Positions 1 through 64,000 of a stretch of 64,000 nt of DNA are shown here, in pieces; the stretch's first letter is position 1; every line of letters begins with the position of its first letter. This DNA comes from Zygnema cylindricum (Eukaryota > Streptophyta > Zygnematophyceae > Zygnematales > Zygnemataceae). The DNA lies in contig JBBHKE010001332.1 of the NCBI GenBank assembly GCA_037447655.1, positions 124,299 to 188,298 on the forward strand, read 5' to 3'. Below the pieces are notes generated by a model. It did no database searches and had not been told where the DNA came from. It saw only the letters and a program-made list of their open reading frames with translations. The position numbers and the translations under genes were made by a program.

Positions 1-1
1 A

Positions 2-1143
2 ACCTGGGACTTCAACAATATGGCGGCAAAGCACTTCATCCTACGCCATCTCACTCAAGGACTTGCATGTCCTCATTTGCAGGTAGAAAGAGCATCCGAT
101 CTTTAGATGGCTCTCATAGAGATGTACCGAAGTGGTACGATTCAGCAACAACAGTTGGCTGATCAGAAAGTTAAGGAGTATGTATACAAAGGGGGAAATA
201 TGTTGGATTTTTGCAATGAGCTTGCTACACTCTTCATGGAGCCAGAGAGTGCGGGAAAAGATTTTAGTGAAAAAGAAAAGGTTAACTGTTTACTGATGAA
301 GTTACCTGATAAGTTCGTGAACATAGTTTACCGTGTGAAGGACTTGCCTGACTCAAGGTGGATATGGAACTCAGTGGTAGGGATGATTCTCGTTCAAGAG
401 AATACAATTGAGATCCGAAGGGGAGGAAAGAGTGGCCAAGCCTTGGCAACAGCGACTGATTGGAGGAACAGGGATTCCCGAAAACCGGTCGGAAACTATG
501 GGGGTAGGGAGCAGAAAAAACAGGCCGATGAGTTCGAACCAAGGGCTCCCAAAGGACTATGTCACTTTTGTAAGAAACCGGGGCACTATATGGCAGAGTG
601 CACTAAGCTAACCGAGCTTCGGTTAAAGGAGGGGCAGACCGGTGGTACCCCAAGAGGAAAGAAAAAGGCCCTTGTCACACAGGTACTTGAGGCTGAATCC
701 GAGGACGAGGACGATGAGCTCCTTTTGGATGAGGAGTTGGAGGCGAAAAATGAGGTCGAAATTCCACGAAGGCAGAAATGTGCTTACGGTGGATTGAAAG
801 GTGAAGCAAGCTGGATTGTAGATTCAGGTGCCTCCATGCACATGTGTAAGGATAGACACCTGTTCACTAAGATAAGAAAGATTCCCACCGTAGAGATAGA
901 GTACGGGGATGGGAGGATAGTCACCACTACTCTTGTAGGATCGGTAGATCTAAAAGTGTTAGTAGAAGGAAAGACATCCATATTAACATTCTCCGATGTA
1001 TTGTTTATTCCGGAGCTGAACAAAAATCTTATCTCTACATCAGTATTAGATGATAAGGGTTTTTTTACTAGCACTAGGGAAGGAGTCTTTACTGCTAGTT
1101 TTGCGGATGATGTCTATTTCATTGCTCAAAAGGTAGCCATGGG
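2..1143 (+). pseudogene. E1 gag and aspartic protease, decayed
   Basis: The frame is open at the window edge, with a TAG at 104-106 and then a long open run. The gag part has the nucleocapsid knuckle CHFCKKPGHYMAEC at 560-601 (C-x2-C-x4-H-x4-C). An acidic spacer follows, then the retropepsin active site Asp-Ser-Gly-Ala at 821-832. Near 1130 a frameshift breaks the reading before the GAG_pre-integrase part, which continues in another frame from about 1144. The retropepsin would process the gag-pol polyprotein. Order and motifs are those of Ty1/copia (Pseudoviridae). Confidence 0.9.
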
Positions 1144-2358
1144 ATGTTTAGGCTGATCTTAAGTAATGAAAAGAAGAAACTTTATTATGCTGGTGTTCAT
1201 GATATTATGATGTGGCATAAGAGGCTTGGGCATGTGAATCTAGATAAGTTAAGAGAGATGAAAAAGATGGGAGTGGTGGAAGGGATTCAGTTCAGTGAGA
1301 GTGATGATATAAGTGATTGTAGTGGATGTGCTCAAGGTAAAGCACACAGATTACCCTTTCCTAAGTCAGCCACCTATAAGGGAGAAAAAAATTCTAGATC
1401 TAGTACACACAGATATTTGGGGACCGGCTAAAGTGCCCTCACCGGGGGGGAAGAGATTTATGATGAGTATAACTGATGAGATTGGTCTCGGTATTCTCAG
1501 GTATATTTTTTGAAAAACAAGTCCGAAGTTGAGGATTGTTTTAGACAATATAAAGCATGGAGCGAAAAACTCCATGAAACTCCAATCAATAGAGTAAGGA
1601 GTGACAATAGTGAAGAGTATACTTCTAACCAGTTTGAGGATTTTCTGAGGGAAGATGGGGTTCAACACCAAAAGACAGTTCCAGAAAATCCGGAACAGAA
1701 TGGGGTAGCTGAAAGGTTAAATAGAACACTAAGTGATAGTGCTAGAAGTATGTTGTCAGATAAAAAGATAGGGAAAAGGTTTTGGGCCGATGCAATGAAC
1801 TGTGCTAATTACCTCAAGAATAGAGTTCTTACTTCAGCTATAAGAGATCAAACACCTTATGAGAGATGGACATGCCGGAAACCAGACATATCTCACTTAA
1901 AGGTTTTCGGCAGTCAAGTGTTCAGTCTAGATACTGATCGGTCAAATTGGAAGCTAGATCCTAAAGGAAAACTGGGATACTTATTAGGATATGATGAAGA
2001 TGTAAAAGGATATAGAGTTTATGATCTAAAAAGGGAAGATATAATCTTAGTAAAGCATCTAGTAGTAATGGATGAACGAAAGTCTGTGGATCCCTTCAAA
2101 TATACGAAGTTAGTAAAAATCAGATTTGAGTCAGAAAATTCCGATGACTTTGAGCTTCCTAACTATCCAGGTTTTAGAGAAGATGACATTCTTGCAGGAA
2201 CAAATCAGACCGAAAAGGACTCGGCTATGGAAACTCCAGTGACAACTCTACTCGAAGCGGAAGACGTGGTGGAAATTGATTCGGAATCAAGGGATAGGGG
2301 AGAAGTCGAGTTTGTTCGAAAGAATCCACGAGAACCATCTATTCCGGCCTCAGATTAG
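1144..2358 (+). pseudogene. E1 GAG_pre-integrase and integrase, decayed
   Basis: The HHCC zinc-binding domain is visible: two His in the segment 1207-1237 and two Cys at about 1318-1332. It leads into a DDE integrase core. The first Asp is in HTDIWGP near 1405, the second in RSDN (1597-1608), and the Glu in VAER (about 1706-1717). Frameshifts near 1390 and 1500 split the region. The frame ends in a TAG at 2356-2358, where sister copies read on. The integrase would insert the cDNA into host DNA; here it is inactive. Confidence 0.9.
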
Positions 2359-4020
2359 GAGGGGGGGAGGAGAAGTAGCAAAAGACTGCAAGAAAAACAG
2401 GTTAATAACAAGGTAACTAAACTATCTCATCAAGATGAACCTCAAACTTATAGAGAGGCGATGACTTGTCCAGAAAGAAATCGGTGGAAGACAGCCATCA
2501 ATGAGGAGATGGCCTCAATAATGGCAGCCGATACTTGGGAGCTGGTGGATTGTCCACCTAACCGAAAACCAATCCGTTGTAAGTGGGTTTTCAAATTAAA
2601 ATTGAACCCAGATAGCACAATCGATCGCTACAATGCCCGACTAGTGGCAAAGGGATTTACACAAAAGGAGGGAATGGACTACGAGGAAACGTTTGCCCCG
2701 GTGGTTAGATTTCCCTCCGTCCGCATACTTCTCAGCTTGGCAGCAGCGTAAGACATGGAATTGCACCAGATGGACATCAAAACAGCCTTTTTGCATGGAG
2801 AATTGGAAGAGGAGATCTTCATGCGACAACCCAAAGGGTTTGTTGAGGAAGGAGAGGAGAGTAAGGTATGCCGGCTGATTAAATCTTTTTATGGTTTGAA
2901 ACAGGCGCCTCAACATTGGAATAAGAAGCTTGATGATTTTCTTACCGGTCTGAGATAAATCTAGATCAGCTCAGATCACTCAATCTATGTTTTCGAAGAT
3001 GAGGAAGGTTTTATATTTATTGCAATTTATGTTGATGATTTGCTTGTATTAAGTAAATCAATGGAAAAAATTAACAAACTGAAAACCGATCTTAAGGGGA
3101 GATTTGAAATGAAGGATATGGGAGAAGCAAGATATATTTTGGGAATTAAAGTAGAGAGAGACCGAAAAAGGAAAATTATAAGATTGACTCAAAAGGAAGC
3201 AATAGGGAACATGCTTGAAAAAATTCAAATGGATAAAGCTAATAGTTGTACAACTCCAATGGAGTTGAAGAAGGGAAGTGAGGGGAGTGAGGTATGAGTC
3301 ATAGTCTTAGACGAGGAATTATCTCCTGATGAACAGAAGTTCATGCAGAATATTCCTTACAGGCAAGTAGTGGGAAGTCTAATCTATTTTATGAATTGTA
3401 CCCGGCCGGATTTAGCTGCAGCTGTAGGAGTGCTGAGTAGAAGTCTAAATGCTCCCACTAAGAAGGATTGGGAGGCAGCTAAGAGAGTCCTTAGATATTT
3501 GGTAGGAACTAGAGATCTATGGTTGCATTTGGGTGGGGAGAATACTGACATCACTACTTGGAGTGATGCCAGTTATGGTGATGCTCCGATGAGGAGATGT
3601 ACTTCTGGATATGTATTATATGTGGGTGATGGGGCTTGCTGTTGGAGTAGCAAACAGCAAAAGGTTATTGCTTAGTCCACCATGGAGGCTGAGTATATGG
3701 CCTCTTGCTCTGCTGTAAAAGAATTGATGTGGGTCAAGTCTTTGCTTGGTGTGCTTGGTCACCTTAAGAGTGGTGTGCAGAAAATATTTTGTGATAATCA
3801 AGCAGCAATCGCTATTTCTGCCAATCCTAAACACCATTTTAAAGCCAAACACATGGACATCAGACTCAGCTTTGTTAGAGAGAAAGTAGAAAACAAAATA
3901 ATCAGTTTAGAGTACAGACCAGATAGTGAAATGGTAGCAGATATGATGACCAAACCTGTGCCTTCCCCTAAGCTAATTTTTTGCAGGGAGAAGTGTGGTC
4001 TGAAATTAAAGATTGACTAG
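2359..4020 (+). pseudogene. E1 reverse transcriptase and RNase H, decayed
   Basis: The frame is the same as in the integrase part. It begins with the RT N-terminal region (WKTAINEEM near 2485) and has the RT catalytic box YVDD at 3028-3039. RNase H follows, with TWSDAS near 3553 and EAEY near 3685. In-frame stops occur at 2749, about 2956, about 3295 and 3673. The reading ends at a natural TAG at 4018-4020, directly before the polypurine tract. Confidence 0.92.
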
Positions 4021-4033
4021 AAAATAAGGGGAG
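4021..4033 (+). other. Polypurine tract of E1
   Basis: The purine-rich run AAAATAAGGGGAG lies between the pol stop and the LTR start. The same tract precedes the 3' LTRs of E3 (14404-14416) and E5 (39078-39090). It is the expected plus-strand primer for reverse transcription. Confidence 0.85.
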
Positions 4034-4040
4034 TGTAGAA

Positions 4041-4250
4041 ACTAATGGTTTTATTAGTATTTTCTAGGTGTGAAAAGAAATATAGAAGTCGAGGCAGTCT
4101 ATCTCTAACTTCTCTCTCCAACTCTCAAACTTGTCGCAATCACTGAAAAATTGGAGAGGAAGCTAGAGCCATGGCTACCTTGGCTATCTTGAGGTTTACG
4201 GGAATTTTATATTAGGGTTTATTTATTTATTTAAAAGGTATGTGCCGGCG
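4041..4250 (+). repeat. Left arm of the LTR foldback
   Basis: The stretch from the LTR start to the tRNA-like module reappears in inverted orientation at 4745-4956. By eye the arms match over about 210 bp with only a few differences, and about 490 bp separate them. Confidence 0.88.
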
Positions 4251-4322
4251 GCAGGATTTGATCCTTGTACCTACCGGCCGGCAGACAGGTAATAGCCGGT
4301 AGCCTTAGCCGTTAAGTCTAGC
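4232..4322 (-). other. Antisense tRNA-like module in type-A LTR (E1)
   Basis: Read on the minus strand, a GGATCAAATCC segment (plus 4254-4264) is one change from the Pol III B-box GGTTCAAATCC. It lies about 45 nt downstream of an A-box-like stretch (about 4303-4319), and TTTT follows. The same module is in the E4 LTR at 19718-19807. The cloverleaf is degenerate, so I do not call it a working tRNA gene. Confidence 0.5.
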
Positions 4323-4744
4323 GTTAGTGTTACATAGCATATAGTTTGATATTTAATTAAATATGTATACGTGCGATAAACCATTTTCCTGAAATGAATT
4401 ACGGGATACATAGATCCAGTAATATATAATGTACGACTTACGGTACGGACATAAATCAGTACCGCGCATTTGTTTCGTAAATGAAACAAATACCGCGCAT
4501 GTATTTATTACGGCTACGATTAAATCCGAATTTAATCGGACGGCCGGGATTAGCGCCGAGATCGTGGAGGAAGATTTCGGCGGTTTGTGGCCATCGCCAC
4601 ATCGGATGACGCGTGGCGAAATTCCGTTGGATTGTGGAATCTCCGGAGATTATGGCACCGAATCCGGATTTGACATGTGTCGACATTTTGGCCATGTCGT
4701 ACAATGTCCGTACATAAAGTACACCGGCAGCTGTACTTTTGCGT

Positions 4745-4956
4745 ACGGCACATACCTTTTAAATAAATAAATAAACCCTAATATAAAATTCCCGTAAACC
4801 TCAGGATAGCCAAGGTAGCCATGGCTCTAGCTTCCTCTCCAATTTCTCAGTGACTGCGACAAGTTTGAGAGTAAGAGAGCGAAGTTAGAGATAGACTGCC
4901 TCGACTTCTATATTTCTTTTCAGACCTAGAAAATACTAATAATACCATTAGTTTTT
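4745..4956 (-). repeat. Right arm of the LTR foldback
   Basis: Reverse complement of 4041-4250. It joins normal LTR sequence on its right at TTTTTTGCTACCGACTC. The T-rich string resembles the normal junction, so a template switch at short homology during reverse transcription is a reasonable origin. Confidence 0.88.
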
Positions 4957-5122
4957 TGCTACCGACTCAGGGGAGTCTTGCCTTTACAGGGGTGGAGGTG
5001 GTCAGGGTTTTTGTCTGCCAAGGTGGCAGTTATTCTTGCTGGAACACAAAGGGGTCAGGATTATCCTAGAGGCTTCTTGGAAGCTGTCTACTCTGAGGAC
5101 TTATGGAGGTCTCAGAGTTTCA

Positions 5123-5256
5123 CTCTCTCCTTCAATGACTACAACAAGTATGGGGGCAAGAGAGAAGAGATGGAGGCAGGTTGCCTGCATTTTCTTTATC
5201 TGTTTCCACTTATTATTTCAGACCTAGAAAATACCAAAAAACTACTTATTTCAACA
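5123..5256 (-). mobile_element. 3' LTR fragment of E2 (type C), first 134 bp
   Basis: On the minus strand it begins TGTTGAAATAAGTAG at 5256 and matches the start of the E2 5' LTR (16813 downward). It ends where E1 begins. The rest of this LTR is expected to lie beyond the other end of E1, left of the window. Confidence 0.85.
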
Positions 5257-6655
5257 CTCCCTTTATTTTCTAGTCTTATTTTAACTTTTCTTTTAATCCA
5301 CATTTTTCCCTACAATGTTTTAACTTTGGAGAGGGCACAGGTTTGGTCATCAAGTCAGCCACCATTTCTTCATCGAATTTATACACAAGATTTACAATTT
5401 TTTTTCCACTTTTTCCCTCACGAAGCTCAATCTTATGTCCATATGTTTAGCTTTGAAATGTTGTTTTGGATTCGTTGGAATGGCAATGGCAGCCTGATTA
5501 TCACAAAAGCTTCATGCACTCCCTCCTTCATATACCCCAATTCTTGCAACAAGAATTTGACCCACACCAACTATTTCACAACTGAACAAGAGGCCATAGA
5601 CTCAGCCTCCATAGTAGACTGAGCAACCACCTTTTGTTGTTTACTCCTCCAACAAAAATCACCTTCCCCCTCATACAACACATACCTAGAAGTGCATCTT
5701 CTCATAGGTGCATCCCTATAACTGCCATCACTCTAAGTAGTGATATCAGTGTGCTCCCCTCCTAAATGTAACCTTAACTCTCTAGTTCCTACCAGATATC
5801 TCATGACTCTCTTGGCTGCCTCCCAATCTCTCTTCTAAAGATCATTAAGACTCCTACTGAGGACTCCTACTGCTGCCGTTATGTCAGGCCTATTAGAGTT
5901 CATAAAATAGATCAAACTTCCTACGACCTGTTTATAAGGGATAGACTTCATAAACTCTCTCTCCTCTCGACTCATCTGATCATCTAAGATCATCATTCCT
6001 CCTTCTACACTCCCATCACTTACTTTTTCCAAGTCCATGGGAGTGGTACAACTAATAGCCATTTCCATCTGGAATTTCTCAAGCATATTACCTATTGCTT
6101 CTTTCTAAGTAAGTCTGATAATCCTTTTCCCCCTATCTCTCTCCATTTGGATCCCCAAGATATATTTTGCCTCACCTAAATCCTTCATATCAAATCTGCC
6201 CCTATAATCTTTCTTTAGCATATTGATCTTCTGCAAAGACTTACTCAATACAAGCAAATCATCCACATAAATTGCAATAAAAATGTCACCATTCTCATCT
6301 TCAAACATATAGATAGAATGGTCAGAGCTGATGCGGATATACCCCAGACCGGTGAGAAACTCATCTAGTTTCTTATTCCACTGTCGAGGAGCCAACTTCA
6401 GTCCATATAAGGATTTTATGAGCCTGCAGACTTTGCTCTCTTCTCTTGCCTCCACGAACCCCTCGATTGCCTCATGCAAATTTCTTCCTCTAACTCACCA
6501 TTAAGAAAAGCAATCTTAATTTCCATCTGGTGTATTTCCATGTCTTTCGCTGCTGCCAGAGTGAGGAGAATCCTTACTAATGCTAACTGAACAACTGGAA
6601 CAAAGGTCTCCTTAGAGTCAATACCCTCTTTTTGGGTAAATCCTTTCGCTACCAA
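5257..6655 (-). pseudogene. E2 reverse transcriptase and RNase H, decayed
   Basis: Frames carry the RT start ([10 protein letters not shown] near 6650) and the catalytic YVDD at 6258-6269. The ILGIQMERDR-type segment follows, then a heavily broken RNase H down to the polypurine tract at 5257. There are several stops and frame changes. Confidence 0.88.
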
Positions 6656-6895
6656 TCGAGCCTTATATCTCTCAATGGTATTATTTGGGCTCAGTTATAG
6701 TTTAAATACCCATTTACACCCAATAGGTTTTCTATCTGGAGGACAATCCATTAGTTCCCAAGTATTTACTTCCTTGATTGAAGCCATCTCATCATTTATG
6801 GCTCTAATCCACCTTTTTTTCTTTGGACTATTCACTGCCTCCGAGTAAGACTGAGGCTCATCAGGGTGAGATAACTTAGTTACCTTATGAGCGGC

Positions 6896-7852
6896 CTATT
6901 TTTCTTGTATCGAAGTTGGAATGGATGGAAGTCTTGGATTTCTCCTCACATTCTCATCGCCTCCCCTGTCCATGGGAGCCGGTTCTGGTCCCACTTCTTC
7001 TATCTCCTCGAAGTCCATAGGAGTATGTAAGATTTCTGGTAAGCTTGCTGTATCTCGGATCTCCCCTGAATCTGCAATAATGGTTTCATTCATGTCCTTT
7101 TCGAGAAAGACCAAGTTCTCCTCACTCTCGGACTCAAATCTGATTCTTATCTTCTTTGTATGTTTGAAAGGGTCAAATGACTTCCCTTCATCCATGACAA
7201 CTAGGTGTTTGACTAGAATGATATCTGTCTTTGCTAAGTCATAGACTCTATATCCCTTGACATCCTCATCATATCCCACAAAGTATCCAAGTTTTCCCTT
7301 AGCATCTAGTTTCCAGTTTTTCGTATCCGTGTCAAGGCTGTAAACTTGGCTACCGAATACTATAAGGTGAGAGATATCTGGTTTCCTTCCAACCCATCTC
7401 TCATAAGGTGTCACTCCTTTTACAGCTGAGGTAAGGACTCTATTCTTAATATAATTGGCACATCTGCCCAAAATCGCTCTCCTATTTTCTTGTCGGCCAA
7501 CATACTGCATGCACTTCTCTCCTAGTGTTCGATTCAACCTCTCAGCTACCCAATTTTGTTCCGGGTTGTATGGTACAATTTTCTGGTGCTGCACTCACTT
7601 GTCTCTCGGATATTCCTCAAACTGGTTAGAGGTATATTCCCCCCCATCATCACTCCTTATCCTCTTAATGGGGGTTTCATGCAACTTCTCACTCCAAGCT
7701 TTATATACTTTGAAGTAAGTTGATGCTTCAGACTTTGTTTTAAGAAAGTAGACTCTAGAGTATCTAGACCTGTCATTGGTTATTGTCATCATAAACCTCT
7801 TTCCTCCAAATGAAGGTAATTTTGCAAGCCCCCAAATATCTGTGAGGACCAA
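6896..7852 (-). pseudogene. E2 integrase, decayed
   Basis: The core starts near 7845 (LTDIWGLAK, first Asp). The second Asp is in RSDD (about 7655) and the Glu in VAERLN near 7545, followed by a copia integrase C-terminal region and an acidic linker. A frame break near 7594 separates two open parts. It would be the cDNA-joining enzyme in an intact copy. Confidence 0.88.
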
Positions 7853-7915
7853 GTCTAATACTTTCTCACCTCTATATGTGGCGGCTTTGGGAAAAGGAAA
7901 TTTGTGAGTCTTACC

Positions 7916-9063
7916 TTAAGCATTGCCACTAAAATCATCCATCATTTCATTATCCCCAAACCGAATGCCTTCTACTACCCCAAGCTTTTTCATTTCCCTC
8001 AACCTATCAAAATGCACATGCCCCAACCGCTTATGCCAAATCATCACCTTAGGAACACCAACATAGTAAGCATTCTTCTTTTCATTACTCAGGTTAAGCC
8101 TAAACATTCCTTGGCTACCTTTATCTACCGTGAAGTAAACTCCATCCCCATACTTAGCTGTAAAAACTCCCTTTCTAGTGAAGGTATCAAACTCTTTGTC
8201 ATCTAACACAAACATAGAGACAAGATTTTTACTCAGCTCAGGAATGTCGAGTACATCTGAGAAGGTGAGTTTAGAAGTCTTTCCCTCCACTAAGGCTTTC
8301 ATATCTACACACCCCACTAAATCTGTATTAACCACTCTCCCATCCCCATACTCTATCTCTACAGTACGGATCTTTCTTAGCTTAGTGAAGAGTTCCTTAT
8401 CACGACCCATATGCATAGATGCACCTGAGTCGATGATCCATCCTTCCTGTGGAGCTTCCCGAATTGCTCCAAGGGCACACTTCTGTCTCCGAGGGATCTC
8501 CTTCTCCTCCAGACTCTCGTCAAGAAGAAGCTCCCCATCCTCGTTAGAAGACTCATCCTTGATTTCTCTTGTCACTCTTGTAACCACAAGTGTCTTTTTC
8601 TTCCCACCGAAAGAACCCCCTCCACGGTTCTCTTAGAGCCTCAGCTTCGACAGCTTGACACAATCTGCGATGAAGTGTCCTGACTTTTTGCAAAAATGAC
8701 AAAGGCCCTTTGGGGCCCCGGTCCTCCACAATGATCTCTTTTTCCTTTGTACGGTTTCTTCGGGTCCTTCCCTAATTGGTCCCCTCCTATTGCTATAGAT
8801 TGAATGCTCTTTCCTCCTCGCCTAATCTCCATTGTGTTTTCTTACACAAGTATCATCTTGACCATTGTGCTCCATTTCCATGAATTATCAGGCATTTTCT
8901 GTACTTCATACACTATATTCTGGTACTCATCTGGTAACTTCATGTTAAGGGTGTTAACTTTCATTTTCATTAGACCTGTCCACCCGGCACTTTCCATCTC
9001 CATATACAAACAAGAAAGATCATTACACAAATCTAACATCTTTCCTCCTTTGAAAGTGTAAAC
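7916..9063 (-). pseudogene. E2 gag C-terminal part, protease and GAG_pre-integrase, decayed
   Basis: It contains the knuckle CHFCKKSGHFIADC at 8660-8701, the retropepsin Asp-Ser-Gly-Ala (near 8430) and the His/His part of the pre-integrase zinc domain (near 8030). Frame breaks lie near 8590-8640 and 8832. The right edge at 9063 is the junction with filler and E3. Confidence 0.87.
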
Positions 9064-9112
9064 ACCAACTGGCCGAATGCATAAATGGTTGACGTGCCGC
9101 GTGGGTGCTTGG
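9064..9112. other. Filler DNA at the 5' junction of E3
   Basis: About 49 bp that match neither the E2 gag on the left nor the type-B LTR on the right. The first about 80 bp of the E3 5' LTR and about 66 bp of E2 gag are absent here. A deletion repaired with filler is the simplest reading. Confidence 0.55.
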
Positions 9113-10030
9113 CCTCATACTTGTCGTAGTCACTGAGGACCTGTATAAAGCCATGGCTGCCTGCTGCAGCTAAAGGAGACAGGCAGATCATTCAGGGCAG
9201 TTTTTTCTTTGCAAAATATATTACTGCACCTTGTGAGAATTGACCCAGTGACCTCTGAATGATCACCGTACGGAACAGCCGTACGCCTTATCTAGTAAGC
9301 CTTGAGGATTCGATACATGTATATGGCGCGATAATTTAATGTCGTACAGCGCCGAACATTTCATTTAACAAGTTACGGAACGATTTATGCATGGAAACAT
9401 ACCGCGTCGCACGAAATCGGGACCGCACGAAAAATTACGAATTAACATTTAATTTCGACGGACGAAATTAAAATGTCTAGATCGAACGACTCACAGTCGA
9501 GCCGGAATAACGTAATAGACCTTTGGCGGTTTGCGGAGCAGATGTCGGCGGATGACACGTGGCAACATATGGTTGGACAGCGGACATTACGGGAGGAGCA
9601 ACTACGGCTCCGAAACTGACACGCGTCAGCGGACCGGCCATGTCGTACTATGGCTGTACAAGAAGTACAGCGGTACCTAAACCTTCTTGTACTTTACAGT
9701 AATATGATTGGTCTAGTACCTTAGAGATAGGTTTAGAGAGGTAGCTTAGGAATTAGAATATTTTTCGGTATTTCAACCTCTCTCCCAGAGAGCACTTGTA
9801 TTTATGGACCAACTTTGGTCAGCCATAACTTAATGCTCAGGTGAGCAAATTCAGTGATTCTTTTTGCTGCGGACTCAGGGGAGTCCAGGCTACTCAGAAG
9901 TGTGATTGATCACAGATTTTGCGTCCCAGGGTGGGACTTATTCATTGTCAAAATCAAAAGTGTATATACTATCCTAGAGGCTTCACATAAGCTGGACATT
10001 CTGTGTACCAATGGAGGTCACAGAATGACA
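9113..10030 (+). mobile_element. 5' LTR of E3 (type B), start missing
   Basis: It matches the E3 3' LTR from the CATACTTGTCGTAGTCAC stretch to the terminal ACA. It carries the tRNA-like module at 9233-9302 (minus strand) and a run of GTAC motifs at about 9640-9720. Confidence 0.88.
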
Positions 10031-10045
10031 GGTTATGGGCCCACC
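10031..10045 (+). other. Primer-binding site of E3 for a half initiator tRNA-Met
   Basis: GGTTATGGGCCCACC follows the LTR directly. It is the exact complement of GGUGGGCCCAUAACC, the anticodon-arm segment of plant initiator tRNA-Met, and not of the tRNA 3' end. Drosophila copia and yeast Ty5 are known to prime with such a 5' half tRNA. The gag ATG (10035-10037) lies inside the site and pairs with the CAU anticodon. Confidence 0.85.
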
Positions 10046-11722
10046 CTCTAGGGTGCCCATTTTTAATGGAACAGGGTTCATTTATTGGGAAACCATGATA
10101 AGGCGTGCACTAGTTGAAAAACGGCTTTGGGGAATTGTGAGTGGTCGTGTGCGTCGGCCATCCGCAAATTTGGGAGTTCCACCAGGGTTTGGAGGATCTC
10201 GGTTCACAGGGGGATCTGCGGGGGCAGAGGTGGAAGAGGATGTTAGAGAGAGCATCGTGTCAGACATAGGGAAGGAGAAGGGGAAGGAAAAACTTACACC
10301 GATGCCTATTGGATTGGTTTTGGCAGCAGGTGTTCAGAAAACCGAGGCTAATGATAGTGAAATTTAGGATTTCAACAATACCGTGGCGACTCATTTTATT
10401 CTTGGGCGTCTCACCCAGGTTGTGGCTACACCTCATCTTCATGTGGACAGGGCGGATGAGTTGTGGTAGGCACTTGTCAACATTTACAAGAGTGGTACAA
10501 TTCAGCAGCAGAAGCTGGCAGATCAGAAGGTACAGGCTAATGTGTAAAAAGGGGGAAAAATGTTAGATTTTTGTAATGACTTGGCCAGGTTATTTATGGA
10601 GTTAGAGAGTGCAGGGAAAAGGGATACTGAGGAAGAGAAGGTGAATACTTTGTTGATGAAACTCCCAGATGATTGTGAAAACATTGTTAACAAGGTTCAG
10701 GACTTGCCAGATCATCGATGGATCTGGAACTTCGTTGTGGGAATGATTTTGGTTCGGGAAAACACAATTGAGATTCGTAAAGGAGGAAAGAGTGTTCAGG
10801 CATTGGCTGGTGGAAATAAATGGGGAGACAAGGATTCCAAGAAACCTTATGGAAACTTTGGTGGAGGGGGAAGAGGAAATCAATCGGAAGGCTTTGGATC
10901 GAGGCCTCCGAAGGGGCTTTGTCACTTTTGTAAGAAGCAAGGACATTACATGGCGGAGTGTACTAAACTGACAGAGCTGAGATTGAAGGAGGAAGAGGTC
11001 CGAAAACGAGCCGCAAAGAAAAAGAAGGCATTTGTGGCAACACAAGTCATCGGAGAGGACTCCGATGAGGACGATGGAGAACTTCTCCTCAACGAGGAGC
11101 TGGAGGTGAAAGGTGAGCCGGAGATTCCAAGGAGGCAAAAGTGTGCTTTCGGTGGAGTAAGAGAAGCTCCTGAAGAAGGATGGATTATTGATTCAGGATC
11201 CTCTATGCATATGTGTAGAGAAAAACCATTGTTTACCAAAATGAGAAAGATCCCTATTGTAGAGATAGAGTATGGGGATGGGAGAATAGTCACCACTAAT
11301 TTAGTGGGATATGTGGATCTGAGAGTCTTGGTTGATGGAAAGGCATCCATAGTAACTTTCTCTGATGTTCTTTTTATCCCAGAGTTGAACAATAACCTTA
11401 TCTCTACGTCGGTCTTAGATGATAAGGGTTTTGAGACTAGTACTAAGAAAGGAGTCTTTGTTGCTAGGTATGAGAATGAAGTGTACTTCACAGCTGAAAA
11501 GGGTAGCCAAGGAATGTTTAGGCTGAATTTGAGTAATGGAAAGACGGGAGTTTACTATGCTGGTGTTAGTGATTTGATGAGGTGGCATAAAAGGTTGGGA
11601 CATGTGCATCTAGATAGATTAAAAGATATGAAGAAAATGGGTGTAGTTGAGGGCATACATTTTGGAGATGATGAGACTTTGGATGATTGTAGTGGGTGTG
11701 CTCAAGGAAAAGCTCACAGATC
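10035..11722 (+). pseudogene. E3 gag, protease and GAG_pre-integrase
   Basis: The start is the ATG inside the primer site; the N-terminus MGPPSRVPIFNG recurs in the other copies. Stops lie at 10365 (TAG where sisters have Trp), about 10468 and 10546. A long open run from 10560 then carries the knuckle CHFCKKQGHYMAEC (10920-10961) and the protease site Asp-Ser-Gly-Ser (11190-11201; sisters have DSGA). The pre-integrase His-His...Cys-Cys domain ends at a frameshift near 11722, where a few codons are lost. Confidence 0.9.
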
Positions 11723-12957
11723 CAAAAGCCGCATCATATAAGGGTGAAAAGGTTTTAGATTTGGTTCACACTGGCATATGGGGACCGGCTAAAGTGCCAT
11801 CTGTTGGAGGGAAAAGATTTATGCTTACTATCACTGATGATTGGTCTAGATACTCTAGAGTATATTTCTTGAAAAACAAATCTGAGGCCTCGACTTATTT
11901 TAAGGAATATAAATCATGGAGTGAAAAGTTTCGTGAGACACCTATAAAGAGAGTAAGAAGTGATAATGGGGGGGAATTCACTTCTAATGAGTCTGAGGAT
12001 TACTTGAAAGAGGAAGGGGTTCAACACCAAAAGACTGTCCCAAAGAACCCGGAACAAAATGGTGTAGCCGAGAGACTTAATCGAACATTAAGTGATAGTG
12101 CCCGTAGTATGTTGACGGATAAAAAGATAAGGAAAACTTTTTGGGCGAAAGCTATGAATTGTGCCAATTATCTCAAAAATAGAGTCTTTACCTTGGTTGT
12201 AAAAAGTCAAACACCTTATGAAAGATGGACCGGGAGAAAACCTAACATATCACACTTAAAGGTGTTTCGAAGTCAAGTGTTTAGTTTAAACACAGAAAAA
12301 TCTGATTGGAAGTTAGATGCTAGAGGAAAGCCGGGATAATTACTTGGGTATGATGAGAACGTAAAAGGGTATAGAGTTTATGATCTCGGTAGAGAAGACA
12401 TAATTCTAGTAAAACACATGGTAGTTATGGATGAAGGAAAATCCATAGATCCCTTTAAGTATACTAAACCGGTCAGAATTAGAATTGAATCCGAAAGTGA
12501 GTTAGATGCAGATTCTACTAACCCAACTCCGGTTCAGCCTAACCGTGCAGAGGAAGAGAAAAATCTGACCGAGAGTGACCCGCTTTTGGAGTCACACCTT
12601 CCGATTCAAACCGAGGAAGAAAACGAGGAAATACGGGAAATGGACGATGAACGACCGGAGAAGGACTCCACGGATAGGGGAGAAGGTGAAGTTGTTCGGA
12701 GGAACTCGAGATTACCCTCAATTCCCGCGTCAGAATTTGAAGGAGGAAGAAGAAGCAGCAAGAGACTTCAAGAGAGACAAGTGAACAACAAGGTAACTAA
12801 GCTATCACATTTGAGCGAACCCCAAACTTACTCAAAAGCAGTTAATAGTCCGGAAGGTGGTAGATGGGTGATAGCTATTAATGATGAGATGGCTTCCATT
12901 ATGGAAGCAAACACTTGGGAGTTGGTGGATTGTCCTCTGGAAAGAAAACCAATAGGA
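11723..12957 (+). pseudogene. E3 integrase and linker
   Basis: The frame is shifted from gag. Integrase core residues are visible: Asp is replaced in HTGIW near 11770 (sisters have HTDIW), Asp is present in RSDN near 11960 and Glu in VAERLN near 12067. Stops lie at 12337 (TAA) and 12958 (TGA). Loss of the first catalytic Asp means that this integrase would be dead even without the stops. Confidence 0.88.
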
Positions 12958-14403
12958 TGAAAGTGGGTGTTTAAGTTGAAGCTCAATCCAGATAACACTA
13001 TCGAGCGATACAAAGCCAGATTAGTGGCAAAGGGATTCACACAGAAGGAGGGAATCGATTATGAGGAGACTTTTGCTTCAGTTGTTAGATTCCCCTCCGT
13101 CCGGATCCTACTTAGTCTCGCGGCAGCGGAAGACATGGAAGTGCACCAGATGGATATCAAAACCGCTTTCTTACACAGAGAATTGGAGGAAGTGATCTTC
13201 ATGCGACAACCGGAAGGATTTGTGGAGAAAAGAGAAGAAAGCAAGGTGTGCAGATTGATAAAGTCCCTCTATGGACTAAAGCAAGCTCCACACCAATGGA
13301 ACAAAAAGTTGGACGAGTTTTTGACAAGTTTGGGATATATTCGAATTAGTTTGGATCATTCCATCTACTTATTTGAGGATGAGGAAGGTATAATTTTCAT
13401 TTCCATATATGTTGATGATTTGCTTGTTTTGAGTAAATCAATGGTGAAAATTAATAGATTGAAAAAGGATCTAAAAAGTAGATTTGAAATGAAAGATTTG
13501 GGGGAGGCAAAGTACATATTGGGAATACAAATGGAGAGGGATAGAGAAAAGAAGATAATTAGACTAACCCAAAAAGAAGCAATTAGGAATATGCTTGAAA
13601 AATTTCAAATGGATAAAGCAAATAGTTGTACGACACCAATGGACTTGAAGAAGGGAAGTGAGGGGAGCTCAGAAGAGGGAATCCTGATTTTAGATAATGA
13701 TTTAGGACCTGAGGAAAGTAAGTTCATGCACACTATTCCGTACAGACAGGTTGTCGGTTGTTTGATCTATTTTGTGAATTGCACTCGTCCTGATACAGTA
13801 GCAGATGTGGGAGTATTAAGTAGGAGTCTGAATGATCCTAGGAAGAAAGATTGGGAAGCGGCCAAAAGGGTTATGCGGTATTTGGTAGGAACAAGAGATT
13901 TGTGGTTGCATCTGGGTGGGGATAACACTGACATCACTACTTGGAGTGATGCCAGTTATGGGGATGCTCCGATGAGGAGGTGTACTTCCGGATATGTGTT
14001 GTATGTTGGGAATGAGGCTTGTTGTTGGAGCAGTAAGCAGCAAAAGGTGATTGCTCAGTCCACCATGGAGGTTGAGTATGTGGCCTCTTGTTCTGCTGTG
14101 AAAGAATTAATGTGGGTAAAATCTTTGCTTCAAGAATTGGGATATATGAAAAGCGGAGTGCAAAAAGTATTTTGTGACAATCAAGCTGTGATCGCAATTG
14201 CAGCAAACCTTAAGCATCACTTTAAAGCAAAGCATATGGATATTCGTTTGAGCTTTGTTAGAGAGAAGGTTGAGAATAAAAAAACTAGTTTGGAATATAA
14301 ACTGGATGGAGAGATGGTAGCACATATGATGACTAAACCGGTCCCTTCTCCTAAATTGATATTACGTAGGGAGAAGTGTGGACTGAAGCAAAAGATAGAC
14401 TAG
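12958..14403 (+). pseudogene. E3 reverse transcriptase and RNase H, open for 478 codons
   Basis: The open part, from 12967, keeps the whole RT, including YVDD at 13408-13419, and RNase H (TWSDAS near 13940, a changed EVEY near 14070 where sisters have EAEY). It ends in the natural TAG at 14401-14403. It is the best preserved RT of the window and the best query for lineage assignment. It is only part of a polyprotein, because a TGA precedes it at 12958. Confidence 0.92.
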
Positions 14404-14416
14404 AAAATAAGGGGAG

Positions 14417-15386
14417 TGTTGAAAATGGAGGTATTTTGTAGTCTTTCTTATGGACTTACTGCAGCCCTTATACTTGTCGTAGTCACTAAGGACCTGTATA
14501 AAGCCATGGCTGCCTGCTGCAGCTAAAGGAGACAGGCAGATCATTCAGGGCAGTTTTTTCTTTGCAAAATATATTACTGCACCTTGTGAGAATTGACCCA
14601 GTGACCTCTGAATGATCACCCTACGGAACAGCCGTACGCCTTATCCAGTAAGCCTTGAAGATTCGATACATGTATATGGCGCGATAATAATTTAAAGTTG
14701 TACAGTGCCGAACATTTCATTTAACAAGTTACAGAACGATTTATGCATGGAAACATACCGCGTCGCACGAAATCGAGACCGCACGAAAAAATTACGAATT
14801 AACATTTAATTTCGACGGACGAAATTAAAATGTCTAGATCGAACGACTCATAGTGGGGCCGAAATAACGGAATAGACCTTTGGCGGTTTGCGGAGCAGAT
14901 GTCAGCGGATGACACGTGGCAACATATGGTTGGACAGCGGACATTACGGGAAGAGCAACTACGACTCCGGAACTGACACGCGTCAGCGGACCGCCATGTC
15001 GTACTATGGCCGTACAAGAAGTACAAAGGTACCTATACCTTCTTGTACTTTACAGTAATATGATTGGTCTAGTACCTTAGAGATAGGTTTAGAGAGGTAG
15101 CTTAGGACTTAGAATATTTTTCGGTTTTTCAGCCTCTCTCCCAGAGAGCACCTGTTTTTATGCACCAACTTTGGTCAGCCATAACTTAATGCTCAGATGA
15201 GCAAATTCAGTGATTCTTTTTGCTGCGGACTCAGTGGAGTCCACGCTACACACGGGTGTAGTTGATTAGAGATTTTGAGTCCCAGGGTGGGACTTATTCA
15301 TTGTCAAATTCAAAAGTGCATATGCTATCCTAGAGGCTTCACATAAGCTGGACATTCTGTGTACCAATGGAGGTCACACAATTACA
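14417..15386 (+). mobile_element. 3' LTR of E3 (type B), complete
   Basis: 970 bp from TGTTGAAAATGGAGG to ATTACA, following the polypurine tract at 14404-14416. The antisense tRNA-like module is at 14586-14655, a G-box-like GACACGTGGC near 14912, and six GTAC motifs lie between about 15000 and 15077. E2 gag resumes at 15387. Confidence 0.92.
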
Positions 15387-15802
15387 CACAACTCCTCAAC
15401 CTTGTAAATGTGAAGATGAGGGGTGGCCAAAGCTTGAGTTAGGTGCCTCAGAATGAAGTTCTTGGCACTCATGTTTACATCCTCCCACATTTGAGTATCA
15501 TTCACCGCGGTCTTCACGCCCGCCGCTCCCTGTGCCGTGGCAATAGGAGTAAGGGGTGTCTCCTTCCCTTTTCCCATTTCGGACAAATTGCTGTCCCCAT
15601 CATCTGCCTCCTCCGTTGAGGAAGCCGCTGTTACAGGAAACCTTACTCCTCCAAATCCTGGTGGAGTTCCCGAAGGTGGACATTTCACTTGTCCACTGAC
15701 GATACCCCAATATCATTTTTCGCACAAAGCTCCCATCATCATGGCTTCCCAATAGATGAACCCAGATACATTGAAGGTGGGTACCTTAGAGGGTGGGCCC
15801 AT
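15387..15802 (-). pseudogene. E2 gag N-terminal part
   Basis: It starts at the ATG at 15802 (inside the primer site) and resembles the E6 and E7 gag starts, with a proline-glycine segment near 15660 and the FILRHLTQ motif near 15440. One Arg codon is a TGA (near 15716). The reading is cut at 15387 by E3. Confidence 0.85.
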
Positions 15803-15806
15803 AACC
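15792..15806 (-). other. Primer-binding site of E2
   Basis: On the minus strand GGTTATGGGCCCACC follows the LTR end TGCA directly. It is identical to the sites of E3, E4, E8 and E9. Confidence 0.85.
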
Positions 15807-16813
15807 TGCAATTATGTGTCCTCCACTGCAACACAGAATACAAGAAGCCCCTAGATAATATTTAACTAACCCACTTTAAGACACAACTACTGTTGTCTTT
15901 GAAGGAAAACTGACAATTTGACTGCAACCCTGTGCAGCGTGGACTCCTTTGAGTTTATTGCAAAAAGAATCAATGAAAACAACCAACCAGCCGATTAGTT
16001 ATGAGCCGGCAAAAATGCAAATTTATACAAAGCTCTCTTAGAGAGAGAAGTGACTATCTCCCAAAATTTCCTAAGTCCTAAACCTCTCTCACAACCCCTA
16101 TCTACTAAAGTACAAACTAATCAGATAACTGTAAAGTACAGATAGGTACTACGGCCGATGTCCTTTTTGTACGGCTGGTGTGCGACAAGGCTACTGAGTA
16201 TACACGTGTCACTTTTCCACTCGTTTATATATTCTCCGGATTTCTCGCGACCGAATGTCATCCTTCCACGCGGCGCCACGTCATGCCACGTCCATAAAAT
16301 CCAAAGTGACCATTCCGCGATCTCGGCGACGACGTGCGCCGTCGGATTAAATGCGACATTAAATGTCGACCGTTCAAAGTGTCTGTTTCATTTGTTTCGT
16401 GCGAAATGACGTTTCGCACTAAACCTTAACAAGTTCTATGTTGGTTTCGTTTCATATTCCAGTTAGATCATTTCGGTACTATACAACAGTTTATATATGA
16501 ATGAAACCTTATATTATCTAACGGACTTCTACGACAGACTGGTTAGAGCTAACGGCTACGCCGCGCTCTACCGGTCGAGGGTTCGAGTCCTGCCGGACTC
16601 AACCTTTTGTTGAGAGTGACTTAAGTCACTCTTTAGTCCTTCCTATCGAGCTGAGGCAGCCATGGCTCAATCGCTCTCTCTCTCTCATTCAATGACTACA
16701 ACAAGTATGGGGGCAATAGAGAATAGATGGAGGCACGCTGCTTGCATTTTCTTTATCTGTTTCCGCTTATTATTTCAAACCTAGAAAATTCCAAAAAACT
16801 ACTTAATTCAACA
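15807..16813 (-). mobile_element. 5' LTR of E2 (type C)
   Basis: 1007 bp reading leftward from TGTTGAATTAAGTAG at 16813 to ATTGCA at 15807. It includes the tRNA-like module on the plus strand at 16530-16608 and a cluster of GTAC motifs around 16125-16180. It abuts the methyltransferase reading frame of X at 16814. Confidence 0.9.
16530..16608 (+). other. tRNA-like module in type-C LTR, antisense to the LTR
   Basis: ACTGGTTAGAGC (16538-16549) resembles a tRNA D-arm/A-box. GGTTCGAGTCC (16580-16590) is a perfect Pol III B-box. A TTTT terminator (16605-16608) follows within the small hairpin CTCAAC-CTTTT-GTTGAG. The acceptor and anticodon stems do not pair convincingly. Equivalent modules are at 44252-44332, 51537-51617 and 57004-57080. 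Confidence 0.55.
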
Positions 16814-16879
16814 GTTGCTTGCAGGGCCAACAGCTGTGGAGCTTGAAGGTATGTTCCGTGTGACTTTGGAGACTGAGGC

Positions 16880-18046
16880 TGGAGAATGCCAAAGAATGTT
16901 GCAGAACCCATGAAATTCCATTCAAATCCCTACTTTGTCCGATTAAACTACACCTTTTTGTGGCCGATACCCTTGGTGCTGTCGTGGTTGCTGGTTGAAA
17001 TCCCATTGCCTGTTCTCGTTCCTCAATACTTGTGGCGTTCAAGTAGCGGTTGTACTATCAAAGATCATTCTTGGTGAGCCTTTCCGGTAAGCATGGCTTT
17101 TAGGGAAGGATACCAAGGTCGGTAGGGCCTTTTGTGGATTCCCAGGTTTATTGCAACGGAAATAGGGGGTTCGGTTGGCTGTGGTCAGAGGAGTGGCCAT
17201 TCGCCCTAGTCCGAGAATCTGTTGAAGTGTAATGTTGGGATCTGGAACCTGCGTCTTCAACAGCTGTTGGAGGACGGGAAAGGGAGCGAAGTTGGTCCAT
17301 TAAGCCCGCAATCGGTGTGCTCTTGATCCGACCTGAGCTGCATCAAACAAAATGGGAGTCCTCAGAACCTTCGTCACTTGGTTCCAGCTGTTAACTACCT
17401 GTTTCCTTTTATCATTTGTGGGGTTGACATTTTCCAAGATGTACCCCACTAGCTTGTCTTGGCGTTCCTGTAACCTTGTTATCAGTCGAGTCATTTGAAA
17501 AAGTGTTCTGCTTCGGACATCTTGGTGTCGTTTGCCCTGTCCCGCTAATGAATACCCCTTACATGGCCATCTAGCAATCACTAGGTCTACCTTTCCAAGC
17601 TTCTCTAAATGTAAATCCGTGATGTTGTCGACATTCAAGGGAAGCGTACGGTGAGAGTTAGACATGGCGGACACCGGGAGTTGTTGTGGGTAAAGTTGGT
17701 GCAGCTGTTGCAGTCGGTACTCACTGACTGCACGGGAGTTCGGGTTTGTCTCGACTGTCGAGTACGTTTCTACTTGGTATCCAGCTATCATGACGGCTTC
17801 CAGGTCGGAACTAATGCCGGAAAATAGCAAGAGAATCCGGATTCTTGAGGGCAGGGTATCTAATGGCACCACTTGTCGGTTGAAGTCCTTCCCAGGATTA
17901 GGAACCGTTGGGAGTTCGGGCCGGATGAACCTTGCTGTCCCGGATGATATGGCGGCAAAGCTCTTGTCCACTCCCCGCCGAAGTGTGGCCATCTGTACCA
18001 ATCTGCTTTGATACTCCCTTTCCCACCGCTTGGAAATGGGGAATTG
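16880..18046 (-). pseudogene. Element X C5-cytosine DNA methyltransferase, inactivated
   Basis: Motif I reads LLFSG (Phe at 17824). Motif IV is WPCKGYS with the catalytic Cys at 17561-17563, where the family has PCQGFS or similar. Motif VI is ENV (Glu at 17434). A motif VIII-like AQVGSRAHRLR lies near 17310. After a TAA at 17300-17302, where the family has an aromatic residue, comes WTNFAP, then a region near 17110-17140 (ALPTLVSFP). After a frameshift near 17042 comes a motif IX/X-like stretch (EEREQAMGF near 17020, DLNGISWVL near 16925). Three stops and one frameshift inactivate it. The enzyme would methylate cytosine C5 in DNA. Confidence 0.83.
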
Positions 18047-18049
18047 CTA

Positions 18050-18793
18050 TATGGAATTCGCGATATCGGTGGAATCTTTGAACAGCTCTGAAGGGGTGGA
18101 TGCAGAGTACACCGGATAGCATCCAGCCACAGAAACAGTCCTTTTCTCGTGGTTCTATAAATCCAGTGGTACCACCACCTTGGTGCCCTTTGGATCTTCC
18201 GGGTCTGAATCTGTAACTTGTTCCTTCCATATGCTCAACTCCATGTTTAACCTTGTCCACGTGGCCATGCCCAACAGAATTTCAAATTGTTTACCTTCCA
18301 CCACAAGAAAGGCGAGCTGAATTTGCACGTGTTGGCTTGCGTCATCCGCGAAATCGATTTCCATTGCTTTAATGATGCCATATAGTGGTTGACTCCCACT
18401 GCTGACCGTACTCAGGCATATTTTACTGGGACTGATTTTTGGCCTGATTTCCTCGGGCATTTTGTGTAATGTTGAGGTGGTTATGAGGTTAGGGAGTGCT
18501 CCGGTATCCACCACTGCATCTTGATACCCGCTGTATCCATTAAGTTTAAAATTACCTGTCGTGTTAAGAATAAGAGCCACCGACAGGGCCTTATAATCTC
18601 TATCCGCCATAGAATTTTTTGGTTCTGCCGACATGAAGACTGTCTTGGGTGGTTCTGCCAACGCGACCCTTTCTCTCCTGGTGTGAATCTCTTCCCCTAG
18701 TGCCTGAATGAGGATTTCTTCGGGCAAATTGTGGGAGGAAGCTAGCGTTTTGACGTGGGTCAAGGCGTAGGGCATCAGATGTCGTACCAACAT
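18050..18793 (-). pseudogene. Element X retropepsin (aspartic protease)
   Basis: The active site Asp-Thr-Gly-Ala is encoded at 18497-18508. About 75 residues later comes the hydrophobic ILLGM segment typical of the second conserved retropepsin motif. A stop (TAG) at 18155-18157 follows. The same frame then continues through a second stop at 18047-18049 into the methyltransferase, so protease and methyltransferase belonged to one polyprotein. The frame extends upstream of the ATG at 18793, which is therefore not a proven start. Confidence 0.82.
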
Positions 18794-19519
18794 GATTGTC
18801 GGTTTGGAAGAAAGAGGGTGAGCTTTGGGCGATAAAATGGGTGAGTCTTTGTCTTCTGATTTCTCTTATCCCCCCCCCCCTTGTTTCTTCCTCTTATGCA
18901 TCAGAGTTCCCTGTTGAAGGTGTGATTGGTGGATCGGTTGTTGGTCTTTCAGCCAGGTATGGGTCAAACCATTCTTGATCAGTTTCCGTTGCTGAAGCAT
19001 TCTTTTTTGGCTGTGGTTTCTTCTAACCCTCAAAACCGGGAGGAAGTTTCTTTAGAGCCGAAGGAGGCGGATGGGTCGGTTTCAGGCCCAACGCAATGTC
19101 ACTATTCAGCAAGACAACTCGCATTGTGAAGGATAAAGGACCGGTGGCTTTGCGGATGTGGTCCTAAAGTTCCATCTGCTGGTTGTCCTTTCTCTATGAA
19201 GACGTGGTAGAGCGGAGTTGCCTGCGATTGTCCCTGACCTCGACGTTCCAAGCTCTGAAAAGAAATGTCCTAGCATAATGGGCCTTTGGCGGCACCATAT
19301 CCTATCCCATGAGGTCATCATCAGCTCCACCCACAGTGGTCTGCTGTTCCCGCTCCGCCAGCTTTCGTAGGAGTTCTTGTTTCTGTTTATGCAGTTTTTG
19401 AGCGTGCGTTAGAGGTGGAGGAGTATGGGCCCTTGATCCCAAGCGGAGAGCGGGCAATTCTGCTGCCATGGCGGACAATTGATTGTTTTTTTGCTAGATG
19501 ATGTGTTCCGGCGTCATGT

Positions 19520-20566
19520 TGTAGAAACTAATGGTTTTAAAGTATTTTCTAAGTTTGAATAGAAATAAAGAAGCCGAGACAGTCTACCTCTAACTTCTCT
19601 CTCCAACTCTCAAACTTGTCGCAGTCACTGAGAAATTGGAGAGGAAGCTAGAGCCATGGCTACCTAGGCTATCCGGCGGTTTACGGGAAATTTATACTAG
19701 TTAAGGGATTATTTACTAAAAGGTATATGCCGGTCACAGGATTTGATCCTGGTACATGCCGGCCGACAACCAGAAATAGCCGGTAGCCTTAGCCGTTAAG
19801 TCTAGCAGTAGTGTTACGTATTATATAGTACGATATTTACTTAAACATTAATACGTAGGTTAAATCATTTAACTATAACTGTTTATGGTATACATAGATC
19901 TGGTAATGTATAAGTACAGAATACTGTACATGCACGAAATCAATACCGCGCATTTATTTCGTAAGTGAAACGAATACCGCGCATGTATTTATTACGGTTA
20001 CGATTAAATTAGATTCTAATCAGACGGTCGGAATTAGCGTCGAGATCGCGAAAGAAGATTTCGGCGGTTTGTGGCCATCGCCACATCGGATGACGCGTGG
20101 CGAAATTACATTGGATCGTGGAATCTCCGGAGATTATGGCACCGAATCCAGATAGGACATGTGTCGACATTTGGGCCATGTCGTACAATGTTCGTACATA
20201 AAGTACACCGGCACCTGTACTTTTGCGTACGGAACTCTATTCTGATTGGTTCCGTACATCAGTAGATAGAGTCTGTAAGAGAGATAGGACTTAGAAAAAT
20301 TAGGAGATAGGACCCTCTCTCCCTGAGAGCTTCTGTACAAAAGGTCAACTTTGACCCTCCATAACTTACAGCTCAAGGGAGCAAATTCAGAGATTCTTTT
20401 TGCTATCGACTCAAGGGAGTCTTGCCTTCACAGGGGTGGAGGTGGTCAGAGTTTTTGTCTGCCAGTGTGGCAGTTATTTTTTCTGAAATCCAAAGGGGTC
20501 AGGATTATCCTAGAGGCTTCATGGAAGCTGTCCACTCTGAGGACTTATAGAGGTCTCAGAGTTTCA
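19520..20566 (+). mobile_element. 5' LTR of E4, intact type-A reference
   Basis: 1047 bp from TGTAGAAACTAATGG to GAGTTTCA, without the foldback of the E1 LTR. The antisense tRNA-like module is at 19718-19807 (B-box complement 19739-19749). GTAC motifs cluster at about 20187-20256. Confidence 0.9.
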
Positions 20567-20581
20567 GGTTATGGGCCCACC
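20567..20581 (+). other. Primer-binding site of E4
   Basis: A perfect GGTTATGGGCCCACC next to the LTR, with the gag ATG at 20571-20573 inside it. Confidence 0.85.
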
Positions 20582-20956
20582 CTCTAGGGTACCAATCTTT
20601 AATGGAACTGGATTCATATACTGGGAAAGTATGATGATACGAGCTCTATGCAAAAAAAGGTTTTGGGGGATAGTGAGTGGACGGCTGAGGCGTCCATCAA
20701 GTCTTGGAATTCCTCCAGGTTTTGGACGAAGCAGATTCACCAAGAAAAAAATCCACCTTCAACAGAGGAAACGAAAGAATGAGAAGTGGTGGACAAAGGA
20801 AAGGAGAAGGAGACGACCACACCAATAGCAACTGGTTCGACATTTATGTCACCTATTCCGAGGAACGAGGAGAATGATATTGAAACCTGAACTTCAACAA
20901 TATGGCGGCAAAGCACTTCATCCTACGCCATCTCACTCAAGGACTTGCATGTCTTC
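20571..20956 (+). pseudogene. E4 gag N-terminal fragment
   Basis: It starts MGPPSRVPIFNGTGFIYWE. A frameshift follows near 20745. The AAKHFILRHLTQ segment (about 20900-20945) matches the first bases of E1 in this window. Truncated at 20956. Confidence 0.85.
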
Positions 20957-21855
20957 AGAAAAAGAAACCTCTCCAAATTGCCCCGAAGACTAATATGATT
21001 CTCCCTCAACCCTCTGTTCCGCTGTACGGATCCGACCAGACTCTTCTAAGTTTCAAATAGTGAAAGTCCAAACCGCCCAATGAGGGGATAGTGCAACCAC
21101 CCACCTGAGCTACGATTTCCACAAAAGACAATCCAAAACAAAGATGTCAAAAGAGTTTACGACACAATGCAACAGTTCTCCAACAAAAAGATTGATTGTA
21201 TTTCTCTATGGGTTTTTTTCAGGAGACAGCATTGAAAAAGCAACCTGTCTCCTTCGACCCCAAGTGCCTTATAACAGCCAAGTTTTTCCTACGGCAAGTG
21301 CCAAAGTCAAAACTATACAGGAAGCCAATCAGCGGCCAGAAATTGTTATTATACGGCCATCAGACCAAACAGGTTGTACTACACTTAGGGCAATAAGTTA
21401 GGCGGCTAGCTCCAGCTGGATTTGAAGCCAAAGGTCCTCCTAAAATACACTCATGAGCCACAAAGTCCTGAATCGACGTGAAACGCCTAACTTTGACCCA
21501 AAGTAATAATTGCTCTGCCCGTCTGGTGGACCTGAACTAACATCCTACTAACAGCTAATAGCAAAATCTACAGGTCTATCCCAAAATTTACGTGGCGTTC
21601 CACAATGTACCCCCCACAAAGACAGGTGGAAACTGGTAGCATGTAACAGAATGGGAATCTTTGAAGCAAAATAACTCCGTCGTCCGACCTTCGTTAGGCG
21701 CAAAATAAAGTGTGTTCCGTTCAGTTTGGTAAGAAAAGGGATTTTTTCTGGAGGGGTGTACTCACTCCTCCGTGTTTTGAGGACCTTACCGGTAAAAAGG
21801 GGTTTGGAAATCCTTATTGAAATAAAGTGTGCCGGAAACGCACACGAGTCTGACA
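20957..21855 (-). mobile_element. Element X LTR, copy 1 (partial)
   Basis: About 900 bp matching 41066-41952 in the same orientation. On the minus strand it begins TGTCAGACTCGTG at 21855. It keeps the TATA box (complement of 21269-21273) and the segment at 21226-21251 that corresponds to the self-complementary piece in copy 2. Its LTR 3' end was lost at the junction with E4. Confidence 0.72.
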
Positions 21856-24759
21856 TTACTGACCCAACACAATTAAACGATAGCGTCAGTAAACAAGTTT
21901 TTGACATTTATTAAAACCGCCTAATGGTACAACGCTCTAATCCAATCACAAACGTTAAACATAACTTTCTCGTGCAGCATGTGTAGCTTATTATTTTAGT
22001 ATTTATTTAAAAGTAACAAATGTATGAGAATTTGAGTATTCTCCATCCGCGTGTCCGCTATGGTGCTGAATCGTCCTACGCACGTGACGTGTTTAATCGG
22101 TTAAATAATACACGTGGACATGCATGTAAAAAGTGTGCATGTAACTATGTACGCACGAGAATGTAAAATAAATCGGACGTGATCATAAATCTCTTATGAT
22201 TGCTATTTTTTTTGCGGTCATTATGCGCACATTATTTTTGCACGTATTTGTGTATATTCGGTCAACGACATTATTTTTATTGGTCGTGCAAGCTGGCACA
22301 AGTTAAAAATACCAAAAGTGTTTTAAATAAAAGTTTGAAGATGACGTTTATTGACGTGGCTGTGGGTCTAAAAATACAAGACGACAACATGTAGTACAGT
22401 CAAATTCGACGATGACGCAAAATGAACTTCTTCTTTTTTAAATTTCTTTGCACGGTTGTCACTTAAGCGGTACAGCGCTAAAGTTTGAAACAAAACGACA
22501 GAAAAAAAAAACATTAATTTGGCACATGGGGACATACACTTAAGCAAATCGCCAAAGATAGCCCAACAAAGGACCACCTTATGTTACAACTTGCTCGTCT
22601 AGCGTTGGAAGGACCGTGGTCCAATGGGAAGACTGAAAAGTTAAGACAACCTTGTCGGTTGGACGTACAAAATCAAGCAAAATACGAAATTCTTGCGCTA
22701 TAGAAAGTCAAAGCTCACTTTTTGGGCCACCCATTCAGTGGGCCCTTTGCAAGAATCAAGTCATCTTGGCCAATAAAACATTGCCGCGTGGCCATTACAA
22801 GTTAGAATAAAAACACGCTCTAAAAAAACCAAAATATTTGAGACTAAACATAACCGCGTGTTTGTAGCGTCACTAAGTTTATTAGGATAATCTCCTATAT
22901 CGGACGGATCAATTTCCTTTGCCTTAGGGAAACATTCCATTAGACAAAAAGTGGGGTTATTTATTAGACGCCTTACGTTTTCGTACAACGCCGTACCGAG
23001 CTTTACCAGATTTATTTTTTGTCAGACGAAACATCGTTATTGTAAAGCTGTCGGGAGGCTCCAATGATGTAGGCGTAATACCTCACTGTTGGATATTTCA
23101 CTTTTTGAGATCTGCGAAGCAATCGTGGGACGCAACTCTCCTAGCGAGGAGAGTTGTGTCCCACTGGAAAATTGCAATTGATACACGTGAAAAAAAAAAA
23201 AATCTACTTTGAACAAGCGATCACGGGCGTACACGTCGTACAGGCAATGTGTCGCATGCCACGCTACATAAGCCGAAAATATCCTCGCACGCTTCGTCTG
23301 ACATCCACTGACATTCAAAGTTTGCCGCGACCTTCAAAGTTTGCCACGACTATTTGCCGTTCCGTTTCGAAATGTTGATTTACCATTTTAAAATCAAAAT
23401 CTGGCCGCAAACTTGGCGTAGGAATCATTAACTACCTCCGATCGTACAAATGTTTCATTTTGACTTTATGTTTGTAGATTTTTTTAAGATTTTCAAAATC
23501 TTGACTCTAGCCCATGAGGCGCCAATCATAATTGAGTAAGGTTTGTTACCTGCCCGAAAAAATGGAGCGCGGAATTCTTGTAAACGGTATGAGTAGACTT
23601 GTCCATATACTTACTTTGACCCCCTAATGGAATGTTAACCTTATCCAACGGCTAAACATGTTCATCTTAATTTCACGGGCAGTTTTTGTACATCTTATAT
23701 TTTATCTGGACATGACACGCGTACAGTCATTTTCAGCGGGCAATTAGATGCGCAATGCAATAAAAGGTCCATAGGACATTCCGCGGTTCTAGCAATCATT
23801 GTGCTTTTCAACGTGTCATTTTACGGGTCAGCGTGTTTACATTGAGCGGAACCAGGCGTTAATAGCTAATGGAGCAGATCCCTTATATCAAAGGTCGTAA
23901 AAGTCAAAATTTTAGATTACTGAAACCAACCATTTTTTTTTTCAAAATCTGAGTACCCGTTGCCCGACCGGGTTATGTCACACTCCTAAACTGTTAACTG
24001 TTAACCGAGACACGTTTACGAAAATAAAAGTTAATTGAAACTAGATTTCAAGGGACTAACCGTACCCGCCCGTAACCGAATAAGTACAAAATTTGTGGTA
24101 CATCTCCCGTATACATTCCACAATAACATAAGTACAAATTACAATCATGTTGGATTGTATGGATAGTACAATATTTTCATTTTTTTTCGCTTTTTGCTTA
24201 CCCGACCGTAACCGATTTTTTTTTTTTTCTGTGAATCAAATTCCCGAATATGCCCGGCCCCCCAAATGAGGCAACCAAATCCGTTCCGGATCCTACGCGG
24301 GGGGTCGGTTAACGGTTTCTGTTGACCGTTTGCGACCTCTGCCCTATATCCAATGAACGAAAGCGCTACAGTACTCGACCGTTGGAAATGTACAAAAAAC
24401 TTTTTGAGGTTTACGTCATCAAAGGTTTTGAATAATGAGAATCGAATTCCATGGGTTTACTGAAGTTTTTATTTTATCGTATAATACAATTCACTTTATA
24501 TTATTTAAGATGTTGGTCGAATATCGTAACCGGTTTTGCCTGTATCAAATAGCGCCATTCTCTCCTAGATATACATCACCAGAATCAGGACCAGAACAAA
24601 GTAGGAAAAAAAAACGTAACGTTCAATGACGGTGGAAAATTTTCAAGAGACCCAAGCTTAAAGCAATATAGTGGCTTTTCTTAAGCGTTCACTTTTCATA
24701 AACTTTCGGCATAAGTGAGTACATAGGCATATAGCACAATTGCACCTAATTTGTTAGAA
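21856..24759. other. AT-rich stretch without a supported gene
   Basis: No reading frame here shows a recognisable motif. The segment 22310-22570 resembles half of the foldback element at 61850-62260. Homopolymer runs (A10-12, T11-13) and a 21-bp near-palindrome around 23140 are seen. The rest gives no signal that I can interpret. Confidence 0.5.
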
Positions 24760-24764
24760 AGTGC

Positions 24765-25487
24765 TCTAATGTAGAGATCCCTTTAACCATTTCACTAATT
24801 CATACAACAAGGTTAGAATATAACTCTTTATACAATGAACATTCGTCTTTATCGTCAACGTAAAATACACCCTACCAAACGTAAATTGATTCGCTTTTGT
24901 TTTAATCAATGGGTTAATATGCAACTTTTTCGAAGGTAATTCTTTCAAAACCTTTCAACCGTTTTTAGACTTCACTCTCAAGGTGTTAGTTTCCCAATTA
25001 AATTGAGGGCTACTTTGAGTTAACCAAGGCTTTCCCTGTATTAGCTCCTCACTACCCAAAATCATTTTTTCACACACCACTTTCATTTTATGACCTTGGA
25101 TATCAACTAATATTGGGTCAATTGTAAATCTAATGTAGACTTATTACCATTAGCCATATGAACATGCAAAGGTTTCTCCCTTATAACTGTAGGAATTTTA
25201 TTTTCCTCTTCAAACTTATGTGAAATAAAATTATGTGTAGCATCTAAATCTACCATAACTCTCAATGGTTTCCCTCCCACTAAAGACTCGAATCTAATCA
25301 AATTGTGTCTAGTGTTATCGTTACTTAAATGTCCTAACATAGGTCTGTGGTTAAGAGTTTCATCAAAAGGATTGTTCAGACTAGGGAGTGTAGTTAACAT
25401 CATAAAAAATTCAGCTATCTTCGTCTTTCTATTCATTAGCTTGCCCTCCATAGTTAACTCCTTAACCTCGAGATCTGGTCGACTCAA
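24765..25487 (-). pseudogene. Gypsy protease-like segment, active site mutated
   Basis: Residues around 25235-25250 read DLDATHNFI, where gypsy retropepsins normally have DSGATHNFI. The downstream frame continues with a stretch near 25040 (GSEELIQGKPWLTQ) that resembles the usual LLGMPWL region. The Ser-Gly of the catalytic triad is lost. Confidence 0.7.
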
Positions 25488-25559
25488 TTGAGGACTTTCA
25501 GCTAGTCCTTTCCGTTTCCCACCTCCAGGGCTTCATGCTTAGCTAGGCATAACGGAATA

Positions 25560-26925
25560 TCTTCCTTAAGACCTTTATTGACATCAACTTTTTTAAAATA
25601 CCAATTATATGTACATTCCTTAGCGTAATGATCTAGACCTCCGCATTTTAAACAAGTGACTTTTTTTTCGATTTTGTGCAATCTCTGCTGAAATGTTCCT
25701 CTTCTCCCCAGTTATAACAATTAGTTTTCTTCAATTATGCACACTCAAATCTCTTATGACCTCTTTTCTGACAGATAGTGCATGTGGGAATGCTAAGATT
25801 AGGCTTTTGAGCATTAATACTTGGTTTAGGACTGTTAATGTATCCAGCTTTATTTTGAAATTTATTTCGTGCATTAACTTTCTATCCACCCCTTTGATTT
25901 CCCTTGAAGATATTCTGCCTATTCACAAGACTCGCATTTAGACCCAATTCCACAAATTCTTGCTCACCCCACTTTGATACATCATTCGAATTACCCCTGA
26001 GTGATCGTGTTTCCCGATTATACCCCAACTTATCCTCTAATTCCTATGCCTTATTCTGTAATTCATTCAAATAATTGAATTTTTTATGTTTCAGTATACG
26101 ATTTCAAATAGTTCAAAAAATGAAACTTAGCCAATTCATCAGTCAAATCTATGACATTAATGCTAGATGAGTCAAATTCCACAATATAATCCTTGACAAA
26201 AATAGTTTGCTTATAGTTCAGCCAATTTTCTTCCGTTCTGGATTTATAAGTGACAGACAAGAAACGTTATTTGATCGCGGTTTTAAAAGCCTCCCAATCA
26301 TCATTATCATGAATTAAATTAGACCTTGTCAAAGTATAATACCAAATCTAAAAGATTTATAAGTGACAGGCAAGAAACGTGATTTGATCGCGGTTTTAAA
26401 AGCCTCCCAATCAACATTATCAGGAATTAAATTAGACCTTGTCAAATTATAATACCAAATCTGAGCATCACCTTTCAAACAACTAACAGAAAAATAAGTA
26501 TAATCATCACGATCACAATTTCTGGATTCTTAATAATACTCCATATGAAAATTCCAAGCATCCAACTCATCAATCTTCTTACCATCAAAAGATGGTGCCT
26601 CACTAATAGACAATTTAAGATCTCTTATCTTTTTAGGCCTATCATGATCATCCTCCCTAAAACTGGCATTTCTCTTCCTACTCTCACCCCTTTGGTCATT
26701 AATATCATTTCTTTTGTGAATTCAATTAATAAACTCATCCAATTTCTGTTTTGAAACATTCCCATTTTCATTATCATCCTTCAATTCATTGTTCAATTCA
26801 AAAATTGTTTCATCCACAGCAACAACATGATTATTAAGTCTTTTGACCAATTTCATAGTACGCTTCTTAAACACATTCAAAGCATTCTCCGTTTCACATT
26901 TCTCTGGACAATTTGCAATTATCAC
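25560..26925 (-). pseudogene. Gypsy gag with zinc knuckles, decayed
   Basis: A coiled N-terminal stretch (26722-26925) is followed by a capsid-like part (AWNFHMEYY near 26540, LKGDAQIWYYNL near 26460). Three knuckle-like segments come next. CTICQKRGHKRFEC at 25741-25782 is intact, the second has lost its second Cys, and the third (KCGGLDHYAKEC) lies near 25620-25655. Frames are broken by many stops and a 113-bp tandem duplication. Confidence 0.78.
26241..26466. repeat. 113-bp tandem duplication in the gypsy gag
   Basis: GATTTATAAGTGACAGRCAA starts at 26241 and again at 26354. The two units match with few differences. The length is not a multiple of three, so it shifts the gag frame. Confidence 0.85.
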
Positions 26926-27647
26926 ACAATGAAATCAAGTAATAAGAAAGGTAGAGTATAATTATCCAAAAGAGTTTGCACTAGATTTGAAGTCTTCATA
27001 TTTCTCCAATCCAAGACTTCCTTTCCTTTAACAAATCGTTTGAAAGATATCAAAATTTGAGAAATCAAATAAACATTAAAAGTAAGTTAGTAAAAATTCA
27101 ATTTTTCAAAACATTGAAATAGAAAGGTAAGAATTTCCCCACAAATTTTGCAACAACAAAATAGAAAGAAATCAAAAATAACAATTTAGGGTTTGAAAAG
27201 TTTTAAGTCATTTCTGGACTCCTTTAATCTTGAAGAAGTAAAGTGCTCCACTTTCCTTCTCCTCCATTAGAAAATTTCCCATTTCCCACTACATCAAGAT
27301 CTTTTAATCTCTAATTCTCACATCTTCACCCTTCATGGCTTCGAGCCCTCCCTCTACACATGAATCATTGCTATGAAAAGGCAAGTTTGTTTGGCCTCTA
27401 GGTAATTGGAGTGAGCTCCAGCGGTGGCTACAATGCCCACCTCGCATGAGTCTTTAGGACCTAAGCACGCCCCACATCTAACCAGCGGCCGCTGGCAGTG
27501 TGGTCACTTAGTTTCCCTCCAATCCCATACCATTTCACATTGTGGTTCTACCAACATAGGTCAGAGCACCCTCACCGATCACGGCAATCAATTTTCGGGT
27601 GAGAAAGCTTCTCCCTGTTTCTAACCAAATCTTTGATGCCATATGTA

Positions 27648-29330
27648 ATAGGATTTCCTACCTCTCAAAAAATCCCATTACTACAACCAATTTCCACCAT
27701 ACATTCCACACATTGGAAAATACACATCCACATTGGAAAACACTCACATAAGGATAAACTTTAAATTAGAAGAAGCTTTTGTCCACAAAACATTAGCTTG
27801 GTATGTTTGCCTCGTGGCTCAACCCTTCTTAGTAAATTATTTTCCACTACTCTCCACTCTTAAATATTTAATCTCTTAACTACTAAAATACTACTTAGTT
27901 TGTAAATGATTTTAGTGCAAAAATGCCATTGCTCCAATTTGGTATTATTCGCTCAAGACCAAGATCAGTCAGAATTTCCACAAACTTTTCCAAAGGAAAA
28001 GATGCCTACTCTTCTCTTCGACTTCACTATTTATCCACAATTTCCCTGGACTAGCCATGCCAAAGTCAACGCTCAGGTTTTACCTGGGCCAATCATTGAT
28101 CAGCTAGGACTCAAACTGAATAATCTAAAAATGTGTGAAATCTCTTACTAACTACGTAGGATTTACTAACCAATCAAACACTACATTTCAGTACGAAAGA
28201 ATTACGTGCAAAAGTGCGCGCCAATCGAAACGCGACTTCGCACGAACGTGCGTCGCAAATTTCACATGCGAAACTACCTACGAAATTTCATAAAGTGAAA
28301 GTGACGTTTCGTACTAAAAATTGTATGAAATAAACCATAGTGAGTACCAAACGAAGTATTGATTCATTTGGTACTTTTTAAACGTGCGCCTGAAATTACG
28401 CGGCTAGTTTGACCCTTAACCCGTTAGAATAAACACCCACTCGTTAATTTGACCTCGCGTTGTCGCCTAAATACACCAATCGCTATATCTTTTAAAATAC
28501 AACTCTTAATCGTGCGATTCTTTCGCGGACGTTTACCAAATTCATAACTCTATATTCGTAACACTTAAATACCCATTTACGAACAAGTTCGATCCACTAT
28601 TAATGTTATACTCTTCTGTTTTGGCCGTGCCACTCTTTTTGTACCCCGGACTCAGATGGTTTGCTTTTTAATTTATCCTGTATGGGTTTGTTTCGATAAT
28701 AAAATCTTTTTTGAAGTAATTTCTTTTAATAGAATACACTGAGATCTGACGCTGCCACAAAAGTTAAAAAACTGGGGTGAGGCGGACGGCAGGAAAAGTA
28801 GCCGTACATATCGTTGTACAAGTCAACAAGAGATCCGATTACGTTCATATAATGTACGGAAGTTACAATGCTAGAGAGCCTTCGGCGCCAATTAGAAGCG
28901 TCCTTCGGAATGAGAAAGAAAACATCTCATTTGAAATTTGTTTCGGTTTTTTTCAACAGTGCCTACGGGCCAAATGAATCGTTTGAAAATTGAAATCATC
29001 GAATCGCATGATTTCATTGGCTAAGAGAATAAGATAAAGTTTATTGAAAATTCAGTACGAGAGACCGAATCTGTACTACCGATTCATTGGTAGCCGGCTA
29101 TAGCATCTAGAGCGTCCAAAACTGATTTGTTTCGTAATCAACGGACGATAGAACAGAAAAGAATATCTTATTCATTTTCATGAAAAAAAGGCGGTAGATA
29201 AGCTAAAAATAAATAAATAGAAAATTAAACCGAGCACGCCCTTTAGGGTTCGTTTCCAAGTCTCCATCTAGTCAAAATAACATGAGACCAAAGTCAAAAA
29301 CGACGAATGAAAACTCTCTGGAATTCGAAC
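27648..29330. other. Presumed gypsy 5' LTR and flank, no gene
   Basis: The first few hundred bases to the right of 27644 should be the gypsy 5' LTR, but I could not place its outer end. The rest has no recognisable coding signal. The segment around 28190-28330 is rich in CGNACG-like words. Confidence 0.4.
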
Positions 29331-29969
29331 CATAGTTCAAAAGTAGGTGAAAGTAGGCCCATACAGTATGCCTATTGTATGCAAAACATACAATATGCCC
29401 TTAAGACCCATATTGTATTGGTCGAAAAATGAAAAAAAAGGTTAACAGGGTTGAGTTGCACACCGATCGATAGAGAATTAAACGGCATGTCTAAATTTTG
29501 AAAAAAAATCGGACAAAAAATATTTTTTCTGTGAATTTTGAGGTGTTTTTTATTTAAACCGTCAGATTCGGACCATCGGACGGTCGCTGATCAAAGTAGC
29601 GATCTTAAGAAGATCACATGAAAAGCCCATAACACAACTTATGATAGGACAGTCTGTCATATTCGCGTCTGCAATTTTGAAGGCCACACTAAATAAAGCA
29701 TCAAATTGACCAATAAGGTTGCCCGTCCGCGTTTTTTTTTTTTTTTCGGGTTTTCTTTCCCGGGGAATGTCATCCCACGTCGTGTCAGTCCGCTAAAAAA
29801 TTTCGTCAGGTGGCGTGCGCTGTACCATGATCATACGTCAGATTCGTACGATCGTACAAGAGTGCCCATAACGCACACCCATACAATATGCCTACTCTTA
29901 GCGAGTTTAGTGCCAAGTTTAGTGCGCCTACCAAAGGCCTACCATAAAAACGCCTACTTTTGAACTATG
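29331..29969. mobile_element. hAT-type non-autonomous DNA transposon (MITE)
   Basis: The terminal inverted repeat CATAGTTCAAAAGTAGGTG at 29331-29349 is matched (18/19) by the inverted end at 29951-29969. Flanking copies of ATTCGAAC (29323-29330 and 29970-29977) form a perfect 8-bp target duplication, as expected for the hAT superfamily. Inside there are subterminal repeats of CCCATACARTATGCCTA. No transposase is present in the 639 bp. Confidence 0.82.
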
Positions 29970-30039
29970 ATTCGAACCCTAGACTTCCATCTCCCGATCC
30001 CGTCCAATTTTCAAAATAAAAATTAATGAAGAATTAGTC

Positions 30040-30110
30040 GTGCGCTCCGAGAATTGAACCCGGATCCTCTCCTATCCACTCCTCCCCAATTGACCGGACA
30101 GACCTCTTGT
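30040..30110 (-). other. tRNA-like sequence outside a recognised LTR
   Basis: On the minus strand CCGGGTTCAATTCTCGG contains a close B-box match (about 30047-30063). GGTCAATTGGGGAG (about 30083-30098) resembles an A-box. No matching 5' acceptor arm is found. It could be a tRNA relic, a SINE piece or a remnant of an LTR module. Confidence 0.4.
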
Positions 30111-30280
30111 CAGAGAGACCGACCTAGTATAAGCCAATCATAGCCTATACAGCCCTCCTTTCCAACCTATCTGGGGGCAGGACAGCAAGTAGGACATCTG
30201 GCTCCCAACCAAAGATCTCAACGGTCACAGCTTGTGACGTTGGCAGAACAAGTACACCGCCATTTGCTATTAGAGTAAAT

Positions 30281-30290
30281 NNNNNNNNNN
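30281..30290. other. Assembly gap (10 N)
   Basis: Ten undetermined bases; the real size is unknown. Confidence 0.99.
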
Positions 30291-30542
30291 CCTGCAACTA
30301 GAGATCTACTTGGTCCGAGTTCATTATACACTTTGAGTTTCTGGAGGTATTCAGGAGTCTCACCTGTCGAAGGTTCTTCGGAGATCCTATTAGGACTGGG
30401 GAAACACAAAGTGGTTTTTTTTGTCGGTGGGACCGTTTTTTTTAAGACTGGTGGACGAATGGACACTTCCGTTCTGAGGGAACTCAGCTATCGTTTTTCT
30501 TAGAGACTTAAACGAGGGAACTCGTCATTCAATACGTCCCAG

Positions 30543-30897
30543 GCAGCTGTACTTTTGCGTACGAAATTGTATTTTGATTGGTTCCGTACATCAGTAGATA
30601 GAGTCTGTGAGAGAGATAGGACTTAGAAAAATTAGGAGATAGGACCCTCTCTCCCAGAGAGCTTCTGTAGAAAAGGTCAACTTTGACCCTGCATAACTTA
30701 CTGCTCAAGGGAGCAAATTCAGAGATTCTTTTTGCTATCGACTCAAGGGAGTCTTGCCTTCACAGGTAAGCAGGTGGTCAGAATTTTTTTTGCCAGGGTG
30801 GCTGTTTTTTTTGGTGAAACACAAAGGGGTCAGGATTATCCTAGAGGCTTCTTGGAAGCTGTCCACTCTGAGGACTTATGGAGGTCTTTGAGTTTCA
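30543..30897 (+). mobile_element. Type-A copia LTR fragment (3' part)
   Basis: It matches the last about 355 bp of the E4 LTR, from GCTGTACTTTTGCGTACG to GAGTTTCA. No primer site follows. Element X sequence starts at 30898, so this is the right end of a truncated copia insertion in X. Confidence 0.85.
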
Positions 30898-30957
30898 CAT
30901 ATTACTTGAGCCTGGTTCATCTAGAGATCAACGTCCCCAGGGATACAAAAGTTGCAA

Positions 30958-33688
30958 TGGCAGAGGATTAACGGTTGTTTTCCCATCGCCTATGAACAAA
31001 GCATATTGCATCATTTCTTTTGGTACCCCATTCTTCCGGAAACATTGCCCCTTTTTATGGCCCATGAACCCACAAGCCTCACATTTTGACCCCTCAGTGG
31101 TGTACTTCCCTCTCAGCTAATTAGAGATTTGTGCTTCATCAAATTTAGGAAGTCTGATTTGTCTCGATTGGGATTGAGACATTTTGGAGGTTTCGGAGCG
31201 AGGAGTAGGTTTATAAGTTTCCTTTGTGATCGGCATGCGGTCCCCTCCTCCTCCTCTTTGCCTGTGTTCCTGCTGCTTTCATGTTTTTCTGCTCGTTCTT
31301 TCTCAAACTCCTTTTGCTTGATAGCGAGTTCCGCGTTGAGCTTCCTGGGCATCGTTTCAACCCGTGACCAGTTTGGTTGCTTTACATGCAATTGTACTGG
31401 TAAGCTTTTTCATCCGCACCCATTGCATGTTCGGATCTAGTCTCAACTTCCTGCTTCCCCTTAAGCTTCTGGAAAGCATGAAGTTATGTTTGTTCCTCTT
31501 GGTTAAGAGATGATTCCCCTGTAAACCTGCGAAGTTGGCTCGCGCTTTGCCGGTAACAGCCTTTTCTCTAGCCTCAGTGTTTACAAAATGATCATATAAC
31601 TTCATCGCAGCCAATGAGATTTCTTGCACCGTGGGAATCTTGTCCTCGATTGCCTGACTGGAACTCTTATTGTCGAGGGTTGCCTGTCCTGTTGGTTCGA
31701 ACGAATTCCGAACAGTGACATAATATTTCGTGGCCATGGGTGGTGTGTCAATGGTAGACAGCTTGGTTTTCTGACAAATGCTCGAGAGGCGGTTGAACAG
31801 CGTTTGCGGTGTTTCATTCTTCAAACATCGGAATTCAGTGAATTCCTTGATTGCGGTTTCGTTCCTTTGTGTGTAAAGGAGCCTCCTGGCGTCCAGAAGA
31901 GCATTGGAAGGAGTTCAGTTGGCCACCATCCGGGTGGTTACCTCAGCTGCTTGTACGGCCTGCAGATGGTTAACATAAGCTCTCTCCCTTTGCCCTGCAG
32001 TTTCATATCCAAAGTGAAAGTAGTAGTAACAAGGGTTGTTGCAGCGGCAGCTAGGTCGGCGGCGGCGTAAATGACCTCGGCGTGAAGAGCCGGATCTGAG
32101 ATTTTGATGTTAGGTGCCATTACAGAGGGTTGACGCTCCTTATAGTCGGCCAATGCTCCTTCGGCTACATAGTTTACCATCATAGGGAAAAGAGTGGTCT
32201 CAAAATCCCCTGGGATGGCCCCTCCCCTGTATTTGTTAATTTCACACTGCGTGAAGGATTTCCAAAACAGTTCAAAATCAGAAAAAAACGATCCACGAGC
32301 TGTCTCCCGTAAAGATACTTATGTCCCCCATTTCTTTTTCCTCCTCGGCAAGGTGGGTGAACAGTGGAGAGGCTGGTCTGGTGGGACTGAAAAACTGGAC
32401 TGGTGAAATGGCTCCAGGTTCCGTCCCTTTACGGAACCACTTTTTCCTCAGGTGTATGTTGGGATTGCCCCCAGAAAAGATCTTGCGAAGAAGTGTGGAA
32501 TCTCGGCTCCTCAATGTCCAACGGTATTGTTTTAATATCTTAGGACCATCGCCACGAAGGGATGTGGAGGCGAGGCCTATTCAAAGATCTTTGTGGGATG
32601 GGTCGTGGTATGGACAGAGACGACTCGGGGTTTTGAGGAAAAGGTGCCTGCCTCGTGGAGAGCCTTCTGGAGGTTTCGAGAGGAGGAGTTCCGGAGTTGG
32701 AAAATGGGGATCGTCTGTGAGGAGGTGAGTAGGAGTGGATGTCGTATTTGTAGGGTAAACCAGGCGGTCTCAAAGACCCACAGACGGCGGCAGCGCGAGA
32801 AATGGAGGGCGAAGGAGAGGAGACGTGAGGTGGAGATTGCGGAGGAGTGGAGAGTCCGCGAGAAATGTGCACTCTCTGCTCAGGTTGTACCTGCACCACG
32901 GCCTCCACAGTCGAAGTTCTTGCCACCGAGACTAAGGTAGGATGTTGAGTGGCAACAGCTGCTAAGTTACCCAGTAGATCTACACCCATCCCCTCTTTTT
33001 TAGGCCATGTTTTCCCCCCTCCTTCCCGCTGAAGGGGAGGTTCTGGTCTAGGTCCCAGGAAGTCCTCGTAGCCTGTGTTGCAGGAGGAGTTGCTTGACCC
33101 GGGGTTTGTTCTCCCACAGAGGAAACTGTTCTACGAGAGGAATCGACCTGTCCACTAAGGATCCCCCGTGCTCTCCGTTTAGCCTCTCGGATGAGAAGCA
33201 ATTCCAATTCCACTGCCTTTTTCCGTTCCTCTTCAAGAGCCTCCCAGTCTACGGTGACGGGTCCCGCCCCGCCGTAGCCTGACTCTGTGACCGCAGGAAA
33301 TCAACTAACTTTTAGGTGCTGCTCACCACACCAGAGAGATCCGCAATCCCCAAGCCCAGTACTTCGGGGTTTGTAGGTCTCGAACGCCACAACCCCTCGG
33401 AAGGTCGGACAATCGGCACTGACGCAGACAAACAGCTAGGAGAGACTGAGGAGGAAGGGAAGAACTGCTCATTTTTTAGTCGAGGAGCGAATCTTCCCTT
33501 GTTGTCTCTATGATCAAACCAGTGCACTCTCTTTGGCTCTAGGCGCCCCCGCTTTTTAGTGACTTCCTCGGCCCGGGTCCGTGAGGTTGCTCTGCCCTCG
33601 GACAGTCAACTGGTTGCGGTGTCCTGATATTGGGTAGGATGCTGGTGCGAAGTTGACGGTACCCCCTGTTGTTCTCGGACAGAGGTTG
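30958..33688 (-). pseudogene. Element X gag, decayed
   Basis: Several frames carry parts of one gag: a proline/serine-rich section (33312-33683), a charged coiled-coil-like section (near 33200-33240), a Pro/Ser-rich region (32540-32989) and capsid-like pieces (31938-32514 and 31357-31824). The nucleocapsid knuckle CEACGFMGHKKGQC is at 31042-31083, and a stop follows about 40 codons later. Frame changes and stops are frequent. No similarity to the copia gag of the other elements was seen. Confidence 0.75.
33684..33688. repeat. Target-site duplication of E5, left copy
   Basis: GGTTG precedes the LTR at 33689. The identical GGTTG at 40070-40074 follows the 3' LTR. Five bases is the usual length for Ty1/copia. 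Confidence 0.9.
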
Positions 33689-34658
33689 TGTTGAAAAAAG
33701 AGGTATTTTGTAGTCTTTCTTGTGGACTTACTGCAGCCCTCATACTTGTCGTAGTCACTGAGGACCTGCAGACAGCCATGGCTGCCTGCTGCAGCTAAAG
33801 GAGATAGGCAGATCATTCAGTACAAATTTTTCTGCAAAATATAATTGCCCCTTATGAGAATTGAACCAGTGACCTCTGGATGATCACCGTACGAACCAGC
33901 CTTGCGCCTTATCCAGTATGTCTTGAGGAAATCGATACATGCATAGGCGCGATATTTATTTAAAGCCATACAGCGCCGAACATTTCATTTAACTAATTAC
34001 GGGACGATTTATGCATGGAAACATACCGGTCCGCACGAAATCAGGACCGCACGAAATATACGAATTAACATTTAATTTCGACGGACGAAATCAAACGTCC
34101 AGATCTGATCGAACGGCTCACAATGGAGTCGGAATGCCGATATAGCCGTTTGGCGGTTTGCGGACCAGATGTCGGTGGATGACACGTGGCAACATATGGC
34201 TGGATAGCGGATATCACGTGAGGAGCAACTACGGCACCGAAACTAACACGCGTCAACGGAACGGCCATGCCGTACAATGGCCGTATAAGAAATACAGCGG
34301 TACCTGTACCTTCTTGTACTTTACAGTCTTATGATTGGTAGAAGTACCTTAGTAGTAGGCTTAGAGAGGTAGCTTGGGACTTAGAATATTTTTTGGTTTT
34401 CCAGCCTCTCTCCCAGAGTGCAATTGTATTTATGACCAACTTTGGTCAGCCATAACTTAATGCTCAAGGGAGAAATTTCAGTGATTCTTTTTGCAGCAGA
34501 CTCAAGGGAGTCAAGGCTACACAAGAGTGTAGTCGGTCAAAGTTTTTTGCGTCCCAGGGTGGGACTTATTCATTGTCAAAGTCAGAAGTGCATATACTAT
34601 GCTAGAGGCTTCACATAAGCTGGACATTCTGTGTACCAATGGAGGTCACATAATTACA
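33689..34658 (+). mobile_element. 5' LTR of E5 (type B)
   Basis: 970 bp from TGTTGAAAAAAGAGG to ATTACA, with the antisense tRNA-like module at 33853-33922 (complement reads GGTTCAATTCTC). GTAC motifs run through about 34270-34350. GATTATGGGCCCACC at 34659-34673 is the primer site with one mismatch. Confidence 0.9.
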
Positions 34659-34662
34659 GATT

Positions 34663-35776
34663 ATGGGCCCACCCTCTAGGGTGCCCATTTTCAATGGAAT
34701 AGGGTTCATATATTGGGAAACTATGATGAGGGGTGCATTGTTTTAAAAAAGGCTTTGGGGCATTGTGAGTGGTCGTGTGCGTCGACCATCCGCAAAATTG
34801 GGAGTTCCACCAGGGTTTGGAGGATCTCGGTTCACAGGAGGATTTGCGGAGGTAGAGGTGGTAGAGGATGTTGGAGAATGCATCGTGTCGGGCATAGGGA
34901 AGGAGAAGGGGAAGGAAAAACTCACATCGATGCCTACTGGATCAGTTCAGATAGCAGATGTTCAGAAAACCGAGGCTAATGATAGTGAAATCTGGGATTT
35001 CAACAATACCGTGGCGACTCATTTAATTCTCGGGCATCTCACCCAGGCAGTGACTACACCTCATCTTCATGTTGACAAGGCAAACGAGTTGTGGGAGGCT
35101 CTTGTCAACATTTACAAGAGTGGTACGATTCAGTAGCAGAAGCTGGCAGATCAGAAGGTACAAGCATATGTATACAAAGGGGGAAAGATGTTAGATTTTT
35201 GTAATGACTTGGCTGGGTTATTTATGGAGTTAGAGAGTGCAGAAAAAAGGGATACCGAGAAAGAGAAGGTGAATACTTTGTTGATAAAACTCCCAGATGA
35301 TTATGAAAACATTGTTAACAGGGTTCAGGACTTGCTAGATCATCGATGGATGTGGAACTTTGTTGTGGGAATGATATTGGCTCGGGAAAGCACAATTGAG
35401 ATTCGGAGAGGAGCAAAGAGTGTTCAGGCATTGGGTGCTGGTACTATTTGGGGGGATAAGGATTCCAAGAAACCTTATGGGAACTTTGGTGGAGGAGGAA
35501 GAGGAAACCATGACGGATCTGGACCAAGGGCTCCGAAGGGGCTTTGCCATTTTTGTAAGAAGCCGGGACACTACATGGCGGAGTGCACTAAGTTGAGGGA
35601 TTTGAGATTGAAGGAGGAATCGATTAGAAAACCGACCAAAAGGAAAAAGAAGGCGTTCGTTGCGACACAAGTCGTGGGAGAGGATACAGATGATGACGAT
35701 AGATAGCTTCTCCTCTACGAGGAGTTGGAGGTGAAAGGTGAGTCGAAGATTCCAAAGAGGCAAAAATGTGCTTTCG
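34663..35776 (+). pseudogene. E5 gag, 3' truncated
   Basis: It starts MGPPSRVPIFNG at the ATG in the primer site. Stops lie at about 34744, at 35134-35136 (CAG to TAG) and at 35704-35706. The knuckle CHFCKKPGHYMAEC is at 35545-35586. The homology ends near 35776, after the RRQKCAF-like segment, where antisense integrase of E6 begins. Confidence 0.88.
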
Positions 35777-36183
35777 TTTAGAGGTATATTCCCCCCCATT
35801 GTCACTCCTTATCCTCTTAATAGGGGTTTCATGCAACTTCTCACTCCAAGCTTTATATTCTTTGAAATAAGTTTATGCTTCAAACTTATTTTTCAGAAAG
35901 TAGACTCTAGAGTATCAAGACCAATCATCAGTTATTGTCATCATAAACCTCTTTCCTCCAACCGAAGGTGCTTTTACAGGTCCCCAAATATCTATGTGGA
36001 CCAAATCTAACACTTTCTCACCTCTATATGTGGCGGCTTTGGGAAAGGGAGGTCTTTGAGCCTTACCTTGAGCACAACCACTAGAATCACCCATCAATTC
36101 ATTATCCCCAAACTGAATGCCTTCTACTACCCCAAGCTCTTTATTTCCTTCAACCTATAAAAATGCACATGTCCCAACCCCTT
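35777..36183 (-). pseudogene. E6 GAG_pre-integrase and integrase fragment
   Basis: The Cys part of the pre-integrase domain (SGCAQGKAQR near 36085), the first integrase Asp (HIDIWGP near 36010) and the second (RSDNGGEYTS near 35800) are visible, with a frame break near 35900. It stops at the junction with E5. Confidence 0.85.
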
Positions 36184-37700
36184 ATGTCAAATCATCAACT
36201 TAGGAACATCAACATAGTAAGCATTCTTCTTCTCATTACTCAGGTTAAGCCTAAACATTTCTTGGCTACCCTTACCTGCTGTGAAGTAAACTTCATCCCC
36301 ATACTTAGTTGTAAAGACTCCCTTTCTAGTGAAAGTATCAAACTCTTTTTCATCTAACACAGACGTAGAGACAAGATTTTTACTCAGCTGAGGAATGTAA
36401 AGTACATCTGAGAATGTAAGTATAGAAGTCTTACCCTCCACTAAGACTTTCAGATCTACTGATCCCATTAGATATGTAGTAACCACTATCCCATCCCCGT
36501 ACTCTATCTCTACAGTAAGAATCTTTCTTAACTTAGTGAAGAGTTCTTTATCACGACACATATGCATGGATGCACCTGAGTCGATGATCCATTCTTCCTG
36601 TGGAGCTTCCCAGATTGCTCCAAGGGCACACTTTTGCCTCCGAGGAATATCGTTCTCCTCCAGCCTCTCATTAGGAATAAGTTCCCCATCCTCCTTAGAG
36701 GACTCATCCTTGGTTTCTCCTGCACTTTTGTAACCACAAGTGCCTTTTTCTTCACTTCGGAAGAACCCCCTCCACGGTTCTCTTGGAGCCTCAGCTGTGA
36801 TAGCTTCACACAATCTGCAATAAAGTGTCTCGGCTTTTTGCAATAATGACAAAGACCCTTTGAGGGCCTTTGTCCCCCAAAATGATCTTTTTCCCCTCTA
36901 TAAGGTTTCTTCGGGTCCTTCCCCCATCGGACCCCTCCTGCTGCTATAGCTTGAATGCTCTTTCCTCCTCTCCTAATCTCCATTGTGTTTTCCTGCACAA
37001 GTATCATCCTGACTACTGTGTTCCATTTCCATGAACTATCAGGCATTCCCTGTACTCGGTACACTATGTTTTCGAACTCATCTGGTAATTTCATGATAAG
37101 GGTGTTAACTTTCATTTTCATTGTACCTGTCCACCCGGCACTTTCCATTTCCATATACAAACAAGAAAGATCATTACAGTAATCTAACATCTTTCCTCCT
37201 TTGTCAGTGTAACTCACTAGCTTTTGCTCAGCCAACTACAGCTCCTGAATAGTTCCCGCTCTATAAATCTCCACCAAATTCATCCACAACTCCTCGGCCT
37301 TGTATATGTGAAGATGAGGAGTGGCCAAACCTTGAGTGAGGTGCCTCAGAATGAAGTTTTTGGCAGCCATGTTTACATCCTCCCACATTTGAGTATCGTT
37401 CTCCACGGTCTTCATGGTCGCCGCTCCCAATACTGTGGCAATAGGAGTGAGGGGTGTCTCCTTCCCTTTCCCCTTTTCGGACATACAGCTGTCTCCATCA
37501 TCTGCCTCCTTTGCTGAGGCAACTGTTGTTGCAGGAAACCTTACTGCCCCTAATCCTGGTGGAGTTCCCGAAGGTGGACGTTTCACTTGTCCACTGACGA
37601 TGCCCCAGTATCGTTTTTCACACAAAGCTCCCATCATCATGGCTTCCCAATAGATGAACCTAGATCCATTGAAGGTGGGCACCCTAGAGGGTAGGCACAT
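36184..37700 (-). pseudogene. E6 gag and protease
   Basis: The gag ATG is at 37700 within the degenerate primer site. A TAG lies near 37236. The knuckle CHYCKKPRHFIADC is at 36810-36851, and the protease Asp-Ser-Gly-Ala lies near 36580 in a neighbouring frame. One frameshift falls between the knuckle and the protease. Confidence 0.87.
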
Positions 37701-37704
37701 AACC

Positions 37705-38480
37705 TGCAATTATGTGTCCTCGATTGGACCACAAAATACAGGAAACCTCTAGATAGTATTTAACTAACCCACTTTAAGCCACAACCACTGCTGCCCGAGA
37801 AGGCAAACTGACAATTTGACTGCACCCCTGTGTAGCCTGGACTCCCTTGAGCCCGTAGCAAAAAGAATCACTTAAAACGGCCAACCAGCCGATTAGTTAT
37901 GAGTCGGCAAAGATGCCAAGTTTATACAAACTCTCAATGAGAGAGAGGTTCCTATCTACCAAAATTCTCTAAGTCCTAAATCCCTCTCACAAACCCTATC
38001 TATTGAAGTACGAACCAATTGGATCACTGTAGAGTACAGAAAAGTACTATGGCTGATGTACTTTCTGTACTGTCCATGTACGGCAACGCCAGTAAGTGGA
38101 CGCGTGTCCACTTTTCACTTGTCCTTATGTTCGCCGGAATTCCTGCGACCAAATGTCATCCCTCCACGTGGCGCCACGTCACGCCACGTCCATAAACGCC
38201 AAAAGTGACCATTCCGTGATCTCGGCATTGATGTACGCCGTCGGATCAGATTCGATATTAAATGTCCGCCGTCGAAAACAAATGTCCGATTCATTTGTTT
38301 GCGTGCGAGATAATGTTCGCACTATATAATACTTCGTTCCATGTTCTTTCGTTCGTAATTCCGTTAATCGAATTCATAGACGTAACATTGTTTAAGTAAA
38401 TATCAAACCTAATGTATGCTAACGGACTTCTACGACTGACTGGTTAGAGCTAACGGCTAAGCTGCGCTCTACCGATTGGG
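37705..38480 (-). mobile_element. 5' LTR of E6 (type C), truncated
   Basis: It matches the E2 and E7 LTRs from the 3' end up to the tRNA-like module, where it stops inside the B-box (about 38478). Its outer part is replaced by the mosaic at 38481-38596. Confidence 0.85.
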
Positions 38481-38596
38481 GTTCTGACTGTCAAGGGGTC
38501 AGTCACTTGGGTTTATATTAACTTGGAGTCGGCACTATCTAGATTAGCTTCTTTTGGATCTGCATACTCTGAGGGCCAATGGAGGTCTCAGAGTTT
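38481..38596. other. Mosaic junction between E6 and the E5 RNase H
   Basis: About 80 bp of unassigned sequence is followed by about 35 bp resembling the end of a type-A LTR (ACTCTGAGG...GGTCTCAGAGTTTCA). E5 pol follows directly. This indicates at least two rejoining events rather than a clean insertion. Confidence 0.5.
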
Positions 38597-39077
38597 CAAT
38601 ACAAACATCACCACTTAGTGTGATGCCAGTTATGGGGATGCGCCGATGAGGAGATGTACTTCTGGGTATGTGTTATATGTTGAGAATGGATTTTGTTGTT
38701 GGAGCAGCAAGCAACAAAAGGTGATTGCTCAATCCACCATAGAGGCTGAGTATATGGCCTCTTGTTTGGCTGTGAAAAAATTAATGTGGGTGAAATCTTT
38801 GCTTGAAGAATTGGGATATATGAAGAATGGGATGCAAAAGATATTTTGTGACAATCAAGCTGCAATTGCAATTGCAGCAAACCCTAAGCATCACTTTAAA
38901 GCAAAACATATGGATATTCATTTGAGCTTTGTGAGGGAGAAAGTTGAGAATAAAATCATTAGTTTGGAATATAGACCAGATGGTGAGATGGTAGCAGATA
39001 TGATGACTAAACCGGTTCCTTCTCCTAAATTGATATTTTGTAGGGAGAAGTGTGGACTGAGGCAAAAGATAGACTAG
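38597..39077 (+). pseudogene. E5 RNase H, C-terminal part of pol
   Basis: An open frame from 38646 to the natural TAG at 39075-39077 carries EAEYMAS near 38745 and the conserved C-terminal DMMTKPVPSPK near 39000. The polypurine tract AAAATAAGGGGAG follows. Confidence 0.9.
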
Positions 39078-39090
39078 AAAATAAGGGGAG

Positions 39091-40069
39091 TGTTGAAAAG
39101 AGAGGTATTTTGTAGTCTTTCTTATGGACTTACTGCAACCCTCATACTTGTCGTATTCATTGAGGACCTGCAGACAGCCATGGCTGCCATGGCTGCTTGT
39201 TGCAGCTAAAGGAGACAAGTAGATTATTCAGTACAGATTTTTTTGCAAAATATAACTTCCCCTTATGAGACTTGAACTAGTGACATCTGTATGATCACCG
39301 TACGAACCAGCCTTGCGCCTTATCCAGTATGTCTTGAAGAAATCGATACATGCATAGGCTCGATATTTATTTAAAGCCATACCGCGCCGGACATTTCATT
39401 TAACTAATTACGGGACGATTTATGCATGGAAACATACCGGTCCGCACGAAATCGGGACCGCACGAAATATACGAATTAACATTTAATTTCGACAGACGAA
39501 ATCAAATGTCCAGATCTGATCGAACGGCTCACAGTGGAGCCGGAATGCCGGAATAGCCGTTTGGCGGTTTGCAGACCAGATGTCGGTGGATGACACGTGG
39601 CAACATATGGTTGGAGAGCGGATATCACGGGAGGAGCAACTACGGCTCCAGAACTGACACGCGTCAGCGGAACGGTCATGCCGTACTATGGTCATACAAG
39701 AAGTACCGCGGTACCTATAACTTCTTGTACTTTATAGTCTTATGATTGGTTGAAGTACCTTAGTAGTAGGCTTAGAGAGGTAGCTTAGGACTTAGAATAT
39801 TTTTTGCTTTTCCAGCCTCTCTCCCAGAGTGCACTTGTATTTATGACCAACTTTGGTCAGCCATAACTTAATGCTCAAGGGAGCAATTTGAGTGATTCTT
39901 TTTGCAGCAAACTCAGGGGAGTCCAGGCTACACACGCGTGTAGTTGGTCAGAGTTTTTTGCATACTAGGGTGGGACTTATTCATTGTCAAATTCAAAAGT
40001 GCATATATTATCCTAGAGGCTTCACATTAGCTGGAAATTCTGTGTACCAATGGAGGTCACAGAATTACA
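39091..40069 (+). mobile_element. 3' LTR of E5 (type B)
   Basis: 979 bp from TGTTGAAAAGAGAGG to ATTACA. The tRNA-like module is at 39262-39330. GTAC motifs cluster at about 39680-39760. The right copy of the target duplication, GGTTG, is at 40070-40074. Confidence 0.92.
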
Positions 40070-40683
40070 GGTTGGAGACCCACTTTCTGATGAACTGCTC
40101 AATATTTCCACTACGCCTCCCAATGGGTGTACAATTTTGGCTCGGTAAAACCTGGCTACCCGCTGCACCAACTCTTTCTTAACCTTCAACTCATGGAGAT
40201 TGTGAAGGGCTAAGATTTCTTTTCGACCAGGCCGGTTAGGGTCTGCCAAGATTTTGAGATCCATGTACATCTCGGCTATCGGAGCCTTGGATCTTGTATG
40301 GCGTCCTATTTCGGGAGGGTGACCGGGGACCGCTTCTTTATGTGCCAAGCCCTTCCTACATGATGTAGGGGATGAGGTCGATCTCTCCCCGTTCTCCGTG
40401 GCCCTAGATCTGGCAACCTCGGACAAAGTTGGGAAATTCTCGGGAGAGAAGATAGGTAGAGGTGGAGGAGAGGGTGGTTCACTGTCTGTTTCGGCGGAGT
40501 CTCAACTGTAACAGCCTTTGGCATCGTCCCCTGAAGGAACTGCTTTATGTTCAGAGTGGAGGCAAAGGGAACTGCTGCCTCGAGCACCTGAGACTCTTCC
40601 TCCTGTGCTACTGCTTGCTGCCTTTTCTGCTCTTCCGGTTGGACTCCCGAATGATCCTTATCCTGAACTTCACCTCCTCCCAT
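40070..40683 (-). pseudogene. Element X gag N-terminal part
   Basis: It starts MGGGEVQDKDHSG at 40683, is charged and Gln-rich, then changes frame between about 40426 and 40310. It continues with an alpha-helical stretch (HNLHELKVKKELVQRVARF near 40185) and a serine-rich part that runs across the E5 insertion. The start is chosen because it is the first ATG after the presumed primer site. Confidence 0.65.
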
Positions 40684-40757
40684 AGCTGACCGGACAGAGG
40701 AGATAAATCCCTTTTTGAAAAAACTCCGCCATAAGCACCTTTCCTCTTTAAACTAAA

Positions 40758-40783
40758 GAGACGGGTTGCTTTTTCAGTACTGT
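40758..40783 (-). other. Putative self-primer binding site of element X
   Basis: This 26-nt segment is the inverted match (25/26) of 41321-41346 inside the LTR. On the minus strand the inner segment starts about 22 nt downstream of TATAA, so it should form the 5' end of the transcript and could fold back here. The gag ATG is 75 nt further on. Self-priming of this kind is known for Tf1/sushi-type elements. Confidence 0.55.
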
Positions 40784-41952
40784 GCTTATCCGTCGGAAGT
40801 CCACTAAATGCAACACTCCTGAATACTACCCAAAGGATGAAAAGGCAATGCTAGTCGTCCGATCCGGCCCACCAAACTCCGGACAGAAACCAAGGACTAT
40901 CACAACAGTGCGCAAATAACTCCCACGCAAAAATATAGAAAGAATAAATATCGGCTCTTTCAGATTAAACAATATCACCTTGCCCCAGAAAATAGAAATA
41001 AATATAGAAATCAATGAAAATGGTGAAGCAAGCCCACATACACCGGAGTGCAACGCAGACAAACTTAGAAGAAGAAACCTCTCCAAATTACCTCGAAGAC
41101 TGATATGATTCTCCCTCAACCCTCGGTTCCGCCGTACGGATCCGACCAGACTCTTCTAAGTTTCAAATAGCGAAATTCCAAACCGCCCAAAGAGAGGATA
41201 GTGCCAACCACCCACCCAAGCTACGATTTCCACAAAAGACAATCAAAACAAAGATGGCAATAGAGTTTACGACACAATGCAACAGTTCTTCAACAGAAAG
41301 ATTTATTGTATTTCTCTGGGACAGTACTGAAAAAGCAACCTGTCTCCTTCGGCCCCAAGTGCCTTATAACAGCCAAGTTTGTCCTACGGCCAGTGCGAAA
41401 GTCAAAACAATACAGGAAGCCAATCAGCGGCTATAAATTGTTATCGTACGGACATCAGACCAAACAGGTTGTACTACACTTAGGGCAGAAAGTTAGGCGG
41501 CTAGCTCCGGCTGAATTTGAAGCTAAAGGTCCTCCTACGATACACTCATGAGCCACAAAGTCCTGAATTGACGTGAAACGCCTAATTTTGACCCAAAGTA
41601 ATAAATGCTCTGCCCGTTTGGAGGACCTGTACTAACATCCTACTGGCAGCTAACAGCAAAATCTACAGGTCTATCCCAAAAGTTACGTGTCATTCCACAA
41701 TGTACCTCCCAAAGGGAAAGGTGGAAACTGGTAGCATGTAACAGAATGGAAATCTTTGAAGCGAAATAACTCCATCGTCCGACCTCTGTTAGGCGCGAAA
41801 TAAAGTGCGTTCCGTTCAGTTTGGTAAGTAGAAGGATTTTGCTTTGAGGGGTGCACTCACTCCTCCGTACTTTGAGGACCGTACCGGTGAAAAAGGGGTC
41901 TTGAAATCCTTGGTGAAATAAAGGTGTGCCGGAAACGCACACGAGCCTGACA
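40783..41952 (-). mobile_element. Element X LTR, copy 2 (proposed limits)
   Basis: The outer end is set by where copies 1 and 2 stop matching (TGTCAG at 41952 and 21855). The inner end is set by a CA directly before a segment that is complementary to the inside of the LTR. Length about 1170 bp. A TATAA box lies on the minus strand at 41364-41369. The inner limit is inferred, not shown by a second LTR. Confidence 0.6.
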
Positions 41953-42088
41953 GAGCGATAACACCAAGTATGGTATTGCAAGCTCCACTTCCGCTCCAAT
42001 TCCAAATTGTTGAGAAACACCACAGCTCAATGACCAACTTAGTTAGTAGCCTGTTAGGGCACGCGTATCAGCACTATGCCACGCTCTG

Positions 42089-42098
42089 NNNNNNNNNN
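42089..42098. other. Assembly gap (10 N)
   Basis: Ten undetermined bases between the flank of element X and E7; the true length is unknown. Confidence 0.99.
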
Positions 42099-42189
42099 TC
42101 CCTTCTTTTTCCATGAACACCAATGTTTTCACAATGCTCTTTGGTTCCTACTCAGGAGACTCCTCCTACTCCTCGAAGAAGAACTGCTC

Positions 42190-43521
42190 TCAGACCTCCT
42201 CTTCCTCTAAGGAGCCTCCTTCTTCACACGGGAACCTCGTTAGGCCCGTCTTAACCTCCAGTAAGACTTTCAGATCTACTGATCCCACTAGATCTGTAGT
42301 AACCACTCTCCCATCCCCATACTCTATCTCTACAGTAGGAATCTTTCTTAACTTAGTGAAGAGTTCTTTATCACAACACATATGCATGGATGCACCTGAG
42401 TCGATGATCCATCCTTCCTGTGGAGCTTCCCGGATTGCTCCAAGGGCACACTTCTTCCTCCGAGGAATCTCCTTCTCCTCCAGACTCTCGTCAAGAAGAA
42501 GCTCCTCATCCTCCTCAGAGGACTCATCCTTGGTTTCTCGTAACACTTTTGTAACCACAAGTACCTTTTTCTTCCCTCCGGAAGACCCCCCTCCACGGTT
42601 CTCTTGGAGCCTTCGCTCTGATAGCTTCACACAATCTGCGATAAAGTGTCCCGGCTTTTTGCAATAATGACAAAGACCCTTTGGGGGGCTCTGTCCCCCA
42701 GAATGATCTTTTTCCCCTCTATAAGGTTTCTTCGGGTCCTTCCCCCATCGGTCCCTTCGTGCTGCTAGAGCTTGAATGCTTTTTCCTCCTCTCCTAGTCT
42801 TCATTGTGTTTTCCTGCACAAGTATCATCCTGACTACTGTGTTCCATTTCTATGAACTATCACGCATTCCGTGTACTCGGTACACTATGTTTTCGAACTT
42901 ATCTGGTAATTTCATGATAAGGGTGTTAACTTTCATTTTTTTTGTACTTGTCCACCCAACACTTTCCATATCCATATATAAACAAGAAAGATCATTACAG
43001 TAATCTAACATCTTTCCTCCTTTGTAAGTGTAACTCACTAGCTTTTGCTCAGCCAACTGGAGCTCTTGAATAGTTCTAGCTCTATAAATCTCCACCAAAC
43101 TCACCCACAACTCCTCGGCCTTGTATATGTGAAGATGAGGAGTGGCCAAACCTTGAGTGAGGTGCCTCAGAATGAAGTTCTTGGCAGCCATGTTTACATC
43201 CTCCCACATTTGATTATCGTTCTCCACGGTCTTCACGGTCGCCGCTCTCGATACTGTGGCAATAGGAGTGAGGGGTATCTCTTTCCCTTTCCCCTTTGCG
43301 GACACACTGCTGTCCCCATCATCTGCCTCCTCCGCTAAGGAAACAGTTGTTGCAGTAAACCTTACTCCCCCAAATCCTGGTGGAGTTCCCGAGGGTGGAC
43401 GTTTCACTTGTCCACTGACGATACCCCAGTATCGTTTTTCACACAAAGCTCCCATCGTCATGGCTTCCCAATAGATGAACCCACATCTATTGAAAGTGGG
43501 CACCTTAGAGGGTGGGCTCAT
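42190..43521 (-). pseudogene. E7 gag and protease start
   Basis: The ATG at 43521 lies in the primer site; a long gag runs to about 42850. A TAG interrupts near 42857, then the frame continues through the knuckle CHYCKKPGHFIADC (42631-42672) and the protease site Asp-Ser-Gly-Ala (near 42405). The last about 22 codons, to 42190, do not match the family. Confidence 0.87.
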
Positions 43522-44529
43522 AACCTGCAATTCTGTGTCCTCCATTGGACCACAGAATATAGGAAGCCTCCATATAGTATTTAACTAACCCACTTTAAGC
43601 CACAACCACTGCTGCCCAAGAAGGAAAACTGACAATTTGACTGCCTCCGTGTGTAGCCTGGACTCCCCTAAGTCTGTAGCAAGAAGAATCACTGAAAACG
43701 GCCAACCAGTCGATAAGTTATGAGTCGGCAAAGATGCCAAGTTTATACAAACTCTCAAAGAGAGAGAGGTTCCTATTTACCAAATTTCTCATAGTCCTAA
43801 ATCCCTCTCACAAACCCTATCTGTTGAAGTACGAACCAATCAGATCACTGTAGAGTACAGAAAAGTACTATGGCCGATGTACTTTCTGTACGGCCCATGT
43901 ACGGCAACGCCAATAGGTGGACGCGTGTCCACTTTTTACTTCTCCTTATGTTCGTCGGAATTCCTGCGACCAAATGTTATCCCTCCGCGTGGCGCAACGT
44001 CACGCCACGTCCATAAACGCCAAAAATGACCATTCCGTGATCTCGACATTGATGTACGCCGTCGGATCACATTCGATATTAAATGTCCGCCGTCGAAAAC
44101 AAATGTCCGATTCATTTGTTTCCATGCGAAATAATGTTCGCACTATATAATACTTGGTTCCATGTTCTTTCGTTTGTAATTCCGTTTATCGAATTCATAA
44201 ACGTAACATTGTTTAAATAAATATCAAACCTAATGTATCCTAACGGACTTCTACGACAAACTGGTTTAGAGCTAACTGCTAAGCCGCGCTCCACCGGTCG
44301 GAGGTTCGAGTCTTGCCGGACTCAACCTTTTGTTGAGAGAGACATAAGTCACTCTTTAGCCCTGCGCGCTTAAGCGAGGACATCCATGGCTCAGCCACCC
44401 TCTCTATCCCTCAGTGACTACGACAAGTATGGTGGGAAGAGAGAGGAGGCGGAGGCAGGCTGTCCACCTTTTTCTATTTGTACTAAATTCAAACCTAGAA
44501 AATACCATATAAAAATAATAATTTCAACA
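42255..44529 (-). mobile_element. E7: Ty1/copia fragment, type-C 5' LTR, gag and protease
   Basis: A complete 5' LTR (43526-44529), a primer site with one mismatch (43511-43525), gag, and the first part of the protease. Homology stops near 42255, after the DLKVL segment. The region 42099-42254 is unassigned. Confidence 0.88.
43526..44529 (-). mobile_element. 5' LTR of E7 (type C)
   Basis: 1004 bp from TGTTGAAATTATTAT at 44529 to ATTGCA at 43526. The tRNA-like module is on the plus strand at 44252-44332. GTAC motifs cluster around 43850-43910. Confidence 0.9.
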
Positions 44530-44544
44530 CTATTGCATTAAAAT

Positions 44545-45862
44545 CTCCTCTTCTAAATCTCCATGTAGGAAGGTCGTCGTGATGTCCACTTAATGCACTT
44601 CCATGTCTTCTCCTGCCGCCAGACTGAGAAGTATCTGGAGGAGGGAAACCTGACGACCGGGGCAAATGTCTTTTCATAATCAATTCCCTCTTTCTGAGTA
44701 AATCCCTTTGCCACTAACCGAGCCTTTTAGCGCTCAATGGTGTTATCTGGATTAAGTTTCAATTAAATACCCACTTACACCTGATTGGCTTTTGATCAAG
44801 AGGACAGTCCACTAGCTCCCATGTATCAGCCGCCATAATTGAAGCCATTTCCTCATTAAAGGGTCTCTTCCACCGGATCCTCTCAGAATTGTTCATTGCC
44901 TCACCATAAGTTTAGGGTTTATCGGGGTGAAAGAGTTTGTTTACCTTGTTGTTAACTTGTTTCTGTTGCAGTCTTCTGCTGCTTCTTCTTCCTCCCTCAA
45001 AATCAACTGCCGGAATAGATGGCTGTCGTGAATTTTTTTGAACAGTCTCGAGTAATCCTCTGTCCCTTGATTGCGAGTCTATTTCCACCATGTCTTCCGC
45101 TTCGGGTGGAATTGTCACTTGAGGTTCCGCGGCTGAGTCTTTCTCGAACTCATTTGTACCCGCAATGTTATCATCTTCTTGAAAACTTGGGTAGTCAGGA
45201 AGCTCAAAGTCATCGGAGTTTTTTGTCTCTAATGTTATTTTAACTAACTTTGTATACTTGAAGAGTTCCATAGATTTCTCTTCATCCATAACTACTAGAT
45301 GCTTCACTAGAATTATATCTTCTCTATTAAGATCATGGACTCTTTATCCTTTTACATCTTCATCATACCCTAGTAGATATCTTGGTTTTCTTTTCGGATC
45401 TAACTTCTAATTTGACCAATCTGTATCTAGACCGAACACTTGGCTGCCGAAAACCTTTAAGAGTGAAATATATGGTTTTCGGATGGTCCATCTCTCATAA
45501 GGTGTTTGGCCTTATACTGCTGAAGTAAGAACTCTATTCTTGAGATAATTTACAGAGTTTATTGCTTCGGCCTAAAATCTCTTTCCTATCTTCTTATCCG
45601 ACAGCATACTCCTAGCACTATCACTTAGTGGCATATTTAACCTCTCGGCTACACTATTCTGCTCAGTATTTTCAGGGACTGTCTTTTGGTGTTGCACTCC
45701 ATCTTCTCTCAAAAAATCCCCAATTTGAATTGAGGTGTACTCTCATTTATTATCACTCCTTACTCTCTTAATAAGGGTTTCATGGAGTTTTTTACTCCAT
45801 GCTTTATATTCCTTAAAAATCTGTGGGGCCTCCGATTTATTTTTCAGAAAATGCACTCTTGA
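44545..45862 (-). pseudogene. E8 integrase, linker and RT start
   Basis: Integrase pieces lie at about 45300-45860 (VAERLN-like near 45640), broken by many stops. The linker at 44912-45307 is open. The RT N-terminal region ([10 protein letters not shown] near 44700) ends at the junction. No YVDD is present. Confidence 0.82.
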
Positions 45863-46549
45863 CTACCGAGACGAAACATCGGTGATAGTCATCATAAACC
45901 TCTTGCCTCCGGGTGAAGGCACTTTAGCCGGTCCCCATATATCAGTGTGTACCAAATCTAAGACTTCTTCTCCTTTATAAGTGGCTACTTTTGGAAAGAG
46001 TAACCTGTGAGCCTTACTTTGAGCACATCCACTATAGTCACTTAGATTTTCACTTTCTCCAAACTGAATTCCTTCCACTACTCCCATATTTTTCATTTCT
46101 TTCAAATTATCTTAATGCACATTTCCAAGCCTCTTATGCCACAACATAATATCATGAACACCAGTATAGTAAAGTTTTTTCTTTTTATTGCTTAAAATCA
46201 GCCTAAACATTCGTTGGCTACTCTTTTCAACAGTGAAATAAACTTCCTCCTCAAAACTAGCAGTAAGGGTTCCCTTCCTAGTGCTAGTTTCAAAACCCTT
46301 ATCATCTAACACAGATGTTGAGATGAGGTTTTTGTTTAACTCACGAATAAACAAAAAATCAGAGAATGTAACTATAGATGTCTTTCCCTCCACTAAGACT
46401 TTCAGATATACTGATCCTACCAAAGTAGTAGTGACTACCCTCCTATCCCCATACTCTATCTCTACAATGGGAATCTTTCTCATCTTTGTGAACATGTGTT
46501 TGTCCTTACACATGTGGATGGAGGCACCTGAATCCACAATCGAACCCAC
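45863..46549 (-). pseudogene. E8 protease and GAG_pre-integrase
   Basis: It has the protease Asp-Ser-Gly-Ala near 46535, then the HKRLGNVH and SGCAQ segments of the zinc domain, and reaches HTDIWGPAK near 45955. A stop near 46110 splits it. Confidence 0.87.
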
Positions 46550-46579
46550 TTCACCTTTCCATCCACCGAAAGCACATTT

Positions 46580-47681
46580 TTGCTTACGCGAAATCTCGAC
46601 CTCGATCTTCCTCTCCTACACCTCATCCAACAAGAGATCATCGTCCTCGTCCTCAAATTCCTCTTCATGTACCTGTGTCATGAGAGCCTTTTTCTTTCCT
46701 CTTGGAGGTCTACCAATTTGCCACTTCTTTTACCAAAGTTTGGTTCGCTTAGAGCACTTCGCCATATAGTGCCCCGGTTTCTTACAAAAATGACACAGCC
46801 CCTTGGGAGCCCTCGGTCCAAACTCATCAGACTGATTTTTTTGCCACCCCCCTCCGTAGTTTCCAACCGGTTTTCTGGGATCCTTGTTCCTCCAATCGGT
46901 CCCGGCTGCCAAGGCTTACCCACTCTTTCCTCCCCTCGGATCTTTTTCGTATTCTCTCGAACGAGAATCATCCCTACCACAACATTCCATATCCACCTGG
47001 AGTCAGGCAAGTCTTGCATACGGTTGACTATATTTTTGTAATCATTGGGTAACTTTATAAGCAAGCAATTTATCTTTATCTTTTCAGTTTCAGCTTGTCC
47101 ATCACTGTCTAGCTCCATGAAAAGTGTTGTGAGCTCATTACAAAAATCCAACATCTTCCCCCCTTTATACACATATGCATCTATTTTTTGATCAGCCAAC
47201 TGCTATTGTTAAATCCTACCACTTCGGCACGTCTCTATGAGAGCCACTCATAGATCGTATGCCCTTTCTACTTGCAAATGACGAGATGCAAGTCCTTCAG
47301 TAAGATGGCGGAGGATAAAGTGCTTTGCCCCATATTGTTTTAGTCACGAGTATCAATATCATTCTCCTCGTTCCTCGGAATAGGGGACATGAATGCTGAA
47401 CCGGTTGCTATAGGTGTGATCGTCTCCTTCTCCTTTCATTTGTCCACCACTTCCCCTTCTTTTGTCTCCTCCGTTGGAGATGGATCTGCATCTCTGGTGA
47501 ATCTGCTTCCTCCAAACCTTGGAGGGATGCATAGATCAGATTGGGAGCCTCACTCGTCTTCTCACTATTCCCCTAAATCTTTTCTCATATAGAGCTCCTG
47601 TCATCATACTCTCCCAATGTATGGAGGAGAGTATATGAAGCCAGTTCCATTAAAGATGGACACCCTAGAGGGTGGGCCCAT
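46580..47681 (-). pseudogene. E8 gag
   Basis: The ATG at 47681 lies in the primer site. The N-terminal part is broken by stops. The central part is open (46678-47199). The knuckle CHFCKKPGHYMAKC lies at 46754-46795 in a neighbouring frame. Confidence 0.85.
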
Positions 47682-47685
47682 AACC

Positions 47686-48090
47686 TGCAGCTCTTAAATC
47701 TCCATAGGTCCTCAAAGTGGGCAGCTCATACGAAGCCCCTAAGATAACCCTGACCCCTTTGCGTTCCAACAAGAATAACTGCCACCGTGGCAGATAATAA
47801 CTCTGACCAGCTTCACCCTTGTGAAAGCAAGACTCCCATGAGTTGATAGCAAAAAGAATGGGTTAATTTGCTCCCTTGAGCAGTAAGTTATGAATGGGCA
47901 AAGATGGCCTATAAATACAGATGCCCTTAGAGAGAGAGGCGACTACTTCTAAAATGTCTAAGTCCTAAACCCCATTCTGAACTCCGTTCTATTGAAGTAC
48001 GGCACCAATCACACGACTGTGCAATACAAAAAGTACAATGCTGGAGTACTTTCTATACGACCACTATACGACATGCCATTTGCAGATAAC
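47686..48090 (-). mobile_element. 5' LTR of E8, inner 405 bp
   Basis: The end CTGCA lies at 47686-47690, and the TATA/GTAC part is recognisable up to about 48085. The outer about 650 bp are missing. Confidence 0.8.
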
Positions 48091-48107
48091 CTACATGCCC
48101 CTTTCTT

Positions 48108-48414
48108 TGGCCAACCGATAATAGATAAATTGGCACGATAGATCGATGCAGGTATTATCGTGATATAATATCGATAATTATCGATTTCGTATCGCGATAA
48201 CAGGCTACTTGGTTTTTATCGAGATAAAAATAGTTTGATAATTATCGACGATGGTTGTACGATTCATAACGTACGTCTACGATTTATGCCGCTGTATTGG
48301 ACTTTCGTTCTTCCGTTAATTTGTTGGTCTTAGAGTGATATATCAGGACCACTCACCATTTCATAACCGATAACTATCGGTTCGTGATAAGTTTTTTCCC
48401 GATACACAACACTA
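48108..48414. mobile_element. TATCG-rich inverted-repeat element, copy 1
   Basis: Dense TATCGATAATTATCG-type words, and a right end CCCGATACACAACA that matches the terminal repeat of copy 2 in inverted orientation. The left end is not clear. Probably a small non-autonomous DNA transposon. Confidence 0.55.
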
Positions 48415-49154
48415 GTAATTTGTTGAGTCGTAAACGACTACAAAACATGCGACAATTGATGACATTTACAAAATAGCGATGGTTGTAGACGTCTATTTTC
48501 TTGTGATATTGTAGATGTCCAAGGCTTATGACATTTTGACGTCATACTCACTTGTGAAAGCGTCGACCTCGCTAATTCCAAAACTTTCCGCCATGGTTTC
48601 CATATTTTGTTTTTTCGTCTTTTTTCACTCTACCTGCCATCAAAACAAGCCCGAAGATATTCAAAAGCAATCATCTTTATATATTTTTCAACTAATACCA
48701 TTATTGTTGTGTTTTGTGATCTTTCAACTAATACCGTTATTGTTGCGTTTCATTCCAAGCATTGTAAGATAAACGCGACAGTGAGAGAGGGAGAGAGAGA
48801 GAAGAGCCTTTATAAACTTTGCTTTTGTGAAATAACATTCGTTGCTCGAAATACCCCCACGGCCTCATCACCAAAAAAAAATTGTACATGTTGGAAACGG
48901 AGAGTGGTTCTTTTTTATGGTACCCAACATCCTGCAAAAAAAGTTTTCAAAAGAGTGTGACGCATGCCACAACTCTTATTTAGTCGCTTACAGCATGTTA
49001 TTTTAACTAACTTCACCTCGCGAGGTTATTTCAGTAAAAGTTTGAGAATGAGCCTAGACGTAATATTTGTACGAGTGGAGGTAATTAATGAATCCTATTA
49101 ATGTATTGTGTTGAACTATTTGTACGTGTATAATTTATAATGATACTTTTAACT

Positions 49155-50175
49155 AAACTCTAATGAAACCTTTCCTCTTCACGGATGTTAGTGGATGACA
49201 AACTGAGCGTGAGAGGATACTTGCATACACCTTTGCAGAGGGTAAAATTGCTTGTAAGACGCGTATAGTTGTGGTCGCGTGTTCATTGTGGATATTTTTA
49301 ATAGTGTTGTGTATGGGTGGCATTTTGTCGATAATTGATATGCTCATTTTTTGGGCCAATCGATAATCGATATCTTGTCACAATACATCGGTATTGGTGT
49401 TACCGCGATAAAACCCGATAATCATCACTTTTTTATCACGATAACAGTGGTTCAATAACGATCGGCGAAAATAGTATGGTTCATACAATACGGTTGTACG
49501 GTTTATTCCCATACAAAATAGTTTGTCATACGTGGCATGCCACGCTATATAGTGGAAATAGATAATATATTGTATGATTAGTACCATTATGTAACGCATT
49601 ATATTTTCAAGTTTATTGTCGATAAGGAATTTGTTGGTCTTGGAGCGATAAAAGAGGACCCCTCATTGTTCGATAACCGATAACGTATCCGTATTGGTTT
49701 TACTGGGACAAGTTTTTTCCCAATACATAACAATAATTTGTATGTTTTTCTAAGTATACGAATTGTACACGTATCAGCGGAGGTAATTAATGACTCGTAT
49801 TGGTAAAACTATAATAAACTAATATATACATTCGTACCTCAAAATTAATCTTTATGTTGAACTATAACGAAACCTTCCCTTTCACGTAAGTTGGTGGATG
49901 ACAAACAGAACATGAGAGGATACTTACATCGACCGTAACGGAGAGCAATTTGGCGTATATAACGTGTACGGTTCCAATTGCGTGTTCATCTTTGATATTT
50001 TTATGTTTTCTCATGTGTATCAATTGTACAAGTACCAACTCATATTAGAGTAATATAATGTAGTATGTGTACGTTCATGTTTGATAATGAAACTTTATAA
50101 TAAACTGTAATGAAACCTTTCCTCCTCACGGATGTGAGTGAATAACAAATTGAGCGTGAAAATGTGAAAATAAAA
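49155..50175. repeat. Dispersed tandem copies of a 145-bp-plus unit
   Basis: Segments starting at about 49157, 49860 and 50101 share GAAACCTTTCCTCTTCACGG and a GATGACAAACTGAGCGTGA stretch in the same order. The second is separated from the first by the TATCG element, so that element may have inserted into an older tandem array. Confidence 0.65.
49306..49733. mobile_element. TATCG-rich inverted-repeat element, copy 2
   Basis: The left end GTGTTGTGTATGGG and the right end CCCAATACATAACA are imperfect inverted repeats about 425 bp apart. The interior holds runs of CGATAA words and the 15-bp palindrome-like CGTGGCATGCCACG near 49530, also found near 63488. Confidence 0.6.
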
Positions 50176-50229
50176 AAATGCATTAATTGTACAGGTAAAC
50201 GAAATAAAAAGCTTCTGCACACAAAACAT

Positions 50230-50760
50230 TTTTTTTCAAATATCAATTTGTTTTCCTTGAAAAGAAAAAAAATACTTTAAACGAATAAAAAGCGACACAA
50301 AAACGGAAAATATGAAAATCAGAAAAAAACCAATAAGTGTACTTGTAAACGAAACCATTACGTATAAAAACCATCTTTTTCAAATACCAATTTGTTTACC
50401 TTGAAAAGCAAAAAAAAGCATTAAACGAGTACAAAAGCGACACAAAAACGGAAATATGAAAATCAGAAAAAACCAATAAGTGTACATGTAAACGAAACCA
50501 AAATATTACCCATAAAAACCATCCTTTTCAAATATGAATTTGTTTACCTCGAAAAACAAAATATTGCTTTAAACAAATACAAAAGCCACAAAAAAAAAAA
50601 AAAAAAAAACTAAGCAATGTGTTAAGTTTTGATATATACAAAAACAAACCCTTTCTAATAAAAACCATTTATTTCAATCATTGCTTTTTCTACCTCAAAA
50701 AGTAAATAGTTTTTTTAAAAATTCACAAAAGCGACACATAACATTCTTATTTGAGCTCCG
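50230..50760. repeat. Satellite-like array, period about 145 bp
   Basis: CCTTGAAAAG or CCTCGAAAAA followed by an A-rich run and AGCGACACAAAAACGG recurs near 50255, 50399, 50547 and 50693. The units lose similarity to the right. Confidence 0.75.
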
Positions 50761-50842
50761 ACCCTTTAAACCGTGACGACATATGTTTGGTTATTTTTTG
50801 TTTACTTACTAACAAATGCAACAAATCCAAACCTATCTAGGA

Positions 50843-51344
50843 TCATCTCTTCATAATTCTTTCGATGTTTCTCGCAATTGCCAACATTTCTCCATTGGCG
50901 ATCATTTTAAAATCTCCAACTAGTTTTTTATTTTGTTGAAATTGCTTCTTAAGGAGTATGTTTTGTTGCTCGAATTGCATGTTGTTCGATTCTTTCTGAT
51001 GCTCGAATTGCGTATTATTCAATTTTTCAAAAGTCTTCTCCAACTTTTCAATAACTTCTTGAGCGAGAAGTGATGGATTTTCCTGCTGACCTTGTCTCCC
51101 ACCTTTTTTTCTTTTCCGACCGGTTGAGAACTTATTTTCATGAGGTGGGGACCCAACGCTTCTATTTTTTTTCAGTTTCCTTCTCTTCTCCCACTTCTTC
51201 ACCATTCTCAAATGTAGCCTCTTCTGACGGTTTCTCTCGCCCATTGGTTCCCTTCTCGTTACCTCTATGACCTTTTGGATTTCTATTCAAAATAATGGTA
51301 TCTTCTTCCTCATCGAAATCCGTGTTAACCCTAGGTACGTCCTC
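50843..51344 (-). pseudogene. Myb/SANT-like gene, 3' part (split by E9)
   Basis: It encodes a basic, then Gln/Asn-rich coiled-coil C-terminus ending at 50843. Its upstream end runs into the E9 LTR at 51345. The other flank of E9 carries a matching N-terminal part on the same strand (57800-58298). The acidic DVPRVNTDFDEEED segment near 51330 is typical of the linker between a SANT-like domain and its coiled coil in plant and Harbinger-associated Myb-like proteins. Confidence 0.6.
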
Positions 51345-52295
51345 TGTTGAAAATAAATATTATATAATTCTAAATTAGATAAAAAATGAAAAGAGTGCAA
51401 GCAGTCTGTCTCCACCTCTCTCTCTCCATCCCCTATACTTGTTGTGGTCATTGAAGGGGAGAGAGAGAGTAGTGGAGCCATGGCTGCCTCAACACTTATT
51501 CTGCAAGACTAAAGAGTGACCTAAGTCACTCTCAACAAAAGGTTGAGTCCAGTAGGACACGAACCCCCAACCGGCAGAGCATGGCGTAGCCGTTAGCTCT
51601 AACCAATCTGTCGTAGAAGTTCGCTAGAGTATATAGGGTTTGATAATTACTTAAATAGTGTTACAGTAGTTATTCCGATTTATGGAAATACATACATAAG
51701 TACATGGAGCGGATTAAATACAGTACGAATATGATTCCACACAAAACAAATGAATCAAACATTCGTTTCGACGGTTGAGATCAAATATAAAATTCTATCC
51801 GACGACGCACATCATCGTCGGGATCCCGGAGTGGTCACTTTAGCATTTAGTGACGTGGCATGACCTGGCGCCATGTGGAGAGGTAACATTCAGTCGCGGG
51901 AATTCCGAAGAACGTTCGGACGAGTGAGATGTAGACACGTGTCCGCTTAATAGCCTTGTCGTATATAGATCGTACAAAAGGTACACTGGTGGTAGTACTT
52001 TTTGGTACGGCACAGTATTCTGATTGTTCCGTACTTGGATAGATATGAGTTATTAGAGGGAATCAGGACTAAGTAAATTTTGGTAGGCAGTCAGATTTCT
52101 CTTTGAGAGTTTGTTCAACTTGACATTTTTACTGCCTCATAACTTATCGCCTGGTTGGGCCAGACTGCACAAGGGTGTAGTCAGATTATCGGCTTGTCTG
52201 CTTGGGTAGCAGTGGTTGCCATTGAAAGTGGGTTAGTTAATAACTATCTAGAGGCTTCCTGAATTCTGTAGTTCAATGGAGGGCACAAAATTGCA
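51345..52295 (+). mobile_element. 5' LTR of E9
   Basis: 951 bp from TGTTGAAAATAAATA to AAATTGCA; antisense tRNA-like module at 51537-51617; GTAC motifs near 51960-52040. Confidence 0.92.
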
Positions 52296-52310
52296 GGTTA
52301 TGGGCCCACC
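52296..52310 (+). other. Primer-binding site of E9
   Basis: A perfect GGTTATGGGCCCACC with the gag ATG (52300-52302) inside it. Confidence 0.85.
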
Positions 52311-53610
52311 CTCTAGGGTGCCCATCTTGAATGGATCGGGGTTTATCTATTGGGAAACCATGATGACAAGGGCTTTGTGTGAAAAACGATATTGGGGTAT
52401 TCTTTGTGGACAAGTGAAATAACACCTCAGGGAACACCACCGAGATTTGGTGGAATAAGGTTTTATGTAGCAACATCTGCTGCAGCAGAGGAGGCAGATG
52501 ATCGAGACAGCAGTGTGTCCGAAAAGGGGATAGAAAAGGAGACACCTCTTACTCCTATTGCTCCCACACCCACGACACCTAGAGCAGCAATCGTGAAGAC
52601 CGTAGAGACCGACACTCAAATGTGGGAACACACCAACATGACTGCCAAGAACTTCATTCTAAGACACCTCACCCAAGCTTTGGCAACTCCCCACCTTCAC
52701 GTTTACAAGGCCGAGGAGTTGTGGGTGAGTTTGATAGAGATCTATAGAGTTGGGACAATTTAGGAGCTCCAGTTGGCAGAGCAAAAATTGGGAAATTATA
52801 CTTACAAAGGGGGAAAGATGTTAGACTACTGTAATGCTCCCCACCTTCACGTTTACAAGGCCAAGGAGTTGTGGGTGAGTTTGATAGAGATCTATAGAGC
52901 TGGTACAATTTAGGAGCTCCAGTTGGCAGAGCAAAAATTGGGAAGTTATACTTACAAAGGGGGAAAGATGTTAGACTACTGTAATGATCTTTCTTGTTTT
53001 TATATGGAGATAGAGAGTGCCAGATGGACAGGTACAATGAAGAAGAAGATTAACACTCTCATGATGAAGTTACCCAACGAGTATGAGAATATAATGTACA
53101 GGGTACATGAAATGCCTGATAGTTCATGGAAGTGGAATAGAGTGGTCCGCATGATACTTTTGCAAGAGAACACGATCGAAATTAGGAGAGGAGGAAAGAG
53201 CGTTCAAGCACTAGCCGCCGGAGGGGATAGATGGAAAACGGACTCGAAAAAACAATACAAAGGAGAAAGAGTTCAGCCTGGAGGACCGAGGCCCCAAAAG
53301 GCCTATGTCATGTTTGCCAAAAGCCGGGACACTTTATCGCGGATTTTTTCGAGTTATCGAAGCTGAGGCTCAAAGAGAACCATGGAGGGGGTTCTTTCGT
53401 AGGGAAGAAAAGGCACTTTTTGTCACAAAGGTGACAAGAGAGACCGAGGACGAGTCCTCTAACAAAGATAGGGAGCTTCTTCTTGAGGAGAGTGAAGAGG
53501 AGAAGGAGATCCCTCAGAGACATAAGAGTGCCCTTGGAGCAATTGAGGAAGCTCCACAGGAAGGATGGATCTTCGACTCAGGTGCATCCATGCATATGTG
53601 AAGTGACAAT
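52300..53610 (+). pseudogene. E9 gag and protease start
   Basis: The N-terminus MGPPSRVPILNG is followed by a stop near 52420 and a frameshift, then by a capsid part that includes a 150-bp tandem duplication. The knuckle at 53306-53347 reads CHVCQKPGHFIADF, so its last Cys is lost. The protease site Asp-Ser-Gly-Ala lies near 53577, and a TGA follows at the CMC position near 53599. Confidence 0.88.
52687..52986. repeat. In-frame 150-bp tandem duplication in E9 gag
   Basis: CTCCCCACCTTCACGTTTAC starts at 52687 and again at 52837. The units differ at only a few positions. Both contain the same TAG (52761-52763, 52911-52913), so that stop is older than the duplication. Confidence 0.92.
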
Positions 53611-55170
53611 GACCTCTTCACTAAGCTAAAGAAAACCCCTACTGTAGAAATAGAGTATGGGGATGGGAGAGTGGTTACTGCAAATCTATTGGGATCAGTA
53701 GATCTGAAAGTCTTAGTAGAGGGTAAGACTTCAATACTCACTTTCTCGGATGTGCTCTATATTCCTCAACTGAGTAAAAATCTTTTCTCTATATCTGTGT
53801 TAGATGACAAAGAGTTTGATACCTTCACTAGAAAGGGAGTCTTTACGACTAAGTATGGGGATGAAGTTTACTTCACTGCAGATAATGGAAGCCAAGGAAT
53901 GTTTAGGCTCAACTTGAGTAATGAAAAGAATAATGCTTACTATGTTGGTGTACCAAAGTTGATGATTTGGCATAAGCGATTGGGGCATGTGCATTTTGAT
54001 AGGTTGAGGGAATGAAAAAACTTGGTGTAGTAGAAGGCATTCAATTCAGTGATAATAAAATGGTGAATAATTGTAGTGCCTGTGCCCAAGGTAAAGCTCA
54101 CAGACTTCCTTTCCCTAAAGCCGCCACATATAGGGGAGAAAAGGTACTAGATTTGATTCAAAGAGATATCTAGGGACCAGCAAAGGTACCCTTAGTTGGA
54201 GGGAAGAGGTATATAATCACAATTAATGATGACTGGTCCAGATATTCTAGAGTCAGCTTCCTAAAAACGAAGTCTGAAACACCAACTTACTTCAAAGAAT
54301 ATAAAGCCTGGAGTGAGAAGTTGCATAGAACCACCATTAAAAGAATAAAGAGTGATAACGAGGGAAAATATACCTCTAACCATTTTGAGGAAAACTTGAG
54401 AGATGAGGGAGTTCAGCACCAAAAAACTGTACCACATAATGCAGAGAAAAATTGAGTAGCTAAGAGGTTAAACCGAACACTATGAGATAGTTTAAGCAGT
54501 ATGTTGGCTGGCAAGAAAATAGGAAAGAGATTTTGGGCAGAAGCCATGAACTGTGCCAACTATATTAAGAATAGAGCCTTTACCTTAACATTCAAAGGTA
54601 TGACACCTTATGAGAGAAGGGTTGGAAGGAAACCGGATATCTCTCACCTTAAAGTATTTGGTAGCTAAGTTTACTGTCTATATTCGGATAAGAAAAACTA
54701 GAAACTTGATGCTTACGGAAAACCCAGATATTTTGTAGGATATGATAAGGATGTCAAGGGATATAGAGTCTATGACTTAGCAAAGCAAGATATCATTCTC
54801 GTCAAACACCTAGTTGTCATGGATGAAGGAAAGTCAATTGACCCCTTGAAGTATACTAAAAAGATAAAAATCACGTTTGAGTCCGAAAGTGAGGAGAACT
54901 CTGTTATTCCCGAAAAAGACATGAGTGAGACAGTGATTGCAGATTCGAGGAGATCCAAGAAATAAGAGAGTTACCGGATACCTCACATATTCCTATCGAC
55001 TTCGAAAAGACAGAAGTGGAGGAATCGGAGCCGACTTCCATGGATAAAGGAGACGATGAGACAGTAAGGAGAAGCCCCACACTTCCCTCTATTCGAGCCT
55101 CAAAGTTTGAGGGAGGAAGAAATAGCAGCAAAAAGATACACGATAAACAAGCTGCTCGTAAGGTAACTGA
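53611..55170 (+). pseudogene. E9 protease end, pre-integrase and integrase
   Basis: An open part at 53671-54015 covers the protease end and the HKRLGHVH motif. The integrase core is then heavily broken: HTDIW has become QRDI near 54160, RSDN has become KSDN near 54345, and VAERLN has become VAKRLN near 54465. The catalytic Glu is therefore lost. Confidence 0.85.
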
Positions 55171-56796
55171 GCTATCTCATCCTGATGTGCCTCAGTCCTA
55201 CTTAGAGGCAGTGAACACCCCAAAAAAACACATATGGATTAGAGCCATAAATGATGAGATGGCTTCCATCATGGAAGCAAATACTTGGGAGCTGATTGTC
55301 CTCATACATAGCAAATTGTCCTCCAGACAGGAAAACTTATTGGCTGTAAATGGGTATTTAAACTAAAACTGAACCCAGATAATATCTTTGAAAGATATAA
55401 GGCTTGTTTGGTAGCAAAGGGGTTCACCCAAAAGGAGGGGATTGAATACAAGGAGACGTTTGCTCCAAATGTTCGGTTCCCATCAGTAAGGATTCTTTTT
55501 GGTTTGGCAGCAGAGGAAAACATAGAAAAACATCAGATGGACATTAAGACCGCCTTCCTCAATGATAAGTTAGAGGGAGAAATCTTCATACGGCAACCGG
55601 AAGGGTTTGTGGAGAATGGGGAAGAGAGCAAATTCTATAGGCTCATTAAGTCATTATATGGAGTTATGTAGGCTCCATTACAGTGGAATAAGAAACTAGA
55701 TGAATTTCTTACCAGTCTGGGATATATTCGGATCAGCTCTAACCATTCTATCTATATGTTTGAAGGTGAGGATGGTGTGATTTTTATTGCAATTTATGTG
55801 GATGATCTGCTGGTGTTAAATAAGTCTTTGGAGAAGATCAATAAGTTAAAGAAAGATCTTAGAAGCATATTTGACTTGAAGGATTTAGGGGAGGCAAGAT
55901 ATATTTTGGGAATCCAAATGGAGAGAGATAGGGGGAAAAAGATCATTAGACTCACTCAGAAAGAAGGAATAGGAAATATGCTTGAGAAATTTCAGATGGA
56001 GAAAGCAAACAATTGTACCACTCCCAAGGACTTGAAGAAAGTAGGTGATAGGACTGTAGAAGGAGGAGTGATAATCTTAGATGATCAGATGAGTCCAGAG
56101 GAGACAGAGTTTATGAAGTCTGTTCCTTACACATAGGTTGTAAGAAGATTGATCTACTTTATGAACTATAGAAAAACAAACATAGCGCCAGCAGTAGGAG
56201 TCCTCTGTAGGAGTCTTAACGATCCTAGAAAGAGAGATTGGGAGGCAGCCAAGAGAGTCATGAGATATTTGGTAAGAACCAAAGAGTTATGGTTGCATTT
56301 GGCAGGGGAGCACACTGATATCACTACTTAGAGTGATGCCAGTTATGGGGATGCACCTGTGAGAAGATGCGCTTTTGGATATGTTCTATATGTGGGGGGA
56401 GGTGCTTGCTGTTGGAGCAATAAACAACTAAAGGTGGTTGCTCAGTCTACTATGGAGGCTGAGTATATGGCCTCTTGTTCTGCAGTAAAAGAATCAATGT
56501 GGGTCAATTCATTATTGCAAGAACTGGGGTATATGAAAGAGGGAGTGCATGAAGTCTTTTGCAATAATCAAGGTGGAATCGCAATTGTTGCCAATCCAAA
56601 ACATCATTTCAAAGCAAAACATATGGACATAAGATTGAGCTTCGTGAGAGAAAAAGTTGAAAATAGACTTTTGAATCTTGTGTATAGACCTGATGAAGAA
56701 ATGGTGGCTGACATGATGACCAAACCTGTGCCCTCTCCTAAACTAAAATATTGTAGGGAAAAATGCGGGTTGAAAGAAAAATTAAAAGTAGACTAG
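55171..56796 (+). pseudogene. E9 reverse transcriptase and RNase H
   Basis: The RT start [10 protein letters not shown] lies near 55410, YVDD at 55795-55806, and RNase H EAEYMAS near 56458. A TAG near 55669, another near 56135 and one at the TWSDAS position near 56330 interrupt it. It ends with the natural TAG at 56794. Confidence 0.9.
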
Positions 56797-56809
56797 ATAA
56801 TAAGGGGAT

Positions 56810-57799
56810 TGTTGAAAATAAGTATTTTCTAGGTCTAAATTAGATAAAAAGTGAAGAGAGTCAAGCAGTTTGTCTCCACCTCTCTCTCCCTATCCCCCAG
56901 ACTTGTTGTAGTCATTGAAGGAGAGAGAGAGAGAGTAGTGGAGCCATGGCTGCCTCAACACCACTTGTGCAGGACTAAAGAATGACCTAAGTCACTCTCA
57001 ACAAAAGGTTGAGTCAAGCAAGACTCGAACTCCTGACCGGCAGAGCATGGCATAGCCGTTAGCTCTAACCGGTCTGTCGCAGAATTTCGCTAAAGTATAT
57101 AGGGTTTGGTAAATACTTAAACAATATTACGGTAGATATTCCGATTAACAGAAATACATACATAAGTACATGGAGCGGATTAAATACAGTACGAATATGA
57201 TTTCGCACGAAACAAATGAATCAGATATTTGTTTCGACGGTTGAGATCAAATACGAAATTCTATCCGACGCCGCACGTCATCTTCGTGATCCCGAAATAG
57301 TCATTTTTGCATTTAGTGACGTGGCATGACCTGGCGCCACGTGGAGAGATAACATTCGGTCGCGGGAATTCTGAGGAACGTACGGACGAGTAAAAAGTGG
57401 ACACGCTTTCGCTTAATAGCCTTGTCGTACATAGGTCGTACAAAAGGTACACCGGCAGTAGTATTTTTTGGTACAACACAGTATTCTGATTGGTCCGTAC
57501 TTCAGTAGATAGGAGTTATTAGAGGGAATGAAGACTTAGTAAATTTTGGTAGGTTACACCTCTCTCTTTGAGAGTTTGGTCAAATTGGCATTTTTACTGC
57601 CTCATAACTTATCACCTAGTTGGGCGTTTTCAAAGATTCTTTTTCCTACGGACTTAGGGGAGTCCAGGTTGCACAAAGGTGCAATCAGATTGTCTGCTTG
57701 TCTGCTTGGGTAGTAGTGGTTGCCATTGAAAGTGGGTTACTTAATAACTATCCAGAGGCTTCCTAAATTTTGTAGTCCAATGGAGGATACAAAATTGCA
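56810..57799 (+). mobile_element. 3' LTR of E9
   Basis: 990 bp from TGTTGAAAATAAGTATT to AAATTGCA, following an altered polypurine tract (ATAATAAGGGGAT). The tRNA-like module is at 57004-57080 and GTAC motifs lie near 57425-57505. Confidence 0.92.
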
Positions 57800-58298
57800 T
57801 CGTAGCCCATATCTCATGTAACTTTTGGGTTCACCACATCCCTCATCAACATCCAACTATCATTTTCACAAAACAAGGTCTCGGAAAAAGAGGTAGTCAA
57901 TCCGTTGTTCAATCTTTTTTTTTTTTAATTGAGAAATAACTAGCATCTCCACTCCTCGTACAATAGTCTCTAATTTTTTTGAAGTCTCTAATTTTTATGA
58001 AGTCGTTCGACAAGTTATTCCATCATTTTTTGCATTCACTCCAATCACGTGTAGCTCCCTTCTCTTTTAGTGTTTCCGTCATGGTTTTCTACTTTTCAAC
58101 CTTATAACCAAACTTTGACTTGGCACTCTACTCGGGGCTCTCGTAAAATTCTTGTTTCTTAGCCTCGTTCAGAAAGCCTATTTCGTAAAGCTCCTAATTT
58201 TCGTTTCTGTTCCGTAGGCTACTATTTTTTTTTTCTGGTCATATCCCATCAACAACAACTTTCTTCCCAGTTGTTTTCTTACGTTTTTGAGGGCTCAT
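57800..58298 (-). pseudogene. Myb/SANT-like gene, 5' part (split by E9)
   Basis: The ATG at 58298 starts a basic N-terminus (MSPQKRKKTTGKK). It is followed by a helix-rich segment with spaced Trp residues (TRDWSECKK, WNNLSNDFIKIRDF near 58000-58060) and SGDASYFSI near 57945, as in trihelix/SANT-like DNA-binding domains. At least five in-frame stops are present. The C-terminal part lies beyond E9. Confidence 0.58.
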
Positions 58299-58811
58299 AA
58301 CGTTTGTTTAGGGTGAAAAAAGAGTTTGTGTGGGAGATAATGCATGAGTAGATGGAATTATAGGGTGGGAAGGCAAAGAAGCTACTACACTACTTGAGAA
58401 GGGTGGGAATGGCGTTTTTAAGGTGTTTAAAAAAGGATCTAGATTTTTTAATAATCGTGGAGGAAAAATAGAGCAACGTTCGATAGCTTCCACGTGTTTA
58501 GTTAGAGGATGAGGCAAAGAAAGCTCTACAAATAGTTAGGGAGATTGTAGGAAGTGTAAGGGAGGCAAAGAAACAAGAGGTTAGGGTAAGAGAACTAGTG
58601 GCATCATTTAGGGGAGAAAGTGGAGGCACAAATACAAACGGTGATGGTCCATCCGATGAAAATGATGATAGAGGAAGGGGTTTTATATTTGTTGAAGGAA
58701 CGTTTGTTTCATTCGTCTCTAAACCCGTGGTGTAAACCCGTGGTGTTGTTTATCACATTTGCGGACATATTTCTTGGAAGCAAAGGAAAAGGAAAACAAC
58801 AATAGTTGGGA

Positions 58812-58920
58812 ATTCTCTCGCCCTCTTTCTCTTTCTTTCCCTCACTTTCTCCCTCTCCACCTCTCCCTCCCCCTCTCCCTAGCCCTCTTCCTCTACCTCT
58901 CCCTCTTCCTCTCCCTCACT
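58812..58920. repeat. CT-rich microsatellite-like run
   Basis: About 110 bp of almost pure CTCCCT/CTTTCT words on the plus strand. Confidence 0.85.
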
Positions 58921-59094
58921 TGTCTTTAAAAAGGTGAAAATATCATTGAGTTACACTAACTAACACCGCATGTTTCGTCGCGAATATCTTTCAGTCCGAA
59001 AAAGTCCCTAGAGAACTACCGCAATCAATGCTAATAGTAATGGGTGATTTACTACAATAGTAATAGTAAAAGTAATAATAGTAAAAGTGAAGCA

Positions 59095-59175
59095 GTGAAG
59101 CACAAAAGCATTAGAACAAGTGAAGCACAAAAGCATTAGAACAAGTGAAGCAGTGAAGCACCAAAGCATTAGAAC
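59095..59175. repeat. 25-bp minisatellite, three units
   Basis: GTGAAGCACAAAAGCATTAG recurs at 59095, 59120 and about 59153, with an extra GTGAAGCA in the last unit. Confidence 0.85.
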
Positions 59176-59219
59176 ACTAACACAGTATACCAACAGCAAA
59201 AAAAAGAAACCATACAATA

Positions 59220-59640
59220 AACATTAAACAGCAAAGCAAAACAGAAAACCTTAAACAATAAACATTAAACAGCAAAGCATTAAAGCAGAAAACCAGCAAA
59301 GCATTAAAGCAAAAAACCAGCAAAGCATTAAAGCAGAAAAAAGCAAAGTATTAAAGCAGAAAAACAGTAAACTAGTGGTACAATGTGCAGCACGAAAACA
59401 ATGAAAAGTAAAAAAGTGAAGAAGAAAGGCAATCCGTAAATGAGTATAAACAGTAAACATTAAATAGCAAAGCATTAAAGCAGAAAACCAGCAAAGCATT
59501 AAAGCAGAAAAAAACAAAGAATTAAAGCAGAAAAACTGTAAACTAGTGGTACAATGTGCAACAGGAAAACAATGAAAAGTAAAGAAATGAAGAAGAAAGG
59601 CAATCCGTAAAGGAGTATAGTAGTAAAATAGTATATCAGT
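59220..59640. repeat. Nested minisatellite, about 24-bp and 171-bp periods
   Basis: CAAAGCATTAAAGCAGAAAA-type units repeat at about 24 bp. A larger unit with ACTAGTGGTACAATGTG recurs at 59371 and 59542. Reading frames across it are by-products of the repeat. Confidence 0.82.
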
Positions 59641-59659
59641 AAACACCGTCACAGTGAAC

Positions 59660-61840
59660 AAAAAACTAGTAAAACAAGATACAACAGCAAAACTGAAAAC
59701 CGTAAAAAATAACGTTAACAGGCAAAGAAGTGAAGTAGTGAAGTGTTAAAATAGTAAAGTAGGAAACAACGACAAACCGTAAAATAATAAACAATTAAGC
59801 AGTAAAGGGGAAGGCATTTATACAAGAAATTGTAAAATAATATAATAATGGAAAAAAAAATGATAGAAACTACTACAAAACACATCATCGTAAATTGAGA
59901 TTAACCTTATGATGAAAAAAAAACAGTAAGGAAAAAAATGCAGTGAGGAAAAAAAAAGGCGAGAAAAGAAAATACTTTTCCCCAAGAAAGAATGTCGTGG
60001 GCCAAATTTTTTGTCGAGTGTTTCAGGTTCTAACACTATAAACTTAAACCCGAGACGTCGCGAATACGCCATGATCCATTTGAAAAGAAAAAAAGCAGAA
60101 ATTAAAAGATTTTCACTGGCATAAAACAATATATTCTAAATTAGATAAACTAGATTAAAACAAAAAAATCAAATTGCATAACATTGTTGACTTTCTACAG
60201 CACATGGATGATAAAATCGTTGATTTGGTGTGCGGTACAAGGTTTATTTATGACTATTGACTAAGGAATATTGACCATTTGCTGTTTCATTTTTTATTTT
60301 ATTTTTTATCGATTCACGAATGGCAGTAAGGCAAAAACAGTTAAGCATTTAGTAAATAATAATGTTCACAATTAGGATTGTAAAGTTTAACTTTAAACAA
60401 TAAAATTCGCAAGTTGGTCTTTAACCATTGATCTTAAACTAATACTCTAAAAAAATGATCGTTGAATGTGATGACTTTCTGTTTAAAACTTCAACACTTT
60501 AATAAAACTAAATAACCAAATATAACATAAAATCGTTAAAAAAATCAGTGGTTTTTGAAATTACTAACGCTCATTTGACCATATTTGATTGTAGTTTGAA
60601 CAAATTTTAAATGGAAATTGGCTCCTTTCATAGATTTAAGAGTTCAATAGTAGGTTTTAAACATTTACGTGAATAACTAGGGAAAAAAAATAGATAGGGG
60701 AATAAAATTCACCATAAACATAAAACAAATAAGATAAACGAATAGGAAGAATGTTAAACATCAAAATATGAAATTATTTTTTAACTAACCAGAACATACA
60801 AAGAATATCAAAAAAATGATAACCTAAAAATAGAAAAACACGCGGTAGGTGGGAAATTTAATCGATGAAGCAAGGATTTCAGCGGATACGGGGATGGACA
60901 GGGAAACTTGAGGAGATGGGGACACGGGAAAAGAGAGGGAGGGAGAGAGAGTAAAAGAGAAAGAAAGGGGGATGAGGAGAGAGGGAAACGACAAAAATGC
61001 AAACATAACATAGTGTTGTTGAATGCCATCAAAGAGTTCAAATTCAAAAGAGGAAAAAAAATACAAATTTGAAAAATTTATCTCATATTTGATTTATTCA
61101 CGCCTAATTTAAGTTTTCTTTTTAACTCCTAGTGGAGAAAAAAAATGAAATTAATAATAATAATAATAATAATAATAAAAATATAGTTTTATAATAATCG
61201 ATTTGCACAGGAGATTAAGTGTGACGAAATGAACCAATATTAAACACAATAATTAGAGTTTTTTTTTTGTAATTCTGGTCCTATAAAAACGTGGTAAATT
61301 TTCCAGATGAAACAACATAATAAATTAGACTTATTACCCTTATTTCTCCGGGTTAAAAAACATAGCACTAATAATTGTGGGTTTTCATTTTGTTAAAGCA
61401 AAAGAAGTGTTTCAATACCTTTGATAGTGGTCGAAAAACGACACACTCATTGTTTTCTCCAAATTCCCACCGGTCAGCGTAGAGCCGCCTCGTGACAGGA
61501 TAACGAAGAGTGCAGTTTGAAGGAGAGAATGCGAGGCTGCGTGAGAGAGCCGGCGTGTGCGACTTGCTGGGGCGTCGTTAGAGATTTCTCTCGATTTCGT
61601 GAAATGGCATTGGAATTTTCAGACCCTTGAATGGAAAAATCCGTACTGAACGAAACGCGACAAAACAAAACAAATTGTGTACTTTAATGGTTGAAAACAG
61701 ACAAAAAATAACGAATACTGTACCTTTCGCAGTCGCTTGAACTCTTTGAAATTTGTGTAAAAATATTTACATGTGCCAATACGTGTTCCTACTTATTTTT
61801 CAAAAATACTTTGTTTTAAAACACATCTTCCCTATGTTTT
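59660..61840. other. AT-rich, low-complexity DNA without a supported gene
   Basis: Includes a nine-unit TAA microsatellite at 61152-61178 and a GA-rich run at 60925-60985. No coding or RNA signal that I can support. Confidence 0.6.
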
Positions 61841-61849
61841 AAAGAAAAG

Positions 61850-62260
61850 TTTGAAGATGACGCTTTCGGGCGTGGCCGTGGGTCGAGGAACACAAGACGA
61901 CAACCTGTAGTACATCGTAACTTTGATGACAACGCAAAATGTACTTCTCATTTTTTCTATTTTTTTGTACAGTTGAAACTTACACGGTACGCCTCTAAGT
62001 TCTACAGGAAAACAATAGAAAAAAAACCCTTAGGCACATGGAGACGCACCCTAAGTATGGGTCCTTTTTTCTGTCGTTTTCCTTTAAAATTTAACGCCGT
62101 ACTGCTTAAGTTGTGACAGCACTACGAAATCGCAAATTTGTAGAGTACAATTTGCGTCATCGTCAAACCTCAGATGTACGAAAATTTGTCGTCTTGTGTT
62201 TTTTCGACCCATTGTCACGTCATCTTTAAACTTATCATAAACCACATCGGCAATGTGTTT
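61850..62260. mobile_element. Long foldback element (MITE-like)
   Basis: The left half (GTTTGAAGATGACG...ACAAGACGACAA...) is followed by its imperfect reverse complement (about 62055-62260, ending CGTCATCTTTAAAC). The arms are about 190 bp and nearly adjacent. The left half also matches 22310-22570, which shows that the sequence is dispersed. Confidence 0.65.
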
Positions 62261-62989
62261 TAAGCAAAGTAGAACTGTTTACACAAATATGAAAACATAT
62301 TTCCACGTGTGAAAAGTTTTCAAAAGTTTTTGACGACTGAAAAAAATACAAGGTTGTTCGTTTTTGTCCACGTGCACCTTGTATGGTTTTTTTTTAAGGG
62401 GTCTCGATGGTGTAGTGTCATTTCACCTAAAGGTGAAAAATCTACGAAGGTGAAAAATCTGCGAAGTCATGGCAGCCGGATAGGAGAGGTTTACGGAAAG
62501 GCATGTCGTACATCCACGGCTGCAAGGCTGTATGTCTACGATGTCACGCAATGACATGCGTTAGCCAAATTGTTTCAAAAATTACGATGTGTCTTACGAC
62601 ACTTCAAAAAGTTTCGAAAAATACGGTGCGGCAAGACAGATTGTACACGTTGACAGCCGTCACGGGCGTTGTTGACGTATACAATCGTCACAAACTTAAG
62701 TAACAATTTCGAGTAAACACATAGAGACACCTAAAATCCGAGTCCGCCGGATCCGCGCTAAAAAACAAAGTAATTTCGCTAAGTTACAAGTACATGGGGC
62801 CGTACCCTAACTCTCTCTCTCTCCTATCTAGAGTCTATGAAATAAACTAGTGACATGAGAATTTCTTTTTCAACAGGGGCCCGTACATATGTAGTATGAA
62901 AAATAATGTTCGAGAAAATGTACGAAAGGCCCATACTTCCCCCTCCCCCCCCCCCTCGGGTGCGCGCGGGGGAGGGGTGTTTAATTTTA

Positions 62990-63500
62990 TTTTGGCAACC
63001 CAACGTTCGGAAACATCGCTATAGTTATAGATCCGATAGTTAATACTGTGATACGAATTCAACCCAAATAGAAATTTTGCCATAATTTTTTGGTGGTCTC
63101 GGAGCGATATATCGACTATCGGAATCATGGCGATAGGAAATCACTCGGTACAAAACGCTACAAAAATATCTGTTGGAAAGACGATATTTCTAATGTCGTG
63201 TATCGGGAAAAAACTCACAGCGATAAAACTGATAACGATAGTTATCGATTATCGAACCGTGAAGGACTGAAGGGTTACGGAATCAATACAAAACTAGTGT
63301 TGTGTATCGGTAAAAAAATTATCGCGATAACACCGATACCGATAGTTATCGGTTATCGAACGGTCAGAGGTACCGATATATCGGTCCGAGACCAACAAAT
63401 TCCATATCGGCGATAACTTTAAAAATATATAGTACGCATACTATAGTACCTTATTGTATACTGTATTATACAATTTACATTATATAGCGTGGCATGCCAC
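62990..63500. mobile_element. TATCG-rich inverted-repeat element, copy 3 (complex)
   Basis: TGTTGTGTATCGG at about 63297 matches the terminal repeat of the copies at 48 and 49 kb. Many TTATCGATTATCG words and a GCGTGGCATGCCACG palindrome (about 63486-63500) are present. A second partial unit lies at 63090-63290, so two copies may be joined. Confidence 0.55.
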
Positions 63501-63679
63501 GTATTCGAATCTGTTCCGTAACTATTTAACTGAAAATGTTTACGGACAACGCAACACAGAAAACGCTGGCCAGTTAACTGAACAGAAATTTTACAGCAAC
63601 GTACGGCATTGTACCGACAAACTGGTGAACATGGAACGGAAAAAGGACGGCGGACACAAAGTACAATGGACGCAAAACA

Positions 63680-64000
63680 ACATTTTGCGCGCCGCCAGAA
63701 TCGAACGGACGACTTGGAATGAGAAAACCGACGGCCAGCGTGAGCGCCGGCATCCCGGAATGGCTCTTTTGGCGGCTTACGCCAAAAAAGCCGACAATTT
63801 GACACGTGGCAGGTCTCCAGTGGATCCCAAGGAAGAAAGGGACCAAGCCATGGCGTCGGATGTGAAAGGTACATCGTTTTATTGTATCCGTACCAAAATC
63901 GTACACACCTCATGGCGGCTACTGTACCTTCTGTGCTTGTACAACTGTACAACAACAGTGATCTGATTGGTAGACACCTCAGTAGATAGGGGTTGTGAGT
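63680..64000 (+). mobile_element. Probable start of a further LTR family, cut by the window end
   Basis: The end of the window has the same order of signals as the copia LTRs: a B-box-like complement (GAATCGAACGG near 63700), GACACGTGGC near 63801, six GTAC motifs at 63869-63950, then TGATTGGTAGACACCTCAGTAGATAGG. That string closely resembles the segment before the start site in types A and C. Confidence 0.5.

Follow-up and report, generated by a model that had tools for sequence, protein, structure and literature searches.

Among described retroelements that carry a C5-cytosine DNA methyltransferase (DNMT), the closest to the family reported here is KnitGypsy-Dnmt3, a gypsy element with a Dnmt3 domain from Klebsormidium nitens (de Mendoza et al. 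2018, PMC5890265). In the passages of that paper on this element, Ka/Ks under 0.2 is given for its DNMT, acquisition in the K. nitens lineage is described, repeats in the order A-coding-B-A-B are reported (legend of Fig. 4), and no methylation by the DNMT was detected in yeast, a test that the authors call inconclusive. For type I stop-codon readthrough, the consensus UAG-CAR-YYA is given in the section of PMC3542737 on this motif. Here, a stretch of 64,000 nucleotides (the window; C1001:124299-188298) was compared with the eukaryotic genome to which it belongs (352.8 Mb, 2689 contigs). The window holds a broken copy of an element whose family fits the published KnitGypsy-Dnmt3 kind, including the A-coding-B-A-B repeats.

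A split and decayed element copy in the window

The copy lies on the minus strand and consists of the following parts, given with the insertions that separate them (positions in the window):

16813..19520, minus strand: piece of a DNMT retrotransposon with the end of the gag region, protease and methyltransferase; blastn identity 77-83% to relatives L011, L012 and L021 along the piece
16880..17845, minus strand: Dnmt3-type C5-cytosine methyltransferase domain, broken; PF00145, 29.4 bits; 77-81% amino acid identity to L011, L012 and L021
17037..17041, minus strand: frameshift region, where the frame of the flanking L011 alignments switches
17300..17302, minus strand: stop 3, a nonsense change in motif VIII; Tyr codon in L012
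18047..18049, minus strand: stop 2, a candidate leaky stop separating protease from DNMT-Pol; UAG in frame, next bases CAAUUC; TAG in 25 of 26 distinct copies
18155..18157, minus strand: stop 1, a nonsense change; Trp codon in L012, stop also in L037
18266..18547, minus strand: retropepsin domain with DTG motif; Asp_protease_2, E 0.002, under the curated cut-off; ORF 85-89% identical in L011, L012 and L021 (amino acids)
19521..30913, no strand assigned: nested insertions splitting the copy, including a repeat-A piece of another DNMT element
30914..33684, minus strand: gag region, 5' part of the copy; 79-80% and 73-74% nucleotide identity to L011, L012 and L021
33685..40073, no strand assigned: splitting insertion resembling copia in its ORFs, with about 5.4 kb between its terminal repeats; repeat families D2, D3, D6 and D7
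40074..40475, minus strand: further 5' part of the copy; 80% nucleotide identity to L012 510-109
40781..41691, minus strand: 5' terminal repeat A of the copy; 80.5% identity across 932 columns to the C544 repeat A

The protease ORF (18155-18865) and the DNMT ORF (17300-18046) share one minus-strand frame and both align to the open copies L011, L012 and L021, confirming the preliminary description of a DTGA protease that runs into a C5-methyltransferase within a retroelement polyprotein. In the Pfam search proposed there, the DNMT ORF matched DNA_methylase above the cut-off (29.4 against 22 bits, E 6.8e-7) and the protease ORF matched Asp_protease_2 below it (19.3 against 24.3 bits, E 0.002). 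The ends read at that time, 16814 and 19519, coincide with those of the element piece, the late frameshift was located near 17037-17041, and methyltransferase motifs I, IV, VI, VIII and X align with those of relatives. All three stops then described are present; those at 18155-18157 and 17300-17302 represent decay, since L012 has Trp and Tyr codons there, but the middle one is common to nearly all copies and is treated below.

One earlier point did not hold, namely that a protease and methyltransferase without reverse transcriptase (RT) formed an unusual layout, which is an artefact of the insertions splitting the copy. In L011, L012 and L021, the sequence corresponding to 30914..33684 adjoins 19520 at one side and 40074 at the other. 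The RT-to-PHD part lies to the left of the window (L023 7641-4461), with 83% DNA similarity to L011 over 3.2 kb, and L023 also bears traces of B, A and B repeats toward the 3' side of the copy. By these alignments, the copy spans about 49 kb and the protease-methyltransferase piece is a fragment rather than an element. It is dead and decayed, capable of none of the element functions proposed below.

Several other repeats were observed in the window. The insertion splitting the copy contains a repeat-A piece (20965-21598, 81%) of another DNMT element. The sequence at 19519-20957 recurs at L022 6925-8367 (89.5%), so that the same sequence abuts or lies near a DNMT element at two places, which may reflect a common insertion preference or a composite. 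In two copia-like elements (9063-15300 and 33688-40070), the terminal repeats are separated by about 5.36 and 5.41 kb, respectively; for the first, Pfam shows RVT_2. Several more copia-like fragments are spread over the window. Overlapping A-rich tandem repeats with periods of 8 to 171 and strong AT skew occupy 59085-59619.

Domain order of open relatives

Open frames of 2395, 1757, 1643, 1525 and 1520 aa were found among the first 14 retrieved places. In L009, Pfam matches to a zinc knuckle, an aspartic protease, DNA_methylase, RVT_1, RNaseH, H2C2, rve and a PHD finger follow one another in one frame, giving the order gag-PR-DNMT-RT-RNaseH-integrase-PHD for this open relative; the zinc knuckle and protease matches are all under the curated cut-offs in the scanned copies, and for PHD the matches of L009 and L018 pass the cut-off and those of L011 and L012 fall short of it. 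In seven of nine Pfam-scanned copies (L009, L011, L012, L013, L016, L018 and L020), RT comes after the DNMT, the scan of the other two (L015 and L022) covering the DNMT-bearing ORF only. The gypsy pol order RVT_1, RNaseH, H2C2, rve is seen in pieces of L009 and in L011, L012 and L018, and in the window copy by DNA similarity of L023 only. No tyrosine recombinase match was listed by Pfam for L009, L011, L012 and L018, which have H2C2 and rve integrase domains instead; these DDE-type domains rule out a DIRS retrotransposon.

The broken state of the window copy and the lack of RT inside the window would fit a chance juxtaposition, in which an unrelated methyltransferase gene or pseudogene happens to lie beside a retrotransposon fragment. 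This is refuted by the joined open frames of other copies: DNMT and RT share an open frame in six of the nine scanned copies, protease, DNMT and RT lie in a single frame in L009 and L013, as the preliminary description had suggested checking, and the same order recurs in other species, leaving coincidence with a negligible probability. A true element with an internal DNMT is the reading followed here.

The closest matches of the C-terminal PHD finger of L009 are those of PHF12, Lid (KDM5), BAZ2B, WSTF and PHF21A. Several of these bind unmethylated H3K4, like the ADD domain of DNMT3A. As a guess, the PHD finger of L009 would suit targeting to silent chromatin.

A predicted Dnmt3-type methyltransferase

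Motifs I, IV, VI, VIII and X occur in this order in L012 and in the copies aligned to it. A DRM identity was rejected on this ground, the motif order being un-rearranged, whereas DRM has motifs VI-X before I-V. Among PDB entries, DNMT3A matches the L012 homologue best (56.7 bits), against only 20.5 bits for DRM2, and the fold of its structure model is closest to DNMT3B/DNMT3A. By sequence and modelled fold, the element methyltransferase is of un-rearranged Dnmt3 type and part of the same polyprotein. In an alignment of 98 DNMT rows, 97 retain the catalytic Cys and all 98 the motif VI Glu; the residue preceding the catalytic Cys in motif IV is Glu in 53, Pro in 38 and Ser in seven, Glu being commoner than Pro in both layouts described below. 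The activity of enzymes with Glu for Pro is not certain.

These residues bear on the purpose of the domain. The loss of the motif IV Pro in many rows, together with the lack of detected methylation by the K. nitens DNMT in yeast (PMC5890265), could mean that the DNMT is kept for a use other than on cDNA, acting on element RNA, restraining host silencing or serving as a structural DNA-binding part of the integration complex. Such a use is unlikely in our judgement, given the near-complete retention of the catalytic Cys, the invariant motif VI Glu and the DNMT3A/B-like fold. Methylation of DNA by the enzyme remains the preferred reading, and methylation by an element of its own cDNA, raised in the preliminary description, is possible.

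Copy number, repeats and selection

With the window DNMT as query, at least 150 places in the genome (the window included; 150 scored of 1484 candidates) carry related DNMT sequence, all with E 2.5e-79 or better, and a search with PF00145 gave at least 123 places scored of 782 candidates. Three pairs of DNMT places have equal scores (C839/C2519, C2179/C2675 and C1974/C1920), perhaps representing duplicated or haplotype contigs, and counts may be inflated.

The A-coding-B-A-B repeats are complete in two copies (C1344 and C449), with a GACA-GC-TGTC junction between the B and A repeats. The B-GC-A junction was found in three further copies (L015, L016 and L017), L018 and L019 have no A after B, and the window copy fits the arrangement by the traces in L023. 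In one copy, repeat A comprises 931 identical bases, so its insertion is recent. Separately, an inverted A-B unit lies upstream of a DNMT copy on C544 (116589-117990 and 121207-122394; A part 99.3% over 1188 bases).

The dN/dS of the DNMT ranges from 0.13 to 0.28 in 12 informative pairs, below 0.2 in seven and above 0.2 in five, although some copies enter more than one pair and stops occur in three of those compared (L002, L014 and L022); eight other pairs without the window copy were either saturated (five) or had fewer than five synonymous changes (three). By these sequence comparisons, the family is large, is in part of recent origin and shows signs of purifying selection.

A conserved in-frame UAG between protease and methyltransferase

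In the subfamily of the window copy, 25 of 26 distinct copies (27 rows, L008 and L038 being one place) have a TAG precisely where protease and DNMT meet in the frame, the exception being L037 with AAG, and the six following bases are CAATTC in 25 of the 26, with TAATTC in L021. A first comparison had TAG in all seven distinct copies (eight rows, L006 and L012 being one place), and 19 of 20 further stretches with DNMT identity of 56-81%, one of them (L038) the same place as L008, had it as well. None of the 27 rows carries UAA or UGA instead, and the more divergent L003 and L020 (51-60% identical to L012) have a stop at the same place. The nine-base UAG block ranks fourth among 145 nine-base blocks in conservation, and seventh without near-duplicates, its surroundings being conserved too. 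The context agrees with CARYYA at five of six bases in this subfamily. The DNMT and RT downstream have dN/dS well below 1 in stop-bearing copies. These data suggest that the UAG is a candidate leaky stop that would meter methyltransferase output.

Alternatively, the UAG may not be leaky. DNMT-Pol would then arise through internal initiation or splicing, or else the subfamily with the UAG would be non-autonomous and borrow the Pol of a stop-free subfamily. Such a second subfamily without a stop at that position (L009 and others) is indeed present in the same genome, and no stable RNA structure was found 3' of the UAG in the four copies folded (z -0.41 to -1.39). Against this stand the low dN/dS of both downstream domains in stop-carrying copies, the absence of any UAA or UGA, the stop in L003 and L020, and an exact match to all six bases of CARYYA in L057, an element from another organism, so that we regard a non-leaky UAG as somewhat unlikely.

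In L057 (1-6197, CADCWO010000201.1), protease and DNMT are followed by TAG-CAA-TCA and then, in the same frame, by RT, RNaseH and integrase; the DNMT thus precedes the stop. This record, filed as a Synechococcales (cyanobacterial) MAG, is probably eukaryotic by content, and probably a contaminant and an independent relative. Nine database proteins that lack an RT match have more than 400 aa ahead of the DNMT and end within 200 aa past it, including three from Marchantia (P0003, P0011 and P0015; P0011 and P0015 are labelled partial). A further 38 database proteins are RT-led and have no detected DNMT. As protein records, both sets are what a DNMT-before-stop arrangement would give, some of them representing gene-model or contig ends.

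Relatives in other lineages and capture of the methyltransferase

Named carriers of related proteins include Marchantia polymorpha (P0003, P0011, P0015, P0142 and P0151), Closterium (P0022, P0039, P0112 and P0119), K. nitens (P0034) and Haematococcus lacustris (P0077). Two layouts occur in the 157 proteins, with the DNMT either before RT or after RNaseH (before integrase in Haematococcus); P0034 has the DNMT-RT order, as in the copies of the present genome. An RT segment of 360 residues or more was available for 131 of the 157 proteins and for nine copies of this genome, 140 rows in total, from which 71 were taken for a careful tree, comprising every third second-layout row plus Haematococcus, and truncated rows only if named. 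In this tree, a single clade (support 100/100) takes in all 48 DNMT-bearing rows, together with six truncated rows and three without detected DNMT, and 14 DNMT-free rows lie outside, a small sample picked, like all RT rows, by similarity to one query. No branch set the outgroup apart from all other rows, and the root of the tree is not clean. All 18 sampled second-layout rows form a 100/99 clade nested inside the first layout, together with two rows without detected DNMT and one truncated row. The second layout is likewise nested in the first in a fast tree of all 140 rows, where support for the whole DNMT-bearing group against the nearest outgroup is weak (0.63).

By RT sequence, the Klebsormidium, Closterium, Marchantia and Haematococcus elements are therefore placed in one clade with the present family, and since the DNMT-bearing relatives share this clade, one old capture of the DNMT and one relocation would be favoured. 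Separate Dnmt3 captures in each plant lineage would accord with the acquisition described for the K. nitens lineage (PMC5890265), with the difference between layouts (DNMT ahead of RT in one, flanked by RNaseH and integrase in the other) and with the midpoint-rooted DNMT tree, in which the two layouts separate and neither is nested in the other. Both well-supported RT clades argue the other way, the DNMT-free rows falling outside the first and the second layout nesting within it, and repeated capture is accordingly considered improbable.

Light-harvesting genes of the host

The plant host assumed in the preliminary description is supported by light-harvesting complex (LHC) genes, of which 88 matches were found among 150 scored candidates genome-wide. 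In a ranking that leaves aside the top row 9vfj_2, a chain matching in two stretches, the best chains for a first LHCII gene are 8htu_U and 7xqp_a at 460 bits (next 434 and 432), and those for a second are 5xnl_3, 7oui_2 and 8z9d_33 at 413-418 bits (next single-stretch chain 378). The entries 8htu and 7xqp are moss complexes, and the second group is Lhcb3, which is not known outside land plants. On these two LHCII genes, the genome looks land-plant-like and nearest to moss. On C519, C2590 and C1116, LHC-family genes are closely packed in arrays that occupy both strands.

A proposed mode of action

From the domain order, the sequence conservation, the recent insertion of one copy, the RT clade and the conserved stop, we infer a scheme of readthrough, packaging with RT, and methylation of cDNA or target. 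The main product would be gag-protease. Ribosomes would occasionally pass the conserved UAG, yielding gag-PR-DNMT-RT-RNaseH-integrase-PHD, and the methyltransferase would be packaged at low dose together with reverse transcriptase. It would then methylate double-stranded cDNA or the DNA of the target site and thereby make new copies look like the methylated genome of the host. The integration complex would be directed to chromatin by the PHD finger at the C terminus. A decayed, split copy of a Ty3/gypsy Dnmt3 element that once worked in this way is, taken as one explanation, quite probable for the window.

A broader scenario is tentative, possible rather than probable: a single Dnmt3 capture before the chlorophyte/streptophyte split, or later transfers, with proliferation in land plants, metering by readthrough, and movement of the DNMT across the leaky stop. 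If true, some lineages would have the DNMT before the stop, together with gag, and others past it, together with pol, and enzyme dose and packaging would be evolutionarily tuned. The family offers natural replicates that differ in the side of the candidate leaky stop on which the DNMT lies and in the motif IV residue (Pro or Glu), with which the value of a methyltransferase to a retrotransposon could be tested.

Comparison with known systems

The relatives in Marchantia, Closterium and Haematococcus, the conserved UAG, and the retention of the catalytic Cys with Glu commoner than Pro before it are, at the level of sequence, new. In the searched parts of the literature, no account was found of gypsy elements with a DNMT from bryophytes or Closterium (Haematococcus was not among the terms), nor of stop-codon readthrough in such elements. 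The Marchantia proteins P0142 and P0151, with DNMT and RT in one chain, contradict the printed absence of such elements, as far as a non-vascular land plant is concerned, and the present genome does the same if its host is also such a plant.

As described in the corresponding passages of PMC5890265, SymbioDIRS-Dnmt3 of Symbiodinium likewise combines a retroelement Pol with a Dnmt3-type DNMT, DIRS-type split repeats and more than one domain order, but it has a tyrosine recombinase, in contrast to the DDE integrase (PF00665, PF17921) here. Type I readthrough in the tobamovirus replicase, as presented in PMC3542737, is similar in its in-frame UAG and the bases after it, the consensus being matched at five of six bases by CAA-UUC here and at all six by CAA-UCA in L057, with no 3' structure found here; the candidate site of this family, recognized from sequence, differs in lying in an LTR retroelement of a plant host, on either side of a methyltransferase. 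The DNMT3 and DRM enzymes of plant hosts, as covered in PMC6453930, have a Dnmt3-type catalytic domain as well, whereas the element DNMTs belong to a retroelement polyprotein and do not show the rearranged motif order of DRM. KnitGypsy-Dnmt3, as far as its description in PMC5890265 goes, is the most similar, with LTR gypsy domains, an un-rearranged Dnmt3-type DNMT inside Pol (before RT in P0034), A-coding-B-A-B repeats and purifying selection. The present family differs from it in its 150 scored matches (a lower bound), in a conserved UAG before DNMT-Pol in one subfamily, in a C-terminal PHD finger in some copies (the word PHD occurs zero times in the main text of PMC5890265), and in a genome that, unlike the Klebsormidium host, is land-plant-like by its LHCII genes.
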